Source of the DNA: Craspedostauros australis
Taxonomy: Eukaryota; Bacillariophyta; Bacillariophyceae; Mastogloiales; Achnanthaceae
Direction: 5' to 3'
NCBI GenBank assembly: GCA_026770025.1
Contig: JAMXDE010000008.1
Span: 1,550,001-1,614,000 of the forward strand
Length of the DNA stretch: 64,000 bases
Shown: one piece after another, positions 1 through 64,000 of the stretch
How positions within the stretch are numbered: position 1 is the stretch's first letter
How the letters are laid out: each line of letters begins with the position of its first letter
Position numbers and translations under genes: made by a program
Notes under the pieces: generated by a model
What the model was told of the DNA's origin: nothing
Seen by the model: only the letters and a program-made list of their open reading frames with translations
Database searches by the model: none

Positions 1-795
1 CAGCGCAAAGCCCGTGAACAATCTGAGGGTGATGACGATGCCCAGGACGCCGTCCGAGTTGTTGTCATCGCCGTAGATGAGGTCGGCGAAGACCGGTAGG
101 ATTCCGTTCATGGTGGCGCCGATGAAGGACATGATCCCGAAGAGGCGCGTTGGCGAGTACCGGTCTGCGAGGTTGGTCAGCGCCAGTGCCATGGTGCCCA
201 TGATGAAGCCCAGCTGGACGGCGGATGTGAGGTAGCCCAGCGACGTCGTGGCATCGAGGCCGTACTCGTCCATGAGGTCGTCCATGACGGCGTTTCCAGC
301 AAACCAGAGCGACGTGCCGGCGAATTGGCAGATGACGATGGAGGGAAGGATGTAGAATGGCACGATGGTGCTGTCGTGTGCTGCTGCCGCTGCTTGCGGC
401 ATGGAATCAAACTCACCATCATCCAGTTTGTCCTTTTGACGCGAGTGGCGACGATGGCTTTGGCTATCGCTGCCGGTATGGCTTTGGTTGCCAGTGACAT
501 CAACGTCATCAACGTCAACATCATCATCGTCGGGCAACCTCTCGTCTTCGAGAGCCTTGGTCGGCTGCGCTTCGACGTCGACAACGGACTCGGATGGCGA
601 TGATCCATGCGTCGAGGAGAGGTCGAGGGAGTTGATGGTTTCCTGCGTGGCGTGCACCACGACGATGCCTTCATCATCGTCCATGATCCTTGTGGAAGGT
701 GCTTGGCTGGTGCCCATACTTGTGGTCGTACTCATGGGCATGGCTTCGATCTCTTCCAGTTCCGCTGTTGTTGGTTTTATGGCTGATGATGTCAT
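1..795 (-). CDS. Major facilitator superfamily transporter, N-terminal part (runs off the left edge)
   Basis: Read on the minus strand from the ATG at 795 the frame stays open to the window edge, giving about 265 residues of a longer protein. The first ~135 residues are acidic and Ser/Asp-rich and look cytosolic. Two transmembrane segments then begin with PFYILPSIVICQFAGTSLWF and AGNAVMDDLMDEYG. Further helices contain LGYLTSAVQLGFIMGTMAL and the loop DRYSPTRLFG, which is the typical MFS loop 2-3 pattern (D-R-x-S/G-x-R-R/L). The LWFAGNAV signature resembles MFS_1 proteins of unknown substrate. The ATG has CAAC before it. In-frame ATGs lie shortly downstream, so the exact start is uncertain. 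It is divergent from the farnesyltransferase gene. The substrate cannot be told, and the C-terminal half lies outside the window. Confidence 0.8.
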   Translation of the reverse strand, partial: MTSSAIKPTTAELEEIEAMPMSTTTSMGTSQAPSTRIMDDDEGIVVVHATQETINSLDLSSTHGSSPSESVVDVEAQPTKALEDERLPDDDDVDVDDVDVTGNQSHTGSDSQSHRRHSRQKDKLDDGEFDSMPQAAAAAHDSTIVPFYILPSIVICQFAGTSLWFAGNAVMDDLMDEYGLDATTSLGYLTSAVQLGFIMGTMALALTNLADRYSPTRLFGIMSFIGATMNGILPVFADLIYGDDNNSDGVLGIVITLRLFTGFAL

Positions 796-2059
796 GTTGG
801 CGAATGTGCGTTTGTCTTTATTGCTGCTCCATGTAGAGCAGTTGTGACTGCCTCTGTGGTTGTTGTTGCTGCTGTTGTCGCTGCTATTGTCGATGTCGTG
901 ATTGGTGGGATGTTTGGCGTGATTGTTGTGATGGCGCTGATTGCTCTGGATGCATTTCCGCTTTGGTTGCCACGATGGTCGATACTGGCTCCAACGCTGC
1001 GATCTGCTGCTGACAATGACTATGTTGCTATTGACAATGCTGCTCCTGATGTTTCTGCTACAAGCACCTGTAGCTGTTCCCTTGCTCGTTGTTCGCTGTT
1101 CGTTGTCTCTGCTCCCTGTGGTCTCGAATGTCGCTTGCTACCGCCGCCTGCTACCGTCGCCATCAAGGCTGCTGCCACGCATGACAGATTCGGAACAAGG
1201 ACCGCGCAGACCCCGAATTGCCGCCTCCTCGCGAATTTTGGAACAAACGAATTGGAGCACAACCATCCGCCATGATACGCCATGATACGCCGCGACGCGC
1301 CAGTGGTGGTGGTCAGACTTCAGAACAATCCCAACCCTGCCCACGCAATTAGAATCCAATCATCGGACAGGTTGGCACGTGGATTGGGGCCACAACTGCA
1401 ACCGCAATACTTCGCAAGAAGGATACATGTCGATTTCTTGCGTTCGCCCTTGATGACTTCCTCACCGCAGCGGTCATCAAGGAGGCTTAACGGCGACTTG
1501 ATGGACGTGGGCGTCGCAACCCAGGTTGATTTTGGAACAATGCTCGCGCAATTTTGTTCCTTTGGCGTGTGGTAGCGTCTATTCATTTTCTCCGTCGTGT
1601 TCATGTGGACGTTAAGTTGCCAGTATCCATTCGCGTGTGTGAAGAAAAAGCGGCATGGCATTTCTTGTTCTGACGTCACCACCGATATAGCTATATTCTA
1701 TTTTTTGTTTTCCGTGACTCCCAAAAGATATGAACAAACGGAAGATCTGTGTTGACAGCCAACATTGCGGCATAACAGGAACACAAACACCGACGCAGGA
1801 CGTTCGCATCCCGTGACACGTTTGTGATTGTGCCTATTCGTTGATGCCTCCGTGTTCTCCAACAGCGTTCGCAGACAAACCTGATGTGTGGGTTTGTGAG
1901 GACACAAGTGTGTGCAGTGCGAATGCGAATGCGGATACAGCCACAACCGCAATACCATGCACCATAGAGAACGACCAGAAGAGACAAACGATCACAGAGT
2001 ATAATATTCTACAATACAATACTACGCATAGTCGTACACACCAACAACAGCTGCGCGCC
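796..2059. other. Divergent intergenic region between the MFS transporter and FNTB genes
   Basis: I see no credible gene here; short open frames on both strands are low-complexity and resemble nothing known to me. The sequence includes two stretches containing TTTTGGAACAA (about 1235 and 1531) and a palindromic TGACGTCA (1671-1678). The part just before 2060 is A/C-rich and looks like the FNTB 5' leader. Confidence 0.6.
1671..1678. promoter_or_regulatory. CRE-like TGACGTCA palindrome
   Basis: A full 8-base TGACGTCA lies in the divergent promoter region of the MFS and FNTB genes. TGACGT elements are known bZIP sites and, in diatoms, CO2/cAMP response elements. That it is functional here is inference only. 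Confidence 0.3.
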
Positions 2060-3625
2060 ATGGCCGATCCTAGCGAAAGCACCGCGACGGCGGCTGCCGC
2101 CAACCCACAACAACAGCGGCAGCAACAGCAGGAACAGCCGCAACTGCCCTCCATGGTCAACAACACCGACAACAATGAGGACTTCAAGATGATGTGCTTC
2201 CGTTGCACGGACACAACGCAGAAGCAGCAGGAGACGGAGCAGGAATGCACGCCGTACTTTGTCGACCTGAAGGCACTGCCGTCGCATCAGATCCAGGATC
2301 TGCAGGAGCTGGGATTGCTGCAGGATCGTCAGATCTGCCTGCTGCGGCAGAAGCATCAGGACTACCTCTCCAGGGTGTGGACGGCAGGTGGCGCCCTGAG
2401 CAGCAGCTTCGTGTCGCTGGATGCGAGTCGGCCGTGGATACTGTACTGGTGTTTGCACGGGTACGACCTCATCGACGAATCGGGCGGTGCGTTGCCGACC
2501 GAGGCTGAGCGCTGTCGCATGGTGGAGACCATGGAGTGCTGCTGGTCCGTCGTCGATGAAATTAGGCTGTCGAGCGGCGGCCACGATTGGGATTTGGAGG
2601 TGGATCCCGTCCTTGGGAAAGACGTGCAGCAGACGAGCAAGGATGGAACTGCTCCCACCTTCGTCGGCCCGGGCGGTGGTTTCGGTGGCAGTCCGGGACA
2701 GATGCCGCATGCTGCGACGACCTACGCTGCCATCTTGGCATTGTGCATCCTGGCATCCAGCAAGGGGCAGGGTCAGTCGCCGTCATCGCCATCATTGTCG
2801 GTACCGTCGCATCAAAGAGCGTTGGAATTGCTGGAACGCATCCGAAAACCGCTCTACGTGTGGTTCTTGAGCCTCCAGCAACCCGACGGATCGTACCGCA
2901 TGCATCACGACGGTGAAGTGGACGTGCGCGCCACGTTCACCATTCTCTGCTGTGCCAAATTGCTCAACCTCTGCACGCGCAATCTGAATTACGATGCCGT
3001 CGCCCAGTTCGTTGGCAAATGCCAAACCTACGAAGGCGGCCTGGGAGGTGTACCATACAGCGAGGCGCATGGCGGATACGCCTTCTGCGGTCTGGCTGCG
3101 TTGCAACTGATCAATCGCACGGACGTGCTGGATATGGAGGCGATGCGTGGGTGGTTGGTGCGCAGGCAGACGGGCTACGAAGGCGGCTTCGCGGGGCGGA
3201 CCAACAAGTTGGTCGATGGATGCTACAGCTTTTGGCAAGGCGGAGCGATGGCCATCGTGAGCGCCCTCTTCGATCCTGCGCGCAAGTCGCCCGCCGACAG
3301 CAACGATGATGCGGACCCGTGGTTAAACCAGAACGGCACGGATGTTCTGCCGTCGGCGTTGCTATTCGATGCGCCCATGCTGGAACGTTACATTCTCCTG
3401 TGTGCGCAGGATGTGCATGGCGGGCTGCGCGACAAGCCCAGCAAGCCGAGGGACTTTTACCATACCTGCTACAACCTCAGCGGACTCTCGTTAGCGCAAC
3501 ATTACGATCGCACGCAGGAGCACTACGGGCATACGACCGAAGGGAAAGTCCATCGCACTCATCCATGCTACAACATTCGAGTGGATCGGGTCAAGATCAT
3601 CATGGATCATTTCTCGAAATTGTGA
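2060..3625 (+). CDS. FNTB: Protein farnesyltransferase subunit beta
   Basis: The protein has 521 residues and catalyses, with its alpha subunit, transfer of farnesyl from FPP to CaaX-box cysteines in the cytosol. Family blocks are plain: GGFGGSPGQMPHAATTYAAI, GEVDVRATFTILCC, CQTYEGGLGG, EAHGGYAFCGLAAL, EGGFAGRTNKLVDGCYSFWQ and SKPRDFYHTCYNLSGLSLAQH-like. The zinc ligands of the family (rat D297, C299, H362) match D386 and C388 in VDGCYSFWQ and H468 in DFYHTCY. The EGG and GGP repeats are those of a prenyltransferase alpha-alpha barrel. The start is placed at the ATG in GCCATGGCC; the frame is open upstream to about 1841, but that part reads like a leader. The N-terminus is Gln-rich. An insert after the zinc site (residues about 400-425) makes it longer than the ~437-residue rat protein. 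No introns are seen. Confidence 0.95.
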   Translation: MADPSESTATAAAANPQQQRQQQQEQPQLPSMVNNTDNNEDFKMMCFRCTDTTQKQQETEQECTPYFVDLKALPSHQIQDLQELGLLQDRQICLLRQKHQDYLSRVWTAGGALSSSFVSLDASRPWILYWCLHGYDLIDESGGALPTEAERCRMVETMECCWSVVDEIRLSSGGHDWDLEVDPVLGKDVQQTSKDGTAPTFVGPGGGFGGSPGQMPHAATTYAAILALCILASSKGQGQSPSSPSLSVPSHQRALELLERIRKPLYVWFLSLQQPDGSYRMHHDGEVDVRATFTILCCAKLLNLCTRNLNYDAVAQFVGKCQTYEGGLGGVPYSEAHGGYAFCGLAALQLINRTDVLDMEAMRGWLVRRQTGYEGGFAGRTNKLVDGCYSFWQGGAMAIVSALFDPARKSPADSNDDADPWLNQNGTDVLPSALLFDAPMLERYILLCAQDVHGGLRDKPSKPRDFYHTCYNLSGLSLAQHYDRTQEHYGHTTEGKVHRTHPCYNIRVDRVKIIMDHFSKL

Positions 3626-3881
3626 TCCAGAAGTATGATGCAACAACAACGCCCACACCAACAATACGAATAATACTAATAATAGTTGGAGTACAAGCGA
3701 ATTAGACAATGGAATTGTTCTTCACTATCTTTGTTTTTCGTCTTCATGGCAGCAATGCCGTCTGGATTTGCAAAATGATCGTTCTTGCCTTAGTCTCCTG
3801 CTACCAATGCAACCAATGTGAGTACTCCATGGTGATCTAACATGCTCATCCATACGAATACGTGCGAGTACTCATGCGTGC

Positions 3882-5807
3882 CTACCAGAACGACTGCCCA
3901 CCCTTGTCGATCGGTGGACTGTCCGTGCAAGGAATCTTGCTGGGCTTATCTCTGTAATGACAGATGACATTCGGCTCCGACAAGCAGCACGGCGCGATCA
4001 TCGATTCGTGCCCCGATACGCCCAGCTCGTTGGCCGTCGTCCCCACGCAACGGTCGTCCAGATACCACTCGCCCATCTGCTGGAAGAAGAGCTTCTTGTT
4101 GTCTTTGTTGTGTGTCCAGCTCATGTGGAAGATGTACGGATGAACCTCGCCGCGCGCCAGCTCCTTCATGAAATCGCTCATGCGATGGTACGAGAACCCG
4201 CCAGGGAACTCCTCCGTGTGCCGTTCGAAGATCTTGACCCTCAATCCGTACATGCTGGCGTGCTCGTTGAGCAAGGCGATCAGCGCGTTCTGGTGGCTGT
4301 GCGTGCTGAGGATCAGGTCGCCGGCCAGTAGAAGGCTGTTGAAGAAGTACTGCGTGCGGTCGTTGTAACGGACGTAGTAGAATCCTGTGTTGGCGCTGTA
4401 CGGGGCGTAGAACAGCGCGTGGTTGCCATCATCCTGGAAGTAGATGTCGAAATCAGGATAATTGTCGTGGTTGTAGAAGTATTCCAGAGGGTTCTTGTAC
4501 CACACCAGATCCACATCTTGAAAGAGCACATCGTATCCCAGCATGTTGACCATCTGGACGCAGTAGACCTTAGCGGCCATCATGGCCATGAAGGTTCGAT
4601 CCGCGAACGCGCCGGCTGCCTGCTTCGGCATGCTGCCAAAGACGCTTTCATCGTAGAAGGATCGGATGCCCAAACCTTCGCAAAGTCCCACCGTTTCTTC
4701 GTCCGTGGCAAAGACGAGGATGTTGGACAAGTCCAGATTCCTCGATTTGGCATGACAGACAAAGTTCATCAGCAATTCGCTCTGTCCATGGTTGCACACC
4801 ATGACGACGATGCTTCCGTTTGTGACGGTAGTGCCAGCACCACCATCGCTGCTGCTCTTCGCGACAGACTCGGCGATGGGACGCAGCTTGTCGAGGGTAG
4901 ATTCGAATGATTGGAGGTACCCCGTGAGGGTGCTCCAATACTCCAAGGTTTGCTCACGCGTGGGTGGCCTTGCAGATTTGCGACCGCTGGCCTGCGCACC
5001 GCGATTGACCAGCCGCAATGGAGCGTCCGCGTCGAGCCCCTTCGGCTTGCCACCGTCGACCTCGTCCGGTGGAAGTCTCATGAATTTCTGGATGTGGAAT
5101 GCCTCGTACTGTCCCATGATTGCCAGGCACTGATTTTCGCGTGAGAAATCCGTCAGAATGACATGCAGATTGTAGCAGTTCTGCACGGCATCTTCAACGG
5201 AGTCCATGAGCGGAACCTCCGCCATGGTACTGGCCTGCTCCCGATAATGCGGGGAGGACGGCAACGAGCTCTTCCGGCCGTGCAGTATGACGACCTCGTT
5301 GTTGCCCACCTCGCTCTTGTCCAACGGCACGCCCATGTCGAACTTGGCGGCGAACGAGTCGCGATCGACGCGGCTCATGCCCGTGGCAAACTTGCCCATG
5401 GATTTGGCAGGAAACCGAGGAACGGACTCCGTCGTGGAGGGTGCGTCCAGCAGCTTCTCTTGCTCTTGTTGCTGATGCTGCTCCTTTGCCTTGAATTCTT
5501 GCAGGTACTTCTCGGCTGCCTTTTCGAGCTTGGCAGCGACCTGCTCCTTCACGCGGCTTTGGACGATGGCCTCCAGTCGCCCATCCGTCGCGGACCAGCA
5601 GTCCCCTGCCGCGGGCAGCCCCCTTCCCTTGATGCTGTTCGCATGCATCGATGATCCCAGCAGCAATCCCAAGTAGAAGCACGCGATCCCAGTGATCGAT
5701 GCGAACACGATGGACTTGGTCAACGTGATCGGCCTGTTGGACCTCATCTGCCGATGGTGGAAGGCACTCCCACCGATGTTAGTCGTACTCGTGTTGGTTG
5801 GAAGCAT
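3882..5807 (-). CDS. Nucleotide-diphospho-sugar transferase domain protein (GT77-like), type II membrane protein
   Basis: 641 residues. A short basic N-terminus is followed by one transmembrane segment (about 32-52, SIVFASITGIACFYLGLLLG) and a lumenal domain, the layout of a Golgi glycosyltransferase. The C-terminal half matches the nucleotide-diphospho-sugar transferase family (PF03407) of plant RRA/XEG113 and diatom GT77 proteins. Visible parts are VMVCNHGQSELLMNFVCHAK, then NILVFATDEET, the YCVQMVNMLGYDVLFQDVD block, and YKNPLEYF. The metal-binding D-x-D is D431-V432-D433. Further down are a tract with NTGFYYVRYND and a conserved region with HPYIFHMSWTHN. The stem region (about 80-330) is variable and Gln/Glu-rich near residue 110. 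Donor and acceptor sugars cannot be told. No intron is seen. It converges with FNTB and diverges from the EGF gene. Confidence 0.88.
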   Translation of the reverse strand: MLPTNTSTTNIGGSAFHHRQMRSNRPITLTKSIVFASITGIACFYLGLLLGSSMHANSIKGRGLPAAGDCWSATDGRLEAIVQSRVKEQVAAKLEKAAEKYLQEFKAKEQHQQQEQEKLLDAPSTTESVPRFPAKSMGKFATGMSRVDRDSFAAKFDMGVPLDKSEVGNNEVVILHGRKSSLPSSPHYREQASTMAEVPLMDSVEDAVQNCYNLHVILTDFSRENQCLAIMGQYEAFHIQKFMRLPPDEVDGGKPKGLDADAPLRLVNRGAQASGRKSARPPTREQTLEYWSTLTGYLQSFESTLDKLRPIAESVAKSSSDGGAGTTVTNGSIVVMVCNHGQSELLMNFVCHAKSRNLDLSNILVFATDEETVGLCEGLGIRSFYDESVFGSMPKQAAGAFADRTFMAMMAAKVYCVQMVNMLGYDVLFQDVDLVWYKNPLEYFYNHDNYPDFDIYFQDDGNHALFYAPYSANTGFYYVRYNDRTQYFFNSLLLAGDLILSTHSHQNALIALLNEHASMYGLRVKIFERHTEEFPGGFSYHRMSDFMKELARGEVHPYIFHMSWTHNKDNKKLFFQQMGEWYLDDRCVGTTANELGVSGHESMIAPCCLSEPNVICHYRDKPSKIPCTDSPPIDKGGQSFW

Positions 5808-6633
5808 GATGGTGGATGCGGAGGGCGTAATGGGTGTGATGGCTCTGCAAGAGAGATGGAATGCAATCCTTCTCGGCTTGGTCGGAGGAGCATGTTGTGG
5901 GAATGTTGTGAGTGAGTGCGAAGCAGGTGTTGTCGTCCTCGTCTGTCGTCATCACCATGATGGACATTTGTTCGTTTGTGTGACTTCTGAATCTTGAGTG
6001 CGATCAGTCATGATTCGGTCGGTAGAAAGTCGACTAATACGATAACTCGAATTCTCTTTTTCGTGATCAGTCGTGTACAAACAACATGTGCATGCTCTCA
6101 TTCCGCTTGTCCAGTTCGCGGACACCGCGCACCTCTCCCCAACGTATCTTGCTCACATTTTTCATCACGACATCGCACAACATCACACAACATCGCACAA
6201 TACCACACGACACACAAGGAAGAGAGCCATCAGCTGACCTGCGGTGCTGCTGTTGCTCGGTCCCACACTTCTAAACGTTCCCACCACACACGGTTCCATT
6301 CAATGCTCCAAGAGATCGTCACAACTAAGACGAAAGTGGACAAAGTCGAAGGCTGAAGTGGATGCAGAGGCAGAGATAGCGAAGGTCGCAAAGCACCATC
6401 ACGAGGGTGCGAGCATATCAACATCATCATCATCATCACTACCACCATCCTTCTCTTGTCAATTCTTCGATACACAAACAAACTGGAGTGGGGCTTGGCC
6501 ATACATGCGAGTGCATACCATAAGTAGCAACCACTGAGCAAAGTACAAACTCCACTGTCGAAACAACCGCAAGACATCTCAACCACAAGAGAGCAACACA
6601 GAACAATCACTGCGCCTGACGGCAACAACGATT
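5808..6633. other. Divergent intergenic region between the GT77-like and EGF genes
   Basis: No gene is supported. At 6164-6216 there are imperfect repeats of ACATCGCACA/ACATCACACA. The last ~100 bases before 6634 are A/C-rich (ACAACC, CAAGAC, AACACA), as in other 5' leaders of this window. Confidence 0.55.
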
Positions 6634-9346
6634 ATGACGCAGACGACCAAGATGACAGCAAGGACGGCATCCACAAGCGGCATGCGCAACAAAGCATTGC
6701 AAGCTGTGCTTCTGCTTGCGACGCTGCTGGTTGAACCAGCCATGTCCGACACCAATGATTTCTATCCAAAGCCAACGGGAACATCCACGACGACGACGAC
6801 GGCGACAACGACGACGACGATTGCTTCCAAACCTCCAACCACATGGAGTCCGACACAGGCACCCGCGCAAATTGACATCGTGTCCACCGTGGACTCCACT
6901 GCCGATTCCACATGTCCCATCCAATGCATGCATGACACCAAGTGCACGAGAGGGAATCAGACTGTGGAAGGCCACGCGTTGGATCATCAAGGTGAAGCCA
7001 TGGAGTTTCATCAAGACTTGAACGTAGATGGGTGGCACTGTGACTGTCCACCGGGGATGACGGGACTGCGCTGTGGTAAGTCGACAGGATGGCAATATGT
7101 GTTGGTGTTGGGTTGGCATTGGTACTGTGATTCGATTGTGCAGAATGGTTGAGCTCAGTGAAAAGGAGAGGTCTCAAATGGAGACAACAGAGAGGATACC
7201 GCAAGACCGTGCGAATGCCACCAGTGCCCAATCGATCTCTTCTCTGCACTAAAGTAACCGGCTTGTACTCACACTGTGCCAATCCAAAATCACCATCTCT
7301 AATCTCTAATTCCACTCCCTGTGGCAACCAATAGACCGACCATTCATGTCCTGCGAGATCGATGACGATCCAGAATCAGGTGTACCAATCTGCTATCACG
7401 GCGGTCAATGCCTATCAGGGCTGTTTGACAACTACGGAAACAACCAGATGTTCTGCGATTGCTCCATGGCCACGCACATCGACAAGGACACCAATGCTGT
7501 CACCAAATACGCTGGAAAATACTGCCAGGATGCCATCGACACCTCTCTTGCATCTTGTCATGCAGATGACGACAGCGTCTGCAAAAATGGTGGATTGTGC
7601 AAGATCCCAGAGAATCACGAAGATCCGTGCGACTGCGCAGAGGGCTTTTCAGGTGAGTATTAGTACAATGGCGAACCCGCGCTACGGTAGTGTGTGACGA
7701 TGCTTCTCCTGGCAGGATGATCCATGCACACTGCACACTGCACACTGCAATTTACTTTGTACACAGGCAAGAACATGCCACTGTCGAACCGCCGCACTCA
7801 ACTAATGATATCCTTCGTGTCCCATTCTCGTGTTCTTATTGGTTTCCATTACATCACAGGCAAATACTGCGAGTTTGCTGGCCACACGGTTCCAACCTGC
7901 ACCAAGCAGTGTCAGAACGGTGGCAAGTGCCGTTTGGGCAACCGCGGTACCGAAACCATCGATGGATTGCAATACTGCGAATGCCCTGCGACGCACTTCG
8001 GTGACACCTGCGAGCACGAATCCGCACCATGCGGCGACGACTACTGCCGTCACGGCTCCACTTGCATCGAGTTCGCCCTCACCGACGGCACCATGGAGCA
8101 CATGTGCGATTGCACCGCGGCATACACGGACGACGTGTACTTTGCCGGGCAGTATTGCCAGTATCCCAGCAACGTCTTCTGCACTGACGGCGATGATTGG
8201 AACGGTCGGCAGTTCTGCACCAACGGCGGGCTGTGTCCGCGCAACAAGCTGGATGGCTGCATCTGCCCGCAAGGATTCTCCGGTCCGCGATGCGACCACA
8301 AGGCCAAGGAGCAGGAGCAGTCGTACGCATCGTGTTCCATCGATTGCATGAATGGTGGCGAGTGTCGCAAGGGGATGAAGAACATGACGTCGGTCAACGA
8401 TCAGTTCTCCAAGGACCTTGAAGGAATCAACCCTGATGGCGAAGATCATCAGCACGAAGGCATGGAGCATTGCATCTGCCCAGCTGGCTTCTTCGGACTC
8501 AAATGCGAGTACAGCGCGGAGAAGTGCGAGAACAGCGACCTCGTGTGCTATCATGGTTCGAAGTGCGTGCAGAAGGGAGATGAGACCATGTGCGATTGCA
8601 GAACATCGCACAGCAACGCCGCCGGCAAGTCCTGCGAATTCCTCGCATCCGAGACTTGCAAGGGTTCCTCCTTAGCGGGAACCAAATCGGTCCTCAATTT
8701 CGGCAATGAGAAGGACCCGCAGTACCATGGCTTCTGCACCAACGGCGGCGCCTGCATGCAGGACGACCGTGGTGTGATGCGATGCCGATGTCCCACCGGA
8801 TACGAAGGCCCGCACTGCGAGTACAAGGAGACGGAGCCCGCCAACGCTCCATGGATCCCGTCCAACAGCGGGGCTGGCGATGGCACGAAGGAGGGCATGC
8901 TATCACCCACAACGCTGTCACTGATCGCGTTCATCGCCTTGGTCGTCGCGGCAACCTTCCTGTACACGAAGCGCGGCTTCACATTTGGTGGTTGTTCCAG
9001 AGGCGATGAAGAAGGCGATGCTAGCGCTGATGATGGCGACGACGATGGCGCATTGGACCGTGCGAATCACGGAGCGAAGGCGGATACGGAACAAGATGAG
9101 TACTGTACGCAACAGGAGGACTACTACAATGATCATCGGTACGAAGACGATGACGATGCGCACGCAGACGAGGAAGAGCAGGGTGGATACCTGGACTTTG
9201 ATGAATCCGTCAACGACGATGTCGAATACTGTGATGAGGACGGGGATCCTTCCGATGCATTCGAAGATGACGACCACTACGCCGACGAGGATCCAGGTCA
9301 CGACAGGATGGAGATTGATGGTCAGGCATTGTCACAGATACTGTGA
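6634..9346 (+). CDS. Multi-EGF-domain type I membrane protein (three exons)
   Basis: Exons 6634-7075, 7335-7652 and 7860-9346 join to 748 residues; both introns are phase 1, with GTAAGT and GTGAGT donors, and the total length is an exact multiple of three. Residues 1-38 contain a signal peptide (MRNKALQAVLLLATLLVEPA). A Thr-rich stretch follows, then nine EGF-like modules by my count of the six-cysteine pattern, for example CQNGGKCRLG, FCTNGGLCPR, CICPQGFSGPRC and CRCPTGYEGPHC. The two splice joins restore EGF modules (GLRC-DRP and GFSG-KYC), which supports the exon model. One transmembrane helix (about 605-627, LSLIAFIALVVAATFLY) precedes a very acidic cytosolic tail rich in Asp, Glu and Tyr. 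It is likely a surface adhesion or receptor-like protein; the ligand is unknown. Diatoms encode many EGF proteins of undefined role. Confidence 0.85.
7724..7749. repeat. Short tandem repeat in intron 2 of the EGF gene
   Basis: Three to four head-to-tail copies of the 8-base unit CACACTGC lie inside the intron 7653-7859. Confidence 0.7.
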
Positions 9347-11493
9347 AAGGAGCCTTGAGCAACGGGGAGGAAGTCTGTATTCGTGTGTAGCTCGTATAAT
9401 AGTACTCAAGTATGCATAATACATAGTGCACCATACGTACGTAAGAGGAAGGATGGCGTTCCATCGGTAGCTTGATGGTGTAAATGTAGGTAGAGCGCAG
9501 CAGACTTCATCTGAACTTGTCATCAGTCTATTGGCAACACAAACACAACCAAGAATGCCGGAGAGGAGTCCTCTGCGAGTCCGTGGCTATCAGTCCTCCC
9601 AACGACGGAGTGGAAGATTCTCGTGATGGCGACTGCAATTTCAGAGGGCCGCTTCCGTCGTGGTCATTGTCAGTTTGGGTGCTTGCGGGTCTGCGTTCGC
9701 ACGAAGATACGATGGAGAGCAGATCCTCGGTCACAGCTTTGGTGGAAAGTGCAACCGATTGGGGAGGGGCGATCTTCTCTTGTGACATTGCTGCCTTGAG
9801 TGGATTGGCAATGGAACCCCATCATGCTGCATCACCCCTGGTCATCAGTTGCTTCAATGTTTGCATCTCCGGCGCCGTCGATCGATCGAGATGATGACTT
9901 GCAGGCAGGCAGGGATGTCACCATGGTGTTCCCGGTTTTGGCAAAGATGCTCTTGTTCTCTTGTTGGTGGTCGAAGTTTGTGCGCGCATGGTTTCTCACA
10001 ACGAAGATGTGAACCGCGTTGAATTTATGACGACCAGGCATGATGTTGATGAGAACAACGACGATGGAGTGGAACGAAACGAGACAGGTGAACAGTGCGT
10101 GAAGTGTGGCCGCCATGCTCTGCGTGGATTCGATTGGTTGGTCTCGTTGACAGGTGTTGTTTTGGATTCTGATCGACGATACGTCACGATTAGGTACAGG
10201 TCTCGCGCAGCCGCGCAGAATCAGCACTGACGAATACTACGCTGGGACATATCAAAAGACAAAATACATTTAACAATGTAGTGAACTGTACTGCCTCTCT
10301 CGAATTCTCAACAGCACAACTTCCGGCAATTGTATCGGAACAAGCGCGCCAACGCGATTCTGGTCCGCAAAATTCCTTTCTTCAACACAGAACGCAGCGT
10401 GAGCCGACAAAACCGCGCGTCTTGGCTCGACCTGTCTTGTGACAACGTGGCGACTTGAGGGCATGCGCAGTATCGGCAGGTGGCTGCAGGGAACGAAAGC
10501 TCGCTTGCAGCTGTTACCTGCGTTGCCAGTATTGTGACGATGCGACAGTTCCATCGTCACACTGTGGCACAAACGTTCTCCGCTCCACCTCTCCGTCTCC
10601 GTCTCCATCTGTGCGTTTCTTTCCTTCTCTGTATTCACTCGCAAACCCATAGCCGATTCCTCCCCTTTGTGGTATTCTACTACTTACGATCTGCGACGTT
10701 GTGTGACAAGCTTCGGACGATCCACAAAAAGAGAAGAGAGCAACAGCAGACGGAGCAACTGAGTACCGCCGACAACAACAACAACAACAACAACAACAAC
10801 GTCCACAAGGATCATTGTTTGCTGACATCAACATCTCAGAAACCACTGCTGCCATCATCACCCGTCCCACATCTACGAACAAAGCGTCAGGGTTCTGATC
10901 CTTTGCTATCCTCTGTGCATCAGACAGGAACATTGATCGATCAAGGAGCATTGCGGTTCGCAGGACCATCCAAACGGTTGTCTCTGTCGTGCGAAGAGGA
11001 TCGAAGAGAGGCGTTGAGCTCCCCGAGCTGAGCAGAGGAATCCGGTGCTGTTGGCCTCGAGCGAGAGTTGATACGCAATACCGTCACCGACGCCTCCATT
11101 AGCAGAATCGCAGTGCGGGCAGCAGAGACCGAAGGACAGCACGCTTCGCGAAGGCCGCAGCCAACACTGAGATCGTCACAAGAGGACTCTACAATCTTTG
11201 ATCACAATAACGACAAACAACAACAAACAACATTGACAGATCAGCACACCAACAAAAACAAAGCGGTTGGAGACGATAATTGCCAGCGGAGCAAGAGAAG
11301 GAATCGAAGACCAAAAGTCGGGCACAAGAGCCAGGTTGCCAGCTGCTGCCTGCCTCCCAGTCATACCAATTCAATCGCCTTGATACGCTAGGGCGAAGCC
11401 AGACATCTGCCACCCTCCAGAGACTTGCGGCATAAGCATCACCTTCACTTGATCATCCAGCAACGCATTCACAACATCCACGACATCCACAGC
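9347..11493. other. Long intergenic region between the EGF gene and the first LGDNP-domain gene
   Basis: Nothing convincing is coded in these 2.1 kb. Open frames of up to ~180 codons exist on both strands (for example 9528-9788 minus and 10480-11031 plus), but they are low-complexity, overlap each other and show no recognisable domain. A TATAATAGTA motif at 9395-9404 sits just after the EGF stop. From about 10740 the plus strand becomes A/C-rich with a CAA microsatellite, suggesting a long transcribed leader of the next gene. Confidence 0.5.
10771..10801. repeat. CAA microsatellite
   Basis: About ten CAA trinucleotides in the presumed 5' leader of the gene at 11494. Confidence 0.85.
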
Positions 11494-12486
11494 ATGCTAA
11501 TCGGCGTCCAGATCACAAACACAACCCAGACGCAACAGCAAACAAAGACATTGGCATCGCCGGCATCAACATCAGGAGCAGCACGAGAACTGCCGCAACA
11601 ATCACCACTTCCACAGGGACAAGCAACCATCAACACGGCCAAGGGTCGGAGTATCAGTGGCCAGATGGGAAACATCGATCAAGAGAAGCACATGCCGAAC
11701 GCTCACGCCCACACCAACACAACCAGCGGAAGCAGCAACACCAAGCCCTTCATGGATAGTAGCAACAGCGGCGGCGGCAGCGCTTCGGTGGAGAAGCAGC
11801 ACAAGAAGCGGTCGCGCGGGTTCTTCAAGCGCAAACGCAAGGACACCGGCGGATCGACCGCTACCTACATCATCGATCCCGCCATGATCGATACCAGCGG
11901 CAGGCTGTCGGTGCACAGCGACGCCGGTGCACAGCACAATCAGCAACGGCGGATGGAAGGTGGCTGCATCAAGCTCCCGACGCACATCCTGTCCCTCGCG
12001 AAGCAGTACGACGGCCCCGCAGGCCACAATAAGGCCGTCCAGTGGGGCGAGATCGAAGTGCGATCCCATAGCATACGGCTCGGCGACAACCCGTGCTGCC
12101 GCGGCCCGCCCATCACGACCCAATGGAAGGCCCACGAGACTGTGTCCGTCACGGTCGACCACTACGAAAGCACACGACCGCCGTACCGCGGCAAGAATCA
12201 GCTCATCATCCCCGTCAGCGCGCGCGAGGACATGCTGCGCAACGCCGGCTATTCGCGTGGCGAAATGAAGGAGAAGGCGGAAGAGGGTGCCCTGATACGC
12301 GTCTACCGCAATCGCAACTGCAAGCTCACGCCCAAGGAGCAGCTGTCGGCCTTTGTGGCGCGGCTGTCCGCGTCGAAGACCCACAAGTCGATACCCATCG
12401 ACGTCGCCAAGCAGACGGAGGCGGGCAAGTCTTCGAATCGCACAACTAGAAAGATGAAGCAGGAAGCACCGACGAGGCGACAATGA
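11494..12486 (+). CDS. Conserved 'LGDNP-C-G-P' domain protein of unknown function, longer paralogue
   Basis: 330 residues from the first in-frame ATG; a second ATG at 11665 (CAGATGGGA) would give 273 residues and is equally possible. The N-terminal half is low-complexity (Thr, Asn, Gln, Ser), with a basic KKRSRGFFKRKRK cluster that could be a nuclear signal. The C-terminal ~140 residues form the conserved domain: VQWGEIEVRSHSIRLGDNP, then CCRGPPITTQW, VTVDHYESTR, LIIPVSAREDMLRNAGYSR and GEMKEKAEEG. The same arrangement recurs in the gene at 15275-16290 (V-x-F-x-x-x-EV, IGDNPACEGAPL, DTYEQKR, LLALGYTMEDI), so the two are paralogues. I recall such proteins only as uncharacterised diatom/stramenopile genes. 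No intron is seen. Function unknown. Confidence 0.8.
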   Translation: MLIGVQITNTTQTQQQTKTLASPASTSGAARELPQQSPLPQGQATINTAKGRSISGQMGNIDQEKHMPNAHAHTNTTSGSSNTKPFMDSSNSGGGSASVEKQHKKRSRGFFKRKRKDTGGSTATYIIDPAMIDTSGRLSVHSDAGAQHNQQRRMEGGCIKLPTHILSLAKQYDGPAGHNKAVQWGEIEVRSHSIRLGDNPCCRGPPITTQWKAHETVSVTVDHYESTRPPYRGKNQLIIPVSAREDMLRNAGYSRGEMKEKAEEGALIRVYRNRNCKLTPKEQLSAFVARLSASKTHKSIPIDVAKQTEAGKSSNRTTRKMKQEAPTRRQ

Positions 12487-12967
12487 GGTCAGCGCGCGCA
12501 ACGGTAGTGCTCCATATATTCATGGCACTATTCGACTACTCTATAGCATATTATACTCAATTAGACTACTAATCTATTCTTACACAATAGACAAACGCCG
12601 TATGGGTACGACCCTTACCATCACAGACTGTCACATTGTGAGCAGCACGTCTGGAAGTGTCCTTAATGTTCTACTCGTTGGTATGGATGGATACATCGAC
12701 GTGTACGTCCATGGGAGCTGCCTATCTGCCTGCCAACCTAAAGTACTCCACGAACGTGCCTAATGAATGGCACTGCTGTTGGATAGCTTGGATCAACATG
12801 AGGATGGAGCTCCTCTTCGCTCTGGAGACAGGCAGACAGAGGGCGCTATGCCGTTCTTCTCTTTAGTACCATTGGCGCTGCCTTTGCTGCGAGCGCAACC
12901 TTCTGCTTCATCTCCACATCACCGAAGTTGTGCATTCGATTCGATTCGATCCGCAGCAATCAACAGC
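12487..12967. other. Convergent intergenic region
   Basis: Lies between two converging genes. The first 100 bases are AT-rich (TATAGCATATTATACT, then ACTACTAATC), as expected of 3' ends. No gene is seen. Confidence 0.55.
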
Positions 12968-13387
12968 TCACCACCCCGGCGTCTCCTTCAGCTCCCAAAT
13001 CGCCCCGGCCGTCGGTGAGATCGTCGTGCGCTTGACGTAATACGTCGACTGCAGCAACCGCTGCGCATGTTCGGGATCGCTGAGATGCACCACCTTGGCC
13101 TGCCCGGCGATCTTGAGGTCCTTCCAGGGACGTGAGCATCCATCGAGACGGCCCAGACGGTACAGCTGATCGCGCTGATACCGCGAGCTGATGCAACGCG
13201 TCCATTCGTCCCAGAACAGGCCGAGGTTGGGCATGACCGTGTCTTCCTCTGTGAGCATGGAGCCCAACGTGTCTTGCGAGGCGCCGTCCATTGCGTTGGA
13301 TGGTTCCGACGTGCTCGACTCCGTCGTTGATGTTGTCGATTCCGACATGGGGGATGCGGCAGAGCCGTTCGATGACGCTGTGTTCAT
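12968..13387 (-). CDS. DUF3128 family protein
   Basis: 139 residues. After a Ser/Thr-rich N-terminus the last ~85 residues match the DUF3128 pattern (yeast Emi1, human C22orf39). The domain opens with LGLFWDEWTRCISSRYQRD and continues with a basic YRLGRLDGCSRPWKDL block. It ends in the characteristic IWELKETPGW. The first two cysteines, 17 apart in WTRC...DGC, are present, while the third cysteine often found in KDLKxC is missing. The start at 13387 (CCATCATGAAC) follows a pyrimidine-rich stretch; an in-frame ATG at 13588 would add 67 residues with no family likeness. Family members act in small cysteine-motif assembly roles in mitochondria or in the cytosol; the role here is unknown. Confidence 0.75.
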   Translation of the reverse strand: MNTASSNGSAASPMSESTTSTTESSTSEPSNAMDGASQDTLGSMLTEEDTVMPNLGLFWDEWTRCISSRYQRDQLYRLGRLDGCSRPWKDLKIAGQAKVVHLSDPEHAQRLLQSTYYVKRTTISPTAGAIWELKETPGW

Positions 13388-14041
13388 GATGGCAAGGGAA
13401 CGCAAAACTCGGAGAGGAAAAGGCAAGGCAAGGCAAGGATAGAGGATTGGAAGCGCTCTTGATTGACCTTGATCAATGATGGATGATGGATGATGGAGGT
13501 TGAGATGAACGATCTGGGCGCTTGTTGGTGCACGTTTGTGTGTTGCTCTTCGTTCAAATTCGAACCATCCGCGTTTCGTCATCGTCATTGTCTATTTTTT
13601 CCACGAGTTCTAATCGTCATGTGTTACGTCTGGCAGTCACACCATAGTCCCAACAGAAACTCTACGGACGTCACCGCCGATCAAATGACCATGATGCGCG
13701 ACTCTGCCGCCTCCATCTCAATCATCCGCAGGCTAAGAGTTCGCGTTCCAAAGTCAAAAGTCGAAGGATCCGTTTGCGGACAAGGTGGAGGAACTCGGGT
13801 CTCGCATGGCAACGAAGGACGGAAGAGTTCCTTGACACCCTTGAGAAACGCACAGAATGTAATTTTTCTCGCTGCGTGAATAACGCAACGACAAGGGTGA
13901 TGACAATGGTACTGGTCTCGAAATGGGCGTTCGTGGGTGTGAACCAATTAGTGCTTGCATACACGATGCGGTTAATACACCAATCTGCGATCTTCAAGTC
14001 CATAGCCATAATGAGGGTTTTCATGTCTGTGGAGACAAACT
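13388..14041. other. Upstream region of the DUF3128 gene
   Basis: No gene is supported. Several short TGGATGATGGATGATGG-like direct repeats lie at about 13476-13500. The right end adjoins the foldback element. Confidence 0.5.
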
Positions 14042-14725
14042 CTACGTAGCTTGTCTCCACAGGCAAATTGAAGTCTCAATTTGCCTCCACAGGCAAATCG
14101 ACCCCCATTTGCCTGTGGAGACAAACCGAAGGTCGCCGAAAATGGCAACGTACTACTTAAGTCCCACATTCCTCCACGATGTCCCGTGTTGCAGAAAAAA
14201 AACCCGATTTCGGTCCGAAACCCGAAAGTGGGTTGTTTTTTTTTCTGACTCCTTCGAGTAACTCATTTATTTGGCGATTTCAAAAAAAAAAACGTCGCGA
14301 TGCAGCACGGCGTCATTGGTCATGTCTCAGGGGTTCCTTTCCGTGCGCCTGTCTTGCTTTTCTGACGTCATGGGATCTAAGGTAATGAGCTTTTACTTTT
14401 TGATTTTGATGTCATCCACCACGCTCCTGACAACAACACCAAAATCCTGGCAACGGTGTAACACAACAAGGAGGGTGGATCACGATCCATGATCATTGTT
14501 TGTTCAATTCCCACAACTGCAACGATTATTATAAATTTAAGACATGACGCATGTCGTGAGTCGACCTGGCCAGCGAAAAAGGGTTTGAAAAAAAAAACGG
14601 CTTCTCGTAAAGCGTATTTGGGCTAGTCCGTTGAGTCGCAGTTTGTCTGTGGAGACAAATGGACCCCAATTTGCCTGTGGAGACAAATTGCACCTCCAAT
14701 TTGCCTGGGGAGACAAGCCACGTAG
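14042..14725. mobile_element. Foldback/MITE-like DNA element with ~85-base inverted arms
   Basis: The left arm (14042-14129) and right arm (14641-14725) are inverted copies. Both ends read CTACGT(A/G)GCTTGTCTCC when oriented inward. Each arm is itself built from two to three units of a ~28-base repeat containing TTTGCCTGTGGAGACAAA, which is partly palindromic. The ~510-base interior codes for nothing recognisable and holds A- and T-tracts and a nested hairpin at 14192-14247. Weaker similarity (CCATAATGA) just outside both arms may mean that the true ends lie near 14007 and 14755. No clean target-site duplication could be fixed because the boundary CTACGTAG is itself palindromic. It is non-autonomous, with no transposase in the window. 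Confidence 0.7.
14192..14247. repeat. Nested hairpin with A/T tracts inside the foldback element
   Basis: CAGAAAAAAAACCC...TTTCGG pairs with CCGAAACCCGAAAG...GTTTTTTTTTCTG. The stem is imperfect and the loop very short. Confidence 0.65.
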
Positions 14726-15274
14726 GCCAGTACCAGGCCGAAATCATTATGGATAGGCGGCGTACTCGCGTGGATGACCAAGCCCGTGTGGTCGCCGTGC
14801 CAATGTTGGCGTCTGCGCGGATGTCTGGTTGTGTTGTCGCTGCTTTCGCTACTGGTGTCATTGTCGTTGCCGTCCTGTTGATGGCTGATCGTCGTTTGCT
14901 GCCACCACCATCACAGAGCGTACGTAGAGTGGGGTTGAGTCCACATCATCTTCCTTGTCGTTGCCAGGTATCGTAATCGTGCAGTGCCTGCACATGCGCT
15001 TGCGTCGCCTGATGCTCTGTCTTCATCCCACGACCGCCAGTTGTCTGGTTTGGTTTGGTTTTCATATTTCCATACTGCACAAAATGCCCAAACTGATTCA
15101 TTGTGCGTGCCTGTACCACGTGCTCCTCTCTTCGTCTCTTTGTCTGCGTTTGTATTCGTGCTGGTGTACCGCTGGTGTGCCACGTGTATTTGCGTTTGTA
15201 TTCGTACTCGTACTCTACAATAACTCGTTTCAATTTGTTTGCTGCTGATGATCTCCTCCATCAACGAATGCGTG
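14726..15274. other. Intergenic region right of the foldback element
   Basis: No gene is seen. The stretch 15120-15230 contains repeated TTTGTATTCGT and CGTACTCGTACTC motifs and is the presumed 3' flank of the minus-strand gene at 15275. Confidence 0.5.
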
Positions 15275-16290
15275 CTAGGCAACCCTGGAGACGACAGTCT
15301 TTTGATCGATCTTGGGTTGCGTGGCTCCGACGATCTTCTTGAGTTTGCGGCTGGCCGATTCCGCGATTGCGGAGAAGCGATCCCATTTCTTGTTTTCCAA
15401 TGATATGATGCGTTCCTGTCGTGCCTTCTGGGTGTCGAGCGCCGCGGTCGCTATGTCTTCCATGGTGTATCCCAAAGCCAGGAGACTGGGGGTGTTGCGT
15501 CATGTGGCAATGTGTAGATCGAATGAAGCGGAAGAATGAGTGGAGCAATGCCGCAGTGAAAAAGTGAATGCGAAATGAGACAAGTACGCAGGTATGGATG
15601 GATGACGGTCAGATTGGGCATTCGTTTGCGACGCACATCATTCTCACTCATATCTCAAGCATTGCACAACAGAGCAAAGTCCTGCATGTGATTACGCAAT
15701 GCTTGATTCGACGATGGTCGTCATCAACAGTTTGCACTCCACTCCACTCCACTGCACTGCACTGCACTCAATTCCATTTCATCTCATTTCAATCCAATGT
15801 CCTTTTCCTCGCAACCCAAAGCAACGGAATGGAATACAAACGCAATGGAATACAACACCTCCACTCACAGCTTGGATCGCCGAGACGGCGAAATGACGAG
15901 CTCCTTGCGCTGCCGTCGCGTGCGCCGTTTCTGTTCGTACGTATCGATCGTGACAATCTCTGATCGGAGGCACTCGTCGCTGATGCACAACGGCGCACCT
16001 TCGCAGGCTGGATTGTCGCCAATCGAAATGAGAAAGATATGCACCTCGAGGAAGTCGAAGGAGACGATGCGATGCGACGCCGGTTTACGATCGGAGTTGC
16101 CCTTGAGGCAGGATCGCAGGCCCGGTGTCCTGTTGGTGCTGTCGCCCGTCTTCGTCGAGGGGCTTTTCTTCGTGGCGCCGAACTTGAGGAAGCTGCTGCG
16201 GCGCTTGGAGGTGGCCACTTTGCCGGATACCCGGATCACATTGTCGTGGGCCTCGGCCATGTCCGTCGTCGTGCTTGTTTCAGTCACCAT
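15275..16290 (-). CDS. Conserved 'LGDNP-C-G-P' domain protein of unknown function, shorter paralogue (two exons)
   Basis: Exon 1 is 16290-15869 and exon 2 is 15485-15275, joined across a 383-base GTGAGT...CCCAG intron in phase 2; the sum, 633 bases, gives 210 residues. The start is the ATG in TCACCATGGTG, preceded by an ACAACA-rich leader. The N-terminus is Ser/Thr/Lys-rich. The conserved domain begins VSFDFLEVHIFLISIGDNPA and goes on with CEGAPLCI, VTIDTYEQKR and KELVIS. Across the splice it runs into LLLALGYTMEDIATAAL and a helical KARQERIISLENKKW segment. It parallels the paralogue at 11494-12486 block by block, and the splice join recreates the R-x-x-LL-x-x-GYT-EDI part of the domain. Function unknown; the basic N-terminus hints at a nuclear or cytosolic place. 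Confidence 0.82.
15734..15769. repeat. CACTC/CACTG pentanucleotide repeat in an intron
   Basis: Three CACTC and then about four CACTG units lie within the intron of the shorter LGDNP gene. Confidence 0.8.
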
Positions 16291-17628
16291 GGTGATGTGT
16301 TGTTGTGTTGTTGTGTGTTGCAGTATAGCAGTATAGTCTTGGTGTTGTGCCTTGTGCGGTGATGGCTGGTTGGTGGCCTTCAAGATGTGCGGTACCGCTG
16401 GCGGCACCAAAGACGTGATGGGCGCGGATGCGATTGGGCTCTTGGATAGTGGAAGGAATGCGAACGTCGACACAGGCCTGTGTCTGCCTTGTACTGGTAC
16501 TTGGCTGGCGTGCGTGTGTGTTGCTGCCGTTTGCTGATGTCGACGACCGTCGCTGTCACTGTTGGTGCAGACAACGTGCTATGGAGTGCGGCTGGGAGTG
16601 ATCCTCTCAAAGATGCGTTGCCAACTGAGTCCAAGGCTGTGCGTCCACCACCCTCCAAAGGTTAACGGAAACAGAGCTGCCTGATGGAAAGAGGCGAATG
16701 GTTGCTTTACGATGCGTTGGATTGTGTGGTGTTGGTATGGCAAACTCAAATGGATTGATCTGATGGGCTTGCGAGGGCGAATGAAGTGTGCGTTGTCCCC
16801 TTTTGATCCCCAAAACGATCAAAGCCGGTGTCGTTGCTGCTGCTGCTGGTGTTGCTGAGTTTTGTCAGGTTCCTTGTGTTTGCTGCTATGATCACCCAAA
16901 GCGACAGATTGTATTGCACCCGTGCAATGGACGTGAGTGTGTGCCGCTTGATACTCGCCTTGGTGCCCATGTTATCCGCTCGCTCACGCAGGCGACGGAA
17001 CGAAATGCGTTGTGTTGTGGTGTTGGTTGCGGTTGTCAACACACGTTTGCTTCGTTGTTGGCGTCACCTCGTCAGCCTTTTTGCCTTGTGTTCTTGGCAT
17101 CGTCCGATGTGGAGACGCGCGAAACGCGATGGGTGGGCAAAGCTGGGAGAACACATGACTACCAAGCATGCATAATAATGTCAACAGTCATGGATGAAGC
17201 GAACCCTACATAGCAATAAACAGCAAAAACAGGACATAATTAGGACCAGTAGAATCGAATAGTCTACGAACCTTCGCACCCAAGCTAACGGTAGACTGAC
17301 CCATTCGACACAACTGAACCAAACGGACATGAGTCATGAATTATTCAAAGTTGTGCGTGACTGCATACAGAATCACGACAAACACATGTCATCGTCTCCT
17401 CGCAATGTCCCACCACGGAGCGTTGGCAGCGTGCATGTTTGTGTGTTTGTTTGTGTATGTGTGTTTGTGTGAGTTTTTCGCCCCATGTTCACACAACGCT
17501 AATTTCTTGGTGTCTCTTCTCGCTGTTGTCACTCCAGCTTGGGTTGAATTCTGCTTGTCTCTCTGGGATCATTGTGCCGTCCACAACACCAGCCGCCAAG
17601 ACAGAACGGCCAACAAGGGGAGCGAACG

Positions 17629-17647
17629 AGAGAGAGAGAGAGAGAGA
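17629..17647. repeat. GA microsatellite
   Basis: Nine to ten GA dinucleotides in a row. Confidence 0.85.
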
Positions 17648-17822
17648 CGGACAGAGCGTTCGAGCAAGGCAGACAGCAATAACACAAACAAGGTTCAGAG
17701 GGCGGCTTCTGCACTGCTCCATTCTCGCTATTCTCTGCTCTATCCTCTCTACTCCATCTGGGTGGACAGAGCTGGTGTGGGAAGTGCTTCCGTCTCCTAA
17801 TCCCGAGTTGGTTCGATCGACT

Positions 17823-17934
17823 CCAATTGAACTCAGTTGGGTTGCATTCAATTGGATTCCTCGCTATCGATCAAAACCAATTGAATCCAGTTGATTCCGA
17901 TTGAATCCGGTTGAGTCCATTTAAATCCAACTGG
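17823..17934. repeat. Cluster of AATTGAATCCAGTTG-like short repeats upstream of the polyglutamine gene
   Basis: At least six variants of CCAATTGAA, GATTGAATCCGGTTGAG and CCAACTGG follow each other in both orientations within 110 bases, ending 43 bases before the ATG at 17977. Confidence 0.6.
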
Positions 17935-17976
17935 AACATCGATCCAGCGCGCTGCTCTGCTATCGTTCCGCTCGCC

Positions 17977-20795
17977 ATGTTTCCAACGGCATATCAAACC
18001 ACAGCACAGGCGCAAGCGCGAGCACAGGCACAGGCTGGTGCGCAAGCTCAGGCTCAAGCTCAAGCGCAAGCTCAAGCTGCTCGAGTTCATGCGTTGCAGC
18101 AACAACAACAGCAGCAGCAAGTGCAGGTCCAAGTCCAGGATTACGCCACTGCAGCAGCAGCGCATCAACTCGCCGCAGCCAATCCAACGACCTTGGCGGC
18201 CCTTGCTGGATACCCGACGGCGCCCGGTCTCTTGAATGGGGTGCAGTACGCAACTATCAGCACTGGTAAGTCACTTGGCCACAGCGGTCTCCTTCTTCGC
18301 CGTATGCAACATCGATTCAGCCCGACGATTACATTAACTTGGATTGTCGCCAATCCAAGTGGATCGAAGGTGGTCTCATGTTCGCCCCTCCTTGCACCAA
18401 TATCGGATCGTATCAACATGAATAGCAATGGCAACAGCAGTGCTACGTGCTTATACCATTTGCCCGTTTGCTTGCCAGCACTCTGCTCTGGCCTCTATTG
18501 TACCTCTATCTCCACGTTTTGCCACACTGACAAAACCGTCTCATGATCCACATCATCTCATGCCATCATGCCATTTGGACTTTCCCTTGGCATCATCGTA
18601 CCGTACTTTTCTTCATGTTGCCAGCTCCGGGAGGACAGCCTCAGTATGTATACGCGCAGCAGCCAGCCTTTACAGATGCCAGTGCAGTACAGCAAGCACA
18701 GGCCATCCAGCGTTATCAGGCTGCCCAGGTACAGCAAGCACAGGCCAGAGCGCATGCGTTGCAACAACAACAGCAGCAACAGCAGCAACAACAACAGCAG
18801 CAACAACAGCAGCAGCAGCAACAGCAACAACAGCAGCAACAACAACAGCAACAGCAGACGGGGGGAGACAGAAGCGACCAGCCGCAAATAGCACAGATCA
18901 ATGCCGCGGCGATCTTGCAATCGCAGCAGAAGAAATCCAAGCAGCGTGATAGTAACGCCCCGGCAGGAAGAATCGCAGAGCAACAGAGACAACTGCAGCA
19001 GCAGCAGCAGCTTCTACAACATCGGCGTCAGCAGAAAGAACAGCAGAAACAGAAACGGCAACAGCTATCGCAGCAGCAGCAACAACAACAACAACTGCAG
19101 AAAAAACGTCAAGCGCAGCAACAACAACAGCAGCAGTTACAGCAACAGCAGCAACAATTGCAACTCCAGCAACAACAACAGCAGCAGTTACAGCAGCAAC
19201 TGCAGGCGCAGAAGAACCAACGCGCTCGCAGTCGCAAGGGGACATCCCACAAGGAGGCGAAGAGATCGCACAGGGCCCCTGCGGCACAGACCATCATTGA
19301 GATCACGAGCGATAGCGACGACGATCTGGTGGAGAATGGAATTGCCTCCAGGGGAAAGTCGCATCGCAAGTCCAAGTCCAGACGGGATAAGAAACGACAA
19401 TCCAACGGGTCCAAGTCTGGCAGGGCCCATTCTGCATCGCAATCAGTTGATGCTGCGCATGCGCATGGACACAATCGAGAATCGAATCGGGCAAGGGAGG
19501 ACAACGTGGTGAGAGCGCAGCAGCTTGCGGCGTCGGTGACTGGAGTTTCCAATGATTCGTCGCATGCCTACGGCAGCCGCAAACGAAACGGCAGTCGATC
19601 GCCTCAGCCTGACAGCGCACCGACGACGGATTCGCACAAATCAAAGAAACAGAAATCGTCGAAACAGCCCATCGTCCTGATCCAAACCAACGCGAGAGAG
19701 AGGCTCATCGCACACCTTGCCAGCGAGGCGGAGAGCTGCCGCAGGCTCATGGCGATCTACGGGATCGTGCAGAACTTTCGCAGCCTCAAACCAGGCGATT
19801 TGGCAAAGAGGTCTTCTCAGGAGCTGGAACCCAACGCTATTTTGCATCTCAATCGGCAGAAAATCAACGAGATGGTGGAGGCCATCGAGGTGAAGCAACG
19901 TCAGCTCATCGCAGAGGCTGCGCATCAATGCATCCAGGCGCCGCCCATGGACTTCGCATCGTTGGAAAAGATGGTATCCGAGGATCGCATCTTGACCGCG
20001 GCGGCGGCAAACGCACCGGCACCGACACCGACGATACTGACGGTGGCGGACTTCGAGAATTCGAACCTGATGATGAGGCCTGGTGCAAATCACACGCAGG
20101 TCGCAGGAAATGGAGCGGCGGCGGCCTCCCAAACGGGAGCATCCGCACAAAACATGACGGACGCAGCACAGCAGCGGCAGACGCAGCAATTGCAGCTGCA
20201 GGAGCAGCAGCTACTTCAGCAGGCACAGCAGCTGCAACAAGCACAACAGCGATACGCCGCACAAGGATCTCAACAACTGCACGCACCCGCGATGCAAAGC
20301 AAACAACCGCTCGAAAGCATCGTCACGGCGCAGCAGGACGAGATCCTCAAACTGCGGCGCGAATTGGAGAACGCCATGCGCAAGCAACGCAGCACCGTGG
20401 ACGCCCATCATCGCGATCGCGCCAAGTACCGGCGGGATAGCCATCAACGATCCAACCGTCAAGCGCGGGCAATCCGTTCGTACCTGCGCGCCAGTCAGCA
20501 CATGATGCAGTACGTCATGGTTCGGCGCATGCGTCAGGAAGAGGAGGAAAGTGACGACGACGACGATGACGATGATGCCGATGCCGACGCAGCTAGCAAC
20601 GAAGAAAAAGAAAGGCATGGTCGTATGGCAGTCAACGGCGATGCGACCGCACACCGGCCAAACAACGGCAACGGCAACCATCATGACAATGGCAAGATGG
20701 ATGAATCAGTTGACATGCCGAACGGTGATCGTGGCAGGAATGGTGCATCCGCAGATGCATCTCAGAAGCAGGGCGAAACCATTGCCACTCAGTAA
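17977..20795 (+). CDS. Glutamine-rich protein with long polyQ tract (two exons), function unknown
   Basis: Exon 1 is 17977-18265 and exon 2 is 18625-20795 (GTAAGT donor, phase 1), giving 819 residues; the join reads ISTG/APGGQPQYVYAQQ. Exon 1 codes for alternating Gln-Ala repeats (AQAQARAQAQAG) and a QQQQ/VQVQVQ segment. Exon 2 has a 32-residue polyglutamine (18762-18857) and further Q-rich stretches to about 19215. Basic Ser/Lys/Arg-rich sequence follows, with candidate nuclear signals (KSHRKSKSRRDKKR). A more complex helical region starts at ARERLIAHLASEAESCRRL and is probably the conserved core. A coiled-coil-like stretch (EILKLRRELENAMRKQR) and an acidic C-terminus with EEEESDDDDDDDDAD complete the protein. 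The composition resembles Mediator or SWI/SNF-type coactivators, but no named domain was recognised. Confidence 0.75.
18762..18857 (+). repeat. CAG/CAA tract coding for 32 glutamines
   Basis: Uninterrupted glutamine codons, mixed CAG and CAA, inside exon 2 of the Gln-rich gene. The mixing should slow slippage compared with pure CAG. Confidence 0.95.
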
Positions 20796-21012
20796 AAGCG
20801 AATAGCTGCGTTGATTGGCGATCTGCGAGATATGCTGCGTGCTCCATTCATTGGTTTGTGAATGCATTATTAATTGGTTCATTGATTGTTGTTGTGTTAT
20901 GGATTATGTGCTTGACATACGTGGAATAGAGTCAACGGCAGCATTGGAAGAGTGTGGTAGCTCGTGCTCTGCTAATCGAACGCTGTGGCAAGTGGAATTG
21001 AGATGATCATGT

Positions 21013-21864
21013 TCATCGCAACGTGATGGACGACAGTACGAGTATGGTGGTTGCCGTTGCAACGACGGCGTGGCCGATAAAAGAACCCGCACGCATCGCG
21101 TCGGATCCATCGCTGGGCGCTTGCGTCGGAAGAGACGTTGGCAACTGCGACGGCAATGATGTTGCAAGCGACGTCGGTGAAGGTGTCATGGCGGACGTCG
21201 GCACATGCGACGGCGCGGCGGTCATTGCGACCGCGTTCAAGATATACTGCGAATAATACCACCGCGAGATATTGAGATCCACATCGGTTTGGATGACGAC
21301 CGTGACGTCTAGGATCATGTCGTCATCGAGCTGGTCCATGCGCAGGATGCCGTGCACGTCGGTCTTGGGTTCTGGGTTCGTGTGGCAGATGCCGCCGACG
21401 CGTGCGACGTCCGTGCATTGCTGGCTCTCTTGGACGTCCGTGTCGTTGATGTTGGGACGCAACGATGTGAAGGTGCGGCGGTCGTTGGGGCTGGCGAGAC
21501 GGATGAGGAAGCCTTTGAATTGGCTGTGCTGCGGCGACGTGGATTGCAAGGAGATGTTGTGGTCCTGGCGCGTGAAGAAGTCGAAGGGGAGATCGGGCTG
21601 CAGGGTCTCGTTGTTGATGGAGATGGTGAGGTTGAAATCGGACAGCTGCGTCGTTCCGAACTGCTCCGGAAGGTAGTGGATCTGCGATCCCTCGTCGGGC
21701 GTGGTCGTGAGGGCCTGCAGCAGCGCCTCCGTTCCCGGCTTGCAGCTGCCAGCCGAGCTCGGGAATGCCGATGTGAATGTCGTCGTCATGGCTGTCATGG
21801 TTGTCATCGCCACGGCGGCAGCAACGACGGCCAACGAGGGACGCTGCCCGTTGGATCGCGGCAT
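21013..21864 (-). CDS. Secreted, probably GPI-anchored Reeler-like domain protein
   Basis: 283 residues from the ATG in GCGATGCCG; the frame stays open upstream without a better start. The N-terminus has a hydrophobic Ala/Met/Thr-rich signal (residues about 12-35, LAVVAAAVAMTTMTAMTTTF) ending near AFPSSAG. The ectodomain (about 38-205) has paired cysteines and the run QFKGFLIRLASPNDRRTFTS. It continues with QQCTDVARVGGICHTN and a block ending LDVTVVIQTDVDLNISRWYY. This order (FKGFLI, then C-x-x-x-x-x-HTN, then a final TVV...W strand) is like a reelin N-terminal (Reeler) domain; that naming is tentative. A Pro/Ser/Thr-rich stalk (PTSLATSLPSQLPTSLPTQ) leads to a hydrophobic C-terminus, suggesting a GPI anchor. 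It converges with the polyglutamine gene. Confidence 0.7.
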   Translation of the reverse strand: MPRSNGQRPSLAVVAAAVAMTTMTAMTTTFTSAFPSSAGSCKPGTEALLQALTTTPDEGSQIHYLPEQFGTTQLSDFNLTISINNETLQPDLPFDFFTRQDHNISLQSTSPQHSQFKGFLIRLASPNDRRTFTSLRPNINDTDVQESQQCTDVARVGGICHTNPEPKTDVHGILRMDQLDDDMILDVTVVIQTDVDLNISRWYYSQYILNAVAMTAAPSHVPTSAMTPSPTSLATSLPSQLPTSLPTQAPSDGSDAMRAGSFIGHAVVATATTILVLSSITLR

Positions 21865-22896
21865 CGTTTGTCGGCCGCGTCGCTTCTGGACTTTATGAGC
21901 TATGAGGACGTATGTACTAGTGTGGTGCACCTATCATACGTCTCTGTGGATGCTTGGGTGTGTTGAGACAGAGTAGGTGGATGCTTGGACACTTAGACAC
22001 TTGGGTGCTTGGACAGAGAACCTTGCGCAGACTGCACCTCTCCCTCTTGTCGAGAGTGCGATAGGAGGCGTCGATCGTGCTTCGGATGCACTGGGTCGCT
22101 CGCTTTCTTTGGTGGGAATGATCACAATCCCAGTCATGAAGTACGCTCTGATTTGGAATGATTCAGAATGGTGGTGCATCAAACAGCAACCATCCATCAA
22201 CAGCGTTGACCAACAACAAGCATCTCGTCGGAGGATGGAGTTGAACAACGAATGAGAAAGCACCGCGAGAGAGAACGAAGAACGTACCATCGCGACAAAA
22301 GAAGGATGAAGCAAGCCAACGGCACGATGGACAACAGATCAAACGGACGCTTCAAAACGTGGGGACCAATCGTTGTTTTGCAAATTCTTCGACGGTGCTA
22401 AAATAATATTAACCATACCTTAATGTTTTGGAATATAGTTGATCGTGAATTGTGCGAAAATAATGGTGCGTACGATTTGGTAGTAGTCGTGTCTTCACAT
22501 CAAATGTCGGACGTCGCACAAGTCGTGCGTTCTGTCGTTGAATCCAGCAGGTCATCTGTGCGCCATCGCGACCAAATCTTTTCGCGTCTTTGTGCCAACC
22601 CAGACAAACAACGAGAGGCATCGCGAGTGTGACGGCACCCTTCGTTTCCTTTGACATCTGTCCGAGTCGCCCTGTTGGTTGTCTTCATTTGGAGGACACG
22701 ACAGAGAGTGGACAGAGGAAGACCCGTTGGACGTATGCATCAGCTACGACTATAACATTGATCGACGTCTACCGCATTGAGCGACGATCAATAGAGGCCC
22801 TGCTGCCATACCACGCTTGCAAGGAGAAAACAAAGGTTCATTCCATCCCAAGACAGAGCATTCACCAAGACTGCGAGGACTGCTGAATCTGCGATC
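21865..22896. other. Divergent intergenic region
   Basis: About 1 kb without a supported gene. Stretches near 21940-22000 repeat CTTGGACA/CTTGGGTG. No promoter element is certain. Confidence 0.5.
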
Positions 22897-24096
22897 ATGT
22901 CAGCGAAACGGGGAGACAGCGAAGATGAGGAGGAGTACAAAGAAGCTGCTGCCAACGACAATGGCAACAGCAACGACAATGGCAATGGCAACAACGACTT
23001 TGGCGGGGATGACGAAGACGATGATGAGGCCGACTTCGTGCCTGGCATGGAGGACGATGAGGATGACGAGTACGATCTCGAGGATCAAGCGGACGGCGAC
23101 GACGACGACGGCGACGACCTGGACTTGATTCCGCAGATCCTGCAGGGGACCTTCCGATGGAACGCCGACCAATCGATAACGTTCGCCGGTGCCAACATGT
23201 TCAGCTTCGATTCGCTGCCTGCGGACGAGCAGCGGTCGCCGTCGGCGCTAGCCACCTTCCCTCCGACGTCCAAGATCCTTTGCTCGGGCCACGTCAATGC
23301 CATCCAAGTTCCGTCTCTGGAGATAGAGTTCCTTCTGCAGGATTACGCGGTTGTGCAGCATGATCCGCTCGCGATCAAGCTCTTGGCGGAGCAACGGACG
23401 ATGCCCACGGCGGCAGCGGCGACGACGTCCCTGAAGAAGCCACCGCCGTCATCGTCGGTACCAGCAGCTGCAGCAGCCGCCAACGAAGATGACGATGACG
23501 ATGACGATGGAGAAGATGGAAAGCTCTCATCCAAAAAGCCAGCAGCATCAGGCACAGCATCAACCAAGCAACCGCCCACCTCGTCCAGCACAGTGTACAC
23601 CATCGTCGGTCGTAGATTGCAAACACCGACCACCGCGAGCGATTCGCCGGTCCAACTCACAGAATTCACGGGATACTACAGGCCCAGCGACGCCGATGCC
23701 GGCAACCACATCACCAATCCAACCACCGCCGCCTTCCCTCTCGTCTGCATAACGCAATCCGAAACCGTGTCATCCCAACCTGCCGGCGCAAAGGCAGCGC
23801 CGCCAGCAGCTGCGCCAGCAGCAGCAGCACGTCCATCCACAAATGACGATGACGACGACGAGAATGATGGCGGGGTGGATTACAATGAGCTCATCGCTTT
23901 GCACGACGATGCCAATCTGTCCGTCGAAGAGCTGAGACGCAAATACCACGGCACTGCCAAACGGGCGGCAGCCGTCAATCCTGCCGCAGGTGCCAAGCGT
24001 TTGAAATCGGGCAGCGGTCTCATAGTCGCCGCGAAGAAGATGGCGGATGATGATGATGATGACGACGACGACGATGATGACGACATTGGGTTCTAA
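22897..24096 (+). CDS. Acidic, probably nuclear protein with two conserved blocks
   Basis: 399 residues starting at ATG in GATCATGTCA. The N-terminus (1-80) is nearly all Asp, Glu, Asn and Gly and the C-terminus ends in a run of 13 Asp. Between them are a folded-looking block (about 80-170, IPQILQGTFRWNADQSITFA, then SKILCSGHVNAIQVPSLEIEF) and a second strand-rich block (about 225-285, YTIVGRRLQ, QLTEFTGYYRP). A helix VDYNELIALHDDANLSVEELRRKYHG follows in the last third; similar 'LxxLxxDAxLSxEELxxKY' helices occur in chromatin-remodeller and histone-chaperone subunits. The acidic tracts fit histone binding, but that is inference. No intron is seen and no family name can be given. Confidence 0.75.
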   Translation: MSAKRGDSEDEEEYKEAAANDNGNSNDNGNGNNDFGGDDEDDDEADFVPGMEDDEDDEYDLEDQADGDDDDGDDLDLIPQILQGTFRWNADQSITFAGANMFSFDSLPADEQRSPSALATFPPTSKILCSGHVNAIQVPSLEIEFLLQDYAVVQHDPLAIKLLAEQRTMPTAAAATTSLKKPPPSSSVPAAAAAANEDDDDDDDGEDGKLSSKKPAASGTASTKQPPTSSSTVYTIVGRRLQTPTTASDSPVQLTEFTGYYRPSDADAGNHITNPTTAAFPLVCITQSETVSSQPAGAKAAPPAAAPAAAARPSTNDDDDDENDGGVDYNELIALHDDANLSVEELRRKYHGTAKRAAAVNPAAGAKRLKSGSGLIVAAKKMADDDDDDDDDDDDDIGF

Positions 24097-24702
24097 CAGA
24101 TGATGAAGAGCGCACTGTGCTCTTTGTTTTGTGTGGCGTGCTTGCATGGCACGTACGTGCTTTGGCACACAGTGTGTATCTGTGGTGGGACGGCAAGAAT
24201 CCCGCCATCGTCGCACGATAGATTACTCCACGGGTATACTGGAGTGCTCTATTCATACGTAATAGTAAACAAATCTCTCAACACAGAGAGAGACAGAGAC
24301 AGTAATGGGGTTGCATACAGACGTCGTTTGTGCGCTTGCCAGTTATCGAGATTGCATCAATGTCGCCTTGGAATAGCTCGCAGTCGCAGAGGGCGCAACT
24401 CGTTTGGAAGAGTTTTTCGCAGGGTACCGTGCAACAGGCAGACCTGATGGAATCAAAGGAATCAATCGATGGATGCGACAAGAACGACAACAGCAACGCC
24501 AAAAAACACATCGGCAATGGCGCAATTCAAACCGACATGAACAACCGCACTCGCAGCCGTATCAACCAACACCAGCAAGAATAGTAGTACTCGTACGACA
24601 ACAGAAGACGCAAACGAACGGCGACGACCATCATCACAGAGAGGCAGCCGATCGACCCCGGTCTCATCAGCAGCGAGCAGCCACGCCTAAAGGACCGCCA
24701 TC
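24097..24702. other. Intergenic region before the Tim17-like gene
   Basis: No supported gene. The second half (24480-24700) is A/C-rich (CGACAACAGCAACGCC, CAACACCAGCAAG) and looks like the leader of the next gene. Confidence 0.5.
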
Positions 24703-25459
24703 ATGTCCAAATCATTCCAGGAGTACCGCAGAGAACTGTACGAGACGGGACAGGATTATGGCTTGACACCGATCTCCAAGAAGCTCTACTTTGCAACGGT
24801 GCGTTTTCGTTGTTAGTTGCGTGTTGCGCGTTGCATAGATTGCCTGCTTGGCGACCTTCTCTCCTTCCTTGCTTGCTCACAGAGTTGCATCCATCCATCT
24901 CCCTTCCCTCCAACACGCACTCACATGCACGCACACGCACACATGTGCAATACCATACTCGCATGATGCGCAGATGCAAGGCGCGGGCGCCGGTATCGCG
25001 TACGGCATCTGCCACTGGGCCTTCTACCCGGACAAGTTCGTCTTTTCCCACAAGAACACCGTCCTGCCAGGCCCATCGCGCGGCATGCAGTACCTCAATG
25101 CCACCATGCTGCGACCCTCCATCTACTTCACGGCCGTCAGCGTCACATTCGCGGCCGTCGAATCCCTGCTGGAAGAGCTGCGCGGCTCGCACAAGGATCC
25201 CGTCAACACCGCCTCGGCGGGTTTTGCGGCCGGCCTCGTCATGGGCGGATTCTTCACGCGGCGATTTGACATCGCGGGCGTCACGGGCCTCGGCATGTCC
25301 CTGATCATGGGATGCGTCGAGCTCAACGGGCCCAACCTCATCACGGATCCGGAAAAACAGCAGAAGAAGCTCTTTCCCGAGTCCGTGCCGGTCAAGTTCG
25401 AGGAGTCGGAAGAACTGTTTGCGTTGAAGGAGAAGTATCCTGCATACAAGGACAACTAG
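24703..25459 (+). CDS. Tim17/Tim22/Tim23 family inner-membrane protein, possibly complex I subunit NDUFA11 (two exons)
   Basis: Exon 1 is 24703-24798 and exon 2 is 24974-25459; the phase-0 intron has a GTGCGT donor and GCGCAG acceptor. The product has 193 residues. It starts MSKSFQEYRRELYETGQDYG and has four hydrophobic stretches: around GAGAGIAYGICHWAFYP, YFTAVSVTFAAVESLLEEL, SAGFAAGLVMGGFF and GVTGLGMSLIMG. The central VESLLEELRGSHKDPVNTAS followed by AGFAAGLVMG is the typical Tim17-family glycine-rich loop and helix (V-x-x-x-x-x-x-x-R-x-x-x-D-P-x-N-x-x-x-A-G-x-x-A-G). Size and the DPVN-GG motif fit NDUFA11/B14.7 better than Tim17, but a transport role cannot be excluded. No cleavable presequence is evident, as usual for the family. 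A GA repeat starts right at the stop codon. Confidence 0.8.
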
Positions 25460-25930
25460 AGAGAGAGAGAGAGAGAGTGTGTGGCAATGTGTCGGCCCTG
25501 GGTTGATGCATCTTTAACAATCGTCACAAAACAAAATTAGGAACGAGTTTGAAAGGAACATGAACCCACGTGCTAGTACATGCTCCCGCCGGGCTCTGAG
25601 CCAATGGGACATGCAATAGCCGTGCTGGATGCAATCGGGGGTGTCAAGTCATCACCATGCTGTCAAAAGCTCGTTATTGTTTCCTCAGGTGTGTGTTTGT
25701 CGAAGCAGCTCAACTGTTTCGCACGTGCTAAATCGCATTCGTGCCACTGCTTGAGCATGATCATGTAGAGACGTCCGGCACGTCGACTCCTGGAACACAG
25801 AAGAATGGACCACGTGGTATTACTATGCATACGCATACTCGATCCCGACTGTAATAGTGCTGTTATACGAGGACACATTGCTGGAGTAGTACTCTCTCTC
25901 TCTGTACAGGAGCATCTTCGACAAGAGCAC
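25460..25930. other. Convergent intergenic region
   Basis: Begins with a GA microsatellite (25460-25478). Contains AT-rich 3'-end-like sequence near 25815-25875. No gene is seen. Confidence 0.5.
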
Positions 25931-27823
25931 TTAATCACGACGTCCATCATCTGGTCGGAGTTTAACATCCTGTTTTTGGACGACAACATTGCCTTCATCA
26001 CTGTTGTCAAGGATATTCTGAACCTCCTTCTCGATGGCCGCCAGCATGATCTCGAATCCCTTGCTGGATAGGTGCGCAAAATCGGGCATCAGATCCTTCA
26101 CGATCTGCTTGTTGGTTTCCCGGTAATGCTCGTTGCCCATGGAACCCAAGAAGAGGTTGTCGACGTCGAAATACACGAGATGGTCCTGCTTCGAGGCAAA
26201 GTGCTTCAGTTCCTTGTTGATGGCACGGATGGCCGGCCACAGCGGGTAATCCTCCTTGGCGAAGAATTCGTTGCGCTTCAGCTGACGATCATTGTTGGAT
26301 TTCCGCTTCTTGACCTTGGCGCTGACGTGCGTTTCGTTCTTGGTGCCACGGTACTCATTGACGATCCCGCTGTCGAGTGTCGAGCGTGGCATCAGCCCCT
26401 GCAGCACGATGGTCACACCTGGATTCATTTCGAAGATGCGATCGGCGATCTTGAGGATGCCCAAAGTGACGGCCTCTTCGGAGCACAGATTGTTGGCAAG
26501 GTCGTTCATTCCGATGTGAACCCAGAAGATTTTGGGTGACCAGTCCTTGGGGATTTCACCATTCTCAATGCGCCAAAGCAGATTGCTCGTCTGAAACAAA
26601 TTGCGGAGTAGAGCAGAAGAGAGGACGGTGGCGCAGGGCAATGCAGTTTGGTGTTCACGTATGTGCCATGTTGTATCAGGGAGTGCACAGATGAACATCA
26701 AACGAGGATTTATTTTGGAAGCGTTGAGCATGGCGCGGCAGGTGTGAGGGAAATAGATTCATCAAAACAGAATGCGCCAAATTCATGCAGAGTGCTCTGC
26801 TCATCCATGGCTGTTTCAAAACTCTCGCAACACAATGCAAGCACAATCAAGTTCGACTTGCGACGGCGCTGACCATGCCGCACGGGAGGAACGTCCAAAG
26901 CCATTGCTTGATATTGTGGCGTATAGTCATGCAGCTTGAAAAGTCGCACAGCTCATGGCATTGCTGGAGTGCATCTCTTGCATCTTTCGCAACGAACGTA
27001 CCGTATCATCCGATATTCCTTGTGCAATCGCATTCAAACCCCAACCACCTGGATCCGTGAATCTTTTCTCGAAGTCGGAACTGACAACCGTGGGATCCGC
27101 CTCGAAGTACTTGGCCCCGTTGAAGGCGTTCGTCATCTCATCGCCCAGAAAGATGACGTCCAAGTCATTGTTCTTGCTCTTGACCTTGTCGTTGTTGGTT
27201 TGATGCATCTTCCTCCACGTCTCCGAGTCTCCCTCCGTCGGTTCCGTCGTGTCGGAGCATTGGCAGGACGTGTCATCGCCAAACAAACACCAGTGGCTGA
27301 TGTGCGCCGTCTTGAGATTGTAATATCCATCGATGTCACCAAAATGCTCCCGCAAATGCGGCGGGATGTACTTGTACTCGCCCCGATGGCGCAGGAAGAG
27401 GATCTTGAAGAAGAGAAGGCCGACGACGGCGAAGACCACCTTGGATCCTCTGGGATAGGCCCGCGAAAACCAAACGAGGTAGGCCATGCATTGCTTGAGC
27501 TTGTTCTGCAGGTACCGTTTGACGTCGTCGACCTTGATCTTCTGCGCATCCTGCTGCACCTTCTTCCAGTCGATGTTCTTGAGCTTGCCAAAGTCGACTC
27601 GCTTCAATTCGTTGACGTCCATCTCCTTGACGAGCTTCTGGTAGCTGACGTCGGAGAACGGATTGATGTCCTTGGTCTTGTCGTCCGCCGATGCCTTGCC
27701 GTTGGCACCGCCATTGTTAGCAGCATGGCCGTTGGCATGACCGTTGGTGGGGTTCAACGACTCCATCTCCACCTCCATCATGCCCAGATCGCCTGGGTTG
27801 TTGCCTGGCTTCAAGCCCACCAT
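25931..27823 (-). CDS. Membrane-anchored SGNH/GDSL-hydrolase-fold protein lacking the catalytic serine (two exons)
   Basis: Exon 1 is 27823-27002 and exon 2 is 26590-25931, joined in phase 0 across a GTACGT...TTTCAG intron of 411 bases, giving 493 residues. The N-terminus is hydrophilic with many Lys. One transmembrane helix lies at about 128-144 (VVFAVVGLLFFKILFL). The C-terminal domain follows the platelet-activating-factor acetylhydrolase-like SGNH pattern: block I DVIFLGDEMTNAF, then GWGLNAIAQGISDDT/TSNLLWRIENGEIP across the splice. Block III is WVHIGMNDLANN (N303), and the C-terminal D444-F-A-H447 with LSSKGFEIML is block V. In block I the nucleophile of G-D-S is replaced by Glu (E229, codon GAG), while Asp and His of block V remain. 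A normal esterase reaction is therefore doubtful; a binding or altered role is possible. Confidence 0.85.
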
Positions 27824-28737
27824 CGCCTATCCGTATGGATGTATTATATGAACTGTATTTGTGTGGGTAAGTACGAGGATGTGCCTGTATGTCTGCGTGG
27901 GTTCACGTGCTCTATTGTCGTTGGCAGTTGTTGCAGTCCTTCGTTGGGTCGTGGTGATGTGGAATGACCAAAAGGTGCTTTCTCGGTTGGCTATCCGTCA
28001 ATGACCTTGCTCGATTCCTTGGGTGTGGCTTTGCGGCCTACTATGATATGATATGATATGATTGCGCAATATAATACTTCTTTCCAACTGGATTGAACTG
28101 CAATGCAACGCAATCAGATGTGATGGTGAGATCTTGGAGTGCGTGCGTTGGTGCGAAAGGGGAGGCGATGAGTATGGGTATGCTGATGGTGATAGTGTGT
28201 GGTGTGGTGGTCACTCCCCACGACAGCGCGAAGAGAACGGTGGCTGAAAGTGGACGTTGGTGGTAATTCGGCGCACTTGTCGAAAGCGTCATTGTTGATT
28301 TTGGTGTTGTGACCATTTCGTGGTCCGTTGGATCGATCATGAAGACACAGTGAACGCTACCACAATCAACCTAGCTCTGCAACACAACTGCTTTTAGCAC
28401 GGCTGAGAATATGATTTACCCATGCACACCAATGTGTACGTGTGGTACTCGTATGCTGTTGGTCAGCAAGCAGTATCAGTATCAGTATCATTAGAGTTCC
28501 TCCACATGCTCTACTCTATTCGGCACGACCCTACTTCGAATTCAGTTCAAGAATCGGTTTTCTGCGCTTGGGGGCCTCTGGAGAATGCTGCCACCCACAC
28601 AATCTACCGTACGAGCAGTATGTGCGGTTCCTAATCAAGATCTTTACCTGCGATTACGAACGACAATGCAAGTGTTGTGCGTATGTGCCCTTGCTCAGAG
28701 TGTCTCCTGAACCACCCCCCTCCACTTCGATCCTCCC
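27824..28737. other. Intergenic region between two minus-strand genes
   Basis: No supported gene. An ATATG repeat lies at 28041-28063 and a CAGTAT repeat near 28473-28490. Confidence 0.5.
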
Positions 28738-29487
28738 CTATATGAGAAAGGAACCTTGCAACTTCGCGATGAGCTCCTTCTCCATCGACAGCGGAACAGC
28801 GAGATAACGGTCCGCCTGCACCAGGATCTGCGACTTCTCCGCCTCCAAGGCGTCTTCCAGCGCTTCTCTGCCGCAGTCGATACCATCCACGATGATGTTC
28901 CTGTTGGACATATCCATGCTCCCGCTGAAGGTACCGCCACCCTCCACCCAAGCAAAGTGAGCATCGTTCGTCAACGGCCACACGGAGACCACCTCGTTGC
29001 GCCAGGATCGGGCCTGTTCCGGATCGGTCCACGTCAAGAAGCTGTCCGCAGGTCGCGGGACGGGATGGCCCGACAGCATGTCCAGCACCGGCTGCGACAG
29101 CACGACGCCTGCCGAATGCTCCACCGCCACGATGCTGGGTTGCGCGGACTTGGGCGCCAGCTTGTACATCATTTGGTACCCGCTGGCCACGACGCCGTGC
29201 AAGAATCGACGATCGCACGATTGGTCGATCAAGGCGACGGCTTCGTCGATGGAGCCCAGACGGTTCGTTGTTGTGACGGAATCATCCGCCAGAAGAGGAG
29301 TCTCCCTCTGCTGCGCAACACCGGCGGCGACGGCAACAGCAGCTGCGGCGGATCCAAACAGGCCGCGTCGATCAGTCAGCAGGTTGGAAGCCTCCACTGT
29401 TGGGCGCGCCGCTGTTGGTGTCGACAGCGCATGCGTATTCCATTGCGCGCACAGCAGCGAGGCGGAGAGGAAGCAGGCAGTCTTCAT
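28738..29487 (-). CDS. Predicted plastid (thylakoid lumen) protein of unknown function
   Basis: 249 residues. The first ~20 (MKTACFLSASLLCAQWNTHA) look like a signal peptide, followed by a short transit-peptide-like part rich in Thr/Ala/Pro. A twin-arginine with hydrophobic core then follows (DRRGLFGSAAAAVAVAAGVA, about 39-58). This three-part N-terminus is what a lumenal protein imported into a secondary plastid and then through the Tat pathway would need. The mature part (about 60-249) has no domain I can name. It contains SIVAVEHSAGVVLSQPVLD, a W-rich segment SFLTWTDPEQARSWRNEVVSVW, and a Gly-rich FAWVEGGGTFSGSMD. It ends in a helical tail, LVQADRYLAVPLSMEKELIA. Single exon. The localisation is an inference from sequence. 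Confidence 0.7.
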   Translation of the reverse strand: MKTACFLSASLLCAQWNTHALSTPTAARPTVEASNLLTDRRGLFGSAAAAVAVAAGVAQQRETPLLADDSVTTTNRLGSIDEAVALIDQSCDRRFLHGVVASGYQMMYKLAPKSAQPSIVAVEHSAGVVLSQPVLDMLSGHPVPRPADSFLTWTDPEQARSWRNEVVSVWPLTNDAHFAWVEGGGTFSGSMDMSNRNIIVDGIDCGREALEDALEAEKSQILVQADRYLAVPLSMEKELIAKLQGSFLI

Positions 29488-30581
29488 TGTTCTGCGTATG
29501 GTATGGTAAACGTGAAATCAGTCGTCGTTTCGGATGAATTGATGCACAGTCTGAGGTTGTTTGCCTTGATCGTGTCGTTTGGGCTGAGTCAGTTTCGTCC
29601 TGTTGTGTTGTGTTCTGCTCTGTTGGTATGAGGACCTTGGCTCGTACGACTATCACACCCATGAACTCTACTCGTATCCTCACCGTGCTGATGTTACTTT
29701 TGTTTCTGTTTCCGTTCCTGGTGACGATTTTGCGACTTTGCGTTCTTCTTCGCAAATCCGAGAATCGCAGATGGCCAGTTGTTCGTCGACGCCCGCACGA
29801 CGTACGCAAAGTCGTGCAAGTAGATGCAACCACACAACAACATGAGCAGATGGACATACTATGTGCTGGGCATGTATCGCTGTATCCACTGGCTACGAGC
29901 AGAGCAGAGCAGAGGAGTCTATGTATCTATTATACTCGCATAGTATAATAGGTACATACCATAGCTATGATACCTTAGACTATGAATAGCTTCCAATGCG
30001 CCCGAGTTACTTCGTCGTGCTATCCTATTCCCCTACTCTTTAGTTTGCCGAACGTGTAGAACTCACGGAAGGAACGTCACAGTCCATATCTGCCTTCCGT
30101 TGGAGCAGCAACGCTTTCTGCTTTATCCGCATCGCTGTGATTGAAGTAAAGTAGTTCGGAGCACAGAGAGGAGAACGTCGCAAAAGCGCTGATGTTAGCA
30201 AAAGGAAGTGTCCCCTCATTCTATACTGACCAAAAGACGGACGATCATTTGGCCAGCTCAAACAGATGGACCGACGCATGAAACGCATCAGATAATCTTG
30301 CAAGGAGAAATTAGGAGACGTCAAGGATACTGCCGATCCATGAGTCGCTGCATCTTGCATAAACACCGCGCACCATTGGTGCGAGTAGTGCGTCGATGTG
30401 AGAGAAGGAAACGAAGAGAAGCGGAAAGGACAAACGAGTCTTGCTGGGGCAAACAGACAGAGCATGATGCTGATACAGCCACGACACACTGGAGAACAAC
30501 GAGCACAAAAAGCCACGTCCACTCGCATCGGCCGGACATACCTGTGCATCCTCCCGAGTAGCGTGCTCGCAACCGCCCTCA
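29488..30581. other. Intergenic region between the plastid-protein gene and the UTP4 locus
   Basis: No supported gene. The AT-rich stretch around 29928-29955 (TATTATACTCGCATAGTATA) probably belongs to a 3' end. Open frames at 30040-30603 and 30208-30561 overlap each other on opposite strands and lack any domain. Confidence 0.5.
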
Positions 30582-33392
30582 TCAAGATACAGTCGCACAC
30601 CAAACACTCTCATCGATACCGTACACTCGCTTCTTGAGCGCGCTTGGGAAGATCGCCACGACATCCAGCCACGGCTGTTCGACGATCACCATCTCGTTGG
30701 CATCGAGAAAGTCGAGGAACAGCATGCTCGTGTAGCTAAGGCACAATGTGCAACCCTTCTGCGATTCTTGTCATCGCCTCGACCTGCTTCTTCTTGCGGT
30801 CTCCAAGACCATTGGTGTTGGCGAAAGCATTCTTGTCATCGTCATCATCATCATCATCATCATCTTGCTTCTTTTTGTTCTTCCTTCGCATATGCGCTTG
30901 AGGGAAGACTCTGCAGTGCTCTGGCAGCTCCTGAGTCCAATCGATGACACAGAACATCCCAAACGATCCCTGATGGTTATCAAAGTTCCGAAGAGACAAA
31001 CGCAGAGTACAATAGAGTGTGGGTATCATCGTGCATGGTGTATATACGTATGTGTACATCCACATTGACATAATCACGTGAGATGGGTGGGAATGCAGAA
31101 ACAAGTGCACAAAACAGATCAACGAGAGCCCCAAGCAGGACAGTGTCGCATTTTTTGTTCGCTGGAATGTGGAACATGTCCCTCCTTACTATACCACATC
31201 GATGATCGTGAAGCAATTCTCGACACGGGCGAAATGGAGGGGTGAATGCTGATGTTGCAAGTTCGGCAAGCCACCAAGATGTGGAAGGTTCATCGTGATG
31301 CAATTGCGATCGTGCGAGTGGAGAACAGAGGAATGCCGATCCTGATCCGTGCTTACGTACCATGATCGGCTTGTCACTGGAGCCAGGGTTGGCGGTCATG
31401 CGAACATGGAGCGCCCTCTTGCTCTGCAACTCCCGAGGCACCATCGGCAATGGATACCCTTGTTGCTTGCTCCATGACGAGAACTTCTTGCTCTCTTTGT
31501 CGAAAACATACGCTTCCGACGCAGGGTTGGCGACTGCAACCATGGGCTTGTCGTTATTGCGCAAGAAGGTCAACGCGCTGGTTCGGCCATTCACGGGTGG
31601 CATCGTCCAGAAGTGTCGGTACATGCCCTTGACCTTTTTGCCACCGCGCTTCAGGATCGTCGCTGCGTTCTTCGTTTGGCTGGAGAGCGTGGCGATGTAG
31701 TTCTCGTCGTCACTCACGAAGATGGAATTGCACGGGAGGGCTGGCCAAAGACGACCACTGTTGGGGACTTCGTTGTTCCCCTCGCCTTTGTGCTGTCTGG
31801 GCTGCTGTAGGACGGAGTGCGAGATGGAAGCCAGGTTGCTGATGGAGCAACAGTGGACGTCACCAAAGACATCTGTCGCAACGAAACGGTGGTTCTTCAG
31901 GAATTTGAGACAAGTGAGAGGTGGGAAGTTGAGAGTGTCGATGCCGTCGACCTGCTGAGGATCGATGCGCACGACGGCGCCTTCGTTGGTTTCAAGCTCC
32001 AGGCGAAAGAGGTAGACTGTGGATGCGTCGCAGACCAGGAGGTACTTTCCGTCATCGCTCATGGACGAAGACACGAGGTTGGACATGGAGTTGACCTTGG
32101 CGGAACCCACACGCTTCGTGGCGGGGTTGTCCGTTGTGTTCGGTCCTGACTTGCGGATGGCGTAGATGTCCACGCGCTGGTTGCGCTGGATAATAAAGCA
32201 AGCGCGCATCCTTCGACAATCCCTTCACTGGCGAAATGGAGGGATTGGGGTAGACGATCTTGGGACGCAACTTGAAGAACCGCTCCACAACCGCCAGGGA
32301 GAGCTTGGTGTCGACGCCGCCCGTGACGAGGTATTCGACGAGATCCCCATTGAAGTCACGAATCTGGCATGTTGTCATGGCCTTGACGTCATGCGTGTGA
32401 GGCCGTTGCGCGCCGGTCACGCGCCAAGGACCATGGTTTCCACCGACGCTGACCTGTCGCTACAGGCACATGACCTTGCTGTCCACGCCGCTGGCGAAGA
32501 TGCGGTTGCCATCGTCAGAGACGGCCAGGCACAGCACGTCGGCCTGCTGTTCGTTGTGGTCGATGGACTGCAGGAGGGTACCGCTGACGGCGTCCCAGAA
32601 CTGCACCTTGCCGATGGACGTTGCGGTCACTAATGTGCCGTCGTCAAGCTGATTGATGCATCAGACACGCGTGGGGGTATCGCGACCTTGCACTGCCACT
32701 GTAATGCGGCAGGATCTCTGGACGGAGGTCGATGCCACCGTGGCACCCTCGCCGCTGTCCAAGCTGGTCTGCAGCTCCACCGCGTACTGTCGAATCGTAC
32801 TGTTGGCAACACCTGCATATAGGACGGTGTTGAGTTTTCTAAAATTGCCGGAGATGGCACTCTGCTTGCAATCGACCTTCCAGTCCATGGAGAGAATGGC
32901 GGATCCCAACGACGGCAACGTCGACACAATTTCAAGCGTCTTTCCGCTTGGTCCCGATCGGATCGCGACGATGCGGGCGGAGCCATCCTGACATCCCGCG
33001 GCAAGCAAGCTGCTGCCGCACTCATTGAGCTTGCTGAGGGCGAAGACACCACCTCCACCGCTGGAGATGCGAGAGCAGATCTGCGACGTTTCAAAGTCGA
33101 CGATGAACAACGATCCGTCCGCGCTGCCGCCCACCAAAGTTGGCGATGCCGATGTGCGCGCCTCCTGCATCCGTTCGATCGTGGATGCGACCACGTGCTG
33201 GCTGCCGGCAACGCGGGCGATGGTCCAGCTCTTGTCCTCCATCGACTTCAGCTCGACGCTGCCATCATTGCGGGCGATGGCGAGGAAGGCATGCGACGTG
33301 TCGCTGTCTTGAGCAACCTGGACGGCGCTCATGGCAACGATCTCGTGAGGAATGAACTTGAGATCCCGTATCCTGTGGACCAATGTATTCAT
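30582..33392 (-). pseudogene. UTP4: UTP4/cirhin-like WD40 protein (U3 snoRNP t-UTP), reading frame broken at about four places
   Basis: The order of blocks is that of UTP4, an SSU-processome WD40 subunit for early 18S rRNA processing in the nucleolus. It starts MNTLVHRIRDLKFIPHEIVA; then come GTLVTATSIGKVQFWD, QRPHTHDVKAM and TGGVDTKLSL; and it ends in SYTSMLFLDFLDANEMVIVE and a QPWLDV block. Probable exons are 33392-31361, 31248-31195 and 30930-30582, with good splice sites (GTACGT donor; ...CATCAG and ACTCAG acceptors). The frame is interrupted by a TGA at 32661-32663, where the family has an invariant Trp (TRV-stop-CINQLDDG), and by a TAG at 32460-32462. There are also one-base shifts near 32199 and near 30754. 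Neighbouring genes show no such damage. It may be a recent pseudogene, one damaged haplotype, or an assembly error. Identity is much surer than the cause. Confidence 0.78.
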
Positions 33393-33455
33393 GACTGACC
33401 CGGTCTTCTTCTTCTTCGATGATGATGATAATGTCGAACCTTCGTCCGACTTGTC

Positions 33456-33998
33456 CTAGATGATGTGAGGATTGGGTCGACCGTTGACCTGCTTGAAGGC
33501 AGATGAGATCTTCCTTCTCTTCTGCGACCTGCGTTCCTGCTTCGATGTCACAGGCGTCAAGGGAGAAAGCATAGGCTTGTTCTTGCTTGCATTGGGAGAC
33601 TTGATCTGCTTCGTCGGTGTCTTGGCCTTCGATTTTGCAGCGGTCTTCGTGCTGGACTTCGCACTCGTTGGAGGTTTTGGCCGATTCTTTGCAGACGGGG
33701 CCGTCGCCGGCGTCCTCGATGTCCGCTGATTGGACCCTCCATCGGTCTTCAAGGATGGTGTCGCAAATGGGTCCGTGCTCATCGCACTCTTGCTAGCACG
33801 CAACGACGAGCGCTTCCTTCGCTTGCGTTTTGTGTTTGCATCCTTCTGCGGAGTCTCCAAGCTGCCACTGTTGGCATCAAGCCTGTTCGGTGGCACGGTG
33901 ATAGAATCGACATTGTTGTTCGATGCTGACTTCTGCTTCTCCTTCTTCTTTGGCGTTGGCGTCTGCGCCTCGCTGTGCGTAGCATTGGAGGCCGTCAT
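33456..33998 (-). CDS. Small basic, probably nuclear or nucleolar protein
   Basis: 180 residues, about a quarter Lys+Arg, with many Ser, Thr and Pro and no hydrophobic segment. Basic clusters TKRKRRKRSSLRASKS and ERRSQKRRKISSAFKQ are strong nuclear-signal candidates. The middle (about 100-140) has AKSSTKTAAKSKAKTPTKQ, similar to linker-histone tails with TPKK/SPxK-like sites. No globular domain is seen. The gene lies 63 bases upstream of the broken UTP4 locus on the same strand. The start is the ATG in GACGGCCTCC orientation (33998); no introns. Function unknown. Confidence 0.65.
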   Translation of the reverse strand: MTASNATHSEAQTPTPKKKEKQKSASNNNVDSITVPPNRLDANSGSLETPQKDANTKRKRRKRSSLRASKSAMSTDPFATPSLKTDGGSNQRTSRTPATAPSAKNRPKPPTSAKSSTKTAAKSKAKTPTKQIKSPNASKNKPMLSPLTPVTSKQERRSQKRRKISSAFKQVNGRPNPHII

Positions 33999-34844
33999 GT
34001 TGCAAACGGAGACATCGTTGACAATGATGATGATGATGATAATGATTTGTGCGATGATGTTGATGCAGATCTGCGGCTCGCAGACTTTGCGTTGGTGATG
34101 TTGGTTGCCTTTCTCCAGAACCGCACAACATCATTTTCGGTTCTCGTTGGTTGATGGGTGGAGGAGGACCCATAACCCATTGGTGCCCACTTCTATTTCG
34201 ATCCTCCGCAGCAGCCCCAGCGTACTACTATGTGATGGCCAATACGTACATTGATCATGCCCTATCAATGGGCTTTGCCCTGGTCCTGTCCCAACAATGC
34301 CAGCTAGGATGTTGCGGTCCATTTCCATCACCATTGCTTCGTATTGTATGATCTCGTAGTGTTCCATTGTCAGGAGATCCTTGTGGAGAGTGGTAGAGGC
34401 GCCACGTCCCACTCCTGACGAGGGCACGCTCTGGAGAGATGCATACACTTGGAGCGCCAGAGGAAGATACAGTAGGTGCGTCAGTACATGTTCTTACAGC
34501 TGCAGAGTTGAGCATCGTGGAGTCGATTGTTTTGGTACTGTTGACTGACTACTCGTGTTGAAATGTAACACTCTGGGCATATATGGTGATTTTACAGATT
34601 ACATGTAGGCTATTGTGTTTCTGCATACGCCTGTTGGGACAAGAGAGCGCTGGTCAAGATTGATTTGTCAGGCTGTATGCGGGTGGACGGCGAGATCCCT
34701 TGGATACTTCCGGTGCGTTGGAGACCCAATGAAGAGGGTGATTTTGTTGTTATCCACAAGGTGGCTGGCCCAAACCCTTCAAGACCTGGATTTGGTGTGG
34801 AACCGGAGGAGGGATGTGTTCGTGCTCCTGCTCCCACAGGCCAC
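33999..34844. other. Intergenic region
   Basis: About 850 bases without a supported gene. A GATGAT/AATGAT run lies at 34022-34045 in the presumed leader of the basic protein gene. Confidence 0.5.
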
Positions 34845-37370
34845 TTAGGTGCAGGTGGCTGGGCAAGAGCTGCCGGAGGCAATGGCGAAGACGGCAGTTA
34901 CAGGCGCGCAGGAGTCGCCTGAATTAATACCGCTTTTGCATCGGTTGCATTTCATGCCATTCGCGATGGGGGTATCGTTGCACACGCCGTCGGAGAGGGT
35001 GATGTCCGCGTTAAAGTCGTAGTCGTAGCCCAAGTATTTGCAGGATTCCGCCGGCACGCAAGTACCATCACCAATCATTGTGTCTCCCTCGAACTGATTG
35101 TAGTTTTGGCCGCAGTAGTAGTAGAGAGCGTTGATGTATGCGCACGAAGAGGCACCGACACAGGACCCGGCTCCCACAATAGTGGTGGACACACGCTTGT
35201 TGTCGGTGGTGCCGTTGCCCGTAGTGGGTGTTATGGTCTTGTAGTCTTCTGGTCCAGCACCCATGGCAACGCAGGCTCTTGCTGCAGCGCATGATTCTGC
35301 GCCAATAATGGCGTCGCCATCTGACTGTTGCGCGAGGGAGAAGCATGCCTGGCTTCCAGTGCACGATCCTGGTCCAATGATGGAGGCCTTGTCACTTCCA
35401 GAGTTGAAGTTGAAGAAGGAGCATGCGTCTGTATCGGGAGAAGAGCCAGAGAGGCAGGATCCCTGGAAGATCATGGACTGAGTCTCGATGCTTTTGCAAG
35501 CCTTGATCCCAATGCAACTGTTGGATGCGATAGACGCGATCCCGGTCCAGGAGCAGGCCTCGGTTCCAACGCAGCATGTGCGTCCCGCCATACCACACCA
35601 AGCGTTAGCCTCAGCATCGGTCCCCGTGAACATCTCACCGGTGGCAGTGGCGGCTGCGCTGAAGATATCGAGGACACCGGTCTTTCCGCTGATGGTATTG
35701 AAGAGAGCGACGCCGTCAGCAATGGTTGCCTGGTTTTCGAAGATGGCAAGGAGATCTGCTTCGTTTCGGATAGTGGAGAGAAGGGTCTTTCCCTTTGCTG
35801 TGCTCGGTGTTCCGAGGGCAAACAGGAATGTCAGGGGAGTTGGAGCCGATGTTGGAGCTGCTGTTGGAGCAGAAGTTGGAGCCGATGTGGGAGCTGCTGT
35901 TGGACCAGTGGGGGCTGATGTGGGAGGTGACGTGACAGGTGTTGGGAAAGGGGTGGGGGAAAAGGTTGGACAGTCTGTGGGCAAGGTGTCCTTGCCAATG
36001 CAATACTCATCCACTCTGTCACCAGTGGGATTCATGTTGCTGTCGCTGCCTCCCTTTGGACAGGCCCCATCAACATCGCTGATGATGTAGACTTTGTCGG
36101 AGTCGCACTCCGTCTTTGTCATGCATCCCCTGCAGCCTTTGACACTGCTGCATCCACCAGGAGGGACGACAAGGTCGGTTGTCATCCTGTCATTGAAGCC
36201 CATCTTCTCGCATGACCCATCGGCCACACAGCCACCAGCACCAATGGTCAGGCTGCCTGCACGCTTGCCAGCAGTACCATAGTTGACAGTGGAATGGGCG
36301 TCCTTGCAGGCATTGCTGCCGACGCACGCATTCTCACCGATGTCGATGTGGCTGCGGATGCGGGTGGTCTTCTGCACGACGCGGCGTCCGGCTGCCTTGC
36401 ATGCGTCTGTCCCAACGCATGCACCGGTCTGGACGGTGACATCACCATGAGAACGACGTCCCACTCCCTCACAAGATTGAGGGGTGGTGCATGCCATCTC
36501 ACCGACGAAGGTGACTCCTGTGATGGACGGGTTGATTCCATTTTCGTTCATCAACTCGCATGCACTCGCACCAGTGCAGGAGGAATCGAGAATGAGCGGG
36601 TTGGGTCCCATATCCTTGCAAGCGCTGTCGCCGGTGCAGGCAGTGATAGCGACGGTCATGAATGGAGGAGAGTTGGAGGCGGAACCGGTGACTGAGGTGC
36701 ATCCCGAGGATCCTTGGCAGCATGGATCTGTGACGGCAGGCGATTGCATCGCAGCGATGTCCGTGCATGCTGTGCTCATTTCATCTGGTCGTTCGGTGAT
36801 GAGGAGCGGCTTGGTGGTAGCGACCAGGGTCAATTGGCCAGAAAGGATATCACTGGATGCGTACTTGTTGAAGAGCTTGCGTGCAGCTCCTTCGCCGAGG
36901 TCTCCTGCACATCCGAAGAAGTTCTGCAGCTGCTCGGATTCCTTGACGGCGGTGATGGCTTCGCGGCAGGATGGCTTGGCAGAGTTACAGATGATGGTCT
37001 TGGCGCTTCTCTCTTCCATTGTGAGATCGGTAGCGCCATCCGGCTTGCAGGCAACGGAGATGGTGGAATCGAAGACGGTTGGGGCAGCTGATGGTTTGGC
37101 AGTTGGTAGGAGAGTGGGCTGGGAGGTCGGCGACGCGGTTGGCGGGGTCGTTTCCGGATCAGTTGGGTTTTCAGAGGGTGGCACTTGGTTGATCTTGTTG
37201 CCCTTGTTGATGTCACCGCCGGCGCCCTTGAGGATGCGGGTCTTCGTCATCATTATGTGGAGTTCCTCGGTTGGATCCACAGGAATCCTGTTGCCGCGGA
37301 GCACGGCGTCGACCGTCGCCGTGTCGGCGAGAGCGAGAAAGGTCGCGAAGGCTGTCTTGGTGTAGATCAT
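34845..37370 (-). CDS. Large secreted protein with cysteine-repeat units and Pro-Thr-rich linkers
   Basis: 841 residues in one exon. A short hydrophobic N-terminus (MIYTKTAFATFLALADTATV) is the likely signal peptide. A PTSQPT-type linker (about 75-95) precedes a first globular part (about 100-190) with DILSGQLTLVATTKPLL. Two blocks of a repeated unit follow, (I/V)G-x-G-x-C-(V/T)-G-x-x-AC, separated by a second PTSAPT linker (about 475-515). Examples are TGACVGTDACKAAG, IGENACVGSNACKD, IGAGGCVADGSC, IGPGSCTGSQAC, IGAESCAAARAC and VGAGSCVGASSC. The periodic hydrophobic strand plus Cys-Gly turn suggests a beta-solenoid with stacked disulphides. PTSAPT linkers are common in diatom secreted proteins. 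A cell-wall or mucilage role is plausible but unproven. Confidence 0.8.
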   Translation of the reverse strand: MIYTKTAFATFLALADTATVDAVLRGNRIPVDPTEELHIMMTKTRILKGAGGDINKGNKINQVPPSENPTDPETTPPTASPTSQPTLLPTAKPSAAPTVFDSTISVACKPDGATDLTMEERSAKTIICNSAKPSCREAITAVKESEQLQNFFGCAGDLGEGAARKLFNKYASSDILSGQLTLVATTKPLLITERPDEMSTACTDIAAMQSPAVTDPCCQGSSGCTSVTGSASNSPPFMTVAITACTGDSACKDMGPNPLILDSSCTGASACELMNENGINPSITGVTFVGEMACTTPQSCEGVGRRSHGDVTVQTGACVGTDACKAAGRRVVQKTTRIRSHIDIGENACVGSNACKDAHSTVNYGTAGKRAGSLTIGAGGCVADGSCEKMGFNDRMTTDLVVPPGGCSSVKGCRGCMTKTECDSDKVYIISDVDGACPKGGSDSNMNPTGDRVDEYCIGKDTLPTDCPTFSPTPFPTPVTSPPTSAPTGPTAAPTSAPTSAPTAAPTSAPTPLTFLFALGTPSTAKGKTLLSTIRNEADLLAIFENQATIADGVALFNTISGKTGVLDIFSAAATATGEMFTGTDAEANAWCGMAGRTCCVGTEACSWTGIASIASNSCIGIKACKSIETQSMIFQGSCLSGSSPDTDACSFFNFNSGSDKASIIGPGSCTGSQACFSLAQQSDGDAIIGAESCAAARACVAMGAGPEDYKTITPTTGNGTTDNKRVSTTIVGAGSCVGASSCAYINALYYYCGQNYNQFEGDTMIGDGTCVPAESCKYLGYDYDFNADITLSDGVCNDTPIANGMKCNRCKSGINSGDSCAPVTAVFAIASGSSCPATCT

Positions 37371-39511
37371 GGCTGCTCGGTACTTGGTGGTTGGTGATTG
37401 ATCGTTCAGGGTTGATAGTTGTTTGTTTGGTGTTGTCAGTTGACAACTTGGATGGATTTATGAGATGAAGAGTTTGATTTGTTGTTTGTTTGGACCATTT
37501 TGCTTGCATCTTCGATGTTGTGCATGAGACAACATGATACAAGGACGGCATGATGTCGAGGAGGCCGAAGCTCCTTCACGACCTGGGACCTCCACAACTA
37601 GTGGGATCACTGTTGGATAGAAAAGACTCTGCGGATCGATGCCGATGCCCAGCATTTATGGTGCAGCATGACCCTCCCTGATGTACATCATCCATTGGGC
37701 CTGAACTATATTGCGTCCGAGCAAAGCGCATGCGAGTATGATACGACTAGGACAAGCAGACAGGGAACCTTCACAACCTGGAACCTTCACATGTCATTCT
37801 TCTTGATCCGCTGTTCTCGTCTGTACCAGGACAGGGCTTTGTCGCGGTCTGATTTCCACAAGCACACACTATGTGTATTGGCACGCAACACGCAACACAC
37901 AACATGTAACCACCACAACTCATTCGGTAAAACAACACTCTTGGAGTAGAGCAGCGGAAAATACATCAACATCTTGATCGCTTCAACGCAATAACGCAAG
38001 CGATGAATTGGTGTCTGGGTCTGCATCTTCCCAATAATAAACGAGAGAGAAAAGGACTCGCTAAATGTTGTGGAAGGGTCTTCAGTGATCGTCGCCTCCG
38101 TGATGCAAACACAATCAGGTCATAGAAACTTGTAGGGAACGAGAGCTGGTTGTGCTTTGAGGATCAAACACCCTTTCGAATTTTGGTTGAGCACATGTGG
38201 GTGGGAGGGGTTTGGTCTTTGAATATGTATCCTGGAGTAGAGTATCGCTTCTTGTTTACGACCTTGATATCCCTATTGAGTTTTGTTTCACGGTGTTCTT
38301 CGTACAAGTGCCATCAAAGCAAGTTGTGGGGCCAGAGAGGACCAATTCTTCTTCCCGGAGAAGACCTTCCGAACAAGGAAGGTTTCGGCCTTTCAGAGGG
38401 TGGTCCAAAGCAGTAAAGACACATCCAAACATAAAGCGGAGACCACACTGCGTGCAAACAACACGGTGCTTTCGATACGCCAAAATTGGAGCATGTGCAC
38501 TCCACTTGTGCACCTCCCTTGGCTGATCTCATGTCTCTCCTTCCACACTACCAACTGCTGTGTTATGCAACCAATACGGTTGAGCAATTGCCATTGCCAC
38601 CTCTCCGTGGTTTCTTCTTGCGTCGACACAAAATTCCACCAAGTTAACACACATGTGTGGCTCAGCGTGTCGCCGATAGTTCCTGGCTAAATGACTGTTG
38701 AGAGGAAATGTGCAATCGACGGGTTGTCATACTGTATCACATGAGCCAGACCAGATCCCAGGAGTTGTCTCTTGAGTGTCACAACGACGACACGCAGTCT
38801 TGAGAAAGGAATCAACACGCGAATGTGTCGCAACTGTTCTCCAGGAGGCATCCGTTGGAGTTCGATGTCGATGACCAGAACGGCAACACAAGAGCAAGGG
38901 CACGCTGAGGTGCGCATCAATGTGAGCATCACTCATACGATTGCGTGACCGAACCACATCTTACAACCTGACAACAATTTTTGCATAGAAGGCTCAACAT
39001 CCGATCACAATTGTATGGGGTTTGAATCCACACTGTTTGCGCTGGTGATGCCGCCACTTCATCAACCGCGGCTCCGACCTTCGTAGTGTTGCACTGTCCC
39101 AAAGAGAATCATCCTGTATTGTTCCACATCAATCATGATCGCAAACTCCTTTCCACCAAGAAGAGCAGAGCGATCTCCAGAGAGTGGAAGCGGAAGCCTC
39201 GAGTTGGATCAGAGTACCCAAACTGTCCTCCGAATGCGGATAGATACGAGCAGAGAAAGCGAGAGACTGGGTTGTGTCACGTCAAAGCACCATGTTGTAC
39301 AGTCCCGAGCAAGCTCCCTTGTTTCGGTTGCGTGATGAACCGCAACTTGGATTGTTGCGAAAATGTGGCCCTGGCGCAAAGTCGTATCGTGTTAGCATGT
39401 GTCAAATGTCGCTGCGACACGAATACGTCACAGTTTGTTGAGCGAGGAAAAAGTGTTTGGGCGGATGTGCCAACAACGTCAGTTTGAACCGACGAAACAG
39501 GAAACCTCATC
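37371..39511. other. Long intergenic region
   Basis: 2.1 kb between divergent genes with no recognisable gene. Open frames (for example 38283-38690 plus) show no domain. Related stretches containing CCTTCAC(G/A)ACCTGG occur near 37571 and 37770. Confidence 0.5.
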
Positions 39512-40597
39512 ATGACGTTCTGCGATGTCTCCTCCACACCACACCAGAATTCAAACTGGTTGTCTCTCGATACAAATCCACAACAGAGAACCACCAAGGC
39601 CCAGAAACGGGATCAGCAATACGCACTCCACCAATACCATACACCGATGAAGATGAGCACGACAACGGCGACGCAAACGAACAGCAACTGCACTCAACAC
39701 GATGTCCTCATGTCCACGATGACATCCCGCAGCATCCGAAGTCCGTATCTGCGCTCGTTCGCGTCCTTTGCCAACCGCAGCGGTGCAAACTTGTGGGTCA
39801 TCGCTGTGGCCGTCGTGATGAGCATCATCGGTGCAATGCTCACATCGAGCAAGGTCGAATCCGCGCAACACGTCATACCGAATTCGATGTGCATTCCGGG
39901 TGGTGGATTCGCGGCCATGTTCCACGTGCTGGGACAGCTGACGCACGTGTCTCGCGACCAGCTGCTGCAGCAGACGAACGTGTGCCGATCGGCTGGGTGC
40001 CTGACATTGGCGGCAACCTTGCAGGGTTGGACAGGCGACGACATGGTGCGGGCGTCCATTTACATTCAGGAACGGGTATTCACAGGTGAATTCACCGTCT
40101 ACGACTATCTGTCGCAGATGGTGAACTTCATCATGGAAGATATTGAGAAGAGCGACAATGACGACGACGATCTGCCCGAATGGGTGTCCAAGATGGCCAT
40201 CTTGAGCACTTCCAGTGAACAGTCGTCGCCCGAATACCTGCATCTCTTCGAAAGCAACACTACGTCGCCCGACGTCTTGACGGAGTTGCTGCAGCGCCAT
40301 GCTCCAACCTGGATATCGTCAGCGTGGACGAGCAAGGCGACCATTACGACGCCAAAGACCAGGCAGGAGCTGCGCGATCGGTTAATGCAAAGCGCATGGA
40401 TTCCAGGCCTCACGGGTGGTGGATTGCATTACAAGAATCACGCGGATGGATTCTTCTCGTTGGGATCCGCACCGCAGTGTTCGAGCGAAGTGCCTTACGC
40501 TTTTACGTGGCCGATGGTGCGGTATGCAGCCGACCATACCTTCAGTGAGGCGACAGCCTACGACCTGTTCGAAGCGGGCAAGAAATTCGGACTGTAG
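39512..40597 (+). CDS. Membrane-anchored patatin-like phospholipase domain protein (tentative)
   Basis: 361 residues from the ATG in CATCATGACG; later in-frame ATGs (for example M67, M70) are possible starts. A Gln/Thr-rich N-terminus is followed by one transmembrane helix (about 94-112, LWVIAVAVVMSIIGAML). The rest has patatin-like landmarks in the right order. The oxyanion loop is PGGGFAAMFHVLGQL (129-143). The nucleophile elbow is VCRSAGCLTLAATL with S160, Cys standing where the first Gly of G-x-S-x-G usually is. Far downstream a dyad Asp-Gly sits in NHADGFFSL (D312-G313) after IPGLTGGGLHYK. If right, it is a lipid acyl hydrolase of the endomembrane system. The family call rests on these short motifs only. 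An Asp-rich loop lies at 215-220. Confidence 0.55.
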   Translation: MTFCDVSSTPHQNSNWLSLDTNPQQRTTKAQKRDQQYALHQYHTPMKMSTTTATQTNSNCTQHDVLMSTMTSRSIRSPYLRSFASFANRSGANLWVIAVAVVMSIIGAMLTSSKVESAQHVIPNSMCIPGGGFAAMFHVLGQLTHVSRDQLLQQTNVCRSAGCLTLAATLQGWTGDDMVRASIYIQERVFTGEFTVYDYLSQMVNFIMEDIEKSDNDDDDLPEWVSKMAILSTSSEQSSPEYLHLFESNTTSPDVLTELLQRHAPTWISSAWTSKATITTPKTRQELRDRLMQSAWIPGLTGGGLHYKNHADGFFSLGSAPQCSSEVPYAFTWPMVRYAADHTFSEATAYDLFEAGKKFGL

Positions 40598-41085
40598 CGT
40601 GGTGGAAAGCGTTGTACGATGGCTGCTTGTGCTGCGCAGGGAATGCCACGCTGGCATTGACCCGAGCGCTGTGGAATGGGCAGGACCTTGGGAGGTGTAT
40701 TGGTGTCATAGGCGTACAGCTGAAACGACTCTCTAAGGTATCCTCGAAACCGCTTCAAGAATAGAAGGATAGATACATGGAATGGATAGATAGAACACTA
40801 CTCTACTTCATTCGTCTGCTTGAATTCGGTGTCCATGATAGCTTCAGGGTTGATCTCTTGGATGGATGGATGGATGGTGCTAGTACGATCTATGATCGGA
40901 ACCCCAGATTTGATCATCAACGCTGTGCGGAGTTGTGGGAGATCTCGACCGAATCTTTTGGCGGTTGCGATTTGGACATCCACCGCGAGCGACAGAATTG
41001 CCACAAAAATGCGAAGAGAGCAACCAGAACGAGAACGAGAACGAAGTGTTGACTCGCAATCGACCATTCCACCGCAATCGTCACA
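40598..41085. other. Intergenic region before ALG2
   Basis: No gene is seen. A GGATGGATGGATGG repeat lies at 40860-40876. The last 100 bases are A/C/G-rich and look like the ALG2 leader. Confidence 0.5.
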
Positions 41086-42519
41086 ATGGTCTCCAAGACG
41101 ACCACAGGCAGCAGCGACAATACCGATAGCGGCATGACGAGACGTCGACCGCTCAACATCGTGTTCATCCACCTCGATCTCGGAATCGGCGGAGCGGAGC
41201 AGCTGGTGCTGCAGCTAGCCACCGCCTCGCAGGAATGCAAGCACGACGTGACCATCGTCACGACCAGATGCGATCAGGACCATTGCTTCGACGCCGTCAA
41301 GCGTGCCTGCCGCGGCCGCCTCGTCGACACCGTTCGCATTTACGGCAACTGGATTGCGCCGACGATCGCGGGCAAGTTCACAGCACTGTGCAGTGCATTG
41401 CGCATGCTCTATTTGGGAGGCATGGTGTGTCGCAAACATGCGTATGCCGATGTCATTGTGATTGACGTCCTGCCGACGCCCATACCGCTGCTGTTGCGAT
41501 GGTTGCCGACGGCCGGGATTCTATTTTACTGCCATTTCCCAGACAAACTGCTGCTGCAAACAGCGGGCGGCAGCTCCGCCAAGCAGTACTACCGGCGATG
41601 GCTGGATTCGATGGAGGAAGCCACCATGTCCATGGCCGATACGCTGGTTGTCAATTCGGAATTCACGCGGCAGGAAGTCACGAGAGTCTTTCCTTCCACG
41701 ACGCTGAATCGAGAGATCCGCATCTTGTATCCGGCTTTCGACAGTACCAACGCCACCAACGCCAACCACCAAGCCAAGTCGTCACCACAATCGCCCATCG
41801 TCTCGTTGAATCGCTTCGAACGCAAGAAGAACATCGGACTGTTGATCCGGGCCTACGCGCTGCTGAAAGAGCGCATGACAACGCAGCTGCCAAAGGTCAT
41901 CATTGCCGGCGGGTACGATACCAGCAACGTGGAGAATGTGGAACACTACGCCGAACTGCAGCACCTCGCGAAACAATTGAATGTCACGGAGATCGAATTC
42001 CGATTCGACATTTCGGATGCGATGCGATCGCAGCTATTCCAAACGGCGCTGTGCGTGGTGTACACGCCCGACAAGGAGCACTTTGGCATCGTGCCGTTGG
42101 AAGCCATGTACGCGGGCACGCCGGTGTTGGCGGTCAATTCGGGCGGGCCGACCGAAACCGTCGTGGATTCGCGGACGGGGTTCTTGCGCGAACCGACGCC
42201 GCAAGCCTTTGCGGGGGCCTTGGAGATTCTGATCCGGGATCCGCAGCGTGCGACCGTCATGGGGAAGCAAGCCAGGATTCATGTCGAGAAGTCATTTGGT
42301 GCGGATCGGTTCCGTGAACAGTGGGATGAGCTGGTGCTGTCGACGCAGGAACGCAAGAGCAAACGCAAGGTGATGCCATCGGGTGCGCTAATTGTCCCGT
42401 TGGTTTCTATGCTATTCCTCGTTGTGTCGATCATCTTTATCCTGTGGATCACAACGGGATTCGTGCCGAGAAGCGTGGCTGAATACAGTTCCGGGCGTGT
42501 ACTGGCACAAGAGCTGTGA
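41086..42519 (+). CDS. ALG2: ALG2-type alpha-1,3/1,6-mannosyltransferase
   Basis: 477 residues in one exon. The enzyme adds the second and third mannose to the lipid-linked N-glycan precursor (Man1GlcNAc2-PP-dolichol) on the cytosolic face of the ER. It has a GT4 (GT-B) fold: IVFIHLDLGIGGAEQLVLQL near residue 25 is the N-terminal donor/acceptor loop typical of ALG2. YCHFPDKLLLQ and the ADTLVVNSEFTRQEVTRVFP segment are ALG2-like, as is SLNRFERKKNIGLLIRAYAL. The EX7E motif is E331...E339 in KEHFGIVPLEAMYAGTPVLA. A C-terminal transmembrane helix (about 440-462, LIVPLVSMLFLVVSIIFILW) anchors it. It is somewhat longer than human ALG2 (416). The start is ATG in CACAATGGTC. Confidence 0.95.
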   Translation: MVSKTTTGSSDNTDSGMTRRRPLNIVFIHLDLGIGGAEQLVLQLATASQECKHDVTIVTTRCDQDHCFDAVKRACRGRLVDTVRIYGNWIAPTIAGKFTALCSALRMLYLGGMVCRKHAYADVIVIDVLPTPIPLLLRWLPTAGILFYCHFPDKLLLQTAGGSSAKQYYRRWLDSMEEATMSMADTLVVNSEFTRQEVTRVFPSTTLNREIRILYPAFDSTNATNANHQAKSSPQSPIVSLNRFERKKNIGLLIRAYALLKERMTTQLPKVIIAGGYDTSNVENVEHYAELQHLAKQLNVTEIEFRFDISDAMRSQLFQTALCVVYTPDKEHFGIVPLEAMYAGTPVLAVNSGGPTETVVDSRTGFLREPTPQAFAGALEILIRDPQRATVMGKQARIHVEKSFGADRFREQWDELVLSTQERKSKRKVMPSGALIVPLVSMLFLVVSIIFILWITTGFVPRSVAEYSSGRVLAQEL

Positions 42520-43192
42520 AGCGTGGTGTTCACGGAAGCAGTACAGTGGGCATTGCGAAGAGGTGACTTCTGTTTTCATTCAACATGCGACGACACTGTT
42601 CAGGAATAGATGAAGCAACGTGACAGGCGGTGCTACCATGTGGAGAGGTCCTTGCAACAGGCTCACACTCTCTGGAGAAGCAACACGCGTACTACTATGA
42701 GTGCTCTATGCAGACGTGGCATTTGACGAACACAGCTCGGAGTTGGACGTGCGCTGCACTCGCAAAAGTTTCATCTTGTCCAGACATAGTATAATAGTAC
42801 CCACGCTCTCCACGATCCAGATAAACGAACGTGACTTTGAATTGGAATGAGATGGTCTATATGATTAGTTCTGTACGGCAGAGTTGCGTATGAAGAGTTG
42901 TCCTTGTCCCCAGGCTTCTTGACGATGGACAGTGATGCTCGGCATGGACCAGCGTATCTCGCATCCTCCACGCCAATCCGTGACTTGCTTGCTTCCTTGT
43001 GGACGTCCGACATAGACGTCAACAACGACGGCAACGGACCATCCCGACTTGCTATCCATATTTACAAGCCGTCGCTTCCATGACGACGACCAAGAAAAGA
43101 AGAGAACGGCCGTCCATGTTCACGATGGCAATCCCCGATGGAACCCGTCCATGGACACGTGCGCGTGTGCGTCGATACCGTCGTGCTCCCGT
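42520..43192. other. Convergent intergenic region
   Basis: No gene is seen. A TAGTATAATAGTAC motif lies at 42787-42800, similar to motifs after other genes here. Confidence 0.5.
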
Positions 43193-43591
43193 TCATCTCC
43201 TACCCGCCGCAACGTGGATGGATTCTTGCTTCTGGTACTGGCGGATGCGATTGAATCCCTTGCCGCCCGCGTTGCGTTTCTTGTTGCCGTCCTGCCTCAA
43301 GGCCGCCAATGGCTGTGCCGTGGAACCAGGCCGCGCCAATCGGTAGCAGGGATACCCATGCTTGAAGCCGTTCTTGATCTTGACGAGGACGCCTTGCTCC
43401 GTTCCCTTCTTCAGCGTGTCCTTCACGGAACCCTTCGGGATGACGCAGTTGCGCAGATGCGTCGCGATCCATTCCTCGATCTCGTTGACGGAGGGTTCCT
43501 TCAATGCCTGCATGGCCTTCACGATGTGCTGCAGCACGGGATCGTTCTCCTTGTTCTCGTTTGCGGGGGTGGTCTGCTTGCGTCGCGGCAT
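43193..43591 (-). CDS. Small protein with a linker-histone-like (H15) winged-helix domain
   Basis: 132 residues. After a short basic start (MPRRKQTTPANENKEND) the segment of about residues 18-85 reads VLQHIVKAMQALKEPSVNEI, then EEWIATHLRN, KDTLKKGTEQGVLVKIKNG and GYPCYRLARP. This three-helix plus wing pattern (I-x-x-A-x-x-x-L-x-x-x-S-x-x-x-I, then L-K-x-x-x-x-x-G-x-L-V-x-x-x-N-G, then Y-x-L) fits the H15 domain of linker histones or related winged helices. The C-terminus is basic (GNKKRNAGGKGFNRIRQ). It is short for histone H1 because the long Lys-rich tail is absent. It probably binds DNA or chromatin; the exact class is uncertain. Confidence 0.65.
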   Translation of the reverse strand: MPRRKQTTPANENKENDPVLQHIVKAMQALKEPSVNEIEEWIATHLRNCVIPKGSVKDTLKKGTEQGVLVKIKNGFKHGYPCYRLARPGSTAQPLAALRQDGNKKRNAGGKGFNRIRQYQKQESIHVAAGRR

Positions 43592-44062
43592 CTTGGTGCT
43601 TGTTTCTTCTTGTTCTGAGTGATGTCGTTGTGAATCTCACGATGGAACGTCGTTCTTGGTCGCTTCTTTCGATTTTATGACAAGAAGATGAGGCATTCCC
43701 ACACGCTTCCTTGTTTGCGTGGTGTCTGTGCGGAGCAATGTGTGGATACGTGTACGTGCGAGCATGGTTGCTTTCTCGATCCATCGTGGTGATTTCCAAA
43801 ATAACGGTTGGTATCTTGTTCGCAGGACCGCGAAAACACAACGACAACAAACATGTGGGAAACGAACTTCGAAGAACTAGGGACTAAATATTCATGAATC
43901 ACGGACATTCGTTTCAACTTAGACTACTATCTGGAGACTACAACATGGACTCTGTTGCATCCATACGGGCGCTCCACTCTGCTCAAATCTATTATCCACA
44001 CCATTGTACAACTACAACTACTGTATATGTGTCCAATACAACCTACTATCCACGCCATCTCC
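43592..44062. other. Intergenic region
   Basis: Lies between the H15-like gene (5' side) and the 3' end of the ASPM-like gene. No gene is supported. Confidence 0.5.
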
Positions 44063-47000
44063 TCAGAAGTGAAAGTGACGAGGACGGCTCGTCGATCGTC
44101 TCGTGGTCGAGTTGGGCTCTCTGTTCTCCTTCTGCACACTGGCGATGCGTGGAGATCTTCTGGAGGAAGGTCTGTACTCATCGTGGGAGCCGCTGCGTTG
44201 GAGGACGATCGTCTTGTCCACGTACTTTATCATCGCACACGTCTTCTTCAGGTATTGTCCCATGTCCACCTCATGCGCGACGCCCTTGCTTTTGCCGTTG
44301 TGCTTGCTCTTCAACCGCGCTGACGATCTGCGATCGCTACCGACATGGTCGCTCACGCTGGCGCGAAACTTGCGCATGCTCATATTGTAAACGGACTTCA
44401 TACGCTTGTTGTTCTCACGTGAGGCGCACAGCGCTGCAATGTCTGGCGAGCACCGCAGCATGGGATCCAGCAGGTCGATCGAGATACTGAAGATGCTGTC
44501 CTTGTCGCGGAACGTCTGAATGAGGTCCAGCAGCACCTCGCCGCAGTCCAAGGTCGCCATGTGAGGGAGCAAATCGTCGTGGCTCGCCACCGTCAGAAGG
44601 GTCCGCAGGATGCAGTGGACCAGTTCCAGGTGCGGAAGACTGCGGTTGCACTTCCTGATCACTTCCAGCAGTATGGAAGTCGTGTTCGTGGTCACGAAAG
44701 ACTGGCAGCACGGGTACGACAGTCTGGTGGTCGTCTCCAACGTCATCACAGCTGCCATGATGTCCGACAGGCGATTCTTGTACTTCAGATCAAACAGAGC
44801 TTCCTGCGTCCGCACGCCAATCTTCAGCTGCGGATGAGCCTGGGCCTTGCGGTTGGCCTTATCGATTCGATGGACGATGTGCACGCACTTTCGCGAGCAG
44901 TGCTGACGCACGCGTCGGGCTCGCGCAATCGCCTGCACCCGCTTGATTCCACGGGCCACACGGCATGTGATCTTGCGATATAGAAAGGTACTCACAGCTC
45001 GCTGGATGATGTAGGCCGCGTCGTGCTTCCGCATCTCGAACTGGTACTCCCTGAATTGCCGCTGGATGATCGTCGCCTTGTGATGAAGGAAGAGCTCGTC
45101 GGCCAGCGTTTGCAGTCTCAAAGCTTGAACCCTGCTTTTTGCTTGAATACGACGCACTGCTGCCTGGATCTTCATGGTCGCCAAGATATTCATCATGTAC
45201 TCTGTTTCACACTTGTATCCTCTCCACACGCGCTGGATCTCGCGTGCTGCCAGGTTGTAGTAGGCCGTCGACAGTCTGATCTGAAATCCTCTCGCATGGC
45301 GTTGGATGCACGTGGCAGCCTGGCGCTTCATCAGCAGTCGGTTGCGAATGACGTATCCTCGACCCAAGCTCTGAATTGCAGTACATGCGTTCGCTCTGAA
45401 ACGCATCTCATTCCTCCACAATGCACCTCGTACCAACGCTTGGAGTTTGGTGATACCATCTTGCGCACGTTGCAACCGAGCACGTACGATGTGAGCACGG
45501 ACGTGAGACTGAAACTTGATGATCCCAATGACGCTCATGATGTAGTCAACATGCGCAACGTAGCATCGCCACGTCTTCTGGATCGCTCGCGCACCGGCAT
45601 GGCGTCGTGCAATCTGTCTTGCCTTGCGCCCTCTCCAGACCCGCTGGATGTTGGTGCTGGAGGTCTCCCGCGTGTTGTCTTCCCATCTTTGCTGTTGTCG
45701 ATGATATAGTTCACTTCGCGCGATGCGCGTCCTGACGATGGACTGGATTGCTGTTGCTGCGTCGTGCATGGCCCCAACCCGACGGCGGGCCAACCACGAG
45801 CGCACGACGCATTGTGCCATGATCACGTCCTCCGTCAACATTCGAAAGCAATTGTGAATCAGGAATCCGCGGAACCGTGCTTGAATGATGCTTGCCGCAA
45901 TGTCCATCTCGATGAGTTCCTCGCGGACCTGATGTCCACGGATGAAGGACTGAATCGTCACAGCTGCGCTGTACTCGATCATGAAGATGTCCCTTTGCAT
46001 CTTGAGGATGGTCAATTCTCGGTGTGCTCTCCAGGACCGCGCTGCGCGCTGAATGCACGCGATGGCATTGGATTTCTGAACTGCATGGCATCGTGCAATG
46101 TAGCTTCTGGCGAATGATTGCATTCGAATGACCCTTGTGACAGATTGGCCGTAGGCCTCAGCCGCCTTTCTCGATCTCCATGCGCTCTGGATCGTGACAG
46201 CGGCATCGTGTTCCAACATAGCAAGCTGATTACCGCACATCAGCATATCTTGAATTCGTTGTTGGTGTACCACGCCCCAAGCAAAAGCCTGCAGCTTCAA
46301 CACCGCCACCCGTCGGGTCTGCGCTTGCTGCCGTGAAAACCGGAGTCGGGCGATGCTTTGAACCACGATGACATCTTTGATGGACTTGTGGAAGCTCTTG
46401 CTTGCGTGATATCGCCTCCAGACAGCTTGAATTCTGACGGATGCCTTGGTCAATCCATCTCTCTTTGCTTTCTTCTGTTTCAGATCTTGCAATGCCACCC
46501 TCGATACCAGCAGTCGAGCAAAGCACTGGAGGCGCACAACCATGTCCAATCTACGTTGACATTCGTTGCGCTGTTTCCATCGACGGTAGCTACTTTGGTA
46601 AAGGATGATCCTCCATTTGACGACCAAGTACTTGCGGGAGGCTCGATGGCATCGCCAGATCTTCTGAACATCGATCGCAGCCGCTTCTTTCATTCTGAGG
46701 ACACAGCGAATCATGCGTCCACGCCAAATTGCTTGGATTGTGATGGAGGCAACGTTGCGTCGCAGGAAGGTCTGATGAGCATGATGGCGTCGATAGGCGT
46801 TCTGGAGCATGGTTGCCGCAGCAGTGCAACGGGCAACATGCCGGTGGTGTCGCCATGCCTGTTGAATCGAGGCGACCGCCAAGTTGTAGGCGTGCCGCTT
46901 TCTGGTGACCAACGATCGAGCGAGGTGGAGTCGAACATGCGACTGGATCATCAGAACAGCTTGTCGGCGTGTCGATGCCTCCCTGCGAGCTTTCCATCCT

Positions 47001-50000
47001 CGGAACACACCTTGGCATGTGGTGGTGGCCAGCACATCCGCCTTGAATTTGGAAGCAGTGGCACATCGTCTCCATGCAGCTTGGATCGTCGTTGCTGCAA
47101 AGACTGCCGACTCCAGCATGCGACGGTACTTGATGCATCTCCATGCAGCTTGGATGGTTGTCGCTGCGGCTCGATGATTCCTGAAACTCTTGGATTGAAA
47201 GAACCGCCGGAAGGCTGCCTGAATGAGTGTTGCCGCCGCATGCGATCGTGACTTTTCATAGCTGTAGTATCGCCACCGCCTTTGGATCATCACCACCGAT
47301 GCGATATCCCTGAGGAAGTCTGCACGTGCACGAAACCTTCGGATCGAAGACTGTAGCACGGTTGCGGCATGTAGCGTCTCGGTAAACGTCTTGGAGGCAA
47401 GGAAGGCACGGAAGGATGCCTGGATTCGAACTGCTGCGAGGTTGGTCAGTTGTTGGTGGTGGAGTTGATTCAGCTGGTTCCGGGCAAGAGCAGATCGGAA
47501 CGCACACTGTAATGTACTTACAGCAGCTCGCCGTTCCGATGCAATTCTGCGGGCCAGATATTGACGTGCGGCGCTCTGGATGGTGATGGCATCAAATCGC
47601 TTCAGATGTGCCGCAACTAGCCCTGAGAATCCGCGCCATGCAGCCTGGATCTTGATGGCTGCGTTGGTCCACCGCATGAATTCGAAATCTTGTTGTGCAC
47701 GGTGTCCGCGCCAGATCCTTTGAATTGCTTTCGCGCATTCAATCTTCATTTGAAAGGAGAGATTGTCCTGCCATCCGCGAAAGGTTGCTTGGATCAGCGT
47801 CGCAGCGTCGTACTCCAACACCGCCAGCCTCTCCAGCTTTCGTCGGCGCCATCTTCTGAATGCAGCCTGGATGAGGATGGCGGATTCGTCGTCTAGGACC
47901 TTGTTCAGATATGCCAACCATGCTTCTTGGATGATGGTCGCCGCCTGCTGTTGTTGAATCACCTTCTTCCTCGCCAAGGACCCTCTGGCCATGCGCTGCG
48001 CTTGGATTATGCACTGCCTTGAATACTGAAAGCGGGCCCATGCTATGTATCTTCGCCAGACGGATTGGATGGCGGTGGCGGAATCAACTTGAATGAATCG
48101 TTGATCAGCGACGCGCCGAGCAACCCTGCCTCGCCAAATGGACTGAATGATGACGGCAGCGTCTCGCTCCTCTCGTGCATCGGAAGCTTCCCAGCGTCCC
48201 AGCATGCCTCTAAACATTCGCTGGATCTGAATCGCTGCCATGGTGCGATATTCATTGATCAACCGACTGTGCTTCATTTGAACCAGAGAGCGGCGGTGGG
48301 TCCACACGAAGTTTTCGATGATAGCGACTTGCCGGTGGTATTTCAGCCGTTGATTGCACAGGTATCGACCCTTGTTTGCCTGCCAGTACTGGAAGATAGT
48401 GGATGCGGCTGCCTTCTTGCGCTCGAGCATGATCTTCTGAAAATGTTTGCGGTAACTCTTCTGGATCAAGATGCAAGACAGAACCTCGCGGCTGGATTCC
48501 ATCAATCGTGAACAGAGGTAGGAGAGACAAAGTAGGATAGACTGTTCATTGGGTGGGCTGTTGGTGTCGGAGGTAGGCAGCATGCATGGAATGCCGCCGA
48601 GGTCCGTCGCTCGAGAGGATGCCAGGCGGCAGTTGACTCGTTCGTTGGACGACGCCAGGTCTTGAGAGATGGCACCTTCCTCGAAAGCTGGAGATCGGGT
48701 TGTTGGTTTGATCTCATGGCGGCGCAGCGAGCTTGGGTGGTAGTAGTGAATGAGCAGACAGAACACAGTGCCATCAGCGAAGGATTGCGAGAAATCGGTC
48801 ACCCCGATTCCGTAGCAGGCGCACACGACTTGGCACCACCGCAGAAGCAGACGCTTCATGGTCTCCTCAGGTGATGCATCCAGAGGTATGAAGTTGCGTA
48901 GCATCTCCTGTTGCGCGGCCAGATGATGCAGCGAACGACCTTCGATCTTGAATCTGACCCGATTTGACGAATGCACACGTCGAATCTCCTCCTCGACGCA
49001 ATCCTCCCTCAGCAGCTTCTCCATGCAACACTGCGCGATGATGGACCACATCAGCTTGAGCACCATCTCACGATGGCCATCGACGATCTGATGTGGAATG
49101 ACGTCTTGTGGAATTGAGATTCCGAAGGAGCGCAAGTTCTTCAGTGCGATGCCTACGTTGTGCAGCTTCTGCAACCGAGAACCAGCGGGGAGGCGCAACG
49201 CTGTCATGAATTGCTTTGGTTTGCAACCCGCCACAATTTCGGCCAAGCGTGTCAGGCACGAGCCATCGCGGAGATCAGTTGCGAGATTGTCCACATGCAG
49301 ATTGACCTCATCCACAGGCTGTTGTCGGTAGTGCACCTTGAGACCGAGCCGGTTGAGATGCTTCAGAAAATCACCCTCCCCAGTCAAGCATTCGCGGCAT
49401 AGAGACTGGAGGACATCCTTGGATGACTTCACCTTTGAGGTTTTGATAAAGAGCCGCGGTACCTTGTCCAGCACATTCTCCATCTTGGCCATGTCGAGGA
49501 AGATCACGAGCACGATGAGACGGCGGAGGACGATGGATCGCATTTCGGCCTTGTACAATTTTTCGAACTTCCCGGATGGTACCTTGCACTTGCCTCTTGT
49601 GTAGTGTGCGAGAACCGTGCTGTCGGAGAGGACACGCTCAGCGAGAAATGCCTTGATGGTCTGCCGCATGCGTTGAAATGCGGTGATGGCAGCTGCAGTT
49701 GCACTCGTAGGTGCCTGCTTCTTGCTCTTCGAAGGCCTTGCCATTCTAGTTGCCGTTGATTGTTGTGGTTCGCCAATAGTGCTGACGGGCTCGAGGATCT
49801 CTCCGAACACGACCTCGAGCGCAATTCGCAGCCATGGCTGGGAATAGGACGACAAGAGATTGATGATGCTCCTCCGCAACATCAGGTCTGCATGAATATC
49901 TCGATCCGTTCTGATGGCCAAGCGCCCCTTCTTGATCTCTTGATCAACGATCGTCTTGACGCGCTCCATTTCATCGCTTTGGAAGATTTCCGCAGCTCTT

Positions 50001-51862
50001 GATCTGCACTGAGCCAGGTGCTGATGGATGAAGAGTGTTCGAAGTCCCGTATTGCGGCCGCCGGATTGCGGTTCGCTTGACTCCTCCGCACCTTCGATGG
50101 GATTGAGGGTGTAATTGAGCCAGCTAGTAAAGGTGGTTGATTGCTTGTCGGCCCATGATGCTTCACGTCGTTTTGGGGACTTCTGCACAGAGGTTACTTT
50201 TGATGGGGCGTGGGTGCGGCCAAGTTTACCGTATTTTGATGTTGACTGCGATGACTGAAGTTGACGTTGGGGTTGGCGTTGAGGTTTTGACTTGGGAGTG
50301 GATCTCTGCATTCGAGGCTTCGAAGTTGTGGTGGATGGTCGATCTACGGACACGGTGAATGCAACACCCTTGCGTGTAGTTGCGGGGGTAGAGATGGCAG
50401 TCGAAGCGGCGCCTCTGGGCTTCTGCACTGTCGCGGTTCGAGCAGAAGCCACTGCAGAAGTAGAAACACTTTCTGTTATCGTTCGCAGGGCAAGAGATTG
50501 ATTCGGCGTGTCCGTACTTGTATGCAACACTCTTGGCTTCAAGGGAGTGATCGACGACAATGGTGTTGCATGGCTGACTGTTGATGTATGTCTGCCCTTG
50601 TTGGTTGCACTTGTTGCCGATGACGGATTGACGGAGTTTGGTTCGTGTTTGTGCTGGTTCTGCAGATGCTTCTGAACTTCGTGGACCTGTTGTGCCGCCT
50701 GGGGCGAGAGGATGAGCAGGGATGCTTTGTCAATATCAACAGTGGGGCTCTCCGTGCCGGGACTATCCCTTGCATTTGCGTTGTTGCGTCGTGCCTTTGC
50801 AGCTGTCGGAGAGGTTGTCGATGGCTGCCAAACAGCACCAGTCGGACTAACGAGAAGGCTTTCTTCCAGCAAGCTGACATCAGGGTTCGATGGATCGTCA
50901 TCCCCCAGCTCTGTTCGGAGCAATGAGTTGGGCGTCTTGGGAAGTACGATGGAGATCTTCGAAAGAGTTGGCTGCGACGTGAAGCTACGAGCCTTGTTGA
51001 TCGATGATGCTGCAGATGCCATTGTTGGTTTTGTGGCGTTGACGTTGCCGCTGCTGCTGGTGGTGTTGGTATTACTCTTGCTTTTGGTCGCGGTGTCTTC
51101 AGGGATGGTGTGGGATTTGGTTGAAGGTGGCGCAGAGCTGAATGGAGACCAAGTGTAGCCTCTTTGAGTCGATGTGAATTGCAATGGGGTGAATGATGAT
51201 GCCTTACCGCTGCTGCCACTGCTGTTTTTGCTTTTGGTGTCGTCGTCGTTATTCCGTTTTCTGCTGATGGCAGTGTTGATGGAGCCTGTGGACTGGAACG
51301 TGGGTGATATCGTTGCGCGGAGGTTTCGACGAAGATTCACTGCGCTGTTTGGAGTCTTCTCGCCTAGCACAGCAACCGATGCTGCAGGAGCATTCGCCAC
51401 CGTGGAAGATGTGGAGTCATGCACGGGAGATCGGTACGGTGTTCGAGTGTTGGGAGCGATCGTGTTTTCCTTTCCACGGTGTGTCGCACTTAGTCCAAGC
51501 GTCTTTGCGGATTTGCTGAGTGCATTCCTTTGCTTGGTCGAATTGGATGGCTTCAATCTATTCTTGCCTGTCCAGGACATGTCTGCGCTTCTGTTCCCGG
51601 CGTTGGTGCTCGCAGAGGATCGAATCGAGGATCTACCAAGCTTGGAGGTAGCTGGGGTCGACCCCTTCAGCTGGCGACGCAACGATTGCATTGGCGAGAC
51701 GTTGTTGTTGTTGTTGTTGTTGTTGTGCGGCGTCAGTGCTTTCCGGCCCACGATTTTGTTCTTCGTTGACGGCGTCTTGGCTGGTGGCGTGCCGATGGAA
51801 TCATCGAACCCGACCATGCGACCCACGGGCGTCTTTGGCAGCATGTCATGGTAGATCTGCAT
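44063..51862 (-). CDS. ASPM: ASPM (abnormal spindle)-like protein: calponin-homology region, dozens of IQ motifs, C-terminal helical repeats
   Basis: One uninterrupted frame of about 2600 residues. The ATG at 51862 is chosen, with 51844 (MLPKTPVGRMVGFDD) equally good; the frame is open to an ATG at 52198, but that part reads like a leader. The N-terminal third is low-complexity, with an Asn run and S/T-P sites. A segment with ASWADKQSTTFTSWLNYTLN marks the ASPM family. The calponin-homology region follows (coding about 49400-48690: VDNLATDLRDGSCLTRLAEI, then a second block WCQVVCACYGIGVTDFSQSF). Several dozen IQ motifs come next (about 48540-44900; for example AATTIQAAWRCIKYRR). The end is an Arm/HEAT-like domain (about 44800-44400). 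ASPM focuses spindle poles with calmodulin and katanin in animals. I see no N-terminal ASH domain. It is head to head with the CPAP-like gene. Confidence 0.92.
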   Translation of the reverse strand: MQIYHDMLPKTPVGRMVGFDDSIGTPPAKTPSTKNKIVGRKALTPHNNNNNNNNVSPMQSLRRQLKGSTPATSKLGRSSIRSSASTNAGNRSADMSWTGKNRLKPSNSTKQRNALSKSAKTLGLSATHRGKENTIAPNTRTPYRSPVHDSTSSTVANAPAASVAVLGEKTPNSAVNLRRNLRATISPTFQSTGSINTAISRKRNNDDDTKSKNSSGSSGKASSFTPLQFTSTQRGYTWSPFSSAPPSTKSHTIPEDTATKSKSNTNTTSSSGNVNATKPTMASAASSINKARSFTSQPTLSKISIVLPKTPNSLLRTELGDDDPSNPDVSLLEESLLVSPTGAVWQPSTTSPTAAKARRNNANARDSPGTESPTVDIDKASLLILSPQAAQQVHEVQKHLQNQHKHEPNSVNPSSATSATNKGRHTSTVSHATPLSSITPLKPRVLHTSTDTPNQSLALRTITESVSTSAVASARTATVQKPRGAASTAISTPATTRKGVAFTVSVDRPSTTTSKPRMQRSTPKSKPQRQPQRQLQSSQSTSKYGKLGRTHAPSKVTSVQKSPKRREASWADKQSTTFTSWLNYTLNPIEGAEESSEPQSGGRNTGLRTLFIHQHLAQCRSRAAEIFQSDEMERVKTIVDQEIKKGRLAIRTDRDIHADLMLRRSIINLLSSYSQPWLRIALEVVFGEILEPVSTIGEPQQSTATRMARPSKSKKQAPTSATAAAITAFQRMRQTIKAFLAERVLSDSTVLAHYTRGKCKVPSGKFEKLYKAEMRSIVLRRLIVLVIFLDMAKMENVLDKVPRLFIKTSKVKSSKDVLQSLCRECLTGEGDFLKHLNRLGLKVHYRQQPVDEVNLHVDNLATDLRDGSCLTRLAEIVAGCKPKQFMTALRLPAGSRLQKLHNVGIALKNLRSFGISIPQDVIPHQIVDGHREMVLKLMWSIIAQCCMEKLLREDCVEEEIRRVHSSNRVRFKIEGRSLHHLAAQQEMLRNFIPLDASPEETMKRLLLRWCQVVCACYGIGVTDFSQSFADGTVFCLLIHYYHPSSLRRHEIKPTTRSPAFEEGAISQDLASSNERVNCRLASSRATDLGGIPCMLPTSDTNSPPNEQSILLCLSYLCSRLMESSREVLSCILIQKSYRKHFQKIMLERKKAAASTIFQYWQANKGRYLCNQRLKYHRQVAIIENFVWTHRRSLVQMKHSRLINEYRTMAAIQIQRMFRGMLGRWEASDAREERDAAVIIQSIWRGRVARRVADQRFIQVDSATAIQSVWRRYIAWARFQYSRQCIIQAQRMARGSLARKKVIQQQQAATIIQEAWLAYLNKVLDDESAILIQAAFRRWRRRKLERLAVLEYDAATLIQATFRGWQDNLSFQMKIECAKAIQRIWRGHRAQQDFEFMRWTNAAIKIQAAWRGFSGLVAAHLKRFDAITIQSAARQYLARRIASERRAAVSTLQCAFRSALARNQLNQLHHQQLTNLAAVRIQASFRAFLASKTFTETLHAATVLQSSIRRFRARADFLRDIASVVMIQRRWRYYSYEKSRSHAAATLIQAAFRRFFQSKSFRNHRAAATTIQAAWRCIKYRRMLESAVFAATTIQAAWRRCATASKFKADVLATTTCQGVFRGWKARREASTRRQAVLMIQSHVRLHLARSLVTRKRHAYNLAVASIQQAWRHHRHVARCTAAATMLQNAYRRHHAHQTFLRRNVASITIQAIWRGRMIRCVLRMKEAAAIDVQKIWRCHRASRKYLVVKWRIILYQSSYRRWKQRNECQRRLDMVVRLQCFARLLVSRVALQDLKQKKAKRDGLTKASVRIQAVWRRYHASKSFHKSIKDVIVVQSIARLRFSRQQAQTRRVAVLKLQAFAWGVVHQQRIQDMLMCGNQLAMLEHDAAVTIQSAWRSRKAAEAYGQSVTRVIRMQSFARSYIARCHAVQKSNAIACIQRAARSWRAHRELTILKMQRDIFMIEYSAAVTIQSFIRGHQVREELIEMDIAASIIQARFRGFLIHNCFRMLTEDVIMAQCVVRSWLARRRVGAMHDAATAIQSIVRTRIARSELYHRQQQRWEDNTRETSSTNIQRVWRGRKARQIARRHAGARAIQKTWRCYVAHVDYIMSVIGIIKFQSHVRAHIVRARLQRAQDGITKLQALVRGALWRNEMRFRANACTAIQSLGRGYVIRNRLLMKRQAATCIQRHARGFQIRLSTAYYNLAAREIQRVWRGYKCETEYMMNILATMKIQAAVRRIQAKSRVQALRLQTLADELFLHHKATIIQRQFREYQFEMRKHDAAYIIQRAVSTFLYRKITCRVARGIKRVQAIARARRVRQHCSRKCVHIVHRIDKANRKAQAHPQLKIGVRTQEALFDLKYKNRLSDIMAAVMTLETTTRLSYPCCQSFVTTNTTSILLEVIRKCNRSLPHLELVHCILRTLLTVASHDDLLPHMATLDCGEVLLDLIQTFRDKDSIFSISIDLLDPMLRCSPDIAALCASRENNKRMKSVYNMSMRKFRASVSDHVGSDRRSSARLKSKHNGKSKGVAHEVDMGQYLKKTCAMIKYVDKTIVLQRSGSHDEYRPSSRRSPRIASVQKENREPNSTTRRSTSRPRHFHF

Positions 51863-52498
51863 CGTGTCGTGATTGCACAACACAAAAACAATCCACAAAT
51901 CAAGTTCGATCGCCGGCAACCAGTAAGGGGATGCTATCTTATTGTGTATTCTGGTGTTGCCGTCCTCTTCGTCGTTGTCGTTGTCGCCACTCGCTCGACA
52001 CTTTCGTCTTTCCTCTGTGGTGTTCTCAATCAACTTGTGTCCTCTTGTGCCGCTGGCTGCTCTTTCTGTGTACCGTCGACCTGCATCCACCATGGCGGAA
52101 GCTACCAACCATCTCGCCGCGTTGTGTTTGTGTTGGTTTTGTCGCGACGGCATTGAATTGTGACGAAAGTGTTGTTGAACATGTTTACTTATGGCCATGA
52201 TTTGAATTTGAATGGTTAACGCTCAACAAGCGTTATTTCACCATACTAAAACAATCAAGATGATGCCAATGGCGTGGCAGGCGCGACGTGTCAAATCTGT
52301 TCTCACTCAGGTTTGGTTTGATTCCTCTCTCTCTGGCGCTTTCACATCTCTCTGTTCGTGGTTGCATCGCGTTGGCGAGATCGCAACACATTGAGGAGGG
52401 ATCGTTCGTCTTTGGTGCCTGCTGCACCTCTGCCATTCACCTTCATCATCTTTATCCCACACAAGGCTCACAGATTTGAACTGAGCATCAAAGTGACC
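51863..52498. promoter_or_regulatory. Putative shared (bidirectional) promoter of the ASPM-like and CPAP-like genes
   Basis: 636 bases separate the two start codons. Both frames stay open for part of the way outward (to 52198 on the minus strand), but the translated stretches lack family likeness, so they are taken as leaders. No certain TATA or initiator is seen. That the two genes share regulation is inference from the arrangement. Confidence 0.45.
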
Positions 52499-55318
52499 AT
52501 GATTCTCAGCAGAGGACCTCCGCAGCAGGTGCAGTATCAAGCTGCTGTTTCGGGACATCAGGCCATGACTCCAACCATGAACATGAACACGAGCATGAAT
52601 GCGAATGCGAGCGCAGGTGCAGATGTAGGCACGCAAATGATGATGAATGAAGTTCGTCGCAGAGATGATGACCGATACGCACCCGCATCGAGGAGAACGC
52701 CGCCGGCGACGGCAACCAACGTCATCCCCAACGAGTTCTTCTCGCCGCTCAGTTACTCCCTCTCTGTCGATTCATCGAAGCATTTCATCGAGCCTCCGAG
52801 CGTGCCAAGGCCACCACCTCCGACCCAGCAACTTCATGAGGAACCAAACGTGCAGCAACTTCTGAACCATCACACAGCACCACATACGAGTACTAGCAAA
52901 AGCATGGCAGAAAATCTATCTCCCGTGTTCGATTACCATCATCATCCGCAACCACATACGCAGCCAGTCACTCATCGCAAGACCAAGCAACCACAATCGC
53001 AAGCCCATGATGCTCCCACACCAGCAGATGCCAAATCACGGGGATCTGCCTGGTCGACGGATTGGAAGCGATTGATCATGCTCTCCCCAGATGGCAAGCT
53101 GGCTCTCAAGACGCCACAAGCTGCGGAAAAGAAAGCAGCTGCATCTGCATCTGTATCAGCACGGCGAACTTCGACAGCCACACAACGCACGGCAGGCACG
53201 GCATTGCAACAAAACAAGCCAGTTCTGGAGTCACAGGACGTTCACGAATTGCTATCCTACATAGATGGCCTTGGTTTCACATCACCACGATTGCATCAGG
53301 AGCTTCGCCGGCTTGCATCAACCGATGCGAACGAAGACGACGAGGTTACAAATGGCGTTGGCGCTGGATCTATGACTGTGGATGCATCGCAATTGTCCAA
53401 CCGAAACGCACTCATGACGCCTTCCAGGGGCCGTCGTCACACCAACTCGAAGATCCGCGTGCCTCCCATGACGTCTGTTAAGTTTCCGCGTGAGCTCCAT
53501 CAATCACCGTCGAGATCAGCGTTGTCGGATAGAACGAATGCCATCTCCAACGTTGCGGGAGCGTCATCACTGAATCAGTCGCAAGGAATGCATCACAATC
53601 AGCCCTACAAACAAGCTTCTTCCCAGGAGCAGGCGTATCCACAAGCTGTCAAGATGGGAGCACAGCACTCCGCAGTTAAAGCACAAGGCAATTCAGCTGC
53701 CTTTGAATCCAGCACGGCTCATCGCCCTGATCCTCCGATTGTTGATATGTCGACAGAATATCAGGGATCTGTGGGTGTTTCTCGGAGCAATCACGACGCA
53801 GTTGCAGATGGAAGTGGTGGAAACGTCGCCGACCGCAGTTCCTCGCTGCTGGGCACTTCGTACATCTCGATGGCGTCCAGAACCATGTCATCACAGCCAC
53901 CAGCTCCAACACCACAGCAGCAACACCAACAGAAGGATCTACGTTCGCATGAAACTGCATTGCAAGCCAACTATCCAACGTGGGAGAGCCCGCAACACTT
54001 TGCTGACATGTCACGAGACAGATACGAGCCAATGGCACCGCCGAACACGAACAGGACGAATCGGACGAACAGATCTCAGAAGACCCAAAAGTCCGCGTCC
54101 ATTGCGGCTGGTCCTTCACCAGCCCAAATGCTCCCACCAACATCCACACCGGCGGCTGCATCTTTTGCAGCCCAAATCGAACAATCACAAGGCACACCTG
54201 CACCAAACGGCACGCCAGCACATGGAAAAGACTCGAGAATTGTGAAGCAACTGTTGGAAAAGGCCGTCGCAACCTTGAATGATGCTCAGAGAGAACGGGA
54301 CTCCGCCAGGGAATGGGCCGAATCCGTGAAGACTTCTGTCGGCCAATGGGCAACTGAACAGCGCAATCTACTTGACTTCGAAAAGCATCAACAGCAACAG
54401 CAGAAGGAGCAAAAGAAGCACCAGGAGGATAGTGAACTTCATCGAAAGGATCAGCTGGATAGGGAGGCTCTCTCGCAACAGCACTTGCAGCAGCAGACCC
54501 ATCTCATCCAGTCACTGGAGGGAGCGGTGCTTGAGCTTCAGAAACAAGTCACGGATGAACATCAGAAACGCCAGAGCACTGAAGCATCCCTCCAAGACTT
54601 GCTTGTCAATCAGCAATCCAAGATGCAGCAGCTCGGTAATCAACTGAGCTCGGTGGAGCAACTGGTCGTCAGCGCAACCAGCACCAGCGGCGGGACTTTG
54701 GGATCGTCGCTCAAATCTGACAGCCCGCAAGATCGCTTCCCAAATCAGCGCTACGGGAACGTGGCCTCCGATGAAATCCCGCGTCACGTTGCTCACACTC
54801 CCGCGAATCAGCCCATCCGACATGCCGACGATCCAACGACCACTGTCATGGCGCACAAGCGCGCAGCCAACCATTTCATCGACACTCCACACCAATCGCA
54901 AGGAGGCAGGCTGTTCCAGGCCGCAGGTGCAGTTGTTGCTGATGGACCCCAACTGACGCATCTGCAAACCGCCACGAATGGCCCAGAGCAAGCAAAAGAA
55001 CGCAGGAGCCGACGAACCAAAGAGGTAACCGATCGTGGGTACATGATCCGGTACAGCAATGGAGTCCAGAAGGAAGTCCATCACGACGGCACCACAGTAA
55101 CTCGGTTTGTGAATGGCGACGTCGAGACCAAGCTTCCCCATTCCGGCAGCGTCGCCTACTTCCACGCCGGCGATCAAGTGCTGCAAATCACCTTGCCAGA
55201 TCAATCCGTCCTGTACGAGTACTCCAACCAGCAAATGGAACGACATCTGCCGAATGGAGACAAGGTCATCATGTTCCCCAACGGTATGAAGCAGGTGTTG
55301 ATGCGTGGTGTGGTATAG
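52499..55318 (+). CDS. CPAP/SAS-4 (CENPJ)-like centriolar protein with TCP10 C-terminal domain
   Basis: 939 residues in one exon from the ATG in GTGACCATGATT; upstream in-frame codons lack an ATG. Most of the protein is disordered, rich in Gln, Ser, Pro and Thr. A long coiled coil lies at about residues 580-735 (LLEKAVATLNDAQRERDSAR, then LEKHQQQ-like stretches and QSLEGAVLELQKQVTDEHQK). The C-terminus (about 845-935) is a G-box/TCP10 domain made of short beta repeats: RYSNGVQKEVHHDGTTVTRF, VNGDVETKLP, YEYSNQQMERHLPNGDKVIM and FPNGMKQVLM. In CPAP/SAS-4 this beta-sheet binds STIL/Ana2 and builds centriole walls. It implies that the organism makes centrioles or basal bodies at some stage. It sits head to head with the ASPM-like gene. 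STIL-binding residues were not checked. Confidence 0.88.
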   Translation: MILSRGPPQQVQYQAAVSGHQAMTPTMNMNTSMNANASAGADVGTQMMMNEVRRRDDDRYAPASRRTPPATATNVIPNEFFSPLSYSLSVDSSKHFIEPPSVPRPPPPTQQLHEEPNVQQLLNHHTAPHTSTSKSMAENLSPVFDYHHHPQPHTQPVTHRKTKQPQSQAHDAPTPADAKSRGSAWSTDWKRLIMLSPDGKLALKTPQAAEKKAAASASVSARRTSTATQRTAGTALQQNKPVLESQDVHELLSYIDGLGFTSPRLHQELRRLASTDANEDDEVTNGVGAGSMTVDASQLSNRNALMTPSRGRRHTNSKIRVPPMTSVKFPRELHQSPSRSALSDRTNAISNVAGASSLNQSQGMHHNQPYKQASSQEQAYPQAVKMGAQHSAVKAQGNSAAFESSTAHRPDPPIVDMSTEYQGSVGVSRSNHDAVADGSGGNVADRSSSLLGTSYISMASRTMSSQPPAPTPQQQHQQKDLRSHETALQANYPTWESPQHFADMSRDRYEPMAPPNTNRTNRTNRSQKTQKSASIAAGPSPAQMLPPTSTPAAASFAAQIEQSQGTPAPNGTPAHGKDSRIVKQLLEKAVATLNDAQRERDSAREWAESVKTSVGQWATEQRNLLDFEKHQQQQQKEQKKHQEDSELHRKDQLDREALSQQHLQQQTHLIQSLEGAVLELQKQVTDEHQKRQSTEASLQDLLVNQQSKMQQLGNQLSSVEQLVVSATSTSGGTLGSSLKSDSPQDRFPNQRYGNVASDEIPRHVAHTPANQPIRHADDPTTTVMAHKRAANHFIDTPHQSQGGRLFQAAGAVVADGPQLTHLQTATNGPEQAKERRSRRTKEVTDRGYMIRYSNGVQKEVHHDGTTVTRFVNGDVETKLPHSGSVAYFHAGDQVLQITLPDQSVLYEYSNQQMERHLPNGDKVIMFPNGMKQVLMRGVV

Positions 55319-55488
55319 ATGTGATTTTGGAACGTTAACAATAGGAGCGTACGTATGCATATGTGTATAGTATGGTGTGCGGGAGATGTTTGGAGACGCG
55401 AACTTGGTCGTACACGTACTTGCACAATCTAGTACTGTTACGGCCAATCGTGGAGTATTAGGTGCACGCAGCCGTCTGTGTGGTGCTA

Positions 55489-56456
55489 GTGCCTCAAACA
55501 AACGGCTGTAGCCAACGCCATTGGCGATTTTTGGCGATTTTTGGATCACGAAAAATGGTCTGTAGAATCTAGTACATTTTCTACGTAAGTCCCGAACGAA
55601 AACAGGCCAGAAACAGCATCAACCGTGGTCCAACTCTCCGCACTCAGCTCGTATGGGCCATCCTGTACTCATATTTAAGTTATAGTATCGAATAGTGTTT
55701 ATATATACCATCCTTAAGTTTGGTGGCTGTTGCTCTCTTTCTCGGTGAGCACTGATGCCATCCATCAAGCACCCCCATCATTCACGGACGTTTTTTGGCT
55801 TCTGGTTGGCGTGTTTTCATGGTCGAGTTGTTCCAAAGAAGTGTCCCAACCGTCCATGACGTCATAATGACGCAAGCGTTGGAACCAGAATTGACCAAAC
55901 TTGCCACCGAAATTGGGGATCCGAGTGGTCAAATATCAATCCGACCTCCATGGGAGCACTAAACGCAAGCATACCTCCATACCATCGCACTCAAACATAA
56001 TATAGATCATATAGTTGTGACCGCCTCGGAGAGAGTATTCTGAAATGATATCTATTGTACAGATTGAGCCAAAGAATGCTCAGCGCGGAGACTTCAAAGA
56101 TGGAGGGTCGAATTTCTCGAAACAAGAGGCCAGATCCTACCAGACCCCTGTAGAATCCTACTTGTAGCCAAATGTAGCCAATGAAAACCCGGTCCGTCCT
56201 TCGTCCGAAGGCAAAACCACACCAAGGGGGTCAACAAACACAAAAAGATCGATGAGATGGTAGTAACAACATTATAATGTTAACACTTGCCTGGATAGCC
56301 CTGGCTCTTAAGTTTACGTAGATGTGAAGAGATGTTGGATTGAGTGTCTATAAAACGAAGGCGGAGTTTGGGAAAAACTGATCCAAAATCTGTAGCCAAC
56401 TGTAGCCAATAATCGCCAATAATCGCCAATTTTTGGGGTCCGTTTGTTTGAGGCAC
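55489..56456. mobile_element. Non-autonomous DNA transposon (MITE-like), ~970 bases, with terminal inverted repeats
   Basis: The ends are perfect inverted repeats: CTAGTGCCTCAAACAAACGG at 55486-55505 and its complement at 56440-56459. The bases TA next to both ends (55487-55488 and 56457-56458) could be a TA target duplication. Inside each end are clusters of TGTAGCCAA and (T)AATCGCCAA/TTGGCGATTTTTGG subrepeats, also inverted relative to each other. The interior has no coding frame with a known domain and contains a full TGACGTCA at 55857-55864. It lies between the CPAP-like gene and the exostosin gene, ending about 275 bases before the latter's ATG. The superfamily is not certain; a TA duplication would suggest Tc1/mariner-like. 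Confidence 0.82.
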
Positions 56457-56731
56457 TAGTAAGTCACATCAAGTACAGCTCACGGGCTACCGCGTTGTTG
56501 AAACCGAACACTTCGAACCGATGCGTTCCGAGCGAGTCTTGGGCGTTTGTGTGCGACCTGGAACCTCCACACAACTCCGACGCACCGAGCCCCCAAACAA
56601 ACCACCCAAACTCTTCGCCATCATCATCACAATCACCAACCACCGGACCCAAGGTCTTGTATTTTATTGAAGGCAGAATCCAGTCGAGGACTTGTATCCC
56701 ACAAGTAGGAACACCAATATCCCAGGCAACA

Positions 56732-58243
56732 ATGGCAAAGAAAGAACAAAAACGTACAGCGAAGGCGCCCAAGGCACCCAAGGCGATAACGAACTTTGCC
56801 CTCACCATAGCCGCAGTGGTGGCCCTCGTCTGCACGATGCTGGTGGTCGATCAAAAGACTCTCCCCGAGTTCCTCATTTCGCAAAGTACAGATCCGCGTG
56901 TCGCCGTCAATGGTTCTGGCACTGACGAAGAAGCCTCCCCCACAGCGATCGTTGCCGAGGACACTCCCAACACAAATCATAGCGCACCAATCGCAGGCAA
57001 CGAGAGCCCCGTGAGCACCGAGCCTGCCGCTGCTGCAATCAACGGAAGCAATATTCCTCCTCCAATACCTGCCATCGCCAATGACACAAACCAACCACCG
57101 CCGCAACGGCCCGTGCGTACCCAGAGGATGAGACGGCAATCATGTTTTGCGCCTCATTTCGATGTTCCACAGGTGGTCACGTACGATCCTGCCTACGTCT
57201 TTGAAATGAAGGTTCCCTTCTACGTATACGAAGATCAACTCAGCATGGCAGACATGACATCGTGCGGGGTTCCACTTGGGATGACGAATTACGCATTCTT
57301 TAAGCACTCCGATGACTACTGGATGCTCCAAAGTGCCCTAGTTCATCCCATGCGGACCAAGAATGCGACAGAAGCAAAGCTCTTCTTCGTGCCATTTTTA
57401 ATGAACGCCCTCGCTGACGGTATCGCATGGAGAAATCGCTATCTTTGCATCCACGATGGGATGACATGCTTCGATCATACCGTCACCCCCAATGTGGAAA
57501 TCAGCTGGGCGGACATGATGCTGGGACGATCAGAGTACTTCCGACGCTTCAATGGTGCAGATCATGTAGTGGTCACTTCACACTACGCAGCATCACGCGC
57601 CTACCGGCGGTTTGGCCACTTCACCAACATAATGTCTACCAACCGCGTCATCTACCAGAATTTCCCTCAACGCTGGCCAGACAGCACGCTACCACCCCGC
57701 ATCACAATGCAGAATCTCTACGTTGCCAACCAGGGATGCCAGGCCGTGCCGCCCAACGAGAAGACTGCGGACTTCGCACTCATCGCTTCCATGAAACCGA
57801 ACGACAGAAACTTCGATGACCGTGCGCACATTTGCCAATGGATCGCAGACGCAAACTACTCCAACACCAACTGCGGCGCTGGGAAGATGTGCCCAGCTCT
57901 AGCCAACGCCAGGTTCGGCTTCCATGCTCGGGGCGATGACTATGGCTCCAACAGGCCCTTCGATATCGTTGCGTCCGAGACCGTGCCGGTATTCACGCAT
58001 GAGGAGCAGTTCCGCATACTGCCAGATTTCGCAAGGTTCCGAGAAATGAGCTACCTTGTGAATGTCTCGTCTGCAGAAGCATTCCACGACACGATCCGAC
58101 CTTTGCTGGAACTGACGCTTGAAGCGTACACCGCGAAGCTGGCCATTGTGAAGGCGAATGCCCGACGTGTAGACATCACAACAGGCGAGCCGTTCGATAT
58201 CTATATGGCGGAGTTTGCAAGGAAGTTACGGTTCCAGGATTAG
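56732..58243 (+). CDS. Exostosin-family (GT47-like) glycosyltransferase, type II membrane protein
   Basis: 503 residues in one exon, starting at ATG in AACAATGGCA. A Lys-rich cytosolic N-terminus (MAKKEQKRTAKAPKAPKA) is followed by a transmembrane helix (about 22-41, FALTIAAVVALVCTMLVVDQ). A Pro/Asn-rich stem leads to the exostosin domain (about 150-490). Landmarks are KVPFYVYED, NATEAKLFFVPFLMNALADG, then HVVVTSHYAASRAYRRFG and, near the end, FGFHARGDDYGSNRPFDIVA with SETVPVF. The last block corresponds to the nucleotide-sugar binding 'G-D-x-x-S-x-R...G-C-I-P-V' region of GT47. The expected place is the Golgi; donor and acceptor cannot be told. The transposon-like element at 55489-56456 lies in its presumed promoter. 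Confidence 0.88.
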   Translation: MAKKEQKRTAKAPKAPKAITNFALTIAAVVALVCTMLVVDQKTLPEFLISQSTDPRVAVNGSGTDEEASPTAIVAEDTPNTNHSAPIAGNESPVSTEPAAAAINGSNIPPPIPAIANDTNQPPPQRPVRTQRMRRQSCFAPHFDVPQVVTYDPAYVFEMKVPFYVYEDQLSMADMTSCGVPLGMTNYAFFKHSDDYWMLQSALVHPMRTKNATEAKLFFVPFLMNALADGIAWRNRYLCIHDGMTCFDHTVTPNVEISWADMMLGRSEYFRRFNGADHVVVTSHYAASRAYRRFGHFTNIMSTNRVIYQNFPQRWPDSTLPPRITMQNLYVANQGCQAVPPNEKTADFALIASMKPNDRNFDDRAHICQWIADANYSNTNCGAGKMCPALANARFGFHARGDDYGSNRPFDIVASETVPVFTHEEQFRILPDFARFREMSYLVNVSSAEAFHDTIRPLLELTLEAYTAKLAIVKANARRVDITTGEPFDIYMAEFARKLRFQD

Positions 58244-58943
58244 TGGGTCGAGGTGCATCAAACTTGTACGTACTCATATGGTAACCAGCGCTCCCAAGTT
58301 CCCATCAAGAACCTTCACGAGAGCAGTGCAATTTCGCACATGTGCTGCGCAGAAGTTCATTGGTTGGACATTCCGTACGAGCGCTGCAACATAATAGTAT
58401 TTTAATATTATAGAATATTATATAATATATTCTATGATGATTATTGGGAAGACGGGAAGGACGGATGGAATTTGCTCTGCTATTCAAATCAACAAGGATG
58501 ATTGTTTGGCCACATTTGTGCTTCTGCTCATGCCATCATCATGTCCATCTTTGCGTTCGAGATTGGTTGTGATTTCGATTTCTGTGGAGGTTGGGATTCA
58601 TGGGAGGGGATCGCGGTGCTCTATTGAAGGACGCTGTCGTTTGGCGCTCTGCCAAATTGAGGAAAACGCGTCCATGGATGCAACCCGGAGACGAACGAAG
58701 GCTGTACCACGAGAATCAGATTTGGTCAACAGGATCCTCCTTGTCGCGAAGATCCAAAAGGAATCCAAATGGGGACACCATCCGCCATCGTGGGTGCGAG
58801 TTTCCACAATCAAACGGCGACCGACTTGCTCCTGCACTGGCTAATCCTCCGAAGTGACATCCACAGCAACACTAACACTAACTCAAACACAAACAATTGC
58901 AGCAACAATTGAAACAGCAACAACGATAACAATAACGATAACG
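58244..58943. other. Intergenic region
   Basis: An AT-rich tract at 58391-58432 (TATTTTAATATTATAGAATA and similar) follows the exostosin gene. The last 80 bases are an A/C-rich leader with ACAATTG and ACGATAAC repeats before the ATG at 58944. No other gene is seen. Confidence 0.55.
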
Positions 58944-59813
58944 ATGTCTTCCACAATCGATCGCCGCATGGCCAAGACGGCCCTGGGATGCATCGGATAC
59001 ATGATCTCCACGCCCGATGAACCATCCAGCAAAGCACCTCTGCTGTGCTTCCATGCTTCCCCCCGATCCTTCGACGAATACGTGGACGTCCTTCCCTTCC
59101 TCGCTGCAAATGATCGCACCGTGCTCGCCTTTGACAATCCGGGATACGGCATAAGCCAAAATCCCAACCGCTCCTGTTCGTACGACGACATCGCGGATGC
59201 ATTTCTCAAGATCGTCAATCAAGAATTCGATGGCGCGAAATTCTTGGTGATGGGCAATCTCATGGGAAATTTCATCGCCGCATCATTGGCCAATCGGCAC
59301 GCCGATCGCGTGGTGGGGATGGTGGCCGCCAACCTCTACTACTTCCCGCAGATCACGCCGGTGACGACAGCCGCGAGTGACGCGCCAATCGAAGATTCCT
59401 GGAAGATCGAGGACGATGGCTCTCACTTGCTCGCCATTCACAACACGCGCAAGGCGTGGTTGCCAGCCGAATTGAATACCCGCATCGTGCATTCCGAACT
59501 GACCTACAAGCTCAATCGCCGCGTGCGGTACGCCAAGGGCATCAACATCGAAGATGTGGACAAGCATGATTTCGTTCGCAACGCGCAGCGCGTCAAATGC
59601 CCCACCTTGTGCATCAAGGGAGAAGCGTACGCCAATTTCTTTGACATGATTGGGTACCATGGCAACGCACGTTTTGAGGAAGGATGCAAATTGTTCGACG
59701 ACGTTGAGGTGGCTGTCATGGATGGTCCGTCCTCGACGTTGAACATGATCAATCATGATCCCGAAACGTTCGCAAAGATTTGTTTGCAATTCTTCGAATC
59801 GAAAGGTATCTAA
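58944..59813 (+). CDS. Alpha/beta-hydrolase-fold protein lacking the catalytic nucleophile
   Basis: 289 residues, one exon. The fold is recognisable: an oxyanion strand LLCFHASPRSFDEYVDVLPF (HG-loop position reads HA), then TVLAFDNPGYGISQNP. The elbow is FLVMGNLMGNFIAASLANRH, and a late strand CPTLCIKGEAYANFF is followed by the terminal NMINHDPETFAKICLQFF with H271 at the catalytic-His place. At the nucleophile elbow, G-x-S-x-G is G-N-L-M-G: residue 106 is Leu (codon CTC) instead of Ser. The normal hydrolase mechanism is therefore missing, although the fold and the last His are kept. It may be a pseudoenzyme or ligand-binding protein. The start is ATG in ACGATGTCT after an A/C-rich leader. 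It converges with the LRR gene. Confidence 0.85.
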   Translation: MSSTIDRRMAKTALGCIGYMISTPDEPSSKAPLLCFHASPRSFDEYVDVLPFLAANDRTVLAFDNPGYGISQNPNRSCSYDDIADAFLKIVNQEFDGAKFLVMGNLMGNFIAASLANRHADRVVGMVAANLYYFPQITPVTTAASDAPIEDSWKIEDDGSHLLAIHNTRKAWLPAELNTRIVHSELTYKLNRRVRYAKGINIEDVDKHDFVRNAQRVKCPTLCIKGEAYANFFDMIGYHGNARFEEGCKLFDDVEVAVMDGPSSTLNMINHDPETFAKICLQFFESKGI

Positions 59814-60313
59814 AGTTGGGTTCGGCGCTCCTTGCTTCTTACCTCCGGAGATAGGCAGTCTTTTGCAGACATGCATGCATGCTCTGTGTAGAGAGCAGCA
59901 GCAAGAAGACGATCGCAATCACATGGCAGCAGTCCTGAAGTCGTTGTATGCACTGGCGTAGGGCACATCATCCCTAAGCGTGCAAATATGTTATAATATA
60001 TAATATTATTGATCAAGACATTGCCGCTTGTTCCAAAAAGCTCGTTGTGGTGGGACGCCATATCTCGGGATTCATGCTGTTGGCGGGAACACCGCGCTTC
60101 CGTGTTCGTAGTGACAACAGTTGTGTCATCTACGAGCACCCCAGTGGGTTGCGACATGGAACGGATGAGATAAGATGCATAACAATAGTATAGTATAATA
60201 TATATGAGTAATATTGATTCAATCGCAGGACAGACTTAACTGCAGCTGCCAGGCACGAGGCTGTGCATGCCTCGCCAACTGTGTGATCGACGCGTACCGT
60301 ACGCTTCCACCGC
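59814..60313. other. Convergent intergenic region
   Basis: Contains two AT-rich 3'-end-like tracts, 59987-60010 for the hydrolase gene and 60183-60216 for the LRR gene on the other strand. No gene is seen. Confidence 0.55.
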
Positions 60314-62912
60314 CTACACACCACCGCCGCCCCCAACAGGAGTTGCTTTGATGGAGTACGAGTGCACACGTCGGTTGTAGCCGTACTCCCGAATTGGGTC
60401 CAGATTGACGAAGTATTCGTATTGGTTGCAAGTAAGATCGGATGCCTCGCAGCAAAGAGTGCAGCAATCGCACGTGATCTCCTTGTTGGCACCCTTGCAG
60501 TCGCTGGTGAGGATCGCGAACTTATCGAATTTGGGATCGTCGCAGAAGAAGTTGAGCGTTCCATTGATCTCGTTGTGGTCCAGCATGACGACGTCTGTTG
60601 GTGTGGCGATCATGATGCAAAGACATAGCGAGTGTGAGTGTGAGCATGGTGCGACGTGGCGTGTGAAAATGACAGGCAAATTCGCCAGGCAACGTTTGTT
60701 CCATGCCCGCGTTTTGCACTCAGTCCAACCGCACAGCTAAGCATTGCGCTGCCACTTTCATCTCAGTTGCATGCTGCATTCTTCACTTACCAAGATCGTA
60801 CAGCTTCTTCACTTCGTCTGGAATCTCGCCGGTGAGCTCATTGCGATTCAACAGCAGATGGACCAGACCCAAGATCAATCCAAGCTCGCTTGGAATCGGG
60901 CCTTCCAACTCGTTCGAATCCAAATCCAACAACTGCACGGACGTCAAGTTTCCGATCCATGTCGGAATCTGGCCCTTGATTTTGTTGTGCTTCATGGACA
61001 GCTCTCGCAAGGATGTGAGCCTGGCAATGAATTCGGGCATGGGGGCGGCCGTGAAGGAGTTATCGGAGGTGTGCAGGTACCGCAGCAAGGAGAGGTCGCC
61101 CAACGCCGAAGGCAGCGATCCCTCCAGCTCATTCCTCGAAATGTCCAAATGCGCGAGCTTGACCAGCTTGTTCAGCGACGCCGGCACGAATCCATCCAGC
61201 TTGTTTTCATGCATCGCCAGGAATCTCAACTTCGTGTTCTCCTGCTGCAACGTTGGGATGACGCCCGAGAACTGGTTGCCGTGCAGATCCATGATCACGA
61301 AGGCGTTGTCCGGACTGAAGAGATCAGCGGGGAGATCCTCCGCGAAGTCGTTGTCGCTGATGTCGAGTTCGATGACTGTCTTTCCCCAGTACTGGATGAG
61401 GTCGTTGTTGAGCTTGCCGTCGAAGCCGTTGTCTTCGAGGTAGAGGTATTTGAGGTCTGGCATCATGCCGTTGAACTCGTTGATATCGCCTGTGAAGCCG
61501 TTGTCGTCGAGACTGAGATCAACCATCTTGGGCAAGGATTCGTACGGGACTGTGCCGTCCATGTAATTGTTGCCAAGAGTGAGAGCCGTGAGCTGGGTGA
61601 GTGACGAAAGCATCGATGGGATCTCTCCAGTGAGACCGCAGTATCCCAAGTCGATGGTCTTGAGGTCCGTGAGTGCAGACAGCGTGGTTGGGATGGTGCT
61701 CGTGAGGTTAAGGTTCCATGGCATGATCAATGCGTCCATCTGGTCGAGGTGCATGATCTCGTCTGGAATCGAACCAGAGAGTCCGTTTTGGGCTGCAGTC
61801 GCACGAGCATGCATGTATAGAAGGCGAAGTTGGAGACGTGTTGTGGAGTGGCATGTCGCGGTGTCAATGATGGGAATGGTGAGTGGGATGGTTGGGAGAT
61901 TTGCGAGGGTAGGAAGGTAACCGTGAGCATGAAGATGAGGCAGGCGGCATGAACAAGAGCAAGGCACATTTTGCAGGCAAGTGTCTTTGAGCCCACTCGC
62001 AACGAGGCGATCATTACATGTAGTGAATACAATACACGCATGGCAGCACTTACGCAGACCAAGACGAACGATGCTGTCATTTTCGCGACAAGAGTAGACT
62101 CCCAGACGGTAGCGATTCAGTCCGCTTCGGAAGAGCTGATTCCAGTTGCACACGCTGGTGGGTTTGAGGAAGTTCATGCCGTAGTCCCAGTTGGCACCGT
62201 CCGTGGCAAAGTAGAGAACGGCCAGGGAGTAACGTTGGATGAAGTAGCTGTGTTCGTTGCCGCCGTCCATCTCGATGTCGTACAGGTCCGTCTCGGCAAT
62301 CCATTTGGCGGCCAGGTTCTGCGGCGTGCCTTCCGTTCTCAGAATGGACTCCGGCGTCGCGGCAAATTCGACGAGGTGGGACAAGACGTCTTCTATCGGA
62401 AGTGGTTGTTCGCGCAGCTTCACTTGTTCGACGTCGTCGCTGTCGGCAACGCTGCTGCGGCTGGAATTGTCATCCGACTTGGGCAGGATGATGGCCAGCG
62501 GGATGATGGCGGCCACCAGGAAGACGGCGCCCAGACAAATGAGAGGAAGCATGCCGCGGCGCCTAGACGGTGATCTTTCTTCGCCGGTTGCAGCAGCAAC
62601 AGCAGCATCATCGTTGCCGCCAGCGGCAGCAAAAACACCTGCGCCCGCGCCGGAGACGGCCATGGACACTTTGTACTCATCGACACAGGGAAGCTGGTTG
62701 CCGTCGTTGCCATTTGGGCCATCGTCGTCGTCGCCGATTTCAAAGTTGGAAACGGCGGAATCGCCCGATGAGATTGCCCCGGGGATCATGTTGGCCTTGT
62801 ACTCCTCCACGGAAGGAAGCTGATCATGGTCATCGCCCGCATTGAGCTCCGGGTCGTAGGTATCGCCAGCGATGCTGTCGTTGGTGGAGATGGTTGCCAC
62901 TGTGTTGTCCAT
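60314..62912 (-). CDS. Leucine-rich-repeat membrane protein with C-terminal cysteine-rich domain (three exons)
   Basis: Exons 62912-62054, 61792-60791 and 60594-60314 (both introns phase 1, GTAAGT donors) give 713 residues. Reading through intron 1 is also open, so the exon model rests on restored LRRs: VRLGLP/QNGLSGSIPDEI and LYDL/DVVMLDHNEING. Residues 1-118 are acidic and cytosolic with VEEYKANM and DEYKVSM motifs. A transmembrane helix (about 120-143, LPLICLGAVFLVAAIIPLAI) follows. The ectodomain has about 13 plant-type LRRs (L-x-x-L-x-L-x-x-N-x-L-x-G-x-I-P). The C-terminal ~60 residues carry LTSDCKGANKEITCDCCTLC and more cysteines, a tail I associate with diatom LRR proteins. It is likely a surface sensor or adhesion protein; there is no kinase domain. 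Ligand unknown. Confidence 0.88.
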
Positions 62913-64000
62913 CTTGCTGGTTGCAAATATCGCAGAGTCCTCTGGTCTGTGCGGTTTCTCTGATCCTGTCCCTCGTTGATTTTCGTCGAGGGGTTGGTTG
63001 CTTCCTGCTCACCTCTGCTCTGCTCAATTGGTACGGCCTATTGTTCGCTTTGGCTCCACGCGATCTTTCTTGTTCAGTGTGGATCGTCGGCTTCAGACTG
63101 CAGACTTCAGAATTCAAGGAAGCAACTTTTGCACTTTTTCGATGTTGTGTCACCTGCATTCCTCGAGAGGTCGTTCGATGAGGGAGTGAGAGAGAGTGTG
63201 TATTTGTCGTTGCTGCTGCTGTTCTTGTTTTCGGCAAAGATGATCGAAGCAACGCAAATGAGGCAGCGTTGGCAGGGGAGGTCCGACGTGGTCTCGTTCT
63301 TCCTTTGCATGACTTCGTGTGCCCTCTCCACAACAACCTGGGTTGTGCACAACCCGAAAAGAGAAGAAGTTAACCGGCAAAGATATGCACAACCGATTTT
63401 CGCACGAACGAGACAAACGTGACCGTTCTGTGTTGTCGTCTCCCTGTGCCGCCCCTGAATTACGTTCCGAGCACGATTCTTGCGGGGGGTCCTCTTCGAT
63501 TCCCACCAATTACAATGGCTCGTGCGAAGTCACTTAACAATCTTGCCAAATTGTCACAGAACAACGCCCCCAAAGAGTTTTCCCGTCATCGTTCGCGAGA
63601 AAGTCATCGATAAAACCGAACGAGAAATCGGCATGATGTGTGAGATCTTGAACGATCAAATCCTGCCTGGGGAACATGCACGCGCCTTCTCTGTGAAACG
63701 ATGATGTCATCGTTACTCTCATTCTTCCCAAACCAAGTGCCGATGATACTGCGCTCTGCGATCTCCCATTCTGCATGGGATCAAGTCTCGTAATTCCATA
63801 CTCTGTGGTGCTACGACCTGCACTCAATGTAAAACGGTGTCGCGATAGCACTAGTTGTGGAGTGTTTTTTTGAGTTTTACTCGTGATGAGTCGTGATAAA
63901 GTAGACTAAAATAGAGCACACCCAAAACCATCCAAACAACTGCTTATGATGTTATATCTCAACAACGCACCATTTAAAATTAAAACTAGACAGTGCATTC
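62913..64000. other. Right-hand end without a recognisable gene
   Basis: About 1.1 kb. Overlapping short frames on both strands show no domain. GAGAGAGAGT at 63187-63197 is a short repeat. The sequence after 63840 is AT-rich. Confidence 0.5.

Follow-up and report, generated by a model that had tools for sequence, protein, structure and literature searches.

The window, that is, the whole stretch of 64,000 nucleotides analyzed here, carries a divergent pair composed of an ASPM-type gene and a gene for a CPAP/SAS-4-like protein with a TCP domain, in the genome of a diatom apparently devoid of flagella, and we believe, with a probability that we put at roughly one half, that the two genes serve an acentriolar spindle pole together. 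Both reading frames are uninterrupted and lie where the first-pass annotation had placed them, and the head-to-head geometry that it described is borne out. The ASPM-type gene occupies positions 44063..51862 of the minus strand as a single intronless open frame of 2599 aa, with a low-complexity N-terminus, CH domains, an IQ array and, beyond it, additional C-terminal sequence, and the CPAP/SAS-4-like gene (52499..55318, plus strand) encodes 939 aa (P0002) with a low-complexity N-terminus, a Gln-rich stretch and a partial TCP (G-box) domain at the C-terminus. Between the two start codons there are 636 bp (51863..52498). The longest ATG-to-stop frame of the minus strand starts at 52198 and has 2711 aa (P0001, whose residue numbers are followed below); this upstream extension stays open in the window copy only, and in the two other copies of the pair present in the same genome (A and C; the window is copy B) the frame opens 12 codons upstream of the ATG that matches window position 51862. 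Because this ATG is the only one common to the three copies, the start at 51862 and the spacing of 636 bp proposed earlier are supported, and the ASPM-type protein most likely has 2599 residues, as compared with 2599 in A and 2597 in C. The start-to-start spacing is 628 bp in A and 633 bp in C, so that the geometry used to define bidirectional promoters, divergent genes less than 1 kb apart, is found in all three copies.

The assignment of the two proteins to the ASPM and CPAP families is supported overall, the former by the CH/IQ architecture and the latter by homology of the TCP domain, but with reservations, since neither an ASH domain nor a full TCP domain was found and the Tcp10_C cut-off was not reached. 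In the ASPM-type protein, calponin-homology domains precede a long array of IQ motifs. Pfam CH matched P0001 in two stretches (9.4e-21, the best at 1114-1231), CAMSAP_CH just exceeded its cut-off of 27 (27.6 bits at 1133-1164), CH_2 stayed below its own cut-off (18 bits at 966-1053), and Pfam IQ matched in 20 stretches (7e-65). A regular expression for the IQ core gave 40 matches in P0001, 39 of them inside residues 1245-2421, and 300 shuffles of these residues yielded on average 2 and never more than 7 cores; the diatom protein has thus about 39 cores, as against 24 in fly and 60 in mouse (PMC10047693). The C-terminal region, where HEAT/Armadillo-like repeats were sought, was modeled as helical with a mean pLDDT of 43, too low for the model to be of use, and had no Pfam match. 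This layout resembles that of ASPM/Asp (MCPH5), likewise a large protein in which CH domains are followed by a long IQ array and the C-terminus extends beyond the array, and differs from it in that no Pfam match up to E 1 was obtained in P0001 for the N-terminal ASH/Hydin domain, which occurs in the ASPM/Asp proteins of fly, mouse and human (PMC10047693). Because this domain was not found, we name the protein ASPM-type and not a proven ASPM orthologue, the label being taken from the architecture and not from an alignment to an ASPM sequence. Among prokaryote-genome and viral contigs, which are silent on diatoms, no relative of the CH region was confirmed.

For P0002, a search of PDB sequences matched residues 831-930 to the TCP domain of zebrafish CPAP (6.3e-14) and the protein to two fly Sas-4 chains (4.8e-5 and 6.3e-5), the species of these chains following in part PMC3776556. 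Pfam Tcp10_C was matched with an E value of 9e-9 and 35.3 bits, 0.7 under the curated 36. The PDB matches up to E 1 corresponded to 7 distinct sequences, namely five TCP-domain chains and two cation-channel chains, and no chain of the tubulin-binding PN2-3, a short segment, was among them; PN2-3 chains are presumably present in PDB. The TCP (G-box) domain detected is partial, as it covers about 100 residues or about the first half of the crystallized domain, and a single-sequence model of residues 826-939 displayed ten strands with a mean pLDDT of 58. In zebrafish CPAP, the STIL-binding groove is formed by F978, Y994, Y996, H1003, T1005, F1015, Q1019 and E1021 (PMC3776556). Five of these eight residues (F978, Y994, T1005, Q1019 and E1021) are identical in P0002, F1015 is replaced by Tyr, and Y996 and H1003 are changed, and all three copies agree at these groove positions; E1021, which is kept, is the human microcephaly position. 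The PRxxPxP ligand of the groove was absent from both proteins in all three copies and, as it is absent, a binding of the ASPM-type protein by the TCP groove was set aside as being without sequence support. On the whole, P0002 resembles CPAP/CENPJ/SAS-4 (MCPH6) in its C-terminal TCP domain, with a STIL-binding groove that appears mostly kept, and in its long, mostly low-complexity N-terminal part, and differs in that it has only the first 100 or so TCP residues, in that the tubulin-binding segment is undetected, and in that SAS-6, axonemal dynein and the two tested IFT-B genes were not detected in the host genome. It is claimed here as SAS-4-like and not as a centriole assembly factor.

The first-pass annotation had attributed the DNA to a diatom, and the many silicon-transporter and light-harvesting matches in the genome agree with this. 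It had also suggested that the pair would be needed mainly when flagellated gametes form; on this view, it would constitute a co-regulated centriole-assembly and spindle-pole module of a centric diatom. The genome speaks against this proposal. A search for dynein heavy-chain motors found one gene, of which a 1338-aa part scored 1469-1501 bits with the top cytoplasmic dynein 1 chains, as compared with a maximum of 708 bits for axonemal or dynein-2 chains (among the best 60 of 84 matches), and by these scores the single heavy chain found is a cytoplasmic dynein 1. Three tubulin genes were found, which we read from their letters as alpha, gamma and beta and no others. SAS-6_N had no match in the genome, an absence that is unproven because the named controls were prokaryotes and no usable positive control existed, and IFT46 and IFT57, likewise without such a control, were unmatched as well. 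By comparison, IFT-B has been completely lost in pennate diatoms and partly kept in the centric ones, which produce flagellated sperm (PMC10328945), and the cilia of diatom sperm carry dynein arms, whereas pennates have lost cilia totally (PMC9010356). As doublet centrioles have been noted in centric diatoms (PMC9010356), missing delta and epsilon tubulins are not enough on their own to exclude a diatom of this kind. The best reading of these sequence data is that the host is a flagellum-less, pennate-like diatom, and therefore the gamete interpretation is disfavored and the TCP protein would most likely serve an acentriolar spindle pole. It is true that the protein families would fit a gamete module, that centric diatoms have flagellated sperm, and that a brown-alga (kelp) transcriptome lists ASPM among female white-light-responsive gametogenesis genes (PMC6742357), which also means that ASPM in ochrophytes is not new. 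However, the only dynein heavy chain found is cytoplasmic, and SAS-6_N, IFT46 and IFT57 are unmatched, so that we consider the gamete module very unlikely.

Several other features of the genome were observed. The gamma-tubulin-like frame (contig C18:193200-194500) has a long Gln/Ser/His-rich stretch near its N-terminus, which is unusual for a conserved gamma-tubulin unless the stretch is in fact an intron whose frame is open by chance. The silicon transporters (PF03842) are hugely expanded, with 88 matches on many contigs, none of the listed matches being in the window; 32 of the 88 span at least 480 of the 513 model positions, and 28 of these 32 lack internal stops. The diatom genomes that have been compared contain 3-8 of these genes, and Parmales 1-2 together with a nearly full set of flagellar genes (PMC10328945); an affinity with Parmales was rejected, since here the silicon transporters are many and the flagellar genes were not found. 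An oomycete host, which the intron-poor genes and the genome size of 75 Mb had first brought to mind, was likewise rejected in view of the abundance of light-harvesting and silicon-transporter families; a search of the genome for Elicitin, without a usable control, was empty.

We searched the genome itself (74.8 Mb in 90 contigs; E <= 0.001) and obtained three matches each for P0002, the CH region of the ASPM-type protein and the DNA of a neighboring glycosyltransferase gene, repeat counts being lower bounds. All three copies are on one contig, C6, the window copy being at about 1.60 Mb and the others at about 1.03 and 2.94 Mb. By local blastn we delimited a segmental duplication block of 25-29 kb (window 29717..58400), which in copy A (C6 about 1.006-1.042 Mb) matches window positions of about 29717-58400 in pieces and in copy C (C6 about 2.883-2.947 Mb) those of about 30122-55308, with an insertion of about 38 kb. 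The identity is mostly 94-96%, and 83-91% around a frame with DUF7640. After window position 55490, copy A has about 6.4 kb versus 1.1 kb in the window, and B and C cease to match when 10 bases of the CPAP-like frame remain, the last CPAP-like residues of copy C being different. The pair was duplicated as one unit to three loci. An alternative is that there was no real triplication and that the copies are an assembly artefact, that is, retained haplotypes or mis-joined contigs, and it could be invoked because all three are on one contig and because a difference of 4-5% between copies would be compatible with alleles in some protists. Yet the flanks fetched around A, B and C are unlike one another and the homology ends at different points in each, and the dynein heavy chain and each tubulin type are single matches in the same assembly, which makes haplotype retention unlikely. 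As the state of a UTP4-like gene of the block is also unequal between copies, we regard an artefact as highly improbable. In a check for gene conversion, the copy-specific sites were spread, somewhat unevenly, across the block. The longest runs lacking sites private to A or private to B were at the right edge, where the homology of copy C ends, and a run without C-only sites at 50793-51088 had a length that was reached or exceeded in 1.25% of the shuffles, so that this could be a small conversion tract.

Both genes of the pair are open in all three copies. The pairwise NG86 dN/dS was 0.27-0.29 for the ASPM-type gene and 0.33-0.40 for the CPAP-like gene, and the values for the A, B and C branches were 0.26, 0.28 and 0.30 in the former and 0.42, 0.29 and 0.38 in the latter. 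A simple neutral simulation, run at the dS of each branch, predicted for A, B and C 13.4, 11.2 and 10.0 stops in the ASPM-type gene (the lowest of 200 runs giving 4, 3 and 2) and 4.3, 4.3 and 3.1 in the CPAP-like gene (the lowest of 200 runs giving 0), and none was observed in either. Purifying selection has acted on both genes in all three copies. The UTP4-like (U3 snoRNP WD40) gene of the block (30983..33998, minus strand) is an internal control in this respect, as two of the three copies (the window and A) have it broken and C alone has it as a single open frame, whereas the pair is intact in all three. The open copy-C frame matched UTP4 chains with E values of 5e-22 to 6.7e-22; a fragment of the gene had no PDB match, and another of its frames had two matches at chance level only. 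The window copy has three in-frame stops, two of which are also in A, so that the breaks are both shared and private. The two shared stops point to A and B having had a common ancestor for a short time, but the dS of the ASPM-type gene disagrees, as it is lowest between B and C. The working copy of this housekeeping gene is probably that in copy C, its sole open frame. The WD40 frame was also considered as a third spindle or centriole gene of the WDR62 or POC1 type, and this was dropped because the copy-C frame matches UTP4.

Retention in triplicate is not unique to the pair. The glycosyltransferase gene (41086..42519, plus strand; Pfam Glycos_transf_1, 1.6e-31) has open frames of 491, 488 and 488 codons with dN/dS of 0.17-0.23, the 39.5-kb gene of the block is open in the three copies with dN/dS of 0.27-0.52, the DUF7640 frame is also open in all three, and a GT47 gene is open in the two copies that possess it. 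The sequence that contains the DUF7640 frame (window 34845-37370, minus strand) is present in an extra inverted copy near 0.99 Mb of C6, and copy C has its 38-kb insertion next to it; the frame may belong to a mobile or repeat-rich gene family.

In the alignment of the three copies, 35 of the 626 columns of the start-to-start DNA are variable (binomial 1.9e-4), as compared with 157 of 1639 four-fold sites (113/1203 in the ASPM-type gene and 44/436 in the CPAP-like gene). The variation is distributed as 24/310 in the ASPM-side half and 11/316 in the CPAP-side half (52181-52498), and the latter gave a binomial value of 2.8e-5 against the four-fold sites for a split that was picked after viewing the alignment. 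Constraint of this kind is also seen outside the shared region, since the stretch between the glycosyltransferase and ASPM-type genes (79/1528 variable; binomial 1.5e-10) is also below the four-fold sites and whole genes in the block have 3.8-5.3% variable columns. Low variation in the CPAP-side half fits a shared regulatory region, another intergenic stretch being constrained too, and a bidirectional promoter between the two genes, as predicted from the sequence, is plausible. A tandem TTTGAA TTTGAA at window positions 52201-52212, in the middle of the intergenic region, is kept in all three copies and resembles the CHR cell-cycle element. This is only a lead, because it was noticed after the fact and 2.4% of the overlapping 636-bp windows equal or exceed the intergenic region of the window copy in their number of TTYGAA motifs.

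It is quite possible, at somewhat below even odds, that the two genes are adjacent by chance in a compact genome, each with its own promoter, and that they were triplicated merely by segmental duplication in a duplication-prone genome. Divergent pairs are common in the window, where a manual count over 18 non-overlapping frames with 250 aa or more gave 4 out of 17 neighboring pairs. Other block genes are likewise retained in three copies, the silicon transporters have multiplied as well, and further intergenic DNA in the block is constrained. On the other hand, the pair is the closest of the four divergent ones (636 bp versus about 1.0, 1.9 and 2.1 kb), and its CPAP-side half is the least variable of the intergenic stretches measured, though similar to the whole genes of the block. 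Moreover, ASPM and CPAP are functionally linked in animals, where CEP63 and CENPJ/CPAP are interaction partners of ASPM and WDR62 (PMC10047693; see also PMC8153008) and where the loss of either asp or Sas4 in fly brains perturbs microtubules and chromatin (PMC13286369).

Returning to joint service at an acentriolar pole, we propose that the TCP protein would work at the spindle-pole MTOC, where its mostly kept groove may bind a proline-rich partner and scaffold microtubule-nucleating material. At that pole, the ASPM-type protein would use its CH domains to focus the minus ends of microtubules and would presumably carry calmodulin-type light chains on its IQ array, and the short common 5' region could switch both genes on together for mitosis (and meiosis). 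More tentatively, since we would not lean towards the whole of this scenario, a diatom lineage losing centrioles and flagella might have kept the SAS-4/CPAP scaffold, re-used it at an acentriolar pole under co-regulation with the ASPM-type gene and amplified both to three selected copies. If true, the three copies would perhaps raise or diversify spindle-pole dosage, and the ancestral role of CPAP would include the scaffolding of poles or MTOCs and not the building of centrioles only. SAS-4/CPAP is commonly regarded as one of the core factors of centriole assembly, and PMC3776556 frames it in this way. A SAS-4-like gene that is triplicated and under selection, in a genome where neither axonemal dynein nor SAS-6 is detectable, would set pole scaffolding apart from centriole building. 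Such a diatom would also be a simple organism for testing a cooperation between ASPM and CPAP without the centriole, which is hard to isolate in animal cells.

The genes for ASPM and CENPJ are not known to be linked in mammals or to be neighbors in vertebrates. Mammals have an ASPM-WDR62-CEP63-CPAP complex of the mother centriole (Jayaraman et al. 2016, cited in PMC10047693 and PMC8153008). Of this complex, the diatom has an ASPM-like and a CPAP-like member, but their genes form a head-to-head pair and the cell is probably acentriolar, whereas the mammalian complex acts at the centriole; moreover, the WD40 gene of the block is UTP4 and not WDR62. In the full-text literature we found no paper joining ASPM, CENPJ and "bidirectional promoter", and the titles and abstract beginnings among the matches listed, in a corpus that subscription journals are mostly outside of, held no description of an ASPM/CPAP pair or of its triplication in a diatom. 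The ASPM and CPAP families are known; what is more interesting is that the pair has been triplicated under selection and that its context appears to be acentriolar. Elsewhere in the window, positions 1844-3622 of the plus strand encode a protein with a prenyltransferase alpha-alpha toroid (PF00432, 4.6e-94).
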